DNA of 62,833 bases from an uncultured Methanobrevibacter sp. (GTDB lineage: Archaea; Methanobacteriota; Methanobacteria; Methanobacteriales; Methanobacteriaceae): the NCBI GenBank assembly GCA_900314605.1, contig OMVX01000006.1:1-62833 (forward strand), read 5' to 3'. Below the pieces are notes generated by a model. The model was not told where the DNA came from, did no database searches, and saw nothing but the letters and a program-made list of their open reading frames with translations. Position 1 is the stretch's first letter; the number at the start of each line of letters is the position of its first letter. The translations under genes and the position numbers were made by a program. Shown here piece after piece: positions 1 through 62,833 of this stretch.

Positions 1-128
1 ATTTTTAAATCAAAGAAAAATTAGAAACTTTTTTTAACCAAAAAAATTAATATTTAAAAATTAATATTTAACGCAAGCCTATAAAATTTTACAGACTCAT
101 TAATTATAATGCCATAGATGGTTTTAAT

Positions 129-818
129 TTATTTTAAGAGTTTTTCTAAATCACATAGTACAGAATTTATAGCTAAAGAAAATAGTTCTTCTCCATATGA
201 TTCATCCATATACACTCCATTTTCTTCAAGATATTTTGCATTTTTTTCTATACCTGGATCATTTTTACGTGCTTCTGTAAAGGCGTATAAACCTATTTCA
301 CCATATTGCTTATAATCTCCTTGATTTTTCACTTGGTCTTCATTTACTATTTCTAAAACTTTTCCCAGGGATATTTCTCCAGTTCCTCCATGTGGACCTT
401 CAAGTTCTACAATTTTATTGTTTATAATTATATTTACACCTGTATCCTCTTGAATATCATATATATATTGAAATACCGGTATATTTCCACCATGGCCATT
501 AACGATTATAAGTTTTTTAATGTGTAAGTATTTTTTTGCAGATTCAATTATTTTTTTTATCTCTTTGACTACCTCTTCAATAGTATTATGATTTCCATGG
601 TCAATTTCATCTAATTCATAGGAGGGGTAAACTACTCCTAAATATTTAGCTCCACTTAATAAAGAAGATTTAAATGCTATATAAGATGATATTTTAGCAT
701 CTGTATCAATAGGTAGTGCAGGGCCATGATTTTCTAGATGAGAGCCTAAAGCTAATATACCTATTTGGTGAATATTTTCATTTAATACATTTCCTGCATT
801 TAATCTTAATTTAACCAT
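129..818 (-). CDS. arfB: ArfB-like deformylase (creatininase family)
   Basis: This 229-residue protein belongs to the creatininase/ArfB family. ArfB removes the formyl group from 2-amino-5-formylamino-6-ribosylaminopyrimidinone 5'-phosphate, an early step toward riboflavin and F420/FO in methanogens. Visible family features are the N-terminal LGSHLENHGPALPIDTDA block (metal-binding Glu, His and Asp), the DHGNHNT motif, the VNGHGGN motif near residue 110, and the GPHGGTGE segment that closes the metal site. The length fits archaeal ArfB. It starts at ATG 818, just after the end of the upstream PUA gene on the same strand, with a 38-base gap, so the two may be co-transcribed. The assignment rests on remembered family motifs; a generic creatinine amidohydrolase annotation would be the main alternative. 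Confidence 0.82.
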   Translation of the reverse strand: MVKLRLNAGNVLNENIHQIGILALGSHLENHGPALPIDTDAKISSYIAFKSSLLSGAKYLGVVYPSYELDEIDHGNHNTIEEVVKEIKKIIESAKKYLHIKKLIIVNGHGGNIPVFQYIYDIQEDTGVNIIINNKIVELEGPHGGTGEISLGKVLEIVNEDQVKNQGDYKQYGEIGLYAFTEARKNDPGIEKNAKYLEENGVYMDESYGEELFSLAINSVLCDLEKLLK

Positions 819-856
819 ATAATCACTAAATTATCCTAATATAAATTTCACAATTT

Positions 857-1336
857 TTATATTTCTAAATTCCAAATTTCGTCACCAACATAGTGTATTG
901 ATTTAATTGCTTTTCCTTTAGAAGATTCAACCATTTCTGCTCCACTTATTAAACTTTCTCCAATTGCAAGAGGTTTATGATTATTCATATCTTCAATGAC
1001 TACAATGTTTCCTACATCAATATCATCATCTGCCTCAACAATTCCTGGAGACATTATATCTGCCCCATTTGTTACAAATTTCACAGCTCCCATATCTACT
1101 ATAACAGTTTTTTTTTCTAATCCTGGGTTTGATAGCACTGCTTTTAATGTTGGATATGGTTTATCTCCAATAATTATGATATAAGGATCTCCATTAATTA
1201 AAATATAATCATAATCTTCTGTTTCTAAAACTTCAACTTTATCCTTATTTTCTATTAATGAACCGTAATTGTTTAAATCCTTTTTAATTTCTTTAATTTT
1301 TTTCTTCTTTAAAAAATATCTTTTTTTGATTATCAA
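857..1336 (-). CDS. PUA-domain RNA-binding protein (archaeal MCT-1/Tma20-like)
   Basis: This 159-residue protein has a short basic N-terminal region ([10 protein letters not shown]) followed by a PUA fold: [22 protein letters not shown] around residues 75-95, then [12 protein letters not shown] and the C-terminal AIGESL. This is the archaeal MCT-1/Tma20-like architecture, thought to bind RNA or act around translation initiation. The exact role is unknown. The open frame extends to a GTG at 1345, but that GTG lies inside the ribosome binding site AAAGGTG. The TTG at 1336, six bases beyond it, gives the usual family start [11 protein letters not shown] and is preferred. It is probably the first gene of a two-gene unit with arfB. 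A 590-base AT-rich region separates it from the divergent lsm gene. Confidence 0.75.
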
Positions 1337-1345
1337 TATTAGCAC

Positions 1346-2167
<822 letters not shown>

Positions 2168-2277
2168 GCAGAATATATTACTAATTTATTTATTAATCAT
2201 TGAAGTTTATTTATATTAGCTAATGCTATAAAAAACTTCAAAATTTCATTAATTTTAAATTATCAGGAGGAGTAAAA

Positions 2278-2463
2278 GTGAAGGGTACACCGAGTATGGG
2301 TAAAAAGAATAAAAAGACCCATATAAGATGCAGAAGATGTGGAAGAAACACTTACCACGTTCGTAAAAAAGTCTGTGCTTCTTGTGGATTTGGAAAATCC
2401 AAAAAAATGAGAAGATACAATTGGCAAAATAAAAAATCTGTTACAGGTCAAAGATTAGTTTAA
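2278..2463 (+). CDS. rpl37e: 50S ribosomal protein L37e
   Basis: This 61-residue zinc-ribbon ribosomal protein of the large subunit has the family pattern [20 protein letters not shown] (two CxxC pairs) and a basic tail. It begins [15 protein letters not shown], which is typical of archaeal L37e. The start is GTG at 2278, placed after a strong GGAGGAG ribosome binding site. It lies downstream of the Lsm gene in the same orientation, the usual archaeal pairing. No strong hairpin follows it; a T-rich stretch downstream may end transcription. Confidence 0.96.
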
Positions 2464-3006
2464 ATTCATTAATCTTTGATAAAATTACTATTTTTTGCTT
2501 ATTTTTTAAAAATATTAATTTTTATTAATCTAGTTTTTATTAAACAATTTTTATTGTTATTATTATCTTATTTTATTAAATAATTTTATTAATTATCTAT
2601 TTAATTCATAATCTATTTTATTATTTATCAATTTTATAAAAGATCTTATTTTACTAAAGTTTTTATATAGTTTTTTATATTTTATAGTGCATATTATATT
2701 TTATATTCATTTTTTTATAATATTTTATCATTAAGATTATTTTATAATATTTAGTTGTTTATTTAAGATTTTTATTATTTTTCGTATAATATTCAAATTT
2801 ATTATAATTTTTTAGACTTTGTAGAAATCCTATTTGATTTTTGAAAAATTTTTAGAAAAATCAATTTTTTTCTATTTTTACATTAATTTTAAAAAAAAAT
2901 CTTAAATTTAATTATTTTTATTGTTTATTGTTTAACTCTAAAACAATAAAAAATATGATTTCTATAGGTAATATTATATATAATTAAAATCATATTATTT
3001 AATAAG
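2464..3006. other. Intergenic region, nothing recognised
   Basis: Very AT-rich sequence between rpl37e and the ribonuclease III gene. I see no open frame, tRNA or repeat. A TATA-like stretch, TTATATATAA near 2970-2980, is a plausible promoter for the ribonuclease III gene. Confidence 0.4.
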
Positions 3007-3048
3007 TTAGATTAATTAACTTTTTTAAGGAAAATTTAATTAATCTAA
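3007..3048 (+). promoter_or_regulatory. Perfect inverted repeat in front of the RNase III gene
   Basis: TTAGATTAATTAA (3007-3019) and its exact reverse complement (3036-3048) are separated by 16 bases. They end 15 bases before the RNase III start codon. The stem can be lengthened by one G-T and one A-T pair. As RNA this would be a roughly 15-bp hairpin in the leader, a possible substrate for the enzyme encoded next to it. It could instead be an operator. Confidence 0.5.
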
Positions 3049-3063
3049 TTTAAGAAAAATATA

Positions 3064-3741
3064 GTGATAGAATTGGAGGATTTTTTAGAAAAATTGGGTA
3101 TTATCACAAATAATATGGGTATTTATGAAATAGCTTTTATACATAGTTCTTATTCCACTACTCATGGTCTTGAGCATGATTATGAACGCTTAGAATTTCT
3201 AGGTGACTCTGTATTAAATATGCTTGTTGCTGATTATATTTTCCATAAATATCCAAATTATGGTGAAGGAAATTTAACAAAAATGAGGGCAAATTATGTT
3301 TGCCAATCAGCTTTAATTTATTATTCTAAACAGTTAGGATTAGATAAATTCATTAAAATCAGTACTGAAGAACATAATATGGGACATAATGATGTATTAT
3401 CTATATCAGCTGATGTTTTTGAATCATTCCTTGGAGCTATCTATATAGATCAGGGAATAGAAAAAGCTAGAGAATATCTAGAGAATAATATATTTAAATA
3501 TATAGATATGGGTAAAATATTCTTCTATGATTATAAATCAATTATTAAAGAATATGGAGATGCTCAGGAAATCCCAGTTTCATATGAAACAATTAATGAA
3601 TATGGTGTCTCTCATGATAAAACTTTTGTTATTCAAATATTAGTTAATGGACATCCATTAGGTATGGGAACTGGAAAGAATAAAAAAGAAGCTGAACAAC
3701 TCGCTGCTCAACAGGCTATCGAGTATTTAAATATAAATTAA
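3064..3741 (+). CDS. rnc: Ribonuclease III
   Basis: This 225-residue bacterial-type RNase III cleaves double-stranded RNA. The signature ERLEFLGDSVL is present near residue 43, and the second acidic cluster DVFESFLGAIY near residue 120, so the catalytic Glu and Asp residues appear intact. A double-stranded RNA-binding domain occupies about residues 155-225, with the final helix GKNKKEAEQLAAQQAIEYL. RNase III is uncommon in archaea but occurs in some methanogens, and bacterial origin by transfer is likely. The GTG start at 3064 has no obvious ribosome binding site; the hairpin just before it may matter for expression. The gene is convergent with metX. Confidence 0.93.
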   Translation: MIELEDFLEKLGIITNNMGIYEIAFIHSSYSTTHGLEHDYERLEFLGDSVLNMLVADYIFHKYPNYGEGNLTKMRANYVCQSALIYYSKQLGLDKFIKISTEEHNMGHNDVLSISADVFESFLGAIYIDQGIEKAREYLENNIFKYIDMGKIFFYDYKSIIKEYGDAQEIPVSYETINEYGVSHDKTFVIQILVNGHPLGMGTGKNKKEAEQLAAQQAIEYLNIN

Positions 3742-3944
3742 ATAGTTTTTAATTAATATTTTTTATAAATATTAATTCTTTTTTTATTTTATTTTTCCTA
3801 TTTTTATATTTTTCTTTAAGATTTTTATTATTTTACCAATTAAAATTATTTTTTTATTAATACTAAGTATAAATATTATTTAGAAGTATATTTTTCTAAT
3901 TTTAATTATTAATTACTTATTAAAATAATAAAAAGGATAAAAAA

Positions 3945-5417
3945 TTAGTAATTGCTTACTAAATGACTTAATTGATCTGTACTGATTAGACCTTCTACTT
4001 TCAAGTCATCTGTAACTACTGGTAAACAGGAAATATCATTCTTTTTCATTTTAATTGCTACTTCGCCTATAGAATCATCTGCTTTACAGTATTGTACATC
4101 TTTTGTCATTATTTGTTTTAAATCATCACAATTAGATGCTATAGATTTAGATAAATCCCATGATGTAACGATTCCAATTAATTTTTTATCTTTAACTACC
4201 GGTATATGGGTTAAATGTTCTTCAACCATAATTTTAGCAGCATCTTTTAGGCTAGCATTTTCATTTAAAGTGGAAAATGAACGTATCATAATATCTGCTA
4301 CAACATTATCCGCTAAAAACCTGCTTATAACATAATTCAATTGTGGGAATTCAATAAAGAATGCATCATGACCTTTAGATGATTTAATTTCTGAGAAATG
4401 TGCTTCTACTCCATTAGCCTGAAGTGCTTTTAAAATATCTAAACTTTGTATTGATGGGTATAACCAATCTGATTCTATTGAGATTAATTGTGTTTTAGCT
4501 TTAAGTGATTTAAAACCCTCTCGCAATGAATCATTTTTAGATAAATCAAAATAATCAATAGCTTTTGTAACTATAAGATAAGTATTTGCATCAAATCTTC
4601 TAACAAAACTTTCGCCTTGATGATGAAGATAACTTTCAACTTGAAAATCTGGAATAGGATCAAAATTATAACTTAATTCTTTTTTATCTTGAAGATCACG
4701 TCCGAATTTTTCATACAGAGCCTCTTCAGATAAATATGTTATATGTGCAATCATCCTAGCAACTGATAAACCTGCTTCAGGTCCCTTAGTAGAATAGTAG
4801 TTTCCACCATTCCAGTTCGGATCTTTTATAATAGATTGTCTTGCTACCTCATTAAATGCAATTTGTTGAGGTGAAGTTCTTGCAGTAGTTGCAATAGGTA
4901 CAATTTTTTTTACAAATTCAGGATATTCGACAGCCCATTGAAGAACTTGCATTCCTCCCATAGATCCTCCAATTACACAGTGTAAATATTTTATTTTAAA
5001 AGAATCGACTAATTTCTTTTGAGCATGTATCATATCTTTTATTGTTATAAAAGGGAAGTCTAAACCATATTCTTTTCCTGTTTCTGGATTAATAGATGAT
5101 GGACCTGTTGTTCCAGAACATCCTCCTAGTACATTTGAACATATGATAAAAAACCTGTTAGTATCTAATGCTTTTCCTGGACCTATGAACATATCCCACC
5201 ATCCAGGTTTACTGTCTCCAGTATGCCATCCTGCTGCATGTGCATCTCCACTTAATGCATGACATACGAGTATTGCATTATTTTTTTCTTTGTTTAATTG
5301 TCCATAGGTTTCATAAGCTATAATAACATCTTTTAATTTTTGGCCTGAGTCTAATTTCAATTCCCCTTCTATTTTAAAATATTTGGTTTCTGTCAAACCT
5401 ACAGATTTTAATTTCAT
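3945..5417 (-). CDS. metX: Homoserine O-acetyltransferase with C-terminal CBS pair
   Basis: This 490-residue protein has an alpha/beta-hydrolase part of about 370 residues and then two CBS domains (about residues 375-490). The nucleophile elbow GGSMGGMQ is near residue 150, and the early HALSGDAHAAGWH and PGWWDMFIGPGKALDT blocks are typical of MetX. The catalytic His is in the SSKGHDAFF motif. It transfers an acetyl group to homoserine for methionine synthesis, using the product of the homoserine dehydrogenase encoded at 16404. The CBS pair is a known feature of methanogen MetX and probably senses adenosyl ligands. ATG 5417 is chosen because the GTG at 5426 is part of the ribosome binding site GTGAT. 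Confidence 0.93.
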   Translation of the reverse strand: MKLKSVGLTETKYFKIEGELKLDSGQKLKDVIIAYETYGQLNKEKNNAILVCHALSGDAHAAGWHTGDSKPGWWDMFIGPGKALDTNRFFIICSNVLGGCSGTTGPSSINPETGKEYGLDFPFITIKDMIHAQKKLVDSFKIKYLHCVIGGSMGGMQVLQWAVEYPEFVKKIVPIATTARTSPQQIAFNEVARQSIIKDPNWNGGNYYSTKGPEAGLSVARMIAHITYLSEEALYEKFGRDLQDKKELSYNFDPIPDFQVESYLHHQGESFVRRFDANTYLIVTKAIDYFDLSKNDSLREGFKSLKAKTQLISIESDWLYPSIQSLDILKALQANGVEAHFSEIKSSKGHDAFFIEFPQLNYVISRFLADNVVADIMIRSFSTLNENASLKDAAKIMVEEHLTHIPVVKDKKLIGIVTSWDLSKSIASNCDDLKQIMTKDVQYCKADDSIGEVAIKMKKNDISCLPVVTDDLKVEGLISTDQLSHLVSNY

Positions 5418-5452
5418 TTTTATCACACAATGCCCTTTTAATGAATAAATAT

Positions 5453-5480
5453 TTTTATAAGATATATATCTTTATAAAAG
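5453..5480. promoter_or_regulatory. Near-palindromic TATA region between divergent genes
   Basis: TTTTATAAGATATA followed by TATCTTTATAAAA forms an almost perfect palindrome, with one extra T on the right arm. It sits about 35 bases upstream of the metX start. A symmetric TATA element could support transcription in both directions. It is more naturally placed for metX than for the plus-strand gene at 5714. Confidence 0.35.
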
Positions 5481-5713
5481 AATTTATATTTAATATTATC
5501 TTTACAATAAAATTATTAATTTTTATTTAATATATTCCTCTTAATAGATTTTTTTTTTTTTGAAATAGTTTTATTAAGTTTATTAATTTTAATAATTTTT
5601 TTATTTATATAAATAATATATATTATATTATATAATTTAAAACATATAATAAAAATATAACTTTCAATTCTTAATGAAAATTAATTAAATAAATAAATTA
5701 ATATAATGATAAA

Positions 5714-6175
5714 ATGAATAAGAAATGTCCGAAATGTGATACTAATAATAGTGAAGATGCTGAATACTGTCTAAAATGTGGTTATCATTTTTCTGAGGAT
5801 AATCCACAATATAAATCCATAGAACTTAAGGCTCTTAAATGTCCGCAATGTCATCATACTATTGATAATTTAAGTTATGGGTTTTGTACTAGATGTGGTT
5901 ATGAATTTCAAAAACAGAAAGATAATGTAACGTATAATTTTTTAGAAGTAGTTCCAAAATCTGCTTATGAAAACACAATTAGAGCAGGTTTTTTATTTGC
6001 TGTATTAATTCCGATTGTAGGATTAGTAATAGGTATTTATAATTTTACTCGTAAAAACAGTCCAGAAGCAAAGAATGCAGGTTCACTTCAAATGATTTTA
6101 TCTTTTCTCTTTTTAATAATGGATATTATATATCTTTCTCTTATATTTAAAATTAAATTATTTCCTTTCTTTTAA
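5714..6175 (+). CDS. Double zinc-ribbon membrane protein
   Basis: This 153-residue protein of unknown function has two zinc ribbons: CPKC...CLKCG at residues 5-22 and CPQC...CTRCG at about residues 43-62. Two hydrophobic segments follow (about residues 93-108 and 125-150), separated by a short basic loop, so the protein is probably anchored in the membrane with the ribbons in the cytoplasm. Such zinc-ribbon membrane proteins are common in methanogens and poorly characterised. The ATG at 5714 has no strong ribosome binding site. It is followed 80 bases later by the asparagine synthase gene on the same strand, but nothing else links the two. Confidence 0.7.
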   Translation: MNKKCPKCDTNNSEDAEYCLKCGYHFSEDNPQYKSIELKALKCPQCHHTIDNLSYGFCTRCGYEFQKQKDNVTYNFLEVVPKSAYENTIRAGFLFAVLIPIVGLVIGIYNFTRKNSPEAKNAGSLQMILSFLFLIMDIIYLSLIFKIKLFPFF

Positions 6176-6255
6176 TTTTTTTATTAGATTTTTTAAAAAG
6201 ATTAATAAAGGAATCTTTTAGTTAATTAAATTATATGTACGAAATTTTTGATAAT

Positions 6256-7806
6256 ATGTGCGGTATAGTTGGATTAAAAGGTGAGTTTAACCAAGATGAT
6301 ATTATTTCTATGATGGAAATAATTAAAACTAGAGGTATGAATAGTCATGGTTTCTATCTTAAAAATCAAAATAATACTGTTTATAATAATAATTTTAATT
6401 TATCTAATTTTGTGAGTGATAATAATATATATAATATAGGTATAGGTCATAATTTACTTTCAATTTTTAATTTTAATTATGATGATAATTGTTTAAACTT
6501 ACAACCATTAGTATATAATAATTTAGTTTTAGCTTTTAATGGTGAAATTTATAATTTTAATGAGGTTTTAGATTTTTTAATATCTAATTCATATGATATT
6601 GACCCAAAAAACGATTGTGAACTTTTAATAAACTTATTGCACTACTATTTTAATAAAGAACATAATCTATTAACCGCAGTAGAACATACAAATAATATAA
6701 TTAATGGAGATTATGTGTATTCAATTTTTGATGGAGAAAATATAGCTGTATCTCGAGATAAAATTGGGGTTAAACCATTATTTTATGGTGAAAGAAAAGG
6801 ATTACAAGCCTTTGCATCAGAGAGAAAATCTCTATGGAAGGTAAATATTACTAATATTAAAACTTTAGCTCCAGGATATATATTATATAATTTTAACTTA
6901 CACTCTCCTAAAAATCTAATTTATGATTATCATTATGATAAGAATTATAAATATACAGAATATCTTCACCACTTAGATATTTATTTAAATAATTCTGTAA
7001 AAGATCGAATAAAAAATATTAATAATATTGCTTTAATTTTTTCTGGAGGGATAGATAGTACATTACTTTTATATTATATCCTTGATAATTTAGAGGAGCA
7101 ACAAAATATTACACTTTATACTGTTGGAAATAAAGATTCAATGGATTTAAAATATGCTAAAAATATCTCCAAATCTTTAAATCTAAATTTAAGATATTAT
7201 ATTGTCGATGAGGATACGGTTTGGAATTGTTTAGATTCAACATTACTTGCTATTGAAGATGCAAATTTAATGAAGTTAGGTGTAGGTATGACTCTATTTA
7301 TTGCTAGTCATATGATTCATGAAGATAATATTAAGGTTGCTTTATCTGGTCAAGGTGCAGATGAGTTATTTGCTGGTTATAAAAGATATTTATCTACATT
7401 TAAACAAGGATACATTCGTGATGATGGAATCAGATATACTGATTTTCAAGCTGTAGAATTTGAATTAAGAGAAGATATAAAAAATATTTATCATGTAAAT
7501 TTAGAACGTGATGATGCTGTAACTATGGCTAATGGTATAGAGTTAAGGGTTCCTTTTTTATCTGAAGAAGTAGTTAAATTGTCTTTAAATATTCCGGCTA
7601 AATATAAAATCAAAAACCAGGATGATGATATAAGAAAAAATATATTAAGAGATTTAGCATCAAAGAAAGGATTACCAGATTCTATTGCGTATAGAAATAA
7701 AAAAGCAGCTCAATATGGTTCAGGTATTGATAAAATTCTTCGAAAAAAGATTCTTAAAGAAATTAATCTTAATGAATATTATAACAAACTAGTTGAAACT
7801 ATATAA
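6256..7806 (+). CDS. asnB: Asparagine synthase (glutamine-hydrolysing), divergent
   Basis: This 516-residue protein has an N-terminal Ntn glutaminase domain starting at the catalytic cysteine (MCGIVGLKG) and a C-terminal synthetase domain. The latter has the PP-loop SGGIDSTLLL near residue 264, SGQGADELFAGY near 366 and the ELRVPFL motif near 432. The start is ATG 6256, because Cys must be residue 2; the frame is open to an ATG at 6235. The glutaminase keeps NGEIYN and NDCE, but the usual RGPD block reads RGMNSHG, so ammonia release from glutamine may be altered. From memory, Methanothermobacter has an asparagine synthetase directly before gatC, ACT, hom, apgM and pyrG; here NRPS1 lies between. 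The gene is convergent with NRPS1. Confidence 0.83.
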   Translation: MCGIVGLKGEFNQDDIISMMEIIKTRGMNSHGFYLKNQNNTVYNNNFNLSNFVSDNNIYNIGIGHNLLSIFNFNYDDNCLNLQPLVYNNLVLAFNGEIYNFNEVLDFLISNSYDIDPKNDCELLINLLHYYFNKEHNLLTAVEHTNNIINGDYVYSIFDGENIAVSRDKIGVKPLFYGERKGLQAFASERKSLWKVNITNIKTLAPGYILYNFNLHSPKNLIYDYHYDKNYKYTEYLHHLDIYLNNSVKDRIKNINNIALIFSGGIDSTLLLYYILDNLEEQQNITLYTVGNKDSMDLKYAKNISKSLNLNLRYYIVDEDTVWNCLDSTLLAIEDANLMKLGVGMTLFIASHMIHEDNIKVALSGQGADELFAGYKRYLSTFKQGYIRDDGIRYTDFQAVEFELREDIKNIYHVNLERDDAVTMANGIELRVPFLSEEVVKLSLNIPAKYKIKNQDDDIRKNILRDLASKKGLPDSIAYRNKKAAQYGSGIDKILRKKILKEINLNEYYNKLVETI

Positions 7807-7977
7807 TCTAAATTTTACTCATTATTATAATTTAATTAATAATTAGATTATTTTAATTTAAACTTTTTACTAAATTAAAGACTTTATCAAAAACTTTATT
7901 GTTTTGTATTTTTTTTTGAAGAAAAAATTAATTTTAATTTTTGATTCTATTTAAAAATAGTTTAATTTAATAAAAAG

Positions 7978-8023
7978 TTGGAGTAATGTTTTTATTTTCT
8001 AAACAAAATAATAATTACTCCAA
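7978..8023. terminator. Hairpin between asnB and NRPS1
   Basis: TTGGAGTAAT (7978-7987) and ATTACTCCAA (8014-8023) are perfect inverted repeats. Inner complementarity TATTTT/AAAATA extends the stem. The element lies between two convergent genes in T- and A-rich sequence, so it could terminate transcription from both sides. Confidence 0.55.
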
Positions 8024-8067
8024 ATAATTATTTTTTAAAAATTAAAATCATTTAAGTTTTTAAAGTG

Positions 8068-11000
8068 TCATTTTCTCACATTATCCCTATTTAAAGTTTT
8101 ACTTAAATCTGTAGATACATCTGATTTAATAATATTTGATAAAACTGATATGAAAGTTTCTTTGAAATCCTCAATCAGCTTATCTGAATATTTGTTTGAA
8201 TTCATGAAAACCAAGATATAATCATCTTCATTTTGGTTAACTTGAACGAAAAATTCTGCTATAAAATCTTTGAAATTATTGAGAACACAATTAAAGATAT
8301 CATTGGAGGGCATATCATTTAAATTATCAAATTCATCTGCAATCCAATTCGGTATAAATTGGAATAATATATCGACCTCAAAGTTATATTCCTGATAAAG
8401 TAATAAGATTGGATAATAACTATACCTTGACGCATCATAAATGAGATTGGCCATGTTTTCAATATATGAATTGATGCTTTGGTCTTGACAATCCATTACT
8501 AATGGCATTACATTGGATGTCATGCCTATGAAATTTTCATGGAATCTGTCACGTCCATTTTCAATCATTGTAAATAAAACTTTATCTCCTTCTACAAACT
8601 GAGACAAGGTATAAGCAAATACACCAGTAAATAAAATGTTTTCAGTAATCTCATTATTCTCTAAAAATGACCTGAATGTATCTTTATCAAATTCTAAATC
8701 ATAGTAGGATATATTATATCCTTCAGATGATGAATTGTCTTCTACTAAACTACCTACACTCTCTATATCAGACAGTATTGGTTCATAAAATTCGCTTGCT
8801 TCCTCGAATTTTTCAGTATTTTTTATTTGATGTGTAAAAGCGGATGTTTTTAAAAATGTTTCATCCAAATCAACACTACCTCCCTCAAGAAGAGCTATGA
8901 AATCCTTTTTGAATATCCCTGCAGATGTAGCATCAAATATAACGTGGTGGATTTGATATAATAGGTAATATGTCTCATTATATTCAATAATCATGAACTT
9001 TGACAAGTTACTATATAAATCCAAACTTGTAGCAAAGAAATCAGTGATATCTTCTTTAGTAGCATTGGATTTTAGAGTAATATTGGGTTTAGATCCTTTT
9101 ACCAAATAGGGATAATCGCCCTTAAACAACTTTATAGTGGATTTAAGCATATTAATAAGGCCACTTATATTTAATCCATATGATGCAATTATGTCCTTAA
9201 ATTTTTTTATTCCAAATTTTTTAGCTGTCCGCATTAATATCTTTATCAAATCTATATTACTAGTATCATCTGCATCATTTACTTCATACTCACCATTAAA
9301 CCGCATGCTCAAAATTGGATGAGCCTTTAATAGATTTTCTAATGAATCAATTATTTCTTCAGAGCTATATTTTTTAGAAATAGGAAAATAACCTGGAATA
9401 TGATAGGCATTCGCTTTATTATAAACAGTTACATCTGCAAATACATTAACCTGGGCAGCATTTAATGGACAACCACTTTCAACAGAATAAATGTCTAGAT
9501 CGAATGATAAATCATTCATATTTTTTGCAATTGCATCAGGAGTACGGTAAGATAAAATATCTGCCATACTCACATCAATTGATTTGATATAAGAGACTAC
9601 CTTAATAGCACTTAATGAATCTCCACCTAATCGCAGGAAATCATCATATATACTAACTTTTTCCAAATCCAATGCCTTTTCAAATGCTTCAACAAGTTTC
9701 TTTTCATTTTCATTTCTTGGAGCAACATACTCCGCACGTAAACTATCCAAATCTACATTAGGTAAAGCATGCTTATCGACCTTACCATTAACATTCAAAG
9801 GAATAGCATCCAATTTAATAACAAATGAAGGAACCATATAATGAGGCTTAATATTATCAACATGGTTTTGAACAATATTACTAAGTTCCTCCCCATCAAT
9901 TTCATCAGAGACTACATAAGCTACTAACTCATTAATTCCTCCATTTTGAATTGTTTGAACAGTAACATCATCTACACAATCCAACTCACGAATTACAACC
10001 TCTATTTCTGATAGTTCAACACGATTACCACGAATCTTAACCTGACCATCACGACGACCTACAATACCTAGACTCCCATCAGGTAATAAACGGACCAAAT
10101 CACCAGTCTTATAAATTTGCTCATAACCTTCTTCATCATCAAATGGATTATTAATAAAAGCCTTATTTGTTTCATCATTACGATTCAAATAACCGCGAGC
10201 AAGCTGATAACCTGCAATATATAATTCACCCACAGCACCTAAAGGAACACGCCTCAACTCATCATCTAAAACATAAAACCTAATATTATAATTAGCAAAA
10301 CCCACAGAAGAGGAATCCAACTTATCATTATTATCCATTAAACTAACAAATGTATATGCCTCTGTAGGACCATAAGCATCAATTACACGATAACCTTTAG
10401 GCATAATAAAATTCCCTAATTTCTCACCACCAACAAGCATAATATCCAAAGAAGTCTCATCAACACTTTCCATAAATAATTTTCCCACTTGAGTAGTAAC
10501 ATAAGTATGAGAAACATTATGACGAATAAAATAATCATTTAACTTTAACATATCCATCCTAATATCTTCAGGTATAACACTCAAACATGCACCAACACAC
10601 ATAACCACATTAATAGCAAAATTACCTACATCAAAACCAATATTAGAAAACATCCCATAAACATCACTATCATTCAAACCATACTCAGTAATATAATATT
10701 CACAGACATTTATTAAGGATTTACGAGTAATCTTAACCCCTTTAGGAAGACCTGTAGTACCACTAGTATACAAAATACATGCCAAATCACCATAAACAAC
10801 AGGCAAATAATCTAAACAACCAAGGTCCTCATTAAAGAAATCAGATATATTTAAAATAAGCCTATCGGTTAAACCACTAACTCTACTATAAGTTTCATCA
10901 CTTACAATAATAACACGACTATCAGTATCATCTAAAATAAATCTTATACGCTCATCAGGATGATTATTATCTAAAGGAACGTAAACACCACCATAAGATA

Positions 11001-14000
11001 AAATACCTAATACACAAAACATATACAATTCAGATTTCTCAACCAAAAATCCAACTTTATCCTGCTTATGAATACCCATGTCCTTTAAAGATAATGCAAT
11101 CTTATCTGCAATAAACGCACCTTCCCCGTAAGTATAAGACTTATCCCTATAAGAAACAAGTATATTATCAGGAGATTTTTCTAAATTTACATTAAAAGCA
11201 TCTAAAAGATCACTATAAGTTAAATCATAACTTGTATCATTATATGTATCTAAAAGCTCTAAATCAGAAGAACTAACATAGTTAATATCAGATAAATTAT
11301 CCACACCTAATAACTGATTTAATATCATATTATATGATTCAACAAAACGTTTGATAGTATCTGAAGAAAATTCACTAGAATATATAACTTTTACTATATA
11401 CTTATTATTTATTTCAAAAATACGGAACTCGAGATCAGAAACATTAAAATACTGTTCATTAACATCATCAAAATTAGGATGAAATTGGAACAATATTGAA
11501 GAATTAATATTATATTCCTGAGTTAAAATCCTAAATGGGTAAAAATTATAAGAAAATACATTAAATATTAATTCTTTAACATCACCCATAAAAGAACTAA
11601 CATCTTTATTATTGCAATCAACAAGTAGTGGTAATGTATTTACAAACATACCAATTGATTCATAATTACTTAAGTTGTCACGACCATTATTCAAAACATT
11701 AAACAATACTTGATTATCTCCTGTAAATCTAGATAAAGTGTAAGCAAAAACACCTGTAAACAAAATATTTTCACTAATATCATAGGATTTTAATAAAACA
11801 TCAATATCAGAATTACTTACATCTAAATTTAGAGAATAAGATCCTGCTTCATTATCCCCCACATCACTTAAAATAGAAGAAACATCATCAACCTCACATA
11901 ACATAGACTCATAAAAAGCTTCAGCATCAGAATATTCATTTGTTTTAACAATTTCCTCATCATAAACACGGGATTTAACAATACCATTATCTAATTTTAA
12001 TAATTTACCTTCCAATAAATCAAATAAATGTTGTTTAAAAACTATACTAGAAAATCCATCAAAAATCAAATGATGAAAAACACCAAATAATATCCAATCT
12101 TCATCATTACCCTCATCCACAAGTAAAAAACGAGCCAAACTACTATTTATATCAAAAGAGCTATCTATAAAATCAGAAATAACTTCTTCATCATTTTCAT
12201 TTAAATAATCAACTTTAGGATTCACACCAGTTTTCAAACAAGCGGTCCCATCAACAACATTAATAAAAGATTTCAATATTGTATGAACATTAAACATTTC
12301 ATATAATGCATTTTTAATATCATCAGCAGTATAATTCCCTGGAATAGTAATAGTAAGAGGAATATTATAAACATCATTTTTCTCATATCTTATAATATCT
12401 AGATAAACATTTAACTGAGACTCATTTAAAGGACAACCTTTATCTAAAGAATATTTACTATAATTCAAATCCATTTGAGTATTATTTTTAATATGCTCTG
12501 CAATCTTAATAGGAGTTCCTAAAGATATCACATTATTTACAGATAAATTATAATCTGCTAATTCCCTTACAATTTTCATTGCTGTAACTGAAGTACCACC
12601 TAAATGTATAAAATTATCATAAACACTAATATTTTTCTGATTAAAAAATTTCTCAAAAACCTTAACAACTATCTCTTCAAATTCATTTTTAGGTTCAACA
12701 AAATCAACCTCATCAAACTCAACTGAAGGTAAACTCTTAACATCAATTTTACCATTAGGATTTAAAGGCAAACTATCCATATGAACATAAAAAGAAGGAA
12801 CCATGTAAGAAGGCAAATTAACACTTAAATACTCTTTAAGATCATCCTCATCAATATCAACATCTGATGAATAATACGCAATCAAATGGTCTTGACTATT
12901 AACCTTACCTATAACAACTTTAACCTGATTAAAACTATCATACTCAAAAATAGTAGACTCTACACCTTCAGGTTCAATCCTAAATCCATTTAAATTAATC
13001 TGATTATCTTTACGACCAACATAAACAACATTACCATCCTCATTAAAATAAGCTAAATCATTGGTAAAATAAGCTCTTTTACCATTAAACTCGCCATATG
13101 ATTTCTTTGTTTGCTCAGTATTGTTTAAGTATTGTTTAGTAACAGCTGGTCCTGAAATAACAATTTCACCCACAGCACCCACTGGTAACTGCTTTTTATT
13201 ATCATCCAAAATATACACATTAGAATTATCCCAGGGCTTACCAATAATATAATAATCAGAATAATCCTTATTCAACTTATTAATAATTGCCACACCAGAT
13301 GTTTCACTACAACCATAAGCGTTAAACAAAATTGTAGAACAATCACTACGAACTTCAGATTTTGATAAACTAGAACCAGCTAAAGATAAATTATCCAAAT
13401 TTAAATCAAAATTATTATATAAATACAATCCCAAATCTTCAGTTGTAATCAAAAGATAACAATGAAATGTTTTTAAATAATTAACAATATTAGAAATAGA
13501 TTCCTTAGTGGTTTCATTAACAATCAAAGCTTCAAAACCATGCATAAGTGCAGCATAAACCGCTAGAGAAGCAACAAAAGTAAACTTAGCCAAACACATA
13601 TAATTACCTGTACCCCCCTCAGGTAAATTAAAATAATTAATATAATTATAATTAATGTTAATAATATTCCTTTGAGTTAATTCCACACCTTTAGGAACAC
13701 CAGTACTACCACTAGTATATAAAATAAGAGCAGTATCATCCAATCCATTAAAACCCCCGTATTGTTATTTTTTAATGTGTCTAACTTGATTGATTCAACG
13801 TCCTCAAAATCATTATCTGATTCATGAATGATATATTTCGGTGAACTATTGTTAATGATTCTTTGAATATAAGTTTCCGGATAATCATCATCAACAGGAA
13901 TTGCAATAGCACCTAATCTCATTAAACAAACACTTAATAAAGGAAAATGATATGACCTAGGCAAATATAAGATAATTTTATCAGATTTACATATCTTATA

Positions 14001-14866
14001 ATCATTTTGGAGAATGTATGTTATAGAATTTATTAAATTAGCTAATTCTTTATATGTAATTCTATTTGTTTATCATTAATTGCAAAATTATCAGGATATT
14101 TTTCAGTCATTTCATTTATATATTCGGGAATAGATTTATAATCAATCTTAAAATCAGTACTTTTTGAATATTCCTCCAATAAATTTAATTGCCGACTACA
14201 AATAATATCCATTTCACCACATAACTGATGAACATCATTTAAACAATTATTTACAATGGTTTCAATGTTTTCAAGCATAGACTCTATTTCAAATCTACTA
14301 AAAGTATTAATATCATATTCAACTTCAATAGAATCCTTAGATATATTGAATATTATACTTGAATTAATACCACCTTTAATAGGAGCATCCTTTGTCTGGT
14401 TAACTAATGCATAATTGAAGATATATTCACAATAATCAGGATATAATTCATTAACATAATCTTTGAGATTTTCCATAGAATTATCTAAAGCATTATCCAT
14501 CATATTTTTCATCGAAATAAGAAAATCTAAAATAGAAATATTATCATCATATTTAATCTTAAAAAGTGTATCATCAGAATTTAAATTACTATAAGTGAAA
14601 ATAATACCTTCACCATTACAGGTTCTTGATAAATACAATGATATAATACTGGTATAAAATTCAAAGAAAGAAACATTATTCTCTGTTAAAAAATAATCTA
14701 AATCAACCATATCTTTTGAAAAATCATATTTTATCTTATCAAAAATCTTAGAACTATTACAATTAATTAAAAAATTATTAAAAGAATAAATATCTTTTAA
14801 TTTATTTACCCAATACTTATTTTGCAAAAAGATCATCTCCAAATTATACATAAATGGCAGTTTCAA
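8068..14866 (-). pseudogene. NRPS1, frameshifted: partial C-A-T-C-A-T-C
   Basis: A non-ribosomal peptide synthetase read in three frames: 14866-14042, then the frame of 13964-13677 (which is open upstream to about 14055), then 13743-8068 (1891 residues). Two single-base losses explain the breaks, one near 14050-14060 in an A-rich stretch and one near 13755 in a run of five Gs. Domain order: C-terminal part of a condensation domain (about 14830-14150), A1 to about 12730, T1 (LGGTSVTA, about 12600), C (HHLIFDG intact, about 12060), A2 (about 11230-9790), T2 (LGGDSLSA, about 9620), and a terminal C (about 9480-8080) with HHVIFDA. There is no thioesterase or reductase. A1 lacks the substrate-binding Asp (FVAS instead of FDxS). 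A possible start is TTG 14827, after GGAGATGATC. Peptide product unknown. The breaks could be real decay or sequencing errors. Confidence 0.85.
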
Positions 14867-15680
14867 AAATTAAGTTATTTCAATATTGAACATATATTCA
14901 GACACTAATTTTTTTCTCTATTTATTTTTCTTTTTAATTTAAAGTAGTAAATTTAATTTTAATTTTAAGTTAATATATTATTATATAATATATAAAATCT
15001 TCTAATAGTTTTATTCTCTAAAGATTTTCAACTTTCCCCTTTGGTTTCATGTTTTACAAATTCCTTATAATAGAGGATAAAAAACGTATTGGTTGTCAAA
15101 CTATGGATGATTCTTTATTATCATTCAAGTATTGTCTAAAAATATTTTAAGCCTTTAATAGATTTTTTCTTTATCCTGAATGTAATTCTATGATGTTGTT
15201 AAAAATGGAACTTTTCTAAAAATTAATATTTTTAATAGATAATGAACATGTGTATCATTCAGAAATATAAATATTATAAATCCAATTTCATTATATGACA
15301 CCATAAAAATGAAATCAATTACTTTATTTAATATCCAATTTTATAAAATTATACGTGATTTAGAGGAAAATTAATTTTTTCTGATTTTAAAAAAATCACT
15401 AATCTTTAACTAACCATAAAATAGCATAACATCAAATTAAATTGAAAAATATTTCGTAAAAAATTTTTTTAAGTATATTAAAATTATTTAAAATGGAAAA
15501 ATGAATTTTAATATGATTACTCTAAAATTAAAGTTGTGATTAAGATAATGAGATTTTATAAAAAACATTTAAGTTTTTGAAAGTGCCTATATAAAATAAA
15601 TAAACTTTATTAATATAGGAAAACAAAATAATATTATTATAATTTAATATTGATTATTCTTTAAAATAAGGAGTTAAATT
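14867..15680. other. Intergenic region upstream of NRPS1 and gatC
   Basis: About 810 AT-rich bases. A TATA-like run on the minus strand near 14975-14995 could be the NRPS1 promoter. A short plus-strand open stretch around 15040-15150 reads like the middle of a protein (for example GCQTMDDSLLSFKYC), but I do not recognise it. It has no proper start or flanking frame and may be a remnant. No trace of the missing front of the NRPS1 condensation domain was found. Confidence 0.35.
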
Positions 15681-15896
15681 ATGGAAATTAAAGAAGATGC
15701 TGAAAAAATCTTAAAAGAGTTTTCTAAAACTTTAGAATCTATTCCAGATTTGGAAGAAACTTATTATATCACTGATAATTTAAATCTTACTCGTAAAGAT
15801 GAAGCTGTATCAAAAGATTCATCTAAAATTTTAAGAAACGCTAAAACAGATAAAAATGGAAATTTAATAGTTAAAAAAGCGGATTGGACAAATTAA
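15681..15896 (+). CDS. gatC: Archaeal GatC-like subunit of Asp/Glu-tRNA amidotransferase
   Basis: This 71-residue protein resembles archaeal GatC: an N-terminal helix (DAEKILKEFSKTLESIPDLEETYY) and a C-terminal ILRNAKTDKNGNLIVKKADW block. GatC stabilises GatA/GatB in the complex that converts mischarged Asp-tRNA(Asn) or Glu-tRNA(Gln) to the amide form. The start is supported by AAGGAG ten bases before ATG 15681. It is followed by the ACT gene after only 10 bases, then homoserine dehydrogenase, an arrangement I recall from Methanothermobacter. The identification relies on pattern memory for a very short protein, so it is less certain than its neighbours. Confidence 0.7.
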   Translation: MEIKEDAEKILKEFSKTLESIPDLEETYYITDNLNLTRKDEAVSKDSSKILRNAKTDKNGNLIVKKADWTN

Positions 15897-15906
15897 TGGT
15901 GATTTT

Positions 15907-16392
15907 ATGAAAATGAATTTAGTTCTAGAACTTTCTGATACTCCTGGACAATTAGTTTCATCTCTTGATCCTTTCAGAGAATTAGGAGCTAATCTTGTTT
16001 CTGTTATTCATGACAGGTCAAATATTACCGATAATGGTAATGTATCTGTTCAAATAGCGGTTGAAGGAGATAAAGATATTCTTGAAAAATTAATTGACAC
16101 ATTAGAAAATAAAGGTATGAGTATTTTGAAAGTTGATGGGTCTCTTAAAACAATTAAACTAAGTACTATTCTTATAGGTCATATTATAGATACTGATATG
16201 CGAGATACTGTAGATAAGATTAATGCTTTAGATAATATAACTGTTGTAGGTATGGAAATTAAATTAAATCATGAAGAAAAATCATCTGGATTAATAACAG
16301 TTGAATTACCTATCGAATCTAAAAAAATATTTTTAGATAAAATGCAAGAAATCGCAAAAGCCAAAGGCCTTTTATTAATTAATGAAATATAA
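15907..16392 (+). CDS. ACT-domain regulatory protein
   Basis: This 161-residue protein has an N-terminal ACT domain ([31 protein letters not shown]) and a second ACT-like half from about residue 75. ACT domains bind amino acids and regulate their synthesis. The gene is directly before homoserine dehydrogenase with 11 bases between them, so it is a good candidate for a separate regulatory subunit of that enzyme, responding for example to threonine; the ligand is inference. The ribosome binding site GGTGATTTT precedes ATG 15907. Confidence 0.8.
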
Positions 16393-16403
16393 ATGGGGAT
16401 ATT

Positions 16404-17435
16404 ATGAAAGATTTAAAAGTATGTATTATGGGTTTTGGGGCTGTTGGTCAAGGATTGGCAAAAGTAATTTTATTAAAAAAAGAAAATCTTAAAGAATTAT
16501 ATGGAGTCAATTTAAAAATAGTCTCTGTAGCTGATTCATCTTCTTCTGTAATCTGCAGTGATGGTCTTGATGAAAATGAATTAATTAGAATTAAAAAAGA
16601 GACAGGTAAATTAAAAAATTACCCTGAATATGGTAGTGATATTTCAGGTTTAGATGTTTTAGATGCATGTGATTATGATGTGCTTCTTGAAGCAGTTCCA
16701 ACTAATATTGATGATGCTGAACCTGCTAAAAGTCTTACCTTAAAAGCTTTTAAACAAGGTAAGGATGTTGTTACATCTAATAAAGGACATCTTGCTCTTT
16801 TTTATGATGAATTATTAGGTGCAGCAAAAGAAAATAAGGTTTTATTTAAATTTGAAGCTAGTGTAGGTGGAACTATGCCTATTATTAACCTAGCACAAGA
16901 AACATTACCTGCAAATAAAGTAACATCTATTGTAGGTATTTTAAATGGTACAACTAATTATATTTTATCTAGAATGACATCTGAAGGTACAAATTATGAA
17001 AATACCTTAAAAGAATCACAACATTTAGGCATTGCTGAAACAGATCCAACACAAGATGTTGAAGGTATAGATGCTGCATGTAAAACTGTTATTCTTGCTA
17101 ACTCTGTATTAGGAATTCCTGCTAAATATGATGATGTTAAAGTCGAAGGTATATCTAATATTACCTCTGAAGCTATTGAAATTGCAGGGCAAGAAGGATA
17201 TTTAATAAAATTAATTGCTGAAGTTTCAGAAGATCATCTTGAGGTTTCACCAAGACTTGTTAAAAAAGGTAGTGCATTTGATATTAATGGTACTTTAAAT
17301 ATGGCCACTGTTACAACCGACTTATCAGGTGAGGTAACAGTTAGAGGTATTGGAGCAGGCTCTGTTGAAACTGCAGCTGCTATGTTAACTGATTTAATTC
17401 ATGTAATTCGTGAAAAATATTATGTAGATGATTAA
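16404..17435 (+). CDS. hom: Homoserine dehydrogenase
   Basis: This 343-residue enzyme reduces aspartate semialdehyde to homoserine, the branch point to threonine and methionine. It has an N-terminal Rossmann motif ([13 protein letters not shown]), the TSNKGHLAL segment near residue 120 and the family signature [10 protein letters not shown]...NGTTNYIL near residues 155-185, with catalytic-region [18 protein letters not shown] near 212-229. It lacks the C-terminal ACT domain of many bacterial versions; the preceding ACT gene may supply it in trans. GGGGATATT precedes ATG 16404. It forms an operon with gatC and the ACT gene, and apgM follows after about 95 bases. Confidence 0.95.
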
Positions 17436-17531
17436 ATCAATTTAACTATTTAATTTTTAAGATAAAATTATTTGTTAAATATTTTATTTTTTTTAAATTT
17501 TTATTTTTATTCTATTTTTTGGAGAATTAAT

Positions 17532-18758
17532 ATGAAATATATTGTGATTATTGGAGATGGAATGAGTGATTATCCATTAGATGAATTAAAGGGTAAAACT
17601 CCCCTAGAATATGCTAATATTCCAAATATGGATAAAATTGCTAAACTAGGAAAATGTGGTCTTACAAACAATGTTTTAGATAAATATAATCCTGGTAGTG
17701 ATGTAGCTAATATGAGTATATTCGGATTTAATCCAGATAAATATTATACTGCTAGAGGTCCTCTTGAAGCAGGTAACTATAATATAACTACTAATGATAA
17801 TGATGTTATATTTAGATGTAATACAATTACCGAAAAAGATGGAAAAATATTTGATTTTAATGCAAGTCATATTAGTTCTGAAGAAGCTGCAACATTACTT
17901 AACGATTTAAATAACTATTTTTATGATAAATACCCTGATTTTAAAGGTAAATTTTATCCAGGTATTAGTTATAGACACATTTTTGTTTATAGTGCTGAAT
18001 CTCAAGAAGAGAGAGATTCATTATGTTCTTTTGATACAGCTCCTCCTCATGATATACTTAATGAACCTATAGATGAATATACTAATTGGACAAGTAAATG
18101 TCCTAAGTATATTAAAAGTATTATGTTAGAGTCTATTGATTTTTTAAAAGGTCACCCTGTAAATCAATTAAGAGAAAAAAACGGTTTAAACCCTGCTAAT
18201 ATGGTTTGGTTATGGTCACAAGGTCTTGTTCCCCAGTTTGATTCTTTTTTTTCATTATATAATATTAAAGCTGCTGTGATTACAGGTGTAGATTTACTTA
18301 AAGGTATTGCAAACTATGGCAAACTAGATGTAATAAATGTTCCTGGTGCAACAGCATACTTTGATACTGATTATAAGGCTAAAGGCCAATATGCGATAGA
18401 TAATATTAAGGATTATGATTTAATTTTTATCCACATTGAAGCACCAGATGAAGCAGGACATGCTCAAAATGTTGAAGAAAAAGTTAAAGCAATAGAATCT
18501 ATTGATAAATATATTATAGGCCCTGTTTGGGATTATCTTGAAGAAAATTATGATGAATATAAAATAGCTATTTTACCTGACCATCCTACTCCAATACCAG
18601 TTGGTACACATACTAGAGATGATATTCCTCAAGCTATATATACTAAAGGTGGCCAAGCAGATAGTGTAAAATCTTATACAGAATCTAATATTGCAAAAGG
18701 TTCTCTTAAAAAAGAACCTGGTTATAAATTAGTATCTAGATTAATTAAAGATATTTAA
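17532..18758 (+). CDS. apgM: ApgM-type phosphoglycerate mutase family (possible homoserine kinase)
   Basis: This 408-residue member of the alkaline-phosphatase-like ApgM family starts with YIVIIGDGMSDYP (metal-binding Asp). It has NPGSDVANMSIFGF near residue 60 (the phosphorylated Ser region), ARGPLEA, and HIEAPDEAGHA plus ILPDHPTPI metal ligands in the C-terminal half. The ATG at 17532 follows GGAGAATTA; the open frame reaches back to 17472 but that extension is hydrophobic and unsupported. ApgM interconverts 3- and 2-phosphoglycerate. Members next to homoserine dehydrogenase have been proposed to be homoserine kinases (a TIGRFAM family carries that name), and the location here fits either role. 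Confidence 0.82.
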   Translation: MKYIVIIGDGMSDYPLDELKGKTPLEYANIPNMDKIAKLGKCGLTNNVLDKYNPGSDVANMSIFGFNPDKYYTARGPLEAGNYNITTNDNDVIFRCNTITEKDGKIFDFNASHISSEEAATLLNDLNNYFYDKYPDFKGKFYPGISYRHIFVYSAESQEERDSLCSFDTAPPHDILNEPIDEYTNWTSKCPKYIKSIMLESIDFLKGHPVNQLREKNGLNPANMVWLWSQGLVPQFDSFFSLYNIKAAVITGVDLLKGIANYGKLDVINVPGATAYFDTDYKAKGQYAIDNIKDYDLIFIHIEAPDEAGHAQNVEEKVKAIESIDKYIIGPVWDYLEENYDEYKIAILPDHPTPIPVGTHTRDDIPQAIYTKGGQADSVKSYTESNIAKGSLKKEPGYKLVSRLIKDI

Positions 18759-18844
18759 TAAATTTTTCTTATTTTTCTATATTTTTATTTTAGTTTTTAA
18801 TTATATAATTAGTGTGGTATTTTATAGCTACACTTAATACTAAA

Positions 18845-19068
18845 CGTGCGGTTTAACAACCAGATAGTTTACTTTAAAGTTCATAATAAAAAAAATTATA
18901 AATTCAAAACTATTAAAGTAATAGTTTTACTTACTCTTATATTGCTAATATTAAAGCATTTAAGCTTAATAAAAAAGGTAATTATAAATTTCAGTATCTT
19001 ATATAACGACTGCTTGTTATAACCAGGCTACTGGTAAAGGGACTTTAAAAGTTTTAATATATTTGTAA
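18845..19068 (+). pseudogene. Decayed C-terminal piece of an Ig-like adhesin
   Basis: Within the 655-base gap between apgM and pyrG, plus-strand frames joined by frameshifts read VYFKVHNKKNYKFKTIK, then IKAFKLNKKGNYKF, then ACYNQATGKGTLKV and a stop. This is the repeating pattern of the Ig-like domains of methanogen adhesin-like proteins, ending as such proteins usually do. No start or signal peptide remains. The rest of the gap is AT-rich; a TATA-like element near 19370 could serve pyrG. Confidence 0.5.
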
Positions 19069-19413
19069 ATTATTTATTTTTTTATTTTTTTTATTTTTAT
19101 ATTATTTTCAATTTTATTACTATTAATACTACAACTCTTCAATAAATATTATTGTAGTAAACATATCAAGTTTAAAAAGTAATAATTCTATTATAATATT
19201 ATTAAATAACTATATTTTTATAAGATTAAAACTAAAATAATTATATTCTTAATTAATTATTATTTAAATTATTTAAGGTAATTAATAATTAAAAATAGTG
19301 TTAAAAAATTAATTAATAATTCATTTATTTTATTTAATAAAAACAGTATATCAGTTCTTTTTTTTTACACTATATTTATTAATATACAAATCATTATATT
19401 TGGAGAGATTTTA

Positions 19414-21042
19414 TTGACAAAATACATCATTATTACTGGAGGAGTAGTTAGTTCAATAGGAAAAGGTATTACTTCTGCTTCAATTGGTAGGATACTCAGA
19501 TCTTATGGGCTTAAAGTGTCAGCTATAAAAATAGATCCTTATCTTAATTGGGATTCAGGAACATTAAATCCTTATCAACATGGTGAGGTTTATGTTACTT
19601 ATGATAGTATGGAAACTGATTTAGATTTAGGTCATTATGAAAGGTTTTTAGATGTAGAGCTACCAGGTATAGCTAATATAACAACTGGTAAAGTTTATAA
19701 ATCTGTTATTTCTAAAGAAAGAAAAGGAGATTATTTAGGTGCTTGTGTACAGATTATTCCTCATATAACAGATGAGATTAAATTAATGATAAGGGAAGCT
19801 AACAGTTTAGAAGATAATGATGTTGTACTTGTGGAATTAGGCGGAACTGTTGGAGATATAGAATCTCAACCATTTTTAGAAGCTTTAAGACAACTGAGAA
19901 ACGAAGAAGGAAAAAATAATGTAATGTTTGTACATGTTACATATGTGCCTTATCTTGAAGCTGCTAAAGAATTTAAAACTAAACCTACCCAACATTCTAC
20001 AAAAGAACTTAGAAGTACTGGTATTTCTCCAGATATGATTGTATGTAGATCCTCATCACCTATTGATGATGAATTACAGAAAAAAATAGCTAATTTCTGT
20101 GATGTAGATGAACGTGCTGTAGTAAATACTCCAGATGCATCTAGTATATATGAAGTTCCTCTTGTACTAGATAAAAATAATGTAGGTTCATTTATTAAAA
20201 ATAGAATTAATCTTAATGTAGAACCTGATTCATCTAAACTTGATGAATGGCGTAAAGTTGTAAAATCTCTTAAAATCCAGTCTCCTACAGTAAAAATTGG
20301 TATTGTTGGTAAATATGTAGAACTTGAAGACGCCTATATCAGTATCCGTGAATCATTACTTCATGGTGCAGCAGATGTAGGGGTTAATTTAAAAATAGAA
20401 TATATTAGTTCAGATGTTGATAATCTTGATGAAACAGTTCTAAACGGATTGGATGGTATTTTAATACCTGGAGGTTTTGGTGAACGTGGATTTGAAGGTA
20501 AACTAGAAGCTGTTGAGTATGCTATTGTTAATCAAGTTCCTATATTTGGTATTTGTTTAGGTATGCATTCAATGGTAACTCAATTTGCTAGACGTAGTGG
20601 GTTTGATGACGCAAATAGTACTGAATTTGATAAGGATGTAAAATATCCTGTTATAGATTTAATGGAAGAACAGAAGAAAGTTAAACAAATGGGAGGTACT
20701 ATGCGTTTAGGTTCCTATGATTGTAAATTAGTTAAAGGAACTAAAACATATGCAACTTACAGTGAAGGTAATGGAATATTTATAGGAGAAGACTTGATTG
20801 AAGAACGTCATCGTCATAGATATGAATTTAACAATGAGTTTAGACAATCTCTACAGGATGCAGGATTAGTTTTAAGTGGAATTTCTCCTGATGACTTTTT
20901 AGTTGAAATTGTGGAATTACCTGATCATCCTTGGTTTATTGGTTGCCAATTCCATCCAGAATTTAAATCAAGGCCTAATAGGCCACATCCATTATTTGCA
21001 TCATTTATTGATGCATCTTATAAATTTTCTCAAAGAGAATAA
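19414..21042 (+). CDS. pyrG: CTP synthase
   Basis: This 542-residue CTP synthase makes CTP from UTP, ATP and glutamine. The N-terminal synthetase domain starts TKYIIITGGVVSSIGKGI and contains DPYLNWDSGTLNPYQHGEV. The C-terminal class I glutamine amidotransferase has the catalytic Cys in FGICLGMHSM near residue 382 and the His-Glu pair in QFHPEFKSRP near 518. It is full length and intact. The start is TTG 19414, supported by GGAGAG eight bases upstream. From memory it follows apgM in related genomes, so this is conserved backbone. A long T run follows the stop. Confidence 0.97.
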   Translation: MTKYIIITGGVVSSIGKGITSASIGRILRSYGLKVSAIKIDPYLNWDSGTLNPYQHGEVYVTYDSMETDLDLGHYERFLDVELPGIANITTGKVYKSVISKERKGDYLGACVQIIPHITDEIKLMIREANSLEDNDVVLVELGGTVGDIESQPFLEALRQLRNEEGKNNVMFVHVTYVPYLEAAKEFKTKPTQHSTKELRSTGISPDMIVCRSSSPIDDELQKKIANFCDVDERAVVNTPDASSIYEVPLVLDKNNVGSFIKNRINLNVEPDSSKLDEWRKVVKSLKIQSPTVKIGIVGKYVELEDAYISIRESLLHGAADVGVNLKIEYISSDVDNLDETVLNGLDGILIPGGFGERGFEGKLEAVEYAIVNQVPIFGICLGMHSMVTQFARRSGFDDANSTEFDKDVKYPVIDLMEEQKKVKQMGGTMRLGSYDCKLVKGTKTYATYSEGNGIFIGEDLIEERHRHRYEFNNEFRQSLQDAGLVLSGISPDDFLVEIVELPDHPWFIGCQFHPEFKSRPNRPHPLFASFIDASYKFSQRE

Positions 21043-21186
21043 TTTTTTTCTTTTCATTTGGTTAAAATATATAAATTTTGATTTATTTAGTAAATTTTTA
21101 TTAATTCAGAAATTAATTTTAATTTTAGGATATAAATTAAATTCTTATCATAATTCTTATATATTTTTCTTATTGAACTATTTTTT

Positions 21187-22026
21187 ATGATAATTTTTAT
21201 AATTCCTATAGTTATAACATTTATTTACACTCTTATTTCTTCATTAACAGACCTTAAATATAATATAATTCCTAATAAGATAGTATTTTCTTTATGGATT
21301 TTAGGATTATTAATAAATTTAATGTTTACTTTAATTTTAAATAATCTTTTTTTTATATTATCTTCTATTATTTCAACAACAATTACCTTTTTGATATGTT
21401 ATATTCTATGGAAAATTAGATTGTGGGCTGGAGGGGATGTTAAACTGATTACTGGAATTTCTTCTATTATTCCTATAAATTATTTTTATTATAATGAGTT
21501 ATTTACAAATAAATATTTATTTATTCCTTTTTCTTTTAATTTAATTGTAAATAGTATTTTAATTTCATTTCCCTTTATTATTATTTATACTTTACTTATT
21601 AAAATAAATAAAATAGACCAAAATAATATTTTAGATAATATTAAATGGGAATTACTTTTATTTAATTTAAAAAGTTCAATTAACAATTTTTCTACATTGT
21701 TAATTAGTATTGATAATTTAAAAGAAGGTATGATTTTAGATAGATATTTACTTAATAATAAAGATTATTTTTTAATAAAACAGACTATATCCTTAGAAAG
21801 TGATTCCAACTTATCTTTAACTAAATCAAAAAATGGCTTAATATTGAAATCTAAAAGTTGTAGTGGGTTAACAAATGAGGATATTTTAGTTTTAAAATTA
21901 TTATATGATAATAACGTAATTGGAAAAAATATTTTTATTAAAATCTCTATTCCCTTTGCTCCTTCTATATGTATTGGATATATTATTACTTTATTATATG
22001 GAAATTTACTTTTTTATTTTATTTGA
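21187..22026 (+). CDS. A24 prepilin peptidase (class III signal peptide type)
   Basis: This 279-residue membrane aspartyl protease is predicted to cut type IV pilin-like signal peptides. The two catalytic Asp motifs are visible: SSLTDLKYNIIPN near residue 22 and WAGGDVKL near residue 84. Several membrane segments fill residues 1-145. A soluble part of about 110 residues follows, and a final hydrophobic helix ends the protein, a layout seen in some euryarchaeal peptidases. It lies 16 bases before a small protein with a class III signal peptide, its likely substrate. The protein resembles EppA or FlaK in function, but I cannot separate these by sequence alone. The start has no strong ribosome binding site. 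Confidence 0.8.
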   Translation: MIIFIIPIVITFIYTLISSLTDLKYNIIPNKIVFSLWILGLLINLMFTLILNNLFFILSSIISTTITFLICYILWKIRLWAGGDVKLITGISSIIPINYFYYNELFTNKYLFIPFSFNLIVNSILISFPFIIIYTLLIKINKIDQNNILDNIKWELLLFNLKSSINNFSTLLISIDNLKEGMILDRYLLNNKDYFLIKQTISLESDSNLSLTKSKNGLILKSKSCSGLTNEDILVLKLLYDNNVIGKNIFIKISIPFAPSICIGYIITLLYGNLLFYFI

Positions 22027-22042
22027 TATTTAATGTGAAATT

Positions 22043-22507
22043 ATGCTTTTAAATTATTTTTTATATCTTAAAAATGATGATAAAGGACAATTATCCCTTG
22101 AGTTATTATTTGTTTTTATTATTTGTATAATACTAATTGTTTCTTTAATAATGCCTTATATTAGTAGGGAATTTGATTATACCTCTGATGTTACTAATGC
22201 TTATCAAACTAAGGCAGAAATTTCTCAAATTGCTAATGGTATAAATTATGTATATTCTACAGGTAGTGGATCTAAAAGAACTATATTTGTTAACATGCCT
22301 GAAAATATGGAACTCATTATATATAGTCAAAATCATAAAGGGTATTTAAAAGGTGATTTATTATTATCTGATAATAGCACTAAAGATATTATAGTTGAAA
22401 CAGACAATACAAATTTAAATTATAATTTATTCTTATCTAAAGGTTTTAATAAAGTTGTTGTTCAATGGAGGGATAACTCTTCAAATATGGAGATATATTT
22501 ATTATAA
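22043..22507 (+). CDS. Class III signal-peptide pilin-like protein
   Basis: This 154-residue protein has a short charged leader ending in NDDKG, then QLSLELLF and a long hydrophobic segment. That is the archaeal class III signal motif (QxSxExxxL), cut after the Gly and before the Gln. The mature protein would have an N-terminal pilin helix and a beta-rich domain of about 100 residues with NIT/NST-like sequons. It is immediately downstream of an A24 prepilin peptidase, supporting a minor pilin or pilus-related role. Only a weak GTGAAATT sequence precedes ATG 22043. Confidence 0.8.
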   Translation: MLLNYFLYLKNDDKGQLSLELLFVFIICIILIVSLIMPYISREFDYTSDVTNAYQTKAEISQIANGINYVYSTGSGSKRTIFVNMPENMELIIYSQNHKGYLKGDLLLSDNSTKDIIVETDNTNLNYNLFLSKGFNKVVVQWRDNSSNMEIYLL

Positions 22508-22647
22508 TTTTTTTTTTTAAATTTAACTCTATTAAAAATTTATAAATTATTGTTTTATTTTTTAAATTTTATACTAACTTTATTATCAAAAGATTTAATA
22601 TATAATTAAAATATAAAATTATATAATAATTTTTAGAGTGTGAACTT

Positions 22648-23583
22648 ATGGAAATCGTTTCTACTTCAATATATCTATTATTATATATTTTCTTATTAAT
22701 TTTTATTTTTTCTATAGGTATTTTAAGTCCATATCTTACTAAAAAGGATATTGGCGGAATAATTCTTATAGGATTTATTATAGGTGCAGTAGGGGGACTT
22801 TTCTTCGTTACTCCTGCTTATGAAGATTTAGGTGAAGTTGTAGGTAGTATTTATTCAGTTTTCAGTTCTCAAGATGAATTAATTGATGTGGATATTACTT
22901 CTAATGGAGATATGGGACTGAATCAAGTATCGGATATCGCCAAATCTTTACCAGGTGTTCGTAATGTTACATCGTCAAACATTACGATTGAGACAGGTAA
23001 TTTCTCATCATCGTGGAATCAATATGTGTCAGTAGCAATGAAAAATAATTTAGAATATTCTAATAATATTGATTCAGTTACTATAGATAATGAAGATGGA
23101 TTAATATATATTGCTCTTAAAGGTAATCCTAATGTTGAACCAATGATAGATGAAATCAAGTCATTTTTGACAAGTTCTTATGATTTACCTACACTTTCTA
23201 CTGTCACTAGAATTCAGGTTCATGCTGGTGCTCAGGATGTTGATAAGGTCAACCAGGAGTTAAAGGATAAAAATATTCCTTCATCTGATATAGAAGGACC
23301 TATACATGATATGATTAAAAAACAACATAAGAGTAATCCATCTGTTGAATATATTTCTCTTATTTCAGGTTTTATTGGTGTTATTTTTGCAATTTTAGGT
23401 CTTCTTGTTGATACCCTTTATAGTACTTGGAAGAAATTGTCTAATAAAAAACGTAAAAACCAATTAACTGTTAAACAAATTAAAGCGGAAAGAAAACGAG
23501 AGAGAAAACGTGCATTAAAAGAATCTAAACATAAAAAAGTTAATAATCCACAAAAGAATATTGGTAATAATAAAGATACTTAG
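22648..23583 (+). CDS. Membrane protein of unknown function
   Basis: This 311-residue protein is one I do not recognise by name. It has two N-terminal membrane segments (about residues 6-28 and 36-55), a large outside domain of about 170 residues with several NxT/S sequons, a third membrane segment (about 236-258), and a strongly basic C-terminal tail (KRKNQLTVKQIKAERKRERK). The basic tail suggests binding to nucleic acid or to acidic lipid on the cytoplasmic side. It follows the pilin-like gene by 140 bases in the same direction and might belong to the same surface system, but there is no direct evidence. GAGTGTGA precedes ATG 22648. Confidence 0.65.
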   Translation: MEIVSTSIYLLLYIFLLIFIFSIGILSPYLTKKDIGGIILIGFIIGAVGGLFFVTPAYEDLGEVVGSIYSVFSSQDELIDVDITSNGDMGLNQVSDIAKSLPGVRNVTSSNITIETGNFSSSWNQYVSVAMKNNLEYSNNIDSVTIDNEDGLIYIALKGNPNVEPMIDEIKSFLTSSYDLPTLSTVTRIQVHAGAQDVDKVNQELKDKNIPSSDIEGPIHDMIKKQHKSNPSVEYISLISGFIGVIFAILGLLVDTLYSTWKKLSNKKRKNQLTVKQIKAERKRERKRALKESKHKKVNNPQKNIGNNKDT

Positions 23584-23717
23584 TAAATCTATTAAACATT
23601 TATAAAATAACTTGTTTAAAAAACTTAGATTTCTATTCTTTTAATTATTTCATATTCTTTATATCTGAGGGTAATACATTTTTTTTATTTTTTTATTTTT
23701 TTTGGGAAATGGTATTT

Positions 23718-24401
23718 ATGAATTCTGTCGTTTTATTTTCTGGTGGAAAAGACAGTACACTTGCTTTATATAAAGCATTAGAAAATGGTGATAATGTTCA
23801 GTATTTATTATCTATGGAAAGTAAAAATTCATCTAGTTATATGTTTCATGTTCCTAATATATCACTGACAGATTTAATAGCAGAAGCTATTAATATTCCT
23901 CATATTAAAGGGAAAACTAATGGTATTAAAGAAGATGAATTAGAGGATTTAAAAAGGGAATTAACATTTCTTAAAAAAAAGGGTGTTGAATGTATATATA
24001 CTGGAGCATTATATTCCAATTATCAAAAATCTAGAATAGAAAAAATTGGTGAAGAATTATCTATGGATGTTATTTCTCCGTTCTGGCATGTAGATGAAGA
24101 AGAATATATGAAAATGATTGTTGATTTAGGATTTGATGTTATAATTTGTGGTGTTTCTGCTTATGGTTTGGATGAAAGCTTTTTAGGAAGGCATATTGAT
24201 TATGATTTAATTGAAAAAATTAAAACTATTAGTCAAGATGTTCCTATTAACCTTGCTTTTGAAGGTGGGGAAGCTGAAACATTTGTTTTGGATGGCCCGA
24301 TTTTTCAAAAAAGAATTAAAATTTTAAAAGCAGATATAGACTGGCATTTTGATAATGGAACATATATAATAACAGATGCAATATTAGTTGATAAGAATTA
24401 A
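23718..24401 (+). CDS. dph6: Diphthine--ammonia ligase (Dph6 family)
   Basis: This protein of about 227 residues belongs to the adenine nucleotide alpha-hydrolase family. The PP-loop SGGKDSTLALYKAL is near the N terminus, followed by FHVPN, ECIYTGALYS and the C-terminal AFEGGEAETFVLDGP block that marks the Dph6/MJ0570 family. It performs the last step of diphthamide formation on elongation factor 2. The start could be ATG 23709 or ATG 23718. The second begins directly with MNSVVLFSGGKD as in relatives and is used here, but spacing from the GGGAAATGG site does not settle it. The gene appears to be transcribed alone. Confidence 0.88.
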   Translation: MNSVVLFSGGKDSTLALYKALENGDNVQYLLSMESKNSSSYMFHVPNISLTDLIAEAINIPHIKGKTNGIKEDELEDLKRELTFLKKKGVECIYTGALYSNYQKSRIEKIGEELSMDVISPFWHVDEEEYMKMIVDLGFDVIICGVSAYGLDESFLGRHIDYDLIEKIKTISQDVPINLAFEGGEAETFVLDGPIFQKRIKILKADIDWHFDNGTYIITDAILVDKN

Positions 24402-24619
24402 TTAAACTAATATTTACTTTCCTATTTTTTATTAAAAAATTACTTTTAACATAATAATCTTCTTTTTTTTAGAATTACTATTTTTTTTTTAAAAAAAAAG
24501 CAAATTTTTTAAGATATTATTCTATATTTTTTTTATATTATATTAACCATATTAAATTTAATATGTAAAATGTACTTATATAATAAAATTTATTAATACT
24601 TTATAACCAATTATTAAAT

Positions 24620-25360
24620 ATGATACCTAAAAACCATCCTAGATATCAATCCTTAGTATTAAGAGATAAAGTAAAAAATGCTTTTATGGAAGGATATTTA
24701 GCAGACACTGGAATGATAGCTCATGGAAGAGGAGAAACATTTGATTATTTAATCGGTGAAAAAACCGTTGATAGTGCGTATAATGCAATTGAAGCAGCAG
24801 TTGCAACTATCCTTCTTGCTAAACATCCAGTTTTATCAGTTAATGGAAATACAACAGCATTAGCATTAGATGAAATGATAGAACTTGCTAATGAAACTGA
24901 TAGTCCAATAGAAATAAATTTATTCTATAGAACTGATGATAGAGTTGATAAAATAAGCCAATTGTTTAAAGATCATGGATATAATAATATTTTAGGATCT
25001 AATACTGATGATTTATACTATTTTGATAAAATCAAAAATCCTCGAGCTACTGCTAGTAAAAAAGGAATTTATATTGCTGATGTAATTTTAGTTCCTCTTG
25101 AAGATGGAGATCGTGCTGAATTATTAAAAACTGCTGGTAAAAAAATTATATGTATAGATTTAAATCCTTTATCTAGAACATCTCAAATGTCCGATATTTC
25201 AATTGTTGATAATGTGGTTAGAGCTATTCCTTTAATGACTAAAATTGCACGTGAATTTAAAAATAAAGATGAAGTCTTTCTTCAAAATATTATTGATAAT
25301 TTTAATAATGAAGATAATCTTAAAGAATCCTTAAATTCATTTAAGATAATGAAATTATAA
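24620..25360 (+). CDS. 4-phosphopantoate--beta-alanine ligase
   Basis: This 246-residue archaeal phosphopantothenate synthetase (DUF137 family) joins phosphopantoate to beta-alanine in archaeal CoA synthesis. Family features are IPKNHPRYQSL at the N terminus, GMIAHGRGETFDYL near residue 35, SVNGNTTAL near 76, PLEDGDRAE near 157 and IDLNPLSRTSQ near 177. The protein is full length. The ATG at 24620 lacks a clear ribosome binding site and lies near a TATA-like stretch, so the messenger may be nearly leaderless. It is followed by a small P-loop kinase-like gene 68 bases later. Confidence 0.92.
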   Translation: MIPKNHPRYQSLVLRDKVKNAFMEGYLADTGMIAHGRGETFDYLIGEKTVDSAYNAIEAAVATILLAKHPVLSVNGNTTALALDEMIELANETDSPIEINLFYRTDDRVDKISQLFKDHGYNNILGSNTDDLYYFDKIKNPRATASKKGIYIADVILVPLEDGDRAELLKTAGKKIICIDLNPLSRTSQMSDISIVDNVVRAIPLMTKIAREFKNKDEVFLQNIIDNFNNEDNLKESLNSFKIMKL

Positions 25361-25428
25361 TAAAAATTTATATTTAATAAAACAAAATATATAATATTAA
25401 ATTAAAATCTCTGGAGAAATAGAGTTAA

Positions 25429-25977
25429 ATGAAAGTAATAGGAATTTCAGGATTACCCGGTTCAGGAAAAAATTTAATATCAACTAAAGCTTCAGAAAAA
25501 GGTTTTATTGTTGTAAATATGGGTGATTGTGTTCGGGAAGAATCATTAAAACGTAATGAAGATTCAAGAGTTACAGCCGTTAAACTTAGAGAAGAATATG
25601 GGAAATATGTTGTAGCTAATTTAACTATTCAAAAGATTAAAGAATTAACTAGAAATATTGATGATTTATCTAATAAGGTTATAATTGTTGAAGGAATTAG
25701 AAGTCCATATGAAGTTAATTTATTTAAGTCTCATTTTGATGATTTTAAAATATTGTCAGTATTTTCATCTCCTCAAATAAGGTTTGAACGATTAAAACTA
25801 AGAAAACGTAAAGATGATTCAGTTGATTATAAAATATTTGAAAAACGTGACAATGATGAATTAGATTTTGGTATAGGAACTGTCATAGCTACATCTGATT
25901 TTTTAATTATTAATGAATCCTCTATAGAATCTTATGAAAATAAAATAGATAATTTTTTAAATAAAATAATTATTTAA
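25429..25977 (+). CDS. UPF0200-type P-loop nucleotide kinase-like protein
   Basis: This 182-residue P-loop protein has GLPGSGKN at residues 8-15, NMGDCVREE near 31-39, VIIVEGIRSPYEV near 87-99 and the arginine-rich RFERLKLRKRKDD lid-like segment. It matches the archaeal UPF0200 family, which resembles nucleoside monophosphate and dephospho-CoA kinases. The true substrate is not known to me. Its position after phosphopantothenate synthetase could hint at CoA metabolism, but that is weak evidence. CTGGAGAAATAGAG provides the ribosome binding site before ATG 25429. It is convergent with uvrC, with a candidate small RNA or terminator between. Confidence 0.75.
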   Translation: MKVIGISGLPGSGKNLISTKASEKGFIVVNMGDCVREESLKRNEDSRVTAVKLREEYGKYVVANLTIQKIKELTRNIDDLSNKVIIVEGIRSPYEVNLFKSHFDDFKILSVFSSPQIRFERLKLRKRKDDSVDYKIFEKRDNDELDFGIGTVIATSDFLIINESSIESYENKIDNFLNKIII

Positions 25978-26024
25978 TAAGTTTTTTTTATGGGTTTTTA
26001 TATTTTTATCATTTTTAAGTAAAG

Positions 26025-26140
26025 TTTATATATTATTAAATATAATATATCAATGGGTCTGATTTTAGATTTAGATGTGTAATTTACCACCACTACCACC
26101 CAAATTACATGTTTTTATTTAAAGTTGGGCTCTTTTTTTT
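26025..26140 (+). ncRNA. Candidate small RNA with C-rich loop, own TATA box
   Basis: A TATA box TTTATATATT (26025-26034) is followed, at the expected distance of about 25 bases, by a less AT-rich segment starting near 26051 (AATGGGTCTG). TGTAATTT and AAATTACA form a perfect 8-bp stem, extendable to 11 bp with two wobble pairs. It encloses a 16-base loop made almost only of C and A (ACCACCACTACCACCC). GTTGGGCTC then runs into eight Ts. The promoter, hairpin and terminal T run suggest a transcript of about 90 nt. It may instead be just a terminator between two convergent genes. No open frame covers it. Confidence 0.45.
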
Positions 26141-26183
26141 AATAAGCTTTTTTTTAAGACTATTTTTGTATTGAATAGATGAT

Positions 26184-27944
26184 TTAATTATGGAAATAAT
26201 TATATACATTTATAGCAGCTTTTTTATTCATTTCATTTACTGTTAATAACTCTTCTACTGATGCTTTTCTAATATTATCAATTGTTTTAAATTCTTTTAA
26301 CAGTGCTAACTTTCGTTTATTACCTATTCCTTGAATATTATCTAATTCTGATTCTGTAATTTTTTTTGATCTTAATTTTCTATGATATGTAACACCAAAA
26401 CGATGTGCCTCATCTCTAACTCTTTGTAAAATATGTAATGATTCTTTGTTATGAGGTATTATAATTGGTTCATTAGATTGTGGTATAAATACTTCTTCAA
26501 ATTCTTTTGCAAGCCCAATAAGTGGTATATCTTCCAGACCTAATTCTTTTAAAACTTCTACAGCTATATTTAATTGCCCTTTACCTCCATCAATAAGAAC
26601 TAAATCTGGTTTTTTATATTCTTCTTCTCCTATTAAAGACTGAAATCTACGAGTTAATAATTCTCTCATCATACCATAATCATTAGGTCCTGGTGTTTCT
26701 AATTTAAATCTTTTATATTGTTTTTTATTAGGTTGACCATCAAAAAAACTGACTTTAGATCCTACTTGCAATGTTCCGGAAATATTACTTACATCATACC
26801 CTTCAATTACATGGGGAACGTTTTTTAATTTAAGATAGTTTTGAAGTTCAATTAAAGAACCTGTTACTTTTTCTTTTTGTTTTTTAATAATTTCCGCATT
26901 TTGTTGAGCCATTCGAATTAAACGTAATTTTTTTCCTTTTTGAGGAATTGTTATTTTTACTTTATTACCTCTTAAATCACTTAACCATTCACTTATTAAA
27001 TCTATATCTTTTAAATTTTCTTCTATTATTATTTCTTTAGGTATATGCCGATTAATCCCATAAAATTGTTGTATAAAACTATATAAAATATCACTGACTT
27101 TTTGATTTTTAGTATTATCCATTAAATAATCTTCTTTTGATACAATTTTTCCATATCGAATGGATAATATAACTAATATAGTAGTATCATCATTTTCACA
27201 ACTAGCTATAATGTCCTGGTCTATTTCATCATTTAATTCGACAAATTGTTTCACCATTACTTCTTCTATGGATTTTATCTGGTCTCTTATTACAGCTGCT
27301 TTTTCAAATTCCATATTATTTGAAGCGTCTTTCATGCTGTTTTTTAAATCTCTAATTATTTCATTATATTTTCCTTGGAAAAATAGATCTATTTTATTTA
27401 TTATCTCTTTATATTCTTCTTTAGTGATAGACCCATTACAGGGTCCATAACATAAATCAATTTGACTGTTTAAACATGGCCCATCCATATTTTTACAAGT
27501 TCGTATTTTAAATAGTTGTTTTAAAAATTTAACAGTAGAACGTACTGATCCAACATCTGTAAAAGGTCCATAATAACTACCACTTTTTGTAATATTCCGT
27601 GTAATAATTAATCTTGGAAAATCTTCTTCAGTAATTTTTACATATGGGTATCTTTTATCATCTTTTAGACGAATATTATATTTAGGCCTATGTTTTTTAA
27701 TTAAATTAGCTTCTAAAATTAATGCTTCTTTTTCTGATTCTGTAACAATATATTCTAAACTATGAAAGTGATTCATTAATATTCTTGTTTTAGGTCTATC
27801 AACTTTATCTTTAAAATAGGATTTGACTCTTTTTCTAAGTGATTTAGATTTTCCAACATAAATAATCTCCTCATGTATATCTTTCATAATATATACACCT
27901 GGTTTTAAAGGTAGATTATCTGGAGAATTTACTTTAGTAGCCAT
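26184..27944 (-). CDS. uvrC: UvrABC system protein C
   Basis: This 586-residue nuclease subunit of bacterial-type nucleotide excision repair makes the dual incision around DNA damage. It has an N-terminal GIY-YIG domain (LPLKPGVYIMKD...IIYVGKSKSLRKR), a UVR helical segment near residues 200-230 (EFEKAAVIRDQI), the RNase H-like C-terminal nuclease (IEGYDVSNISGTLQVGS, LVLIDGGKGQL, VRDEAHRFGVTYHR) and a helix-hairpin-helix end (LDNIQGIGNKRKLALLKEF). It looks intact. ATG 27944 gives MATKVNSPDNLPLKPG; an ATG three codons upstream is also possible. uvrA and uvrB are not in the window. The divergent neighbour is an adhesin-like gene, with a candidate small RNA between. Confidence 0.96.
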   Translation of the reverse strand: MATKVNSPDNLPLKPGVYIMKDIHEEIIYVGKSKSLRKRVKSYFKDKVDRPKTRILMNHFHSLEYIVTESEKEALILEANLIKKHRPKYNIRLKDDKRYPYVKITEEDFPRLIITRNITKSGSYYGPFTDVGSVRSTVKFLKQLFKIRTCKNMDGPCLNSQIDLCYGPCNGSITKEEYKEIINKIDLFFQGKYNEIIRDLKNSMKDASNNMEFEKAAVIRDQIKSIEEVMVKQFVELNDEIDQDIIASCENDDTTILVILSIRYGKIVSKEDYLMDNTKNQKVSDILYSFIQQFYGINRHIPKEIIIEENLKDIDLISEWLSDLRGNKVKITIPQKGKKLRLIRMAQQNAEIIKKQKEKVTGSLIELQNYLKLKNVPHVIEGYDVSNISGTLQVGSKVSFFDGQPNKKQYKRFKLETPGPNDYGMMRELLTRRFQSLIGEEEYKKPDLVLIDGGKGQLNIAVEVLKELGLEDIPLIGLAKEFEEVFIPQSNEPIIIPHNKESLHILQRVRDEAHRFGVTYHRKLRSKKITESELDNIQGIGNKRKLALLKEFKTIDNIRKASVEELLTVNEMNKKAAINVYNYFHN

Positions 27945-28175
27945 ATTAATCATTATTTTTCTATATAAATCAGTATTAATTATTATATTTCAGTCAAATA
28001 ATTAATAAATATTTTTTAATTAATTATTTTATATCTATTTAATATATATAATATTAATATTTTTACTATTTAATAAGTTTTTATTTAAATATAACAGAAA
28101 TAATCATATATTGTTTAAAATAATTTAAATAAAGTGAAATTTTATCTTTAAATTTATTATATAAGTGACAAAACA

Positions 28176-28326
28176 TTTATATATTATATAATAAAAAGAT
28201 TATAATGATTTAAGTTTATCTTAAATCAATTGAAAAAATTATGGGAAATCATACATATTCACCCCCTTAAACGTATGTTTTTTTTCAAAAGTATATTAAA
28301 CCTTTTTTATTCCCATAGTTTTTTCT
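28176..28326 (+). ncRNA. Candidate structured small RNA or long leader element
   Basis: A TATA box TTTATATATT (28176-28185) is followed about 22 bases later by a perfect hairpin, GATTTAAG/CTTAAATC (28207-28227, 5-base loop). An outer stem TTATGGGAA (28239-28247) pairs with TTCCCATAG (28310-28318). It encloses an inner CATAC/GTATG stem with a CACCCCC-containing loop, and a run of six Ts follows directly. This fits a discrete RNA of about 115 nt with its own terminator. It could instead be a leader of the adhesin-like gene at 28396. The rest of the 442-base uvrC-adhesin gap is plain AT-rich sequence. Confidence 0.5.
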
Positions 28327-28395
28327 TTCAATATTTATATTTTTATAAAATTTAATAAATTATATATTACATATATATGTCACATTCTTTTTTTC

Positions 28396-29508
28396 ATGTT
28401 TTCTTTTCATTTTTTTAATATCAGAAAAAATCCTTTTTTTTCAAATTTTTATAGTGTATTTTTTGATCAGGCTATTTCTATATTAAACATAGCTGTAATC
28501 AATACTAATGGAAATGATGTTACTTTAGTTATTTCAACTAATGTTGTTGGTGACTTTAATATTACTGTAGGTCCAAATAGTGAAGTTAAATTCATTTATC
28601 AATCATTCACTTTAGAGAACTTTTATAGATTAGCTCCTGGAACTTACCAAGCTATTGTCAATTTTGATGGAAATCAAAATTATACTCCAATTACTATGGA
28701 ACAAGAGTTTGTAATTCCTAGATCTAGTGATGATATTATTATTGTTACTAATAATATAACTGTAGGTAGCGATCTTATTGTAACAGTTTATGCTAAGTTT
28801 GATGGTCTCTTTAATGTAAATGTTGGTAATTATAAAACTGTTGTTAATATTACAGGTGGTGTAGGAAAAGTAACTATACCTAATTTAGCTGCAGGAACTT
28901 ACAATGTTAATGTTAGTTATGTTAAAGATGAAAGTATTTATGCAAACAAAACTATTACTGTTTTAAAATTAAATACTAACATCGTAGCATCTAATTTAGT
29001 TAAATATTATCTTAATAATCAAAAATTAAGTATTACTTTAAAAGATGCTAAAGGTAATTTATTAGCTAATCAAGCTGTAACTCTTCAGATTGGTACTTCT
29101 AAACTTACCGCTAAAACTAATAATAAGGGTGTTGCTACATTTGCTGTTAATAATAAAGTAGGTAATTACAATGCTAAACTTTCATTTGCTGGAGATTCAA
29201 AATATAATCCTTCAACAAAATCAATTACCATTAAAGTAGTTAAACCTATTGTTAAACCAGTTAAATCTAGTGTAAAAAGAAACAGTTATTTACAAGTTTC
29301 CTTTAAAACTTATGATAAAAAAGTAATTAAAAATACAAAAGTTACTATTAAAATCAAAAGTAAAACTTATACTGTAAAAACCAATGCAAAAGGTATTGCT
29401 AAAGTAAAAGTTTCACTTCCTAAAGGAAAATATAGTGTAATTGCTGCTTTTAAAGATACTTCCGTCTATGGTAAAACTAAAACAACATTTAAAATTAGTG
29501 TATCTTAA
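28396..29508 (+). CDS. Truncated Ig-like adhesin protein
   Basis: This 370-residue protein is made of Ig-like beta-sandwich repeats of the kind that end large methanogen adhesin-like proteins. Repeat boundaries are visible at about residues 105-195 (APGTY/AAGTYNVNVSYV), 196-280 (KLSITLKDAKGNLLANQ to GDSKYNPSTKSITIKV) and 285-370 (VSFKTYDKKVIKNTKV to YGKTKTTFKISVS). There is no convincing secretion signal; residues 1-25 are aromatic and partly hydrophobic. The long beta-helix part of normal family members is missing, so this may be the surviving C-terminal end of a larger gene. ATG 28396 has no ribosome binding site. A clean terminator follows the stop. Confidence 0.62.
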   Translation: MFSFHFFNIRKNPFFSNFYSVFFDQAISILNIAVINTNGNDVTLVISTNVVGDFNITVGPNSEVKFIYQSFTLENFYRLAPGTYQAIVNFDGNQNYTPITMEQEFVIPRSSDDIIIVTNNITVGSDLIVTVYAKFDGLFNVNVGNYKTVVNITGGVGKVTIPNLAAGTYNVNVSYVKDESIYANKTITVLKLNTNIVASNLVKYYLNNQKLSITLKDAKGNLLANQAVTLQIGTSKLTAKTNNKGVATFAVNNKVGNYNAKLSFAGDSKYNPSTKSITIKVVKPIVKPVKSSVKRNSYLQVSFKTYDKKVIKNTKVTIKIKSKTYTVKTNAKGIAKVKVSLPKGKYSVIAAFKDTSVYGKTKTTFKISVS

Positions 29509-29540
29509 GGAAAGATTTAATCTTTCCTATTTTATTTTTT
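29509..29540 (+). terminator. Hairpin terminator after the adhesin gene
   Basis: GGAAAGAT (29509-29516), loop TTA, ATCTTTCC (29520-29527) starts at the base after the TAA stop and is followed by a T-rich stretch. It looks like a classical intrinsic-type terminator. Confidence 0.65.
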
Positions 29541-29751
29541 TTAAATAATTTATTGCTTTATTTTTCAATAAATTATTAATATCTCAAATTTATTATTTTT
29601 TTAAAGTGAGATTTTATTTAGATTAAACCCTAATTATATTAATTTATGTTTTTTTTTTAAAATTAGTTTAAGATTAATCTGTGTATAGGGATTTAATAAA
29701 AGGAATAAATATTAATTAATTAACTGTTTTTAGAGAACTTGTAATGAAATT

Positions 29752-32700
29752 TTAACTTTTTAATTTAATATTTCCTTTATATACTTCTAAAATAGATTCT
29801 TTTAACATTATATCTATAACTGTTTTTATTTTTGATGAAGTTTTCTGAGTTGTGGATTTAAATCCAAAGTTATGTGCAACTTCTTTTATTATATTATCTA
29901 TGGATAGAATTTCATTAAATGTTAAAACTAATTTAATATTTGCTGCGATTTCATCATTAGAAATATTATCAATCATAGGTTTTTCTCTTTTTCTGATTAT
30001 AATTTCAAAATTAATATCGTTAGGATATAAAAATTCATCATTTTCTCTAATTAAACCATTATTTTTACCATATACTATAGCTTCTTCAATGGTTTTTTTA
30101 AGTTTTGAACTCATTCGTTTAATTTGTATATGATCTTTTATTCTTTTAGTGACGATTTTTTTATTAACAGGACCTTCAATCTTTACTATTTTAGTAATTT
30201 CCTCTGCAAGATATGATATTGGATTGTTATAAATTTCCTCTTGAGTTTTAAAATCAAAATCATTTGCTTCAATATATGGTGAAATATAATCTGTTATGTT
30301 TTTATTATTAGGTGAGGATATATTATTATCAGATTTTAAGGGATTATTTTCTTTATCTAAATTTTTATCTTCTAAATTTAAATCTTCTATAAAATTTTCT
30401 ATTTCTTCTATCTCATTTTTGGTGAATTTAGAATTTTTTATCTTTTCTAGGTCTTCTGAATCTAAAAATGTGTCATCTGTATTATATATATCTATATTAT
30501 TATTTATATCAGAATCACTGATGTATTCATCAAAAGGATTATCTGGGATATTATATTCAATCAAAGAATCTTTAACTTGATTTTCATTTAAATTTGAATT
30601 AATTGAGGTATCATTATATTGATTGGTCTTTTCTTCTTTATGATTATCATTATTTTTATGAATATTATGTGTTTGTTCAAAACTTTTTTCCATTTCATTT
30701 ATATCTTGTGATATTTTATCAAATACCTGTGCAACTTCCTCTGGAGATGATTTTTCAATTTCTTGTAATGAATGGTTGATATATTCGAGTTCTTTTTTAA
30801 CATCGGATATTTTATTCATTATAGCTTCATTTGAATTATTTTCATAAGTATTAGAACTCTTTAAAGAAGTATTTTTTCTTGAGGAGATGGTCTCATCATT
30901 AAAGTCTGTTTCATTTGAATTAGTAATATTTTTGATTTCATTATTATTTGTTGTTTTTATGTTACTATATGTATCTGTAATATTTTTGTTATCAAAATCT
31001 TTTATATTCTCTATTTTATTTTGAATATATAATTGATTTTTATCACTTAACTTATTATCATTTAAAATATTTAAATCATAATTATCATTTACTGCAGGGT
31101 TTGATTCATGTATTTTCATATATGTATTTAATGGATTATCTTCATCAGAATCTGTATCTATTAAAGTGTTAATAATTTTATCAAAATCTTCCTCAGTTAT
31201 ATCAAAATCATCCATATTATAATTTAAATTTATATTATCATTATTACTGTCCTTATTTAAATTATTTTCAATATTATGACCTAATATCTGTTTTATATTT
31301 TCTTTTTGGTCCATATCAGAAACTATTTTTTCGTCTGCTTCAACTTCAGGATTTATATTTTTATTATTAGTAACATATTCTACTAATTCTTCTCCCTCTT
31401 TTAATTCTCGGTCTATAGGAACTTCAACATATTCATATTCATCATCTGATGCAATGATTCTAAAATCATCTGAAGATTTAATATGGCTTGAATTATTATC
31501 AGAATCTTGAGTCTCTTGAGATTTAGAGGTTTTGTCAGATTTTTTTGATTTATTTTTCAGACTTTCTAAATGTTTTTTTGATTTCAATTTATTATCTGAT
31601 TTTTTATTTTGATCTTCAGTTTTATAATCATTATTCTTAGAATCACTTTCTATACTACCAGATAAAGTTTTATTTTCATCCTCATCATGATTTGATTTTA
31701 GAGAAGATATTTTAGATTCTATATAAGAACCTATATTTTTAATTTTGTTAGTAGAAGAGCTTTTTTCTTCAATATTTTTATCTTGTTTTAAAGATTCTTT
31801 TGTGTTTTTTGAAGATTTATCATTTTCATTATTTTTTATATCCTCTTTAAGTTCTGAATCTATTTCACTTTTTAACTGATTAATCATTTCGTCATCAACT
31901 GAGATAACATCTTCTAATTCATTATCTTCATGTTCTGATTCCGAATTATTATTGGATTTATCTGATATTTTACGATTACTTTTAGAACCCTTTTCTCCAT
32001 TGTGATTAATTTCTGTTGGTTCGGATCTAGTATATTCATCATCCTCTTTAATATTATCATTATCTTTAAGATCTTTATTTAAGTTGTCATTTTCTATTAC
32101 AACTTCTATAGGAGAATCTATATCTGATTCATTATCTTCAGTTTGATTGTTTTCTTGTTCTTTTAGTTTCTCTTCTTTTTTTCTTTGCTCTTCTTCTTCA
32201 GCTTTTTTTATTGCTTCTAATCTTTTTTGTTTTTCAGCTTCCATTTTTTCTTTAAATTCACGTTCTTCTTTTTCACGACGAGCATCTTCTTTTATTGTTT
32301 CTTTTTTACTTTGTTCAATTGCTTTTATTAATTTTTCTTTGGAAACTTCCCGATTTCTATACCAATCTGTAGACCAAAGATGATACAATTTCCAATCTAA
32401 TCCTTTAAGAACTTGTTCCCTAAGACGGTCTCTATCCCTTGCAACTTTACTGGAAGAATACATTTTTCCATCTGTAGTAATTCCTAAAAGATATCTACCA
32501 GGATTTTCATCATCAACAATAGCTAAATCTACTCTAAAACCTGCACATCCTATATGTTTATGGACTGCATATCCTTGATTAATAAGAAATGTGTAAATTG
32601 CTTCTTCAAATGGTTCTATAACGTCGTTAAAGGTAGGAATATTACCTATAGTTAAATTTTCAGCATATTCTAAAAATTCTTTAAGAGCTCTTACTCCAAA

Positions 32701-35700
32701 TGGAGGATTTGCTGTTAAATGTATATCATGAGATCTAAAATTAGAAAATACTACACACTTTTCTTTTGCACGTGTAACAAGTACATTTAATCGTCTTTCC
32801 CCTCCGTCTTGGTTTAAAGGACCGAAGTTCAGTGACATTTTTCTATTTTGGTCAAATCCATAACCAACACTAATCAATATAACGTCACGTTCATCTCCTT
32901 GAATGGTTTCTAAATTTTTAACAAAGAATTTATCTTCTTTATTTTCTGAAAATAAAGGTTCAAGTTCTGGATGTAATCTTCTTTCTCTTTCAAGTTCTTC
33001 TAAAATAGCGTTCCTTTGAGCTACAGAAAAAGTTCCTACACCTAAACTTTTACTGTCCCCATATTTTTCAAAGTGTTCAAAGATAGCCTCCACAACTGAC
33101 CGTGCTTCACCTTTATTGTGAGACCCTTCCCCTCTTTCATATATGGTATCAGGACAATATTTAAATTTTAATCCTAGTTCTGGATTATCATGTGATGGAG
33201 ATGGATAAACGAGTAAATTATTATCATAAAATTCTCTATTGGAAACTGCAATTAATGATTCATGACGACTTCTATAATGCCATTTTAACATTTTAACTGG
33301 AAATGACATTTTACATAAATGTAAAATACTTTCCATATCTAATGCTCCAGCTACCTCTTCATGTGATTCTCCTTCTATGATTTGATCAAAAAATGAAGTA
33401 GGTGGTAATTGTTGTGTATCACCCATAACTACTGCAGTTTTACCTCTCATAAATGCACCTAATGCATCTTCTGGTTTAACTTGACTAGCTTCATCAAAAA
33501 TAACAACATCAAACTGTAATTTTGGATTTGTTGGGTCTAAATATTGAGCAATAGATAATGGACTCATCATAAAAATAGGTTTTATTTGCTTTATAACTCC
33601 TCCAGCTTTTTCTATAAGCTTACGAACTGGTAAATGGCCGCTTTTTCTAGTAAATTCACCAGCTAAAATCCGTGCCTCTTCATTATCTGCTTGTCCATAA
33701 ATTTTAGGTATTTTCTGATTTAATTTATTAAAAATTCTTTTTTGATTTAATTTTAATATTTTTTTGTCTAAATCTTTGAACTCTTTAATTCTATTTTCAT
33801 GTAATTCTCCAACAAAAGCATTTAACTCAGGATTATCAATAAATAATCTATTAAGTAAACTATCTGCAAAATTACCTAATACTAATGGTTTAACTTCATC
33901 TATTTTGATTTGTCTTTTTTCTATAGTATTAATAAATATACTAGCTATATTATCTTTACAATCTTCTTTAGCTTGTAAATATTGACTCCATAAATGTAGA
34001 GAAGAGAAATGTCCATTCCATTTATTAAATTGTTTGACCCAATCATCAAATGGAACATCCTCTGCATTCATTTTAAATATTTGATGAGTATTAGGTTTTA
34101 ATTTACTTTGAAGTTTATTAAGTTCTTTTTTAAAGTTTTCACCTTCACTAATAAAATCTTTTAATAATATTTTAATCGGCTCTACTTCAAAGTCATTGGT
34201 AATATAGTCATAAATTTTTTCTGTAAATATTTCAAGTTTTAATAGTCGTTTAACCTCAAACATCCATTTATAAATTTTTTTCAACTCTTTAGGAGATTGT
34301 GATAAATTCCATCCATTTGAAAAATATGCATAACCAGTTTCTTTTTCGCTTTCCATCAGCATAGCTAATTTCTGAAATTCTTGAACTTGTTTTAAATCAT
34401 TTAAAACCTCAGAGTCTTTAGGAACTTTTCCTTTATAATATTTAGTAATTTCTTTTTTATTTGATTTAGAAAAGAGAGAAAATCTTTTATTTGATGATTC
34501 TTCAAATTCTTTAATTAATATATTTATATCTTCCAGTAGAATATCTTGGTCAAATTTCATCATTAAAGAATTTTCCATGTTTTGATAATATTCTAAATCA
34601 TTAATTAGTTTGACAGCTCCTTTAGGATTATCCCAAGCAGGGGAATAAAGTATTTTCTTATCAATAATAGGGAAATCAGCATCTAAAAACTCTAAAGCTT
34701 TAAGTGTTTCATTATATTTTTTTAAATTAATTGGTTGTTTAATTCCGAATTTTTCCTCAACTAATTGTGCTTCAATTTTAAAATCATCTAATGCTCTAGA
34801 TGAGTCGGTAATTAACATTTCAATTTCCCTTAAGTCACTTGGAAGTAAACTATTAGGAGAACAATAACTCCATGGATTTTGTTGATTAATAGTTCCATTT
34901 AACTCTGCTAAATTTTCAAGTAACAGAATCATATCATCTAAATCTTTCATAGTTAAATCTTCTGCATGGTCAAATCTAACTAAAGGTAAGATTTTAGATT
35001 GACTAGAGAAATATTCCTCTGCATATTCTTTTTTACCATATAAATCAAATGCAGATAATTGAACTGCATATAATGGTTTATGAATAAGTTGTGAATATTC
35101 ATCTAATTGGACTTTTAAAGTTTCAAGTTTTCGGATAGTTCTATCAATATTTAATTCATTAAGATTTCTAACGTTTGTTGATTTTTGCAGTTCTTTTAAA
35201 AATTTTTTTCTTCGTGTTTTATGAGAATGTAATTCTAAGATAAATTTACCTAAACCTACAGCAGTTAATCTGCTTTTTACAACTTCAAGTGCAGCCATCT
35301 TTTCTGAAACAAATAACACTGTCTTATCTTCAGCAAGTAATTCTGCAATTAAGTTAACAATAGTTTGGGATTTACCTGTTCCAGGAGGACCTTCAACTAC
35401 AAGATTACGGCCGGCTTTAACATCTTCAATAACAGCAATTTGAGATGAATCAGCATCTAAGACTTGGTACATATCTTTATAGCTAATTTTTTCATCTATT
35501 TCATCTTCTTTAAATTCATTTGTATCATTTACAGAAGGATCAAATATTGCTTGAATAAGAGGATGATTAGTCAAATCCACATTTTCTTCCCAACTTTGAG
35601 GATTTAAATCATTATACATAATAAATTTAGTAAATGAAAAGAATCCTAAAGCAACTTTATCTGTAACTTCCCATTTTTTCATTTGATGTACAGCTTCAGA

Positions 35701-36348
35701 TATTTTTCCCATATATTGTTCTGGTGCTTCTATAAAACTCCCTGCTTCAAATTCAGGAATTATTATACCTTCCTCTGCTAGTTTAGTTTTAAGTGAAATA
35801 TTAGTTTGTATATCTTCTCCTGTCCATGATATTGAGAAAGAATTACCTATTTGCTTTCTTTGCATACTAACAGGGATTAAAATTAAAGGAGCTAAATTAG
35901 TTTTTGTTGGTTTAGATTTATCAATCCATTTTAAAAAACCAATAGCTATATATAAAATATTATAACCTTGTTCATCAATCATTGTTTTTGACTGATTATT
36001 AATATAAAATAATTTTTTTTCAAGACCTTTTTCTGTTAAATTAATTTCCAATTTAGTATCATCATGAATAAAATTATTAAATGAAGGTTTTTTAAAACCA
36101 AATCTTGATGATTCTTCTTCAGCATTTTTTTCTTGGTTTGATATAAATTTCATTGATTTATTCTGAAGAACCAGATAACTATACATATTCTTTGGAGATT
36201 GATTAGATATTGTTAATGTTTGTGCACGGTCTTTAAAATTTAAAAGTTGATTTCTAAGTGTTAAATCAAGAAGATTTTTTCGTAAATCTTTAAACTCCTT
36301 TTCTATTTTATTAGATGATGGTTTTTTAGAATTATCTCCTTTGAACAT
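29752..36348 (-). CDS. DUF4011-SF1 helicase-Vsr-DUF3320 protein (Hhe-like defence candidate)
   Basis: This is a very large, 2198-residue protein. Order: DUF4011-like N-terminal region (about residues 10-230); SF1 helicase with Walker A GPPGTGKSQT near 319, Walker B DEASQVKPED near 949, GDTQQLPPT, WHYRSRHESL, and ETIQGDERDVILIS plus LNVLVTRAKEK in the C-terminal RecA half; a Vsr/DUF559-type PD-(D/E)xK nuclease near 1245-1340 (FRVDLAIVDD, LGITTDGKMY); a charged coiled coil near 1340-1400; about 600 low-complexity residues rich in D, E, N, S and K; then DUF3320-like helical units from about 2040 to the end. The DUF4011-helicase-Vsr combination was, as I recall, reported as the single-gene anti-phage system Hhe. 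GTGAGTAATT precedes ATG 36348. It appears to be transcribed alone. Confidence 0.85.
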   Translation of the reverse strand: MFKGDNSKKPSSNKIEKEFKDLRKNLLDLTLRNQLLNFKDRAQTLTISNQSPKNMYSYLVLQNKSMKFISNQEKNAEEESSRFGFKKPSFNNFIHDDTKLEINLTEKGLEKKLFYINNQSKTMIDEQGYNILYIAIGFLKWIDKSKPTKTNLAPLILIPVSMQRKQIGNSFSISWTGEDIQTNISLKTKLAEEGIIIPEFEAGSFIEAPEQYMGKISEAVHQMKKWEVTDKVALGFFSFTKFIMYNDLNPQSWEENVDLTNHPLIQAIFDPSVNDTNEFKEDEIDEKISYKDMYQVLDADSSQIAVIEDVKAGRNLVVEGPPGTGKSQTIVNLIAELLAEDKTVLFVSEKMAALEVVKSRLTAVGLGKFILELHSHKTRRKKFLKELQKSTNVRNLNELNIDRTIRKLETLKVQLDEYSQLIHKPLYAVQLSAFDLYGKKEYAEEYFSSQSKILPLVRFDHAEDLTMKDLDDMILLLENLAELNGTINQQNPWSYCSPNSLLPSDLREIEMLITDSSRALDDFKIEAQLVEEKFGIKQPINLKKYNETLKALEFLDADFPIIDKKILYSPAWDNPKGAVKLINDLEYYQNMENSLMMKFDQDILLEDINILIKEFEESSNKRFSLFSKSNKKEITKYYKGKVPKDSEVLNDLKQVQEFQKLAMLMESEKETGYAYFSNGWNLSQSPKELKKIYKWMFEVKRLLKLEIFTEKIYDYITNDFEVEPIKILLKDFISEGENFKKELNKLQSKLKPNTHQIFKMNAEDVPFDDWVKQFNKWNGHFSSLHLWSQYLQAKEDCKDNIASIFINTIEKRQIKIDEVKPLVLGNFADSLLNRLFIDNPELNAFVGELHENRIKEFKDLDKKILKLNQKRIFNKLNQKIPKIYGQADNEEARILAGEFTRKSGHLPVRKLIEKAGGVIKQIKPIFMMSPLSIAQYLDPTNPKLQFDVVIFDEASQVKPEDALGAFMRGKTAVVMGDTQQLPPTSFFDQIIEGESHEEVAGALDMESILHLCKMSFPVKMLKWHYRSRHESLIAVSNREFYDNNLLVYPSPSHDNPELGLKFKYCPDTIYERGEGSHNKGEARSVVEAIFEHFEKYGDSKSLGVGTFSVAQRNAILEELERERRLHPELEPLFSENKEDKFFVKNLETIQGDERDVILISVGYGFDQNRKMSLNFGPLNQDGGERRLNVLVTRAKEKCVVFSNFRSHDIHLTANPPFGVRALKEFLEYAENLTIGNIPTFNDVIEPFEEAIYTFLINQGYAVHKHIGCAGFRVDLAIVDDENPGRYLLGITTDGKMYSSSKVARDRDRLREQVLKGLDWKLYHLWSTDWYRNREVSKEKLIKAIEQSKKETIKEDARREKEEREFKEKMEAEKQKRLEAIKKAEEEEQRKKEEKLKEQENNQTEDNESDIDSPIEVVIENDNLNKDLKDNDNIKEDDEYTRSEPTEINHNGEKGSKSNRKISDKSNNNSESEHEDNELEDVISVDDEMINQLKSEIDSELKEDIKNNENDKSSKNTKESLKQDKNIEEKSSSTNKIKNIGSYIESKISSLKSNHDEDENKTLSGSIESDSKNNDYKTEDQNKKSDNKLKSKKHLESLKNKSKKSDKTSKSQETQDSDNNSSHIKSSDDFRIIASDDEYEYVEVPIDRELKEGEELVEYVTNNKNINPEVEADEKIVSDMDQKENIKQILGHNIENNLNKDSNNDNINLNYNMDDFDITEEDFDKIINTLIDTDSDEDNPLNTYMKIHESNPAVNDNYDLNILNDNKLSDKNQLYIQNKIENIKDFDNKNITDTYSNIKTTNNNEIKNITNSNETDFNDETISSRKNTSLKSSNTYENNSNEAIMNKISDVKKELEYINHSLQEIEKSSPEEVAQVFDKISQDINEMEKSFEQTHNIHKNNDNHKEEKTNQYNDTSINSNLNENQVKDSLIEYNIPDNPFDEYISDSDINNNIDIYNTDDTFLDSEDLEKIKNSKFTKNEIEEIENFIEDLNLEDKNLDKENNPLKSDNNISSPNNKNITDYISPYIEANDFDFKTQEEIYNNPISYLAEEITKIVKIEGPVNKKIVTKRIKDHIQIKRMSSKLKKTIEEAIVYGKNNGLIRENDEFLYPNDINFEIIIRKREKPMIDNISNDEIAANIKLVLTFNEILSIDNIIKEVAHNFGFKSTTQKTSSKIKTVIDIMLKESILEVYKGNIKLKS

Positions 36349-36699
36349 AATAATTACTCACAATTATATTAAATTTTATAAAAATATTTTATAATCTAAT
36401 AATTTCATATAATTAATTAGAAGCAATGAAATTATATAATATTGTAATTTATTATATTTAATATATTTAATAAAGTTTTCTAATTCTTAAAATTTTAAAT
36501 AAGTTTATGATTTTTTTTAAAGTTAAAAAATAAGTTTTTAAGTTAAATTAAATTAAAAAAATTTTATAGTAATAGTATATTTAAATTTAAAATTATTTTC
36601 TAATAAGAATTTTAAATTAATTTTAATTTTAAATGATAAAAAACGAATAATGTTGTTAAAAATATAATTAACAACTAAATTTGATTATTGCTAATAAAA
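36349..36699. other. Intergenic region, nothing recognised
   Basis: Plain AT-rich sequence between the large helicase gene and the downstream end of the M42 peptidase gene. It should hold the helicase promoter; several TATA-like stretches (for example near 36450-36475) prevent a firm choice. Confidence 0.4.
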
Positions 36700-37779
36700 C
36701 TATTGATTACCAATTTTCTCAATTGCTTTAACAATTAATTCAATAGTATTTTCAATATCTTCAGCACTTGCTACACCACATGGGGTGTGAATATATCTTG
36801 TAGGTACTGATATTACACCAGTTGGAATACCTTCTCTTTGAAGGTGAATAGAGGTTCCATCAGTAGTTCCACCATCACTTACTTCTAATTGGTAAGGTAT
36901 ATCATTTTCATCACCTGCGGAAATAAATAAATCTTTAACCTTTTTAGGTGTCATTAATCCTCTTCCACCTGCATCTATAATGATAATTGTTGGCCCATCA
37001 TCCATTTTACTAGATGCTTTGTCTGGTTCCATTCCAGGATGATCACCAGATACAGTTGTATCTAATGCGACAGCCAAATCAGGATTTAATTTATAAGCAG
37101 CAACTCTAGCTCCTTTAAGCCCAACTTCTTCTTGAACTGTTCCAACTCCATAAACAGTTGCATCAGTATTAACTCTTTTAAGTACTTCCATAAGCACATA
37201 ACATCCAGCACGGTTATCAATAGCTTTACCCATAAATCTGTTGTGAGGATATTCAGCAAATACTGTATTAAATGAAATTGGATCTCCAACAGAAACCATG
37301 TTTTCTGCATCTTCTTTATCCTTTGCACCTATATCAATAAACATTTTATCATATGGTACAACCTTATTTTTTTCTTCAACAGTTGTAGCGTGAGGAGGTT
37401 TTGAACCAATTGCTCCTATCACATCTCCTTTAGAGCTATGTATTGTAACTGTTTGATTATGTAACATTTGGTCATTTATACCACCAATTTTTGTAAATCT
37501 TATAAAACCATTATCATCTATATAACGAACCATTAAACCAATTTCATCCATATGACTTGCTAACATTATTGATGGTTTATTGTCTTTACCTTTTTTAGTA
37601 CATATCATATTTCCCATATGATCTTTTTCAATTGAATCTACAACATTTTCTAATTCACGTTGAATAATATTTGCTATATCTGATTCATAACTTGAAATAC
37701 TGTTAGTTTGACATAATTCTCTCATAAGATCCATATTAAAATATTTATCTGCTTTTGATTTTCCTTCATCTTTTGTCAT
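36700..37779 (-). CDS. M42 family metallopeptidase
   Basis: This 359-residue enzyme belongs to the M42 group of dodecameric aminopeptidases (tetrahedral aminopeptidase-like), which degrade peptides in the cytoplasm. Metal ligands are visible in LASHMDEIGLMV (His and Asp), AIDNRAGC (bridging Asp), TVQEEVGLKGA (catalytic Glu pair), ALDTTVSGD and the C-terminal RYIHTPCGVASAED motif. The protein is full length. ATG 37779 is preferred, because the GTG at 37788 is part of the ribosome binding site AAGTGATT. It has no clear operon partner. Confidence 0.93.
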   Translation of the reverse strand: MTKDEGKSKADKYFNMDLMRELCQTNSISSYESDIANIIQRELENVVDSIEKDHMGNMICTKKGKDNKPSIMLASHMDEIGLMVRYIDDNGFIRFTKIGGINDQMLHNQTVTIHSSKGDVIGAIGSKPPHATTVEEKNKVVPYDKMFIDIGAKDKEDAENMVSVGDPISFNTVFAEYPHNRFMGKAIDNRAGCYVLMEVLKRVNTDATVYGVGTVQEEVGLKGARVAAYKLNPDLAVALDTTVSGDHPGMEPDKASSKMDDGPTIIIIDAGGRGLMTPKKVKDLFISAGDENDIPYQLEVSDGGTTDGTSIHLQREGIPTGVISVPTRYIHTPCGVASAEDIENTIELIVKAIEKIGNQ

Positions 37780-38074
37780 GTAAATCACTTTAATTATATT
37801 AAGAATGCTTAATATTTTTTATTATTATACTATAAAAATTTTTTTAATATTTTTATAATTAGTTTCATACTTATTGACTAAATAATTATTTTATTAATCT
37901 TTTATAAATCTAATTTAATGTTTTCAATTAATGTATGATAAATAGTGTAAATGGTATAATTACTACTATATTTTTTATTATTTTTCTTAAAAAATCATAT
38001 TTACAAATAAATTTAAATTATTATTTATAATAATTTTTAGTAGAATTTCAGGAATTTTAATTTGTATGATTAAA

Positions 38075-39175
38075 TTATAGCTTTTCTTTTGATTTTTCAG
38101 TTTTTTCAGTTAATGCTTTAAATCCTATTGGTACCGTACTATATTTTGTACCTGCTGCTGCAATTACATCCCATACTTTATTTGATACAAAAGATTTAGG
38201 TTTCCATGGATTATTTTCATCTTGACCTACTAAAAATACTTCATCTACTATTTCTTTATCTAGTAAATACATTAATATTCCACTTACAACTCCACCATCT
38301 TGACCATTAATACTATTTGATTTTACAGCTAATATATCTAAATATTCGCCAAATGGTTTAGAATCTATATCTTCAGGTAATAGATCTGTACTAACATAGG
38401 TTCTAGGACATGCATAGTAACATCCATGACAATCTTCTTCACATTCTCCATATGCTTGAGGTTTTCTATCATTTATTTGAATGATATTAGATTTACATAC
38501 ATATTCACATGCTCCACATAGTACACATCCACCTACACTTATAACATCAGCTTCTAGATTACTAAATTGACAATTTTTGGATTGATTATGAAGAGTTTTT
38601 TCACTTACATGTCTTTGTGAAAGTACTTGTCTTGCTACTCTTTCTCTAGATTCTATATTTTTTTGATTTGTTCTAATTTTTTTATTTGCAATTGATTTAA
38701 GTAGTTTAAGGCCTTTTTCACTTAACTCTTCACATTTTATTAATTTATTTTCTTTTAGTTCATTTATTATTTTTTGACCTTTTTCTGTTCTTACAATTAC
38801 AGTAGAGTATCCATCTGGTGAACCTACAGAACCGACTGATATATCTGATAGATCTGATGTATAATCGGTACAGATTTGACAGTTTTTACGTGTGAAAACA
38901 TTAGTTTCAGCTATTGGAATAGAAAACTCATTACCGTTAATTAGATTTACTAAAAATTTACCTTTATCAATTCTAAATTCTTTTATCTCATACATTTCTA
39001 TATTATTTTGATTTAAGAATTTTTCAAGGTATGTATATGAAAAGTTCTCCATACAGAATAATCCTACTTTAATATCTATTGGTGAACCTCCAGTTATCTC
39101 ACTATATTTGTTAATTTTTGTAGCGGCTAATATTTGGCATGGAGTTCCTACCATTGCGGTTTTTATTTGATTCAT
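38075..39175 (-). CDS. FrhB-like F420 protein with permuted domain order
   Basis: This 366-residue protein is related to the beta subunit of F420 hydrogenase and formate dehydrogenase, which carries FAD and reduces F420. The normal order is the FrhB N domain and then the C domain. Here the C domain comes first (AMVGTPCQILAATK, GLFCMENFSY, RKNCQICTDYTSDLSDISVGSVGSPDG; residues 1-170). Two ferredoxin-type 4Fe-4S motifs follow (CVLCGACEYVC and CHGCYYACP, about 215-260), and the N domain comes last (GQDGGVVSGILMYLLDK, AAGTKYSTVP; 290-345). ATG 39175 follows AAGGTGATTTTA, so the start is well placed. Partner enzyme unknown. It could have arisen by fusion and deletion between tandem copies. Confidence 0.78.
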   Translation of the reverse strand: MNQIKTAMVGTPCQILAATKINKYSEITGGSPIDIKVGLFCMENFSYTYLEKFLNQNNIEMYEIKEFRIDKGKFLVNLINGNEFSIPIAETNVFTRKNCQICTDYTSDLSDISVGSVGSPDGYSTVIVRTEKGQKIINELKENKLIKCEELSEKGLKLLKSIANKKIRTNQKNIESRERVARQVLSQRHVSEKTLHNQSKNCQFSNLEADVISVGGCVLCGACEYVCKSNIIQINDRKPQAYGECEEDCHGCYYACPRTYVSTDLLPEDIDSKPFGEYLDILAVKSNSINGQDGGVVSGILMYLLDKEIVDEVFLVGQDENNPWKPKSFVSNKVWDVIAAAGTKYSTVPIGFKALTEKTEKSKEKL

Positions 39176-39184
39176 TAAAATCAC

Positions 39185-39728
39185 CTTAAAATAAATATTA
39201 TATTTTGATATTTGCTGTTTTAGATTCCTTTTTATTATTTTCTATTAATCTTTTTTTTAAAACTAAATTTAATAATATATATCTTTTATTTTTAAAACAA
39301 AATATGATTTAAATTAGTAAATTATTATATAAGGAATAATATTTTATTAATAATATTTTTTTCATATGATTATTTAAAACTTATTAAATATGTATACAAT
39401 AAAGCAATTTTTTTGTGAAAAATTTTAAAATTGAATAAATTTTATATTTAAAAAATTATTATTTTTGAATAATATTTAATTTATTTTATATATTATTTCA
39501 AAAATTTTTTATAAAAAAGTTTAATATTTTTTATTTTTTCTAATCATATAACTAATTGAAAAAACTATCATTTTTTTCGGAAAATATCTTCCACCATACT
39601 TTTTTTCTTATAATTTTGCTTAAAATAGATATGCTAATATGTTATATTCAATTAAATTATTTTTAATAATAAATTTTTTCTATATTAAAAATGTCCATTT
39701 ATTAGTTCCCTAATAAGATTAAATTAGT
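39185..39728. promoter_or_regulatory. Intergenic region with a GGAA-N6-TTCC site
   Basis: This 544-base AT-rich gap contains GGAAAATATCTTCC at 39579-39592, which matches the GGAA-N6-TTCC operator of the nitrogen repressor NrpR. On the minus strand a TATA-like TTATAA lies about 20-25 bases before it. The nearest downstream gene is the FrhB-like gene, about 400 bases away, so a chance match is possible. No gene was seen in the gap. Confidence 0.35.
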
Positions 39729-40817
39729 TTAGTAATTTAGTTTATCATTTATTTCTTCATAAATTTGTAAAAATATACGTGCAAGAGAGGTAATATCTAA
39801 TTGATTATGTTTAATAATTGGTATTAATGGTCCAATCTTACCAGTTTCTACATATGTTTTATAATAACCAGGTATATATTGACCTGGTACATCATTAAGC
39901 CTTTCAAATTTACATATATAACTTTCTACACTTTGAAGTTTGCAATTTTTCAGTTTATTACGGTATAGATATCTTGAATTATATAATAAATCATAATTTA
40001 AATGTTTAGAATACTTAATATTAAAATAATCTGCTCTATTTCTAATAAAGGGAATATCAAAACGAGCTCCATTATATGATACATGAACAGAATCAGAATC
40101 TAATGTAGATAAATATGCTTCAATAATAGCTGGTTCTTCTTTACCACACCTTTGAAGAAATTGTTTAGTTATAATTTTATTTTTCTTTATAGTACTAACA
40201 CCAATAAGGATAATAGGAACATTAGATAAACCCATAGTCTCAATATCCATAAATTTAAGATTTTCTACTTCAATTTCTGAAGCAGCCATCATAGTATTAT
40301 ATTTAAGTCCTTGTTTATTAAGTATTTTTAAATATTCAAATAAACTATAAAAATTTGCTGATTCAATTTTTTCATTAATTTTTTTTGCACTTTTAGAATA
40401 AATTGGATGATTTTCTAATTGATCAATATTATTATATCCTTGAGTTTTAAGAATATTTTCTTTATGAGGACCGATTCCATCTAATAATTTTAAATCACAC
40501 TTTAAAATTTCTTTAATATTATTCTCTTTAATTTTAAAATCTATTTTTTCGGTATTGATAATTTCAAGTGTTTCTCCATAACTAGTATTAATAGTTTTTA
40601 CAGTAGGAAAATCTTCGAATTTTTTATCCTCATATTTTAATAGTAAATCTTTTTTTAGGGTTTCATAATAATTTGATAATGAAGAGGTTTGATTATTTAA
40701 ATTTCCTTTTATGGAACCACCTTTATTATATTTATTATTAAAATCCATATTAGAGTCATCATATGATTTTAATAATGTTTTTTTCAAATATATTTCCATA
40801 TCCTCTTCTTTAGACAT
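39729..40817 (-). CDS. RNase H-like DEDD exonuclease (YprB-type) with HhH
   Basis: This 362-residue protein has a C-terminal DEDD nuclease domain of the RNase_H_2/YprB type. Motif I is FMDIETMG near residue 193, motif II is VSYNGARFDIPFI near 248, and the last motif lies in HNQLDITSLARI near 340. A helix-hairpin-helix-like segment (LKLLDGIGPHKENILKTQGY) precedes it near 112-131. It is probably a 3'-5' nuclease acting on DNA or RNA ends in repair, but the substrate is unknown. The frame is open upstream to 40916, where the residues are strongly hydrophobic. ATG 40817 is preceded by GTGATAAT and is the likely start. It is divergent from ogt, another repair gene. Confidence 0.75.
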   Translation of the reverse strand: MSKEEDMEIYLKKTLLKSYDDSNMDFNNKYNKGGSIKGNLNNQTSSLSNYYETLKKDLLLKYEDKKFEDFPTVKTINTSYGETLEIINTEKIDFKIKENNIKEILKCDLKLLDGIGPHKENILKTQGYNNIDQLENHPIYSKSAKKINEKIESANFYSLFEYLKILNKQGLKYNTMMAASEIEVENLKFMDIETMGLSNVPIILIGVSTIKKNKIITKQFLQRCGKEEPAIIEAYLSTLDSDSVHVSYNGARFDIPFIRNRADYFNIKYSKHLNYDLLYNSRYLYRNKLKNCKLQSVESYICKFERLNDVPGQYIPGYYKTYVETGKIGPLIPIIKHNQLDITSLARIFLQIYEEINDKLNY

Positions 40818-40978
40818 ATTATCACATAAAAAGTTATTTATTAAAATTATGTTTTTTATTATTATAAAGATTATTAAATTATCTTTATTATTTAATTTAT
40901 AGAATATTTTTATCAAAAATAATAAATATTATTCTAACATATTTTTATTATAGAATCAATAAATTTCTTAGGAATAAT

Positions 40979-41590
40979 ATGAAAACTATTTATAAAGAAT
41001 TTACTATCCAAAATACTATTATAGGTCCAATTACAATTGTTTTTTATAAGCAAAAGGATTTGTTAATAAAACAGATTATTTTATCTAATTCTAATTTTAC
41101 TTCAACTGAAATAGCATATGCAAAATACGAACGTTTAAGTAATTGTCCTTTAAATCTCTTAAATCCCTATCTTAAAGATCTTATTAATAATATTGAGAAA
41201 TATTTAAATGGAGAAGATATAGACTTTTCTTTAGAGTATTTGGATTTTTCAAATTTAACTGAATTTCAACTAGAGGTTCTTTTATATGAATATAATACTA
41301 AAAGAGGAACAGTAAATACATATGGTCAATTAGCTTATATGATAAACAGACCTAAATCATACAGGGCTGTTGGAAATGTTTTGAGTCGAAATCCTTTTCC
41401 TATTATAATACCTTGTCATAGAACAGTTAGAAAAGATTGGACTATTGGGGGATTTAATGGTAATTCTTATGGTGATGCATCAAAAGAAATTCTTTTAGGA
41501 TTAGAAGGAATTGAAATTAAACAAAAGAAAATTATATGTGAAAGTAATATTATCTCACTTAATAAAAATTTACAAACTAAATTATTATAA
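40979..41590 (+). CDS. ogt: Methylated-DNA--protein-cysteine methyltransferase
   Basis: This 203-residue suicide repair enzyme removes alkyl groups from O6 of guanine. The active-site motif IIIPCHRTVRKDW is present near residue 140, with the helix-turn-helix part (RGTVNTYGQLAYMINRPKSYRAVGNVLSRNPF) just before it and GGFNG after. The N-terminal 80 residues are the usual variable domain. The C-terminal 20 residues extend a little past the family core. Start ATG 40979 follows TTAGGAATA. The divergent neighbour is a nuclease. Confidence 0.93.
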   Translation: MKTIYKEFTIQNTIIGPITIVFYKQKDLLIKQIILSNSNFTSTEIAYAKYERLSNCPLNLLNPYLKDLINNIEKYLNGEDIDFSLEYLDFSNLTEFQLEVLLYEYNTKRGTVNTYGQLAYMINRPKSYRAVGNVLSRNPFPIIIPCHRTVRKDWTIGGFNGNSYGDASKEILLGLEGIEIKQKKIICESNIISLNKNLQTKLL

Positions 41591-41646
41591 ATAGTAAATT
41601 ATAAATTAAAGTTTATTAAAATATTTATTAAAAAATAGGTATAATT

Positions 41647-42024
41647 ATGAATTTTTATGAAACTACATTTTATGGACTTTTATCATATTGTTTTGTTTAT
41701 ATTTCTTCTATCTTAACAACCAATATATTTCATTTTTCTTTAAAGTTTTATAATATTTATATGCCCATATGGATTATATTCTGGGCTTTTGTATTTGGGA
41801 TTATATGTATAAGGACTCTAAATGATAATGAAATTTACCATGGATTCATTGTGGGATTGTATTTTGCAGTATTATCTATTATTCTTGATATATTATATAT
41901 CCTCTTTATACATTATATTGATATATCCACTTATTTAACACGCATATCCTATTTCTACATATTTTATCCTATTATAATGACAGGTCTGGGTTATTTAGCT
42001 AATTTTGAAGTTCAATTAAAATAA
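41647..42024 (+). CDS. Small four-helix membrane protein
   Basis: This 125-residue hydrophobic protein has four predicted membrane segments (about residues 5-25, 35-58, 66-90 and 100-120) and few charges. It resembles the small TIGR04086-type membrane proteins common in methanogens and firmicutes, function unknown. ATG 41647 follows AATAGGTATAATT. It lies 47 bases before the NSS transporter gene in the same orientation and could be co-transcribed with it or with ogt. Confidence 0.55.
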   Translation: MNFYETTFYGLLSYCFVYISSILTTNIFHFSLKFYNIYMPIWIIFWAFVFGIICIRTLNDNEIYHGFIVGLYFAVLSIILDILYILFIHYIDISTYLTRISYFYIFYPIIMTGLGYLANFEVQLK

Positions 42025-42071
42025 ATATTTTTTTATTCAATTAATTTATTAAAAATATATCAAGTGAAATT

Positions 42072-43553
42072 ATGGCTGGAAAAAATGAATGGGATAGTAC
42101 ATTAACTTTTATGCTTGCTATGATTGGTTCTGCAGTAGGTTTAGGTAATATTTGGCGTTTTCCGTATATAGCATATTCACATGGAGGTAGTAATTTCATA
42201 TTACCTTATTTAGTTGCTATTATAACCGTGGGAATACCATTTATTTATGTTGAATATGGTGTAGGTTATAAATATAAAGCTAGTTTAAGTAAAATTTTAA
42301 AACAATTTAATGAAAAATTTGAATTTATTGGATGGTTTATATTAGCCATACCTTATTTAATTCTAACCTATTATGCATGTATTATTGGATGGAATATAAT
42401 ATACCTTATTTTAAGTTTTTCTAAAGGTTGGGGAACTGATACAGAAACATTTTTCTCTCAAACATTATTACATTCTACAAGTAATCCTATGGGTATATGT
42501 TATATTGTTCTACCTATATTTATAAGTGTTATAGTAGTTTGGTTGTTAATATGGTCCATTTCCCGTTTAGATATAAATGAAGGTCTTGGAAAGGTATGTA
42601 AAATTTTAATTCCTTTATTATTTATTATTATGATTGGAATTGTTCTTTATTCATATACTTTACCTGGAGCATCTATTGGTATTTATGATTTATTTGCTCC
42701 TCCTAATAATTTAAACTCATTTATTCACACGTATTTTAATATTGATTTATGGTTAGATGCATTTGGCCAAATTGTCTTTTCACTTAGTTTAGGTCTTTGT
42801 ATTATGTTAACTTATGCAAGCTATTTATCTAAAAATGAAAATTTAATTAAAAACGGATTGATTGTTGCTTTAGCAAATTGTAGTTTTGAATTATTTACAG
42901 CTACAGGAATATTCTCTATTCTCGGATTTATGAGTCTTAAAGAACATGTTCCAGTTAACAACCTAATACAAGATGGAGCAGGTCTTGCTTTTATAGCACT
43001 TCCTAAAGTTTTTAATGTAATGGGTATTGCAGGATATGTGATAGGTCCTTTATTTTTTATTTGTTTATTTTTTGCAGCATTTACATCTGCATTAGCATTA
43101 GTAGAACCTCTTTCATCAGCATTAATAGATAAATTTAATATTTCTCGTAAAAAAGCTACGACTCTTATTTGTGGTATTGGATTTTTAATTTCCATAATTT
43201 TTACTTCAAGTTATGGTGTAGATTTACTTACCTACTTTGATCAGTTCTTAAATCAATTTGGACTTTTATTAACTATTATATTAGAATGTGTAATTTTTGC
43301 TTGGATTTATAAAATAGAAGATATTATAGAAATTCTTAATAAGAATTCTAATATTAAATTAGGAAGAAAATGGAAATTCATAATAAAATACTTTATACCT
43401 ATAATTGTTGGAGTTTTATGGATAAATGGTAATTTCGATACTTTTATAACAAATAATCATATGCAAACTATTATTCAATTAATTATATTTGCTACTATTA
43501 TAATTATACCTCTAATATTAACTAAAATGTCTCCACGATCCAAAAAGTATTAG
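42072..43553 (+). CDS. Sodium-dependent transporter, NSS/SNF family
   Basis: This 493-residue membrane protein starts with the family hallmark WDSTLTFMLAMIGSAVGLGNIWRFPY (unwound first helix with Gly-rich sodium and substrate site) and has about twelve hydrophobic segments. Homologues import amino acids or related small molecules with sodium, as in LeuT. The substrate cannot be inferred from sequence. GTGAAATT precedes ATG 42072. The preceding small membrane protein gene may belong to the same transcript. Confidence 0.9.
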   Translation: MAGKNEWDSTLTFMLAMIGSAVGLGNIWRFPYIAYSHGGSNFILPYLVAIITVGIPFIYVEYGVGYKYKASLSKILKQFNEKFEFIGWFILAIPYLILTYYACIIGWNIIYLILSFSKGWGTDTETFFSQTLLHSTSNPMGICYIVLPIFISVIVVWLLIWSISRLDINEGLGKVCKILIPLLFIIMIGIVLYSYTLPGASIGIYDLFAPPNNLNSFIHTYFNIDLWLDAFGQIVFSLSLGLCIMLTYASYLSKNENLIKNGLIVALANCSFELFTATGIFSILGFMSLKEHVPVNNLIQDGAGLAFIALPKVFNVMGIAGYVIGPLFFICLFFAAFTSALALVEPLSSALIDKFNISRKKATTLICGIGFLISIIFTSSYGVDLLTYFDQFLNQFGLLLTIILECVIFAWIYKIEDIIEILNKNSNIKLGRKWKFIIKYFIPIIVGVLWINGNFDTFITNNHMQTIIQLIIFATIIIIPLILTKMSPRSKKY

Positions 43554-43663
43554 ATACTTAATAATAGTAATATGATTATGTGTTTATGTAAATAATTAAA
43601 AATATAATTTTAAATAATATTATCTTTATATTTAATATTAAATTGTATAAAATGGAGGATAAA

Positions 43664-44545
43664 ATGGTAGAAAATAATACACATGCTCATCATGGCCATC
43701 ATGGTAATGGAAATATGAGTGAAGAAGAGCAAAAAGCTAGAATTCAACAAGAAATCAATATAGCTAATAATATGTCTCATATTAAACATAAAATTGTAGT
43801 AATGAGTGGTAAAGGAGGAGTAGGAAAATCTACTGTTGCTGCTAATTTAGCTGAAACATTTAATAAAATGGGATATAATACAGGTATACTAGATGTAGAT
43901 ATACATGGTCCTAATATACCAAAATTATTTGGTAAAGAAGGAGAAGTATTAGGAATTGATGAAGAAAAAATTTTACCTGTTATGAGTGAAGATGGTGTAG
44001 CTATTATGAGTATGGGATTTTTACTAGATTCTCAAGATACGCCTATTATTTGGCGAGGTCCCCAAAAAACAGGTGTAATCAGGCAATTTATATCAGATGT
44101 TAAATGGGGTAATCTTGATGTTTTAATTATAGATAATCCTCCCGGAACAGGTGATGAACCTTTAACTGTTTTACAAACAATTCCTGATGTTGATGCTGTA
44201 GTTATGGTGACAACTCCTAATTCTTTATCACAAGAAGATGTATTAAAATGTGTTACAATGACTAAAAAAATGAAAATATCTAATATAGGACTAATAGAAA
44301 ATATGGCTTACTTTATATGTCCTCATTGTGAAGAAAAATTAAATATATTCGGCGAAAGTCAAGGAGATAAATTTGCAGAATTAATGTCTATAGAGTTTTT
44401 AGGTAGTATTCCTTTAACAGAGGATGTAGCTAAAGCAGTAGATAATGATACGATTATTTCTGCAAAAGATGAAAAACATATAGTATCTAAAGAATTTAAA
44501 TCTATTGTTAGTAAAATTGAAAAAAGTTTTTTAAACAAGCAATAA
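43664..44545 (+). CDS. Mrp/NBP35 family Fe-S carrier ATPase
   Basis: This 293-residue P-loop ATPase assembles and transfers iron-sulfur clusters. The deviant Walker A GKGGVGKST is near residue 50, followed by DVDIHGPNIPKLFG, IIDNPPGTGDEPLTV and the C-terminal cluster motif YFICPHCEEK (CxxC). The N terminus is His-rich (HAHHGHHGNG), a possible metal-binding tail. The frame is open to 43643, but GGAGGATAAA lies just before ATG 43664, which is the likely start. The gene appears to be transcribed alone. Confidence 0.92.
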   Translation: MVENNTHAHHGHHGNGNMSEEEQKARIQQEINIANNMSHIKHKIVVMSGKGGVGKSTVAANLAETFNKMGYNTGILDVDIHGPNIPKLFGKEGEVLGIDEEKILPVMSEDGVAIMSMGFLLDSQDTPIIWRGPQKTGVIRQFISDVKWGNLDVLIIDNPPGTGDEPLTVLQTIPDVDAVVMVTTPNSLSQEDVLKCVTMTKKMKISNIGLIENMAYFICPHCEEKLNIFGESQGDKFAELMSIEFLGSIPLTEDVAKAVDNDTIISAKDEKHIVSKEFKSIVSKIEKSFLNKQ

Positions 44546-46373
<1,828 letters not shown>

Positions 46374-46685
46374 TATATTTTTCACTTTTTTTTATTTTTT
46401 CATTACTAATTTTTAAATATAATATATTTAGCTATTTATTTTATAATCTAAAGATATACAATCTATATCCCTAATAGAATTTTTATTAAATTTAGCAATT
46501 CATTAATATTATTGATTTAATGGATAATTTAATTTAAATTAATAATATACTATTTTAATATATGATAAAAAAATATTTAATTCTCATATCTATATTAATT
46601 TATTAATATAATATTTAGAAAAAGAATTTAGAAAAAAATTTTATAGAAGTTTAATCAAAAAATAGTTTTTTAAAAAATAAATAGG

Positions 46686-46707
46686 ATGTTCGTTAAAAAA
46701 CGAACAT
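46686..46707 (-). terminator. Hairpin after the DUF4012-like gene
   Basis: ATGTTCGTT and AACGAACAT form a perfect 9-bp stem with a 4-base loop, eleven bases past the minus-strand stop. T-rich sequence follows on that strand. It is a likely terminator. Confidence 0.65.
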
Positions 46708-46717
46708 AAAAGATTGT

Positions 46718-47437
46718 TTAAGTAATACTTTCGATTCCTTTAGTAGCAAGTAATCTTGCAAAGGATCCTTTTGGTTTCATGAGGATAAAACCTTTGTTGT
46801 ACTGGTCTAAAGCTGTTTGTATCATTTTACTCTTTTTATCAGGGTCTTTAGCGGCTTGAGATAATGCTTTTACAAGAACCATTACAGCATCTCCTCTTGA
46901 CATAGTACCTGAAACATCTGCATGACTACCGGAATATCCACTATATGCATCATTTTCACGGATAATATCTTCTGCTGAAAGATTAGTTTCCACCCCATCA
47001 ACTTTTAAAGGTGCAACGGAATTAATAACTGCATCTACTGCATCATTGTATACAACAACCACTGCATCTGCTTGCAATCCAGTGTTTGCAGCAACAATTT
47101 CTTTAGCATAATCCATTCCTACATCAGTACCAAACCATAAACTATCGTGAAGACGTAAATTACCACCTATATTACTTGGAGCTGCAACTGAAGGATGTTC
47201 TTTTCCTCCTGGATAAATAGGAGTATAATTTTTAATATGACCATTTTTCAAATGAATCATAAATGCCATATCTACAGCACCATTAGGTTGTTCATATTTA
47301 TCACCAGCTAATACCAATACATTACTATCTTCATCAGTTAAGTCTGCGCCGCCAAAAAATGTACCGCCTATAACAAATGCTATCCAAATAATAGTCAAAG
47401 CGACGATACCAATAACAAGTTTGTTACGTCTTTGCAT
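46718..47437 (-). CDS. Membrane-anchored DUF4012-like protein
   Basis: This 239-residue protein has one N-terminal membrane segment (VIGIVALTIIWIAFVIGGTFF) after a basic MQRRNK start, then an outside domain. Segments such as VDMAFMIHLKNGHIKNYTPIYPGG and AANTGLQADAVVVVYNDAVDAVIN resemble DUF4012 proteins, distant relatives of the LytR-CpsA-Psr family that act on cell-wall polymers in bacteria. A cell-envelope role in an archaeon with pseudomurein is possible but unproven. ATG 47437 follows AAGTGATAAA, which is why the more upstream ATG 47452 is not used. The base composition is less AT-rich than that of most neighbours. Confidence 0.55.
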   Translation of the reverse strand: MQRRNKLVIGIVALTIIWIAFVIGGTFFGGADLTDEDSNVLVLAGDKYEQPNGAVDMAFMIHLKNGHIKNYTPIYPGGKEHPSVAAPSNIGGNLRLHDSLWFGTDVGMDYAKEIVAANTGLQADAVVVVYNDAVDAVINSVAPLKVDGVETNLSAEDIIRENDAYSGYSGSHADVSGTMSRGDAVMVLVKALSQAAKDPDKKSKMIQTALDQYNKGFILMKPKGSFARLLATKGIESIT

Positions 47438-47452
47438 TTTATCACTTTCCAT

Positions 47453-47876
47453 TTTATAGAAATAAATATATTATTTTAATTCTTATCTATATTAACTATT
47501 TATAAGTATATTTTACTATAATAAATTCTAAATTTTAGGTAACTTTCCCATATTTTGAATTTAATATTAAAGTATTATAACTTATAATTATTTAATATTA
47601 TATTTTATTATTTTTATACTTTGTTAAATTTTGATATTATTTTAAAATTTTTTAAACTTTTATTAACAATCAAAATAATATATTATTACTAATAAATGTC
47701 TATTTAAATTTATCTTTAAATAAAATACTTAATTAGATATTTTTTTATAAAAATTTAAATTTGTATTTATTTTAATACTATTTTATTAATATATTATATT
47801 CTATTTCCATAAAATTATATATTAAATTAAAGATATTAAAATTATTATTTTTTTCATTGAATGATTAAGTGAGAAT
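47453..47876. other. Intergenic region, nothing recognised
   Basis: AT-rich divergent spacer between the DUF4012-like gene and the TatD gene. It must hold both promoters, but no single TATA box stands out. No repeat or RNA gene was seen. Confidence 0.4.
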
Positions 47877-48662
47877 ATGGAGTTAATAGATATTGGATTA
47901 AATTTAATGCATAAATCTTATAATAAAGACCGTAGGGAAATAATCCTTAATGGAGATAAAGTAGGAGTTAAAAAAGCTATTATTACTGGAACAAGTATTA
48001 AATCAAGTATAGAAGCATTAGATTATGCATCTAATTACCCGGGTGTTTTATATTCTACTGCTGGTGTACATCCACATGATGCTAAAACATGTGATGATAA
48101 TACTATAAATATTTTAAAAGATTTAGCTCAAAATGAATCTGTTGTTGCAATAGGGGAATGTGGTCTTGATTATAATAGAAACTTTTCCCCACAAAATATT
48201 CAAAGAGAATGGTTTAAAAAACAATTAGAATTAGCTGATACACTCCAAATGCCTGTTTTTTTACATGATAGAGAATCTTATTCTGATTTTTCTAAAATTC
48301 TTCGACAATTTCCAGATGTAGCTGAAAAATCTGTTGTACATTGTTTTACTGGAGATAAATATGAGGTTGAAGATTATCTTTCTCTTGGATGTTATATAGG
48401 TGTAACAGGTTGGATATGTGATGAACGTCGTGGTGATGAATTAAGAGAAGCTGTAAAACATATTCCTCCCGAAAGATTAATGATAGAAACAGATGGTCCT
48501 TTTCTTATACCTAGAGATTTAAAACCTAAACCTAAAAAGCATAGAAATGAACCTAAATATTTACCTCATATTCTAAATAGAATAGCTTATGAAATGAATA
48601 TTGATTGTGAAGTACTTGCAACTCAGGTTACTAAAAACACTAAGGAATTTTTTAATATTTAA
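47877..48662 (+). CDS. TatD family metal-dependent hydrolase
   Basis: This 261-residue TIM-barrel hydrolase has the TatD ligands: IDIGLNLMH at the start (an Asn replaces the first His of the usual HxH pair), STAGVHPHD near residue 60, AIGECGLDYNR near 92, VFLHDR near 129, VVHCFTG near 155 and IETDGPFL near 205. TatD proteins are 3'-5' DNases or tRNA-editing-like hydrolases. GTGAGAAT precedes ATG 47877. The gene is convergent with the MATE gene, with only 10 bases between stop codons. Confidence 0.9.
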   Translation: MELIDIGLNLMHKSYNKDRREIILNGDKVGVKKAIITGTSIKSSIEALDYASNYPGVLYSTAGVHPHDAKTCDDNTINILKDLAQNESVVAIGECGLDYNRNFSPQNIQREWFKKQLELADTLQMPVFLHDRESYSDFSKILRQFPDVAEKSVVHCFTGDKYEVEDYLSLGCYIGVTGWICDERRGDELREAVKHIPPERLMIETDGPFLIPRDLKPKPKKHRNEPKYLPHILNRIAYEMNIDCEVLATQVTKNTKEFFNI

Positions 48663-48672
48663 ATATTAGAAA

Positions 48673-50082
48673 CTAATTTTTATTAAAATTTCTTTGAGCC
48701 TTCTTTTCATGAATATATTCTTTCAAATTTTTCTTTATTAATCTGTTAATAATAAATATTTTAGCCCATATGTATCCCATTATGGATCCTAAGAAACTTC
48801 CAAGTATTATACCTGCATATATTCCATTTAAACCCCATCCTAATATAATACCAAATAAATATGCAAATATTAAAATTAGTAAAAATGATCTAATGATAGT
48901 GAGTATTAAACAATATAACCCTTTACCAATTGCTTCAAATAGTGCAGATGACATTATTCCAATAGGAATTAATAGAACATATAAACTTAATAAACGTATC
49001 GTTGATGCAATTTGAGGTGCTAATCCTGCACTTTCACTGGAATAACTAAAGATAGTTGCAATTTGTGATGAAAATATAATCATTATAATTGTTGCTATTA
49101 ATGATAATAGAAAACCTATTTTAATAGAAAAAGAATGTGCAGTTTTCAGGTTTTCATAATTTTTAGCACCATATGCAACACCTGCAACTGTTACAAGTGC
49201 TGTTGCTATAGCATTTAATGGTATAGCTGTAACATTAATTATTTGCATTGAAGTTGTAAATACTGCTACTGATATATGATTAGACACTTGCATTATTAAT
49301 AAATTTATTGATAAAGCAAATATTGAACTTATTGTTGTTTCTAAGGTAGCAGGGATTGCAAGGCTTAAAATTTCTTTTATAATATTTAAATCTAATTTGA
49401 AATCTTTATATGTTAATTCAAGATAATTGTCCTTTTTAATCCACAACCAATAAGCCATTATACTACATGAAACTGTAACTGATAATACTGTTGCTAGTGC
49501 AGCACCTTTTATTCCTAATTTAAATGTATAAATAAAAATAGGATCTAATATTATATCTAATATTGAACTTAAAAAAACGGCTCGTGTTGCTCTTTTTACA
49601 TTACCTTCAGCTCTAAAAAAAGATGATCCAATACTTGAGTATATAAATACAAATATAAAAATAAATATAATAAAACTATAATCCATTGCATAGTTAAGAA
49701 CGTTTCCTGCTCCTATCAATATTAAAATAGGTTTCATAAAAAACAGAATTAATAAAGCAGGAATAATAGATAATATTCCTCCTAATAAAATTGCATGAAG
49801 ACCTACATTATTTGCATGTTCATGGTCATTAGCACCAATACTTCTAGAAATTAATGAGCTTGCACCTGCACCAATACCAGTTCCAATACTTACTAAAATC
49901 ATATATATTGGGCCTACAAAAGCAATTGCAGAAAGTGCGCCAGGACCTAAACCAGCTACCCATACAGTATCAACTAAATTATAAGTGAATGAGATAATTA
50001 ATGTAATCCAAATAGGAATGCTCAATTTTATTATAGCTTTTTTAGGCTCTCCCGTTATTAGTTCAATATTTTTATTATCCAT
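48673..50082 (-). CDS. MATE family efflux transporter
   Basis: This 469-residue membrane protein has about twelve membrane segments in two similar halves and the MATE signatures PIWITLIISFTYNLVDTVWVAGLG near the start and AIATALVTVAGVAYGAKNYE in the second half. It exports drugs or organic cations in exchange for sodium or protons. MATE genes lie beside NRPS genes in Methanobrevibacter ruminantium, as I recall, and this one is about 4 kb from NRPS2, so peptide export is conceivable but unproven. GTGAGATA precedes ATG 50082. Confidence 0.93.
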   Translation of the reverse strand: MDNKNIELITGEPKKAIIKLSIPIWITLIISFTYNLVDTVWVAGLGPGALSAIAFVGPIYMILVSIGTGIGAGASSLISRSIGANDHEHANNVGLHAILLGGILSIIPALLILFFMKPILILIGAGNVLNYAMDYSFIIFIFIFVFIYSSIGSSFFRAEGNVKRATRAVFLSSILDIILDPIFIYTFKLGIKGAALATVLSVTVSCSIMAYWLWIKKDNYLELTYKDFKLDLNIIKEILSLAIPATLETTISSIFALSINLLIMQVSNHISVAVFTTSMQIINVTAIPLNAIATALVTVAGVAYGAKNYENLKTAHSFSIKIGFLLSLIATIIMIIFSSQIATIFSYSSESAGLAPQIASTIRLLSLYVLLIPIGIMSSALFEAIGKGLYCLILTIIRSFLLILIFAYLFGIILGWGLNGIYAGIILGSFLGSIMGYIWAKIFIINRLIKKNLKEYIHEKKAQRNFNKN

Positions 50083-50236
50083 TATCTCACTTAAATCTAT
50101 TTTTTTATTATTTAATATTTATAAATATTCCTTTTCTTATTTAATTTTATTTAAAATAATTTGGTATTTACTATTTTATATAGATTAATATTGGCATGTG
50201 TTTTAAATTATTTATTTAAATATTTATTTTTTTTAT

Positions 50237-50473
50237 CTAGAAAACTTCATCAGATTTTTTACATAAAAAGTCAATTTCACTACCATTAAGTTTTCCTAGT
50301 GTAACTGAATATCCTCTTTTTACAAGTTCTAAATATACAATATTTTCAATTATATAACCTCTGCTAATAAGGACAAAAGAGGAAAAAAGAGTCAAATATT
50401 CCTCCGGTAATCCTCTAATAAATTGTAAAAATAATAATGGGTCGATTAAAATGTTAATAATTTCACTTCCATA
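50237..50473 (-). pseudogene. Chimeric remnant: PAP2 start fused to ATPase (DUF4143) end
   Basis: On the minus strand an open stretch reads NILIDPLLFLQFIRGL, nearly identical to the start of the neighbouring PAP2 gene. It then continues with GYIIENIVYLELVKRGY and GKLNGSEIDFLCKK, which matches the C-terminal end of AAA ATPases with a DUF4143 domain. The codon matching the PAP2 start ATG is ATT here, so the start is lost. It looks like a duplicated gene front joined to the tail of another gene. The rest of the 444-base gap is plain AT-rich sequence. Confidence 0.6.
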
Positions 50474-50478
50474 ATATT
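50381..50478 (-). repeat. Partial duplicate of the PAP2 gene start
   Basis: This segment is strongly similar to 51387-51480, which covers the start of the PAP2 gene; both share AATAATAATGGGTCGATTAA. The two copies lie about 1 kb apart in direct orientation. Confidence 0.75.
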
Positions 50479-50526
50479 TTTGATAAAATACATATTATTT
50501 ATGAAATTTATTTAATATATACTTCT

Positions 50527-51465
50527 TTAATTCCTTGATTCAAAGAATTTAAATATAATTGGATAAATTATAATTACAAAAACCATTATTATAAAGTATT
50601 GTAAAAATCCTCCAAGATGTGTTTCTCCTATTAATGGTAAAATCACATTAATAATAAATTGCAAACCGATAAATCCACATATAAACCTTAACACTTTTGT
50701 TTCAAGTGTTCCATCAGTTGTAAATTTAATGAATCTTCTTTCTATAGGCCAGCTAAAAAAGATACCAACTGCAAATCCTGCATATTTAAATGTATCTATT
50801 GTTAATATTACAGGGTCTACTATTAATTTTCCTGCAGCATCATAATCTAGAGGATATGACTTGACCATGGCAAATATGACTACTAAAATTGAAATTATAA
50901 TACCTACTACAGAAATAATGATATCTAAATTAGGATTATTATCTAGTTTATCAAATAATTTAGAAAATATAAATAATACAATCAATGTAAAGATGATTGC
51001 AAAAATCACATCCAATACTGAATGCACGCCTAAGTAATTACGGCTGAATCCTACAAGTAATAAGCATATAATTAAAACAATACTTAATCCTTTAGAAAGT
51101 TTTCCCTTTAACACAGTTCCTGCAAAAAAAGTTGTAGCATTTGTAGTATGTCCACTTGGAAACGAATATCCTGTTGCAGTAGGAATTGCTTCTTTAACAG
51201 GATGGACTCTGGAATCTAATATCCATGGTCGATATACACATGCAAGAATCTTTAAAAATCCATTAACTAAATATGCACCTGCCTGTGATATAAGTAGAAA
51301 TTCTCCTAGTTTTTTATCTAAACACCAATATACTATAGTTATTAATATTAAAATTGGAAAATCTTCTCCAAATATTGAACAAAAAAGGAAAAAGGAGTTG
51401 AATATTCCTCCAGTAAGTTCTCTTATAAATTGTAAAAATAATAATGGGTCGATTAAAATATTCAT
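50527..51465 (-). CDS. PAP2 family lipid phosphatase
   Basis: This 312-residue membrane phosphatase has the three PAP2 motifs: KILACVYRPW near residue 71, YSFPSGHTTN near 100, and SRNYLGVHSVLDV near 145. It has about eight hydrophobic segments. It probably dephosphorylates a lipid phosphate, such as a polyprenyl diphosphate carrier used for cell-wall or glycan synthesis. GGTGATAAT precedes ATG 51465. The C-terminal half (residues 170-312) adds more membrane helices than minimal PAP2 proteins have. A partial copy of its start lies just downstream. Confidence 0.9.
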   Translation of the reverse strand: MNILIDPLLFLQFIRELTGGIFNSFFLFCSIFGEDFPILILITIVYWCLDKKLGEFLLISQAGAYLVNGFLKILACVYRPWILDSRVHPVKEAIPTATGYSFPSGHTTNATTFFAGTVLKGKLSKGLSIVLIICLLLVGFSRNYLGVHSVLDVIFAIIFTLIVLFIFSKLFDKLDNNPNLDIIISVVGIIISILVVIFAMVKSYPLDYDAAGKLIVDPVILTIDTFKYAGFAVGIFFSWPIERRFIKFTTDGTLETKVLRFICGFIGLQFIINVILPLIGETHLGGFLQYFIIMVFVIIIYPIIFKFFESRN

Positions 51466-51546
51466 ATTATCACCAATATTATAATATAATTAGATATTTA
51501 AGATATTAAATTATATTGCATTTATTTTTAAAATGACTAAAGAATA

Positions 51547-52932
51547 TTATACATGAGAAATATCAGTATAATCAGATATCTCACTATTAAATGTAGTTAA
51601 ATCATTAATGTTTAAATCATGTACATCAGTATGTGAAGTTATTCTTGCAAATGTTTTAAGCTCTTCTGTTGAAACATTAAGATAATTTTCAACTCTTTTA
51701 GCTGCTGCTTCAATATGGTAATTTTGCCTTAATTTATCATCTTGTGTTGCAACACCTACAGGACAATTACCAGTATGGCATATTTTATATTGTTGACAAG
51801 CTGATGCTATTAATGCAGCGGTTCCAATAGCTATTGCATCTGCACCCATAGCTAATGCTTTTGCAAAATCAGAAGAAACTCTAAAACCACCAGTAATATT
51901 TAATGTAATATCACTATTATTTTCATCTAAGAATTTACGAGCCCTACTTAATGCATATATTGTTGGAACTGAAGTAGAATCACGTATAAGTCTTGGACTA
52001 GCACCAGTAGATCCTCCTCTTCCATCGATTGTTACAAAATCTGCTTTAGAATCTAGGACATATTCAAGGTCATCTTCGATTTTACCTGCAGCCATTTTTA
52101 TTCCTATAGGTCTACCTTCAGAGCTTTTTCTAAGGTAAGTTACAAGGTCTTTTAAATCATCGTTAGAATTAATTTCAGGAATATTTGCAGGTGAATGTAT
52201 ATCTTCACCTACAGGTTTACCTCTTATTTTTGCAATTTCCTCTGTAACCTTTTCACCTTGAAGCTGGCCGCCAAGACCCGGTTTAGTTGATTGACCTATT
52301 TTTATTTCAATAGCATCTGAACTTTTAAGATTTTCTTCTGTAACAGAGTATTTATTTGGAACATATTCGAAGATATATTTATATGCATTTTCCTTTTCTT
52401 CTGGTAATATTCCTCCTTCACCACTACATTGAGCAGTTTTTACACTTGCTGATGCTTTAGCAAGAGAAATTTTATTTTCTCTAGATAATGCACCAAATGA
52501 CATATGTGTAATATAGATTGGTGTTTCTATTATTAGTGGTTTTTTAGCATTTTTTCCAATAATTGTTTGAGTATTTACATCTACATCAGATTCTAATGGT
52601 TGTGGATTAAGTTGAGATCCAAGTATTAATATATCATCCCAATTAGGCATTGGAAGTTCTGTATACATTGCTGATACTAATGAATTTCCAGATATTGCCA
52701 TTTCATGTATATCATTCATTCCCCTTATACTAGCATCACTTTTAGCAAATTCTTTTGGATAAGCTAAATCTATATTTTTTTCATCATATGATTCAGTAGA
52801 ACTTTCCTCTTCAAATTCAACATAATTAGTATAATCTGCACCACAGATAGGACAGTTACCTAAATCTTTAAGGGAAGTTCCCGTTGCTTCTTCATTATGT
52901 ATATGACCACATACAAGACATTTATATATCAT
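51547..52932 (-). CDS. Archaeal glutamate synthase with rubredoxin-like N terminus
   Basis: This 461-residue protein starts with a rubredoxin-like metal site (CLVCG...CPICGA, residues 4-33) and then the FMN-binding synthase domain of GltB. Visible motifs are SGEGGILPEE, KIGQSTKPGLGGQL, HSPANIPEINS, FVTIDGRGGSTGASP, GGFRVSSDFAKALAMGADAIAIGTA and the 3Fe-4S cysteine motif CQQYKICHTGNCP. It makes glutamate from 2-oxoglutarate and glutamine nitrogen; the amidotransferase part is a separate protein in archaea. TGTAGGTAAAAAT precedes ATG 52932. The electron donor is unknown; the FrhB-like protein of this window is one candidate. Confidence 0.88.
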   Translation of the reverse strand: MIYKCLVCGHIHNEEATGTSLKDLGNCPICGADYTNYVEFEEESSTESYDEKNIDLAYPKEFAKSDASIRGMNDIHEMAISGNSLVSAMYTELPMPNWDDILILGSQLNPQPLESDVDVNTQTIIGKNAKKPLIIETPIYITHMSFGALSRENKISLAKASASVKTAQCSGEGGILPEEKENAYKYIFEYVPNKYSVTEENLKSSDAIEIKIGQSTKPGLGGQLQGEKVTEEIAKIRGKPVGEDIHSPANIPEINSNDDLKDLVTYLRKSSEGRPIGIKMAAGKIEDDLEYVLDSKADFVTIDGRGGSTGASPRLIRDSTSVPTIYALSRARKFLDENNSDITLNITGGFRVSSDFAKALAMGADAIAIGTAALIASACQQYKICHTGNCPVGVATQDDKLRQNYHIEAAAKRVENYLNVSTEELKTFARITSHTDVHDLNINDLTTFNSEISDYTDISHV

Positions 52933-53167
52933 ATTTTTACCTACAATAATTCTTTTTATAATATTGTTATGTTCATTATATTATATTTATTATATCAAAA
53001 TAATTATATAAATCAAAAATTATATTTTGATTTTGGATTATACAAGTTAGGGTTTAAATTTTCAATTAATAAATTATTAAAGTATTTATTGCTAATTTCA
53101 TTGAAATTCTTTTTATATTAGGTTAAGGCCTATATAATATGAATTTGATTATATTTTTTTTTTATCT

Positions 53168-53900
53168 AAGGGTGTCCGCCAAAATTCAAATTTTTGGTAA
53201 ACATTTATTTTTTTTAAAATATTGTTACATCTAGTTTTAATTGGCACATTGTTGAGGTATTCTCGCAGAATTTTTCTAAATCTTATTTTGAATTTTTATT
53301 GCTTTGTGTAATATTATATAATCTGATTAAATTATATGCTAATGCATTTAAGTTTAATCTTTCTTCGGTTCGTACCATTCCAATTACGATTTCTTTTTCT
53401 ATTGAGAATTGTTCTTTAATATTCCATATGGGTCTTCAACTGCTGATCTTTTTGAATATTCTTTTTTATATTCTTCTTTTTCCATTTTGTTGTTCATTGC
53501 TTTCTGCATTTCTGAACCGTATTCTGTTATGGTTTTATGTGTTTGGGGGGAAGAGCAGCATTTATTTTTATTTTTACAGTTTTTACATCCATTATAATTA
53601 TTGTAAAGTTTTTTATTTTATCTGGTATTTCTTTATCTTTGGATGGTTCAATGTATTTGCCATAGAAGTATAGTTTTTCGCCTTCTGGGCATTCAAATAA
53701 TCTTCTTCGTAATTATATGTGAAATGGTCTTTATGATAAGGGTTTTCATTTAATTTTCCTATTTTTTTTTTTTTTGATTGTTTTCTTGTAGGTATGAGGC
53801 CTTGTATTTTATTGTCTGCTAGGTATAATAAACTGATTTGATTTAAATATATTGTATCTGCACTTATATATTTAGGTGTTGTTTTTATATTTCTTAGTTA
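53168..53900 (-). mobile_element. Decayed IS1182-like transposase remnant
   Basis: Minus-strand frames joined across several frameshifts and stops give the C-terminal half of a DDE transposase: KYISADTIYLNQ, FECPEGEKLYFYGK, the zinc-knuckle CKNCKNKNKCC, KTITEYGSEMQKAM, KRSAVEDPYGILK and EERLNLNALAYNLIRLY, with a stop at 53283-53285. This matches the IS1182-like family common in methanogens. A possible end of the element is GGGTGTCCGCC near 53170. The N-terminal half and the other end are missing. The remaining bases between the glutamate synthase and NRPS2 hold nothing else that I recognise. Confidence 0.75.
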
Positions 53901-54034
53901 AACCAAATACCATTTGTAAATAAGTTTAAAAATTATTTCTTCCTTATTAATCTTTTTAAAATCATTAAAATTAATTAATATATAAAGCCGGTTTATACTT
54001 AATTTTATATATAAGTTTGATTAATTAATATACA

Positions 54035-54091
54035 TTTATATTTTTTATTATCTCTACGGATTTATAGATTGGAAACTTTCATTTTTTCCAA
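54035..54091 (+). promoter_or_regulatory. NRPS2 promoter with inverted repeat
   Basis: A TATA box TTTATATT (54035-54042) lies about 110 bases before the NRPS2 start. About 27 bases further, where transcription should begin, TTGGAAA (54069-54075) and TTTCCAA (54085-54091) form an inverted repeat with a 9-base spacer. It may be an operator or a leader hairpin. A weak GGGAT sequence precedes the start codon. Confidence 0.45.
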
Positions 54092-54150
54092 ATATTAAGG
54101 AAAATAAATTAATCATTTATTAAATATAATTTTATGCTCATGGGATATGT

Positions 54151-57100
54151 ATGGTAAAACAAAATAGTAATATTAAATTTATTTTTGATATAAATTTTAG
54201 GGATAAAAATTCTCTTGATGATATTTTCAATAAATTAAAATCTTTAAATATTAGATTTGATAATAATTTAATACCTTATTCTACTGGCAATAATGTTATT
54301 TATGAATTTGATGATGTATCTAAGTTAGATAAGTCTGATATTCAATTAAAAATTAATTCATTTTTTAATTTTACTTTTAAAGACTTTGTTAATGTTGATT
54401 TATATAAATTTTTAGTTTTAAAAAATATGGATAAATTGACAATTTTAGCTATTATCCATCCATTAATATTTGATTATACATCTATTAACCGTTTTTATAA
54501 CTTATTTAATAACAATACACTTTATTATAAAAATGTTATTAGCTATTATCATAATTTGGATAAGTATTTCAATTCTAATGATTTTAAAGAGGATTCAGAG
54601 TTCTGGGAAAACTATCTTTCTAATAGTGATGATTATGTCAAATTTTATAATATAAGTTCTAATAATTATAAGAGTATAAAAATTCCATTAAATCAAATAG
54701 AGGATAATAAATTTAATTTTATAACAGGAGTATTTTCATTATATTTATCTAGATATAATCAATCAAAAGGTTGTATTTTAAAAACTTGCATTCCAAAAGA
54801 TAATAATGATTTGGATATAACTACATTACTTAAAATTGATTATCATGAAGATATTTCTTTTAATGATTATTTAAATCATGTTAATGATGTTTATGATTCT
54901 GCAATCCAACATTCTAGAGTAAACATTGAGAATTATATGGATTATGATTGTTTTTATTCTGTTTATGATTTTTCTGATTTGAAAAATATTGAAGTTGTTA
55001 ATGGAGAGGGTTCTGCTTTAACTTTAAATATTTATGATGATTATTTGGATTTAATTTATAATGCAGATTTATTTTCTGATGTTTATATGGAACATATGAT
55101 AGTAAATATTGAATATTTAATTAATAATATTTCAGATTATGGTATATTGTGTAGAAATATTGATATTGTATCAGATAATGAGAAAAATTTTATTTTTGAA
55201 TTTTCTAAAGGTGAAACAGTTCCTTTTGATAAAAACACTTCCTTGAGTAAAATTTTTCATGAAAATGCTAAGAAATTTTCTGATAAGCTTGCTATTGATG
55301 ATGGTGTAAATCAGATTAGTTATGGTGAATTAGATCGTTCAAGTAATTCTATTGCTAAAGACTTGAAAGAGAATTATGGTATTGTTTTGGATAGTGTTGT
55401 AGCTTTAATGTTGCCTCGTGATTATCGTTTTCCTGAATTGGTTTTAGCATTAAATAAAATTGGTGCAGTATTTGTTCCTATTGATCCATCATATCCTATT
55501 AAACGTATTGAACATATGTTGAATATTAGTAAGGCTAATTTTATTATTACAACAGATGAATTATTAGATGAATCTCCATTTAATGTAGATATTATTTATT
55601 ATGATGATTTAAAGTTGGAGGATAATTGTGAGTTGGATGTTGTTCAGGGTAGTGATTTTGCAATTTTATTTACATCTGGTACTACAGGTCTTCCTAAAGG
55701 AGTAATTCAGTCTAATAAACAATTAATATCTACTGCTGTTGCGTTTAATAAAATTTTTGATTCATTTGATTGTGATTTGATTGGTTGTTATGCTAGTTTT
55801 AGCTTTATTGCGTCATTTAGAATCTTTTGGGCTTTATATGATGGTAGGTCTTGTAGGATTTTTAATGATGAAGAACGTAAAGACAGTTTAAAATTAATTG
55901 AAATACTTAAAGATAATCATTTTCATGATGTAATATTACCTCCATCATTAGGAATTCCTATTTTAGAAAATGAAGATATAAATCTTGATTATATGGTCTG
56001 TGCGGGGTCAAAATTAAATGTTCTTCCTAAAAATATCGGTTTTACAAAAATAGTTAATGCTTATGGTATGACGGAAATCATTGCAGCAGCAAATATCTGT
56101 GATATGGTTAAAAATGATATTTCTATTGGCAGACCTCTTGCTAATACATGGGTGTATATTTTAGATGAAAATAGTAGGTTGCTTCCTGTTGGAGTTCCTG
56201 GTGAAATTTGTATTTCATGTGATTATTTAACTCCAGGATATATAGATAATCCTGAATTAACAGAAGAATTTATTGTTGATAATTCTTATTGTGATTGTGA
56301 TGATAATAAATTATTATATCGTACTGGAGATATTGGATTTTATAATTTTGATGGTGAAATTGAAATAATTGGACGTAGAGACGATCAGTTATCTGTTAGA
56401 GGTTTTCGTATAGAATCTGAGGAAATATTAAAAATCTTAGAAAGATTTGAAAATTTGGAAGAAATATATTTGGATACAGATAATGATAATCTCGTTGCTT
56501 TTTATACTACATCTGGCGATTTAAATGTGGATGCTGTTAAATTTGCACTTGAAGATGAGTTGCCACAGTATATGATTCCTTCTGTTTTTATAAAATTAGA
56601 TAAAATTCCATTAAATGCAAATGGTAAAATTGATAAATTTGAACTTAAAAAGAACCTTCCTGAATTACCGGAGCTTAAAATTGATAATGATATTTTGGGT
56701 AATGTTGTTGATGCTTTTATGCATGTTTTAAATTGTGATTCTGTTTTAATTGATGATAATTTTGTAGGATTAGGTGGAAATTCTCTATCTGCAATGAATT
56801 TACAGATAATCTTAAAAAATCAGTTTGGTATTAATATTTCTTCAAATGAAATAATCGAACTTGCTACTCCATTAAACATTGCAAATCACATTAAATTTAA
56901 TATAAAATCATATTCTTCATTAGAGATGAATTATACATTTAAGGATAATTGCCCTTTATCAGAATCTCAGTTAAATGTTTATCTTGATGAACAGATTAAA
57001 AAAATTGGATTGCGTTATAATAATCCGATTAAAATTAAGTTTAATGAAAATTATGCTGATAATGAAATTAAAAATGCCATTTATAAATTGTTTGATTTGT

Positions 57101-60100
57101 ATCCAATTTTAAAAGCTCGGGTAGTAGAGGATAGAAGGGATTTATCTTTTATTTTTGATAGTGTACCGGAGATTAAAATAGGCACTATTGCCGATTTGGA
57201 TTCTTTTATTAGGCCATTTGATTTAGATAAATCATTATCCAGGTTTTTAATTATTGAAAATGAATCTGTTTTATGTATAGATTGTCATCATTTAATTTTT
57301 GATGGTACTTCATTAAAGATCTTAATAAATTCATTATTATCTATTTTAAAAGGTAATGTGGATTATACTGTTGATAATGGTGTTTTAAGAGAGATTTCTT
57401 TTGAAGAAAATATTGATTCAGGTTATATTAGTGATGCAAAGGATTTCTTTGATGTGATGTTGGCTGAAAGAGACGAGGTTAATGATTTATTGGCTACGGT
57501 TGATAATAATGGGGAAAATACTTATATTGACTGTTTTGATGTGGATTTATCTTCTTTTTTAGAAGATAATTCAATTACATATAATCAGTTTTTTGCATCT
57601 GTATTTGCATATACTTTATCAAGATTTACAGGTTCTGATAAAGTATTGTTTAATCTTATTGAAGATGGTAGGGGACATATTAATTTATCTAATTCTGTGG
57701 GAATGTTTGTTAAGACACTACCTTTACTTATAGATTGTAAAAATCAAGATATTCAATCTTTTGTTAGGTATTCTTCTGGTTTAATTAATTCTGCTATGAA
57801 GTATGATTTATATTCTTTTCGTATTTTAACAAATGATTATGATTTGAATTCTGATATAACTTTCCAATATAATCATGACTTATTTAAAATATCTGATTTG
57901 GATATACAAGAATTAAAACATGATGTAGTTAATGATTTAAGCTTTTTTATTCAAAATATTGATAATAAATTTGAAATTAAAATATCATTTTCAGATAAAT
58001 ATTCTAAAAAATTTATAAAGCGATTTGTAGATTCATATAAATTAATTTTAGAGGGAATGATCAGTTTTAACAACTTAAATGAAATTAATTATATTGAATC
58101 TTCTGATTTAAAGCTTTTAAATAAATATAATGGTAAGAAATATGATTTTAACTATGATGATATTTTGGATGCTTTTAATGATAATTTGAAAAAATATGAA
58201 GATAATGTTCTTGTTGGTTATGAAGGTAAGTCTTTTAGTTTTGGTGAGGGTGCTTTTATTGCAAATAAGATCATGGATTGTTTAGGTGGTTTAGGCATTG
58301 TTAAACAGGATTTTGTTGCTTTGTTTGTTGAGCGTTCCGAGTGGTTTTTATTAGCAAGTTTAGGTGTTTTGTCAATAGGTGCCGCTTATGTTCCTATTGA
58401 TACGAATTATCCTGATGAACGAATAGTTTTAATGTTAAAAGACACAGAATCTAAAGTTGTTATTGTCACTGGCGAATCTGAAGATCGTATACGTGAGATT
58501 ATTTCAAATAATTCCCTTGACATTAATGTTTTAAATGTTGATGTTCTTGAGGATGATATTGGTAGTTTAGGTCATTTGGATAATGTTAGTGTTGATGTGG
58601 ATGATGTTGCTTGTGTTTTATATACTAGTGGTACTACGGGTACTCCTAAAGGAGTTTTAGTTAGCCGTCAAGCTATAAATAATTTTGTTTTATGGTACGT
58701 GAATGAAACTAATTTTACCTGTGATGATGTTTATGGTATGCATTGTTCTTATGTATTTGATATTCATACTGCTGCTTTATATGCTCCTCTCGTTTCAGGA
58801 GGGTCATTGTATGTGGTGCCAGAAGATATTAGGTTGGATTTAAAAGCTTTAAATGATTATTTTGTTGAGCATAATTGTACTCATACTTATATTACAAGTC
58901 AAGTGGGTAAACTGTTTGCTGAAAGTGGTATGGATACTAGTATTAGGCTTTTATGTTTTGGTGGTATGAAGTTAGGGGATTTGAATGCTCCTGATTCTAT
59001 TGGTCCTTTTGAAACATATGGACCTTCTGAAAATCTTGCAGTTTCAACAAGTATTTTTGCAAATGAGCGTATTGATGATTCTAGTATTGGGTATTTTATT
59101 AGTAATGTTAAAGGTTATGTTTTAGATAGTGAGCGTCGCCGTGTTCCTTTCGGTGCTGTAGGGGAGTTATATCTATCTGGTGCTCAATTAACGGAAGGGT
59201 ATTTAAATAGGGATAATGAAAATTCTAAAGTATTTTATGATAATTCTTTTGATGATGACCCAGGTTATGAGCGTATTTATAAGACTGGTGATATGGTAAG
59301 GTTTTTACCTGATGGTAGTCTTGGTATTGTTGGTCGTCGTGACAGCCAAGTTAAAATACGTGGAAATCGTGTTGAGCTTGGTGAGGTTGAATCTGTTATA
59401 AGGAGTATAGATTTTGTTGAGGATGTTACTGTTCAAACTGTGGATAATAATGGTAATAATGAGTTAGTTGCATATGTTGTACTGCATAATGATGGTTTAG
59501 AAGATAATTTAAGGGAATTTGTTTGTGATTATGTAGCAACTCGTAAACCAGCTTATATGGTTCCGTCTTATGTTGTTAGGTTAGATAAGATTCCTTTGAC
59601 TGTGAATGGTAAGGTTGACTCTCATGCTTTACCTGATGTGGATGTTTTAACTGTTGAATATGTTGCTCCTAGTAATGAAACTGAAAAAGCAATTGTATAT
59701 GCATTTGAAAAAGTGTTCAATATTGATAAAATTGGTGTGAATGATGATTTTGTTAATTTAGGAGGGGATTCTTTATCTGCTATTAAATTGATTTCTTATT
59801 TGGAAGGTTATAATATTACAGCTGCAGATATTTTTAGTTTACATACTCCACTTGCAATTTCTAAGAAATTAAGTAAATTTGAATTTGATTATGGTAATTT
59901 TTCTTTGGAGAGCGGTTGTCCTTTATCTGAATCTCAATTAAATATTTATTTGGATATAGTTTCTAAGAATAAAAAGGATTCTTATTTAATACCTATGAAT
60001 TTTACTATTCCAAGTAAATATGGTTTGGATGAGTTGGTTGATGCTATTAATGTCATGTTTAAAGTCCATCCTATTTTACAAATGTGTATAAATGAGAAAT

Positions 60101-62833
60101 TTGATGTTCCTTATCTTGTTAATGCGGATAACAAACCATTAATTTCTATTGAAACATCTCCTAGTGAAGAATTTATTTATGAATTTTTAACAACACCTTT
60201 TGATTTAGAGGATAGTTTGTCTAGATTTTTAATTGTTAAAAATGAAGAGGCATATACTTTGTTTGCTGTTTTCCATCATTTGATTTTTGATGGTTTGTCT
60301 TCTTCTGTTTTCGAGCATGATTTATTTGAAATTTTAAGAGGTAAATGTATAGATATTGATGATTCCTTTTTAAAAATTTCTGCATTTGATAATCAGATTG
60401 TAGAATCTAATGAATTTAATCTTGCCTCTTTATTTTATGAATCTATGTTAAGTGATATTGAGGATGTTGGTGTTTTATTGGATAGTGTTTGTCCTGATGG
60501 ACCGGGGATTTATAATATAGATTTAGAAATCGATATTAGAAATTTTTTAGATAGATTTGGTGTTAATGGGAATATTTTATTTACTGGTGTTTTTGCTTAT
60601 ACTTTGTCTCGTTTTATGGCTAATGATAAGGTCTTTTTCAATATTATTGAAAATGGTCGTGACAGATTTAATAATTATAATTCCATTAGTATGTTTGTTA
60701 ATACATTACCACTATTAGTTGATTGTCAAAATCAATCTATTGTTTCATTTATGGACTATATGTCTGATTTGGTTTATGGAGTAATGAGTTATAATTTTTA
60801 TCCTTATAGATTATTGTCTAAAGATTTTAATATTAGTTCAGATATTATTTTCCAATTTATACCTTCTTGGATTTATGAAGGAGATAAGGGCTCTGATTAT
60901 AAATTTGGTAATGTTGATGATAAAATTATTGGTGATATGGATGATTTTATCAATGATTTGGAAGTTGATGTTGTTCAACATGGTGATGATTATAGTTTAA
61001 ATATTCATTATTCTGATAAGTATTCTAAAGTTTTTATTGAAGTTTTTGCTAATACTTATAAGTTAATTTTACATGATATGATTAGTGTTGATAATTTATC
61101 TGAGATTGGTTATAGTAGTTCTTCTGATTTGGAATTTTTTGATAAGTATAATGATACATATTATGATTTGGAGTATAAGGATGTTTTAGATGGATTCAAT
61201 AATCATTTGAAATCTGATCCTGATAATATTCTTGTTTCTTTTAGAGATTTGTCTTATTCTTATGGAGAGAGTGCTTTTATTGCAGATATGTTGGCTAAGA
61301 GATTAGTTGATTTAGGTGTTCAACCTCAAGATAGAGTTGCATTTTTAACTGAACGTTGTGAATATTATATGTTTTCTGTTTTAGGTATTTTATCTTGTGG
61401 TGCTGTTTATGTTCCTTTAGATGATAAGCTTCCTGATGATCGTATTAGTTTTATATTGGAGGATACTGATAGTTGTGTTGTTATTGTTAGTGATGAAACC
61501 TATAATAGGGTTATAGATTTATGTGATAGGATTGTTTTAAATATTTCTGATTTGTTTAAAGTAGATAGTGGTTGTTTGGATTGTTTGCCTACTGTTTATG
61601 GAGATCTAGCTTGTATTTTATATACTAGTGGTACTACTGGTGTTCCTAAAGGAGTTAAAATTACACGCAAATCTTTAATTAATGTTTCTGAAAATTATAT
61701 TTCTAATTATGGTTTGGATTCTAATGATGTTTATGGTTTATTCCCTGCTATTGGTTTTGATGCAGGTAATTTCATAATTAGTGTTGTTCTATCTGCTGGT
61801 GCATGTTTGGAGATTATACCTGATGATATTAAATTAGATATGTTGGAGTTAAATGGGTATTTTGTTGGTCATAATGTTTCTCATGTTGCTATTCCTACTC
61901 AGGTAGGTAAATTATTTGTGGAGAGTGTTGATGATACTTCTTTGGATGTTTTACTTGTTGGCGGTGAGAAATTAGGTGATTTTGTTAGTCCTGCAAATTA
62001 TAGATTAATTGAAAGTTATGGTCCTACTGAATCCTTTTGTTTTATTAGTTCTATTGATAATTCTGATAAATTACATTCTTCTTCTGTAGGTTTTATTAAT
62101 TCTAATGTCAAGATTTATGTTTTAGATGATAATTTAAGACGTGTTCCTTTTGGTGCTATTGGAGAATTATATATTGCTGGTTATCAGCTTGCTTGTGGTT
62201 ATGTTAATCGTGATGAAGAAACTAGTTATGCTTTTATTAATAATCCTTATGATGATACTGAAGGTTTTAATCGATTGTATCGTACTGGTGATATGGTGCG
62301 TTTTTTACCAGATGGTAGTATTGGTATTGTGGGTCGTCGTGATAGTCAGGTTAAAATTCGTGGTAATCGTGTGGAGTTGTCTGAGGTTGAGGCTGTTATT
62401 CGTGAGTTGGATTGTGTGGATGATGTATCTGTTCAAACAATCCAAAATGGGGAAAATTATGAGTTAGTAGCTTATGTAGTCTCTAGAGAATTAGATGATG
62501 ATGAACTTAAAAATAAAGTTCAAAATCATGTTAGTATTTCTAAGCCTGATTATATGGTTCCATCTTTTGTTGTTAAATTGGATGTTATTCCTTTGACTGT
62601 TAATGGTAAGGTTGATCGTCGTGCTTTGCCTGATGTTGATGTGGATAGTTTGCGGGTAGAGTATGTTGCTGCGACTAATGATATAGAAAGTGCTGTAATT
62701 GAAGCTTTTGAATGTGTGTTTAATCAAAAGGGTATTGGTTTATATGATGATTTCACTCGTCTTGGTGGTGATTCTATTAGTGCTATTCGTATTGTTTCTC
62801 TTCTTGAAAAAGAAGGTATTTCTTGCAGTGCTA
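54151..62833 (+). CDS. NRPS2, three modules visible, open at the window end
   Basis: An uninterrupted frame of more than 2890 residues runs off the window. Order: degenerate condensation domain (54151-55190; HPLIFDY in place of HHxxxDG); A1 (about 55220-56660; TSGTTGLPKG, AYGMTE, YRTGD); T1 (GGNSLSA, Ser at 56782); C (56941-58110; HHLIFDG at 57286-57306); A2 (about 58135-59630); T2 (Ser at 59770); C (59905-61110; HHLIFDG at 60274-60294); A3 (about 61135-62630); start of T3 (Ser at 62773). A1 has FIAS where substrate Asp is expected (FDxS); A2 and A3 have FDIH and FDAG. It assembles at least three units on carrier proteins; product unknown. A3-T3 closely resembles module 2 of NRPS1. ATG 54151 has only weak GGGAT before it. 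Confidence 0.95.
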   Translation, partial: MVKQNSNIKFIFDINFRDKNSLDDIFNKLKSLNIRFDNNLIPYSTGNNVIYEFDDVSKLDKSDIQLKINSFFNFTFKDFVNVDLYKFLVLKNMDKLTILAIIHPLIFDYTSINRFYNLFNNNTLYYKNVISYYHNLDKYFNSNDFKEDSEFWENYLSNSDDYVKFYNISSNNYKSIKIPLNQIEDNKFNFITGVFSLYLSRYNQSKGCILKTCIPKDNNDLDITTLLKIDYHEDISFNDYLNHVNDVYDSAIQHSRVNIENYMDYDCFYSVYDFSDLKNIEVVNGEGSALTLNIYDDYLDLIYNADLFSDVYMEHMIVNIEYLINNISDYGILCRNIDIVSDNEKNFIFEFSKGETVPFDKNTSLSKIFHENAKKFSDKLAIDDGVNQISYGELDRSSNSIAKDLKENYGIVLDSVVALMLPRDYRFPELVLALNKIGAVFVPIDPSYPIKRIEHMLNISKANFIITTDELLDESPFNVDIIYYDDLKLEDNCELDVVQGSDFAILFTSGTTGLPKGVIQSNKQLISTAVAFNKIFDSFDCDLIGCYASFSFIASFRIFWALYDGRSCRIFNDEERKDSLKLIEILKDNHFHDVILPPSLGIPILENEDINLDYMVCAGSKLNVLPKNIGFTKIVNAYGMTEIIAAANICDMVKNDISIGRPLANTWVYILDENSRLLPVGVPGEICISCDYLTPGYIDNPELTEEFIVDNSYCDCDDNKLLYRTGDIGFYNFDGEIEIIGRRDDQLSVRGFRIESEEILKILERFENLEEIYLDTDNDNLVAFYTTSGDLNVDAVKFALEDELPQYMIPSVFIKLDKIPLNANGKIDKFELKKNLPELPELKIDNDILGNVVDAFMHVLNCDSVLIDDNFVGLGGNSLSAMNLQIILKNQFGINISSNEIIELATPLNIANHIKFNIKSYSSLEMNYTFKDNCPLSESQLNVYLDEQIKKIGLRYNNPIKIKFNENYADNEIKNAIYKLFDLYPILKARVVEDRRDLSFIFDSVPEIKIGTIADLDSFIRPFDLDKSLSRFLIIENESVLCIDCHHLIFDGTSLKILINSLLSILKGNVDYTVDNGVLREISFEENIDSGYISDAKDFFDVMLAERDEVNDLLATVDNNGENTYIDCFDVDLSSFLEDNSITYNQFFASVFAYTLSRFTGSDKVLFNLIEDGRGHINLSNSVGMFVKTLPLLIDCKNQDIQSFVRYSSGLINSAMKYDLYSFRILTNDYDLNSDITFQYNHDLFKISDLDIQELKHDVVNDLSFFIQNIDNKFEIKISFSDKYSKKFIKRFVDSYKLILEGMISFNNLNEINYIESSDLKLLNKYNGKKYDFNYDDILDAFNDNLKKYEDNVLVGYEGKSFSFGEGAFIANKIMDCLGGLGIVKQDFVALFVERSEWFLLASLGVLSIGAAYVPIDTNYPDERIVLMLKDTESKVVIVTGESEDRIREIISNNSLDINVLNVDVLEDDIGSLGHLDNVSVDVDDVACVLYTSGTTGTPKGVLVSRQAINNFVLWYVNETNFTCDDVYGMHCSYVFDIHTAALYAPLVSGGSLYVVPEDIRLDLKALNDYFVEHNCTHTYITSQVGKLFAESGMDTSIRLLCFGGMKLGDLNAPDSIGPFETYGPSENLAVSTSIFANERIDDSSIGYFISNVKGYVLDSERRRVPFGAVGELYLSGAQLTEGYLNRDNENSKVFYDNSFDDDPGYERIYKTGDMVRFLPDGSLGIVGRRDSQVKIRGNRVELGEVESVIRSIDFVEDVTVQTVDNNGNNELVAYVVLHNDGLEDNLREFVCDYVATRKPAYMVPSYVVRLDKIPLTVNGKVDSHALPDVDVLTVEYVAPSNETEKAIVYAFEKVFNIDKIGVNDDFVNLGGDSLSAIKLISYLEGYNITAADIFSLHTPLAISKKLSKFEFDYGNFSLESGCPLSESQLNIYLDIVSKNKKDSYLIPMNFTIPSKYGLDELVDAINVMFKVHPILQMCINEKFDVPYLVNADNKPLISIETSPSEEFIYEFLTTPFDLEDSLSRFLIVKNEEAYTLFAVFHHLIFDGLSSSVFEHDLFEILRGKCIDIDDSFLKISAFDNQIVESNEFNLASLFYESMLSDIEDVGVLLDSVCPDGPGIYNIDLEIDIRNFLDRFGVNGNILFTGVFAYTLSRFMANDKVFFNIIENGRDRFNNYNSISMFVNTLPLLVDCQNQSIVSFMDYMSDLVYGVMSYNFYPYRLLSKDFNISSDIIFQFIPSWIYEGDKGSDYKFGNVDDKIIGDMDDFINDLEVDVVQHGDDYSLNIHYSDKYSKVFIEVFANTYKLILHDMISVDNLSEIGYSSSSDLEFFDKYNDTYYDLEYKDVLDGFNNHLKSDPDNILVSFRDLSYSYGESAFIADMLAKRLVDLGVQPQDRVAFLTERCEYYMFSVLGILSCGAVYVPLDDKLPDDRISFILEDTDSCVVIVSDETYNRVIDLCDRIVLNISDLFKVDSGCLDCLPTVYGDLACILYTSGTTGVPKGVKITRKSLINVSENYISNYGLDSNDVYGLFPAIGFDAGNFIISVVLSAGACLEIIPDDIKLDMLELNGYFVGHNVSHVAIPTQVGKLFVESVDDTSLDVLLVGGEKLGDFVSPANYRLIESYGPTESFCFISSIDNSDKLHSSSVGFINSNVKIYVLDDNLRRVPFGAIGELYIAGYQLACGYVNRDEETSYAFINNPYDDTEGFNRLYRTGDMVRFLPDGSIGIVGRRDSQVKIRGNRVELSEVEAVIRELDCVDDVSVQTIQNGENYELVAYVVSRELDDDELKNKVQNHVSISKPDYMVPSFVVKLDVIPLTVNGKVDRRALPDVDVDSLRVEYVAATNDIESAVIEAFECVFNQKGIGLYDDFTRLGGDSISAIRIVSLLEKEGISCSA

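What the first reader, a model, noticed from the sequence alone, without database searches (positions are those of the whole stretch)
29752..36348. Hhe-like anti-phage candidate with a giant disordered insertion
The protein combines DUF4011, an SF1 helicase, a Vsr-type nuclease and DUF3320, the architecture I recall for the single-gene defence system Hhe. Between the nuclease (ending near residue 1340) and the DUF3320 region (from about 2040) lie a charged coiled coil and about 600 residues of D/E/N/S/K-rich low complexity. A linker that long, in a single intact frame, is unusual and could be a flexible tether, a DNA-mimicking acidic arm or a target of regulation.
Basis: partly seen in the sequence, partly recalled or inferred. 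Interest (0 to 1): 0.7.

Follow-up and report, generated by a model that had tools for sequence, protein, structure and literature searches.

The report
Repair-linked helicase with a dead nuclease
A giant helicase that looked like an anti-virus weapon is carried by nearly every relative of this methane-making archaeon, sits beside DNA-repair genes, has lost key residues of its DNA-cutting domain and carries a long acidic floppy arm, so it is more likely a former defence protein now used in genome repair.

Summary
ORF 29752-36348(-) is one intact 2198-aa frame with DUF4011, an SF1 helicase, an MTES_1575 (Vsr-like) nuclease domain, a charged coiled coil, about 610 aa of acidic low complexity, and DUF3320.

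The Hhe reading does not. The score is 923 bits against an NCBIfam cut-off of 2000 for Hhe, and 1304 against 1500 for ProA. The best profile is PADLOC candidate PDC-S37.

Comparative data point to genome maintenance. Nearly all Methanobacteriaceae outside one genus carry the gene once. It is co-oriented with mrfA-mrfB in older lineages and lies -17 to +13 bp from uvrC in 41 others. In this window mrfB and uvrC lie on either side. Across 152 genomes its presence follows mrfB, not uvrC or mrfA. Within the order two nuclease residues decayed repeatedly (window Thr1291 for Glu, Ser1298 for His), while 24 of 24 relatives outside this clade keep the Glu. The domain remains under purifying selection. 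The acidic arm grows from 33-186 to about 380-1100 aa and holds two conserved islands.

Best explanation: a defence-type helicase-nuclease domesticated as an accessory of MrfAB/UvrC excision repair. No function was tested.

The parts
29752..36348 (-). Whole gene, 2198 aa: DUF4011 - SF1 helicase - MTES_1575 (Vsr-like) nuclease domain - coiled coil - acidic disordered linker - tandem winged helix
   Evidence: single copy in assembly
35779..36276 (-). DUF4011 (aa 25-190)
   Evidence: Pfam PF13195, E 3e-43
32731..35448 (-). SF1 (Upf1/Dna2/SMUBP2-like) helicase core, aa about 301-1206, with intact Walker A GPPGTGKS and Walker B DEAS
   Evidence: (motifs invariant or nearly so in 55 aligned proteins)
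32317..32610 (-). MTES_1575 / Vsr-like PD-(D/E)xK nuclease domain (aa 1247-1344), probable pseudonuclease
   Evidence: Pfam E 1e-30; fold helix-EEE-helix-E-helix and matches to I-Bth0305I and RAP-domain proteins
32476..32478 (-). codon of Thr1291 in 'GITTDG', where 24 of 24 relatives outside the clade have Glu (IECDG)
32455..32457 (-). codon of Ser1298, where 19 of 24 relatives outside the clade have His (YHSS)
32149..32313 (-). charged coiled coil (aa 1346-1400)
   Evidence: sequence
30289..32148 (-). acidic, N/S/K-rich disordered linker (aa 1401-2020)
30703..30864 (-). conserved island 1 in the linker (aa 1829-1882; family consensus IKxExxYINxSLKEIENPTxxxxVxVIDRT), predicted helix
30325..30414 (-). 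conserved island 2 in the linker (aa 1979-2008; family consensus LExIIxxxxxxYxxxExERxxxxNxLK), predicted helices
30022..30243 (-). winged helix 1, containing DUF3320 (aa 2036-2109)
   Evidence: DUF3320 E 7e-10; AlphaFold pLDDT over 90; matches include SelB and cullin winged helices
29761..29958 (-). winged helix 2 (aa 2131-2196)
   Evidence: AlphaFold pLDDT over 90
26184..27953 (-). uvrC, nucleotide excision repair nuclease; -17 to +13 bp from the helicase gene in 41 related loci
   Evidence: Pfam; synteny
39729..40916 (-). mrfB-like DEDDh exonuclease (RNase_H_2), same strand, three genes upstream; the gene whose phyletic pattern matches the helicase
   Evidence: DEDDh residues read from the sequence
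36700..37788 (-). M42 aminopeptidase between mrfB and the helicase gene (context only)
38075..39184 (-). FrhB/FdhB-like protein between mrfB and the helicase gene (context; used as neighbour control)

Best explanation
The gene is a vertically inherited Methanobacteriales protein, derived from a defence-type DUF4011-helicase-nuclease family, that now serves genome maintenance alongside the MrfAB and UvrABC excision-repair systems. SHOWN by sequence comparison: near-core distribution, linkage to mrfA/mrfB or uvrC, co-occurrence with mrfB, repeated loss of the nuclease-motif Glu and His with the rest of the domain under purifying selection, and a lineage-specific acidic linker with two conserved islands. 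INFERRED: the DUF4011/SF1 motor loads on damaged or branched DNA and remodels it; the decayed nuclease domain acts as a DNA-binding or docking module, because cutting is supplied in trans by MrfB (3'-5' exonuclease) or UvrC; the acidic linker is a long tether that lets the C-terminal tandem winged helix reach a separate site, and its two helical islands are docking motifs for partners; the negative charge keeps the tether off DNA.
For: (1) Distribution: 126 of 139 family genomes have a relative at E <= 1e-30, with the closely related core copy present in all genera but one (g12); 7 of 8 genomes of family f3 also have it, one of them in two frames. (2) Linkage: co-oriented mrfB within four genes upstream in 16 of 107 core loci, 13 of them with mrfA too, spanning Methanothermobacter-like, Methanobacterium-like, Methanorudis, M. 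cuticularis and this genus; uvrC is the next co-oriented gene in 43 loci, with a gap of -17 to 13 bp in 41. The window has mrfB upstream and uvrC downstream. (3) Co-occurrence over 152 class genomes: with mrfB 105 both, 27 neither, 20 discordant (all draft genomes); 33 of 33 concordant in genomes of 20 contigs or fewer. No association with uvrC (p 1.0) or YprA/mrfA (p 0.6). A neighbouring gene used as control is present in g12, f2 and G144. (4) Nuclease: Glu kept in 15/15 paralogues and 9/9 outside relatives, lost in 83/104 core proteins with at least 8 state changes (T, Q, L, I, K, N, M); flanking motif residues near-invariant; nuclease dN/dS 0.00-0.07 in pairs that lack the Glu, like the helicase. 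(5) MrfA-MrfB is an established repair pair in B. subtilis (PMC11194089), and the MrfB-associated YprA branch is described as DNA-repair-related (PMC12458937).
Against: No experiment. The best profile, PDC-S37, is a candidate defence family, and outside relatives lie in defence islands. A defence gene can be core: a DUF4011 gene is a core flank of P. aeruginosa hotspot cDHS1 (PMC10250203). Co-occurrence with mrfB rests on about three absence points in the class (g12, f2, G144) plus the outgroup G139; Fisher values ignore phylogeny, and linked genes can be lost in one deletion. The uvrC pairing may be one or a few events. The Methanobacterium-like copies keep Glu and His although linked to mrfAB. 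Vsr itself lacks the Glu (own knowledge), so loss of cleavage is inferred. No repair link was found in the lineages where neither mrfAB nor uvrC is adjacent.
Confidence: 0.58

Rival explanations
1. It is a chromosomal antiviral system of the PDC-S37/ProA/Hhe kind that has become core in this order, working as a single-gene helicase-nuclease that senses and destroys invading DNA.
For: PDC-S37 1611 bits, ProA 1304, Hhe 923; outside relatives next to PglZ/BrxL and JetA/JetC; patchy paralogues with intact nuclease motifs in the same family, one beside a type I restriction-like helicase; a core DUF4011 gene flanks a defence hotspot in P. aeruginosa.
Against: The nuclease Glu and His are lost in most core members but not in paralogues; single-copy near-core inheritance and repair neighbours; no defence gene recognised next to it in the window; curated cut-offs for Hhe and ProA not reached.
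Confidence: 0.25
2. It is a nuclease-independent defence or genome-surveillance helicase (sensor and blocker of foreign or branched DNA) in which the pseudonuclease grips DNA, and the repair neighbours are incidental.
For: Helicase motifs intact while the nuclease motif decays; inactivated Vsr domains occur in YprA helicases of Druantia types I and II (PMC12458937).
Against: Two different excision-repair linkages and the mrfB co-occurrence would be coincidence.
Confidence: 0.12
3. The nuclease is still active through a Vsr/EDxHD-like site that does not need the motif Glu, so this is an active repair endonuclease.
For: Glu1248, Asp1274, Asp1293 and Asp1305/Asp1307 stay conserved in nearly all core members; Vsr has no Glu at this place (own knowledge); the nearest nuclease fold is I-Bth0305I.
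Against: The His that an EDxHD-type site would use is also lost (Ser1298 here; His in only 6 of 104 core proteins).
Confidence: 0.15

Closest known systems
PADLOC PDC-S37 (phage defence candidate S37)
   Same: Best profile: 1611 bits over aa 13-1417, same domain order with MTES_1575 and C-terminal DUF3320
   Different: The window's 675-aa coiled coil plus acidic linker is an insertion relative to the 1550-position profile; nuclease Glu and His absent; repair neighbours. PDC-S37 is a candidate, without tested function that I know of.
Anti-phage protein ProA (NCBIfam NF058533)
   Same: 1304 bits, homologous from DUF4011 to past the nuclease
   Different: Below the equivalog cut-off of 1500, as are deeper orthologues (1376-1389), an outside relative (1408) and two paralogues. 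Source of the name not found in the library.
Hhe (NCBIfam NF042953, PADLOC Hhe)
   Same: Shared helicase-nuclease half, 923 / 690 bits
   Different: Far below the cut-off of 2000
MrfA-MrfB (YprA-YprB) mitomycin repair pair of Bacillus subtilis
   Same: Its homologues are the operon-like neighbours in older lineages, and MrfB has the same phyletic pattern
   Different: No DUF4011 helicase is part of the described B. subtilis pathway (PMC11194089)
DUF4011 core gene flanking Pseudomonas aeruginosa cDHS1
   Same: A DUF4011 gene that is core in its species (PMC10250203)
   Different: Borders a defence hotspot rather than excision-repair genes; not compared by sequence here
RAP-domain proteins and Vsr/I-Bth0305I nucleases
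   Same: Nearest folds of the nuclease domain; RAP domains are non-catalytic members of this fold class (own knowledge)
   Different: Weak matches only (best E 2e-3); different proteins and cellular roles

Membership tests
Hhe | NCBIfam NF042953 equivalog cut-off, 2000 bits | tested here: not met
   923 bits; PADLOC Hhe 690 bits, well below PDC-S37
Hhe | Anti-phage activity | not testable with these tools
   no experiment possible
ProA anti-phage protein | NCBIfam NF058533 equivalog cut-off, 1500 bits | tested here: not met
   1304 bits; relatives 1261-1408
PDC-S37 | Match over most of the 1550-position profile, better than any other defence model | tested here: met
   1611 bits, profile 4-1403 in the best of two stretches; deeper orthologue L067 covers 4-1544
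PDC-S37 | Located in a defence island or patchily distributed | tested here: not met
   near-core gene next to repair genes
Active MTES_1575 / Vsr-like nuclease | Motif Glu (IECDG) and His (YHSS) | tested here: not met
   Thr1291 and Ser1298
Active MTES_1575 / Vsr-like nuclease | PD-(D/E)xK-type fold and the remaining conserved acids | tested here: met
MrfAB pathway accessory factor (proposed) | Co-oriented linkage with mrfA/mrfB | tested here: met
   16 of 107 core loci, including the window (mrfB three genes upstream)
MrfAB pathway accessory factor (proposed) | Same phyletic pattern as mrfB | tested here: met
   33/33 in near-closed genomes, 132/152 overall; only about three independent absence points
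MrfAB pathway accessory factor (proposed) | Damage sensitivity of a mutant, epistatic with mrfAB | not testable with these tools
   experiment needed

The most novel reading that the evidence does not exclude
An unrecognised third component of an archaeal MrfAB excision-repair pathway: a defence-family helicase-nuclease that was captured by DNA repair, gave up its catalytic residues several times independently while MrfB or UvrC supplies the cut, and evolved a giant acidic tether with docking motifs.
Probability: 0.4. Interest if true: 0.75.

Novelty: new variant of a known kind. Interest (0 to 1): 0.6.

Why it matters
It offers a traceable case of an anti-virus-type enzyme becoming housekeeping in a whole order of methanogens, with the older (Glu and His intact, mrfAB-linked, short linker) and derived (both lost, uvrC-linked, long acidic linker) states both present in living genomes. 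It also warns that PADLOC or DefenseFinder-style hits to this family in Methanobrevibacter may count a core gene with repair neighbours as a defence system. It makes a direct prediction for archaeal excision repair: the gene should act with MrfB.

Tried and rejected
(a) Hhe or ProA membership: tested, below curated cut-offs. (b) Linker as a frameshift, read-through or assembly artefact: rejected, many orthologues carry it in one frame. (c) Linker as featureless spacer: rejected, two islands conserved. (d) Tracking with UvrC: rejected on phyletic pattern, no association; the uvrC pairing is limited to this genus, g3 and g9. (e) Tracking with YprA/MrfA: not supported, since g12 and f2 keep a YprA without mrfB and without this gene. 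(f) Physical neighbourhood as the whole cause of the mrfB pattern: the FrhB-like neighbour is present in most of g12, in f2 and in G144, though it belongs to a multi-gene family, so the control is imperfect. (g) Solved-structure sequence search for the nuclease: only weak RAP-domain hits. (h) A single-sequence query of genome contigs found nothing; the alignment query worked. (i) Literature searches for DUF4011 and DUF3320 gave three papers and one paper, none describing this function.
Full report
OBSERVATION. The reported ORF is present and intact: 29752-36348, minus strand, 2198 aa, single copy in the assembly. Pfam finds DUF4011 at aa 25-190, SF1 helicase domains, MTES_1575 at aa 1247-1344 and DUF3320 at aa 2038-2084. 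The region aa 1346-2020 is a charged coiled coil followed by 610 aa of acidic low complexity (24% D/E, 12% K/R, net -70) that falls in the disordered half of the charge-hydropathy plot. AlphaFold on aa 1825-2198 gives low confidence for much of the end of the linker but two well-predicted winged helices at the C-terminus.

IDENTITY. By PADLOC the best profile is PDC-S37 (1611 bits), well above Hhe (690). By NCBIfam the protein reaches 1304 bits for ProA (cut-off 1500) and 923 for Hhe (cut-off 2000). The orthologues, paralogues and outside relative tested are all also below both cut-offs. It is therefore a PDC-S37-type protein and not Hhe.

DISTRIBUTION. In its family, 126 of 139 genomes have a relative at E <= 1e-30. 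The core copy is present in all genera except g12, whose members have only patchy 40-50% paralogues or nothing. I take g12 to be Methanosphaera; this rests on its absence from the named list and is not tested. A further 7 of 8 genomes of family f3 have the gene, one of them split in two frames (L255).

NEIGHBOURS. In Methanothermobacter-like loci (L249-L254), Methanobacterium-like loci (L066-L068, L071, L256), L061 and L062 the gene follows co-oriented yprA (mrfA) and mrfB (Pfam MZB, the MrfA zinc-binding domain). The genus-like names for unnamed loci are my reading of their place in the tree, not labels given by the tool. In 43 core loci the next co-oriented gene is uvrC, in 41 of them with a gap of -17 to 13 bp. 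The window's genus retains mrfB three genes upstream and has uvrC downstream; in the window itself one extra opposite-strand Ig-like-domain gene lies between the helicase gene and uvrC. Outside the order the relatives lie in defence islands: PglZ and BrxL in a Methanoperedens locus (L218), JetA and JetC in Methanolobus (L224).

CO-OCCURRENCE. I searched 152 genomes of the class for mrfB, yprA and uvrC. The core gene and mrfB are both present in 105 and both absent in 27; the 20 discordant genomes are all drafts. In 33 genomes of 20 contigs or fewer they agree 33 of 33 times. The core gene shows no association with uvrC or yprA. The two-way counts were compiled by hand from the listings and ignore phylogeny; the shared absences amount to about three points in the class (g12, f2, G144) plus the outgroup G139. 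A neighbouring FrhB-like gene is present in most of those genomes, so linkage alone does not produce the pattern, although that control belongs to a multi-gene family.

NUCLEASE. An alignment of 128 proteins and a tree made without the nuclease columns show that the Glu of the IECDG motif is kept in all 15 paralogues and all 9 outside relatives but lost in 83 of 104 core proteins, to T (58), Q (12), L (6), I (4), K, N or M, needing at least 8 changes of state. The His of YHSS is kept in 6 of 104 core proteins against 19 of 24 others. The other motif positions examined stay near-invariant. Codon comparison gives dN/dS of 0.00-0.07 for the nuclease in pairs that lack the Glu, similar to the helicase, and about 0.15-0.6 for the linker. 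The predicted fold has the PD-(D/E)xK core order and its best matches are non-catalytic RAP-domain proteins and the homing nuclease I-Bth0305I, all weak. Under a PD-(D/E)xK reading the Glu is missing; under a Vsr/EDxHD reading the His is missing; the window lacks both. I therefore infer a pseudonuclease; this is not shown. The window's MrfB keeps its DEDDh residues (DIET, FD, H...D, read from the sequence).

LINKER. Its length rises from 33-186 aa in deep members to about 380-1100 aa in the Methanobrevibacter-type genera, always with net negative charge. Two islands stand out: IKxExxYINxSLKEIENPT...VIDRT and LExIIxxxxxxYxxxExER...NxLK. The window's own versions are divergent. Members that lost the Glu also have longer proteins on average (median 2358 against 1950 aa), but the two traits share one phylogeny and I make no claim of dependence.

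INTERPRETATION. The simplest account is a defence-type helicase-nuclease domesticated in Methanobacteriales as an accessory to excision repair, with cutting done by MrfB or UvrC and the protein contributing a motor, a DNA-gripping dead nuclease, and a long tethered winged-helix arm. MrfAB is a known repair pair in bacteria (PMC11194089), and the MrfB-associated branch of YprA helicases is described as repair-related, while inactivated Vsr domains are known from other YprA helicases (PMC12458937). The alternative of a core antiviral helicase remains open, helped by the P. aeruginosa precedent of a core DUF4011 gene at a defence hotspot (PMC10250203).

Noticed in passing
window 28396-29508 (+): 370-aa Ig-like-domain (Big_3_5/Big_1) ORF on the opposite strand between the helicase gene and uvrC; absent at this place in the two nearest relatives (L037, L038), so it looks like an insertion or a remnant of an adhesin-like gene.
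   Followed up: partly
window 8068-13743 (-): 1891-aa protein with condensation, AMP-binding and phosphopantetheine-carrier domains: an archaeal non-ribosomal peptide synthetase.
   Followed up: no
L037, linker of the orthologue (protein in 7817-14947): Internal tandem repeats of about 30 aa (EYVEVPIDRKLKEGEELVEYIDDTNEEYE) in the acidic linker; the window has one copy, suggesting the arm grows by repeat expansion.
   Followed up: no
L074, L088 (paralogues, 2470 and 2477 aa): Patchy paralogues with intact nuclease motifs whose extra length lies upstream of or within the helicase half, not in the linker; a different expansion in the same protein family.
   Followed up: no
L250 10861-11498, L251, L253, L254: Two small ORFs (about 103-122 aa, no Pfam match for the one tested) between mrfB and the helicase gene in Methanothermobacter-like genomes, some overlapping by a few bases; possible further members of the operon.
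   Followed up: no
L255 (G149): The orthologue is split into 204-aa and 1157-aa frames in a single-contig genome, a possible pseudogene or a sequence error.
   Followed up: no
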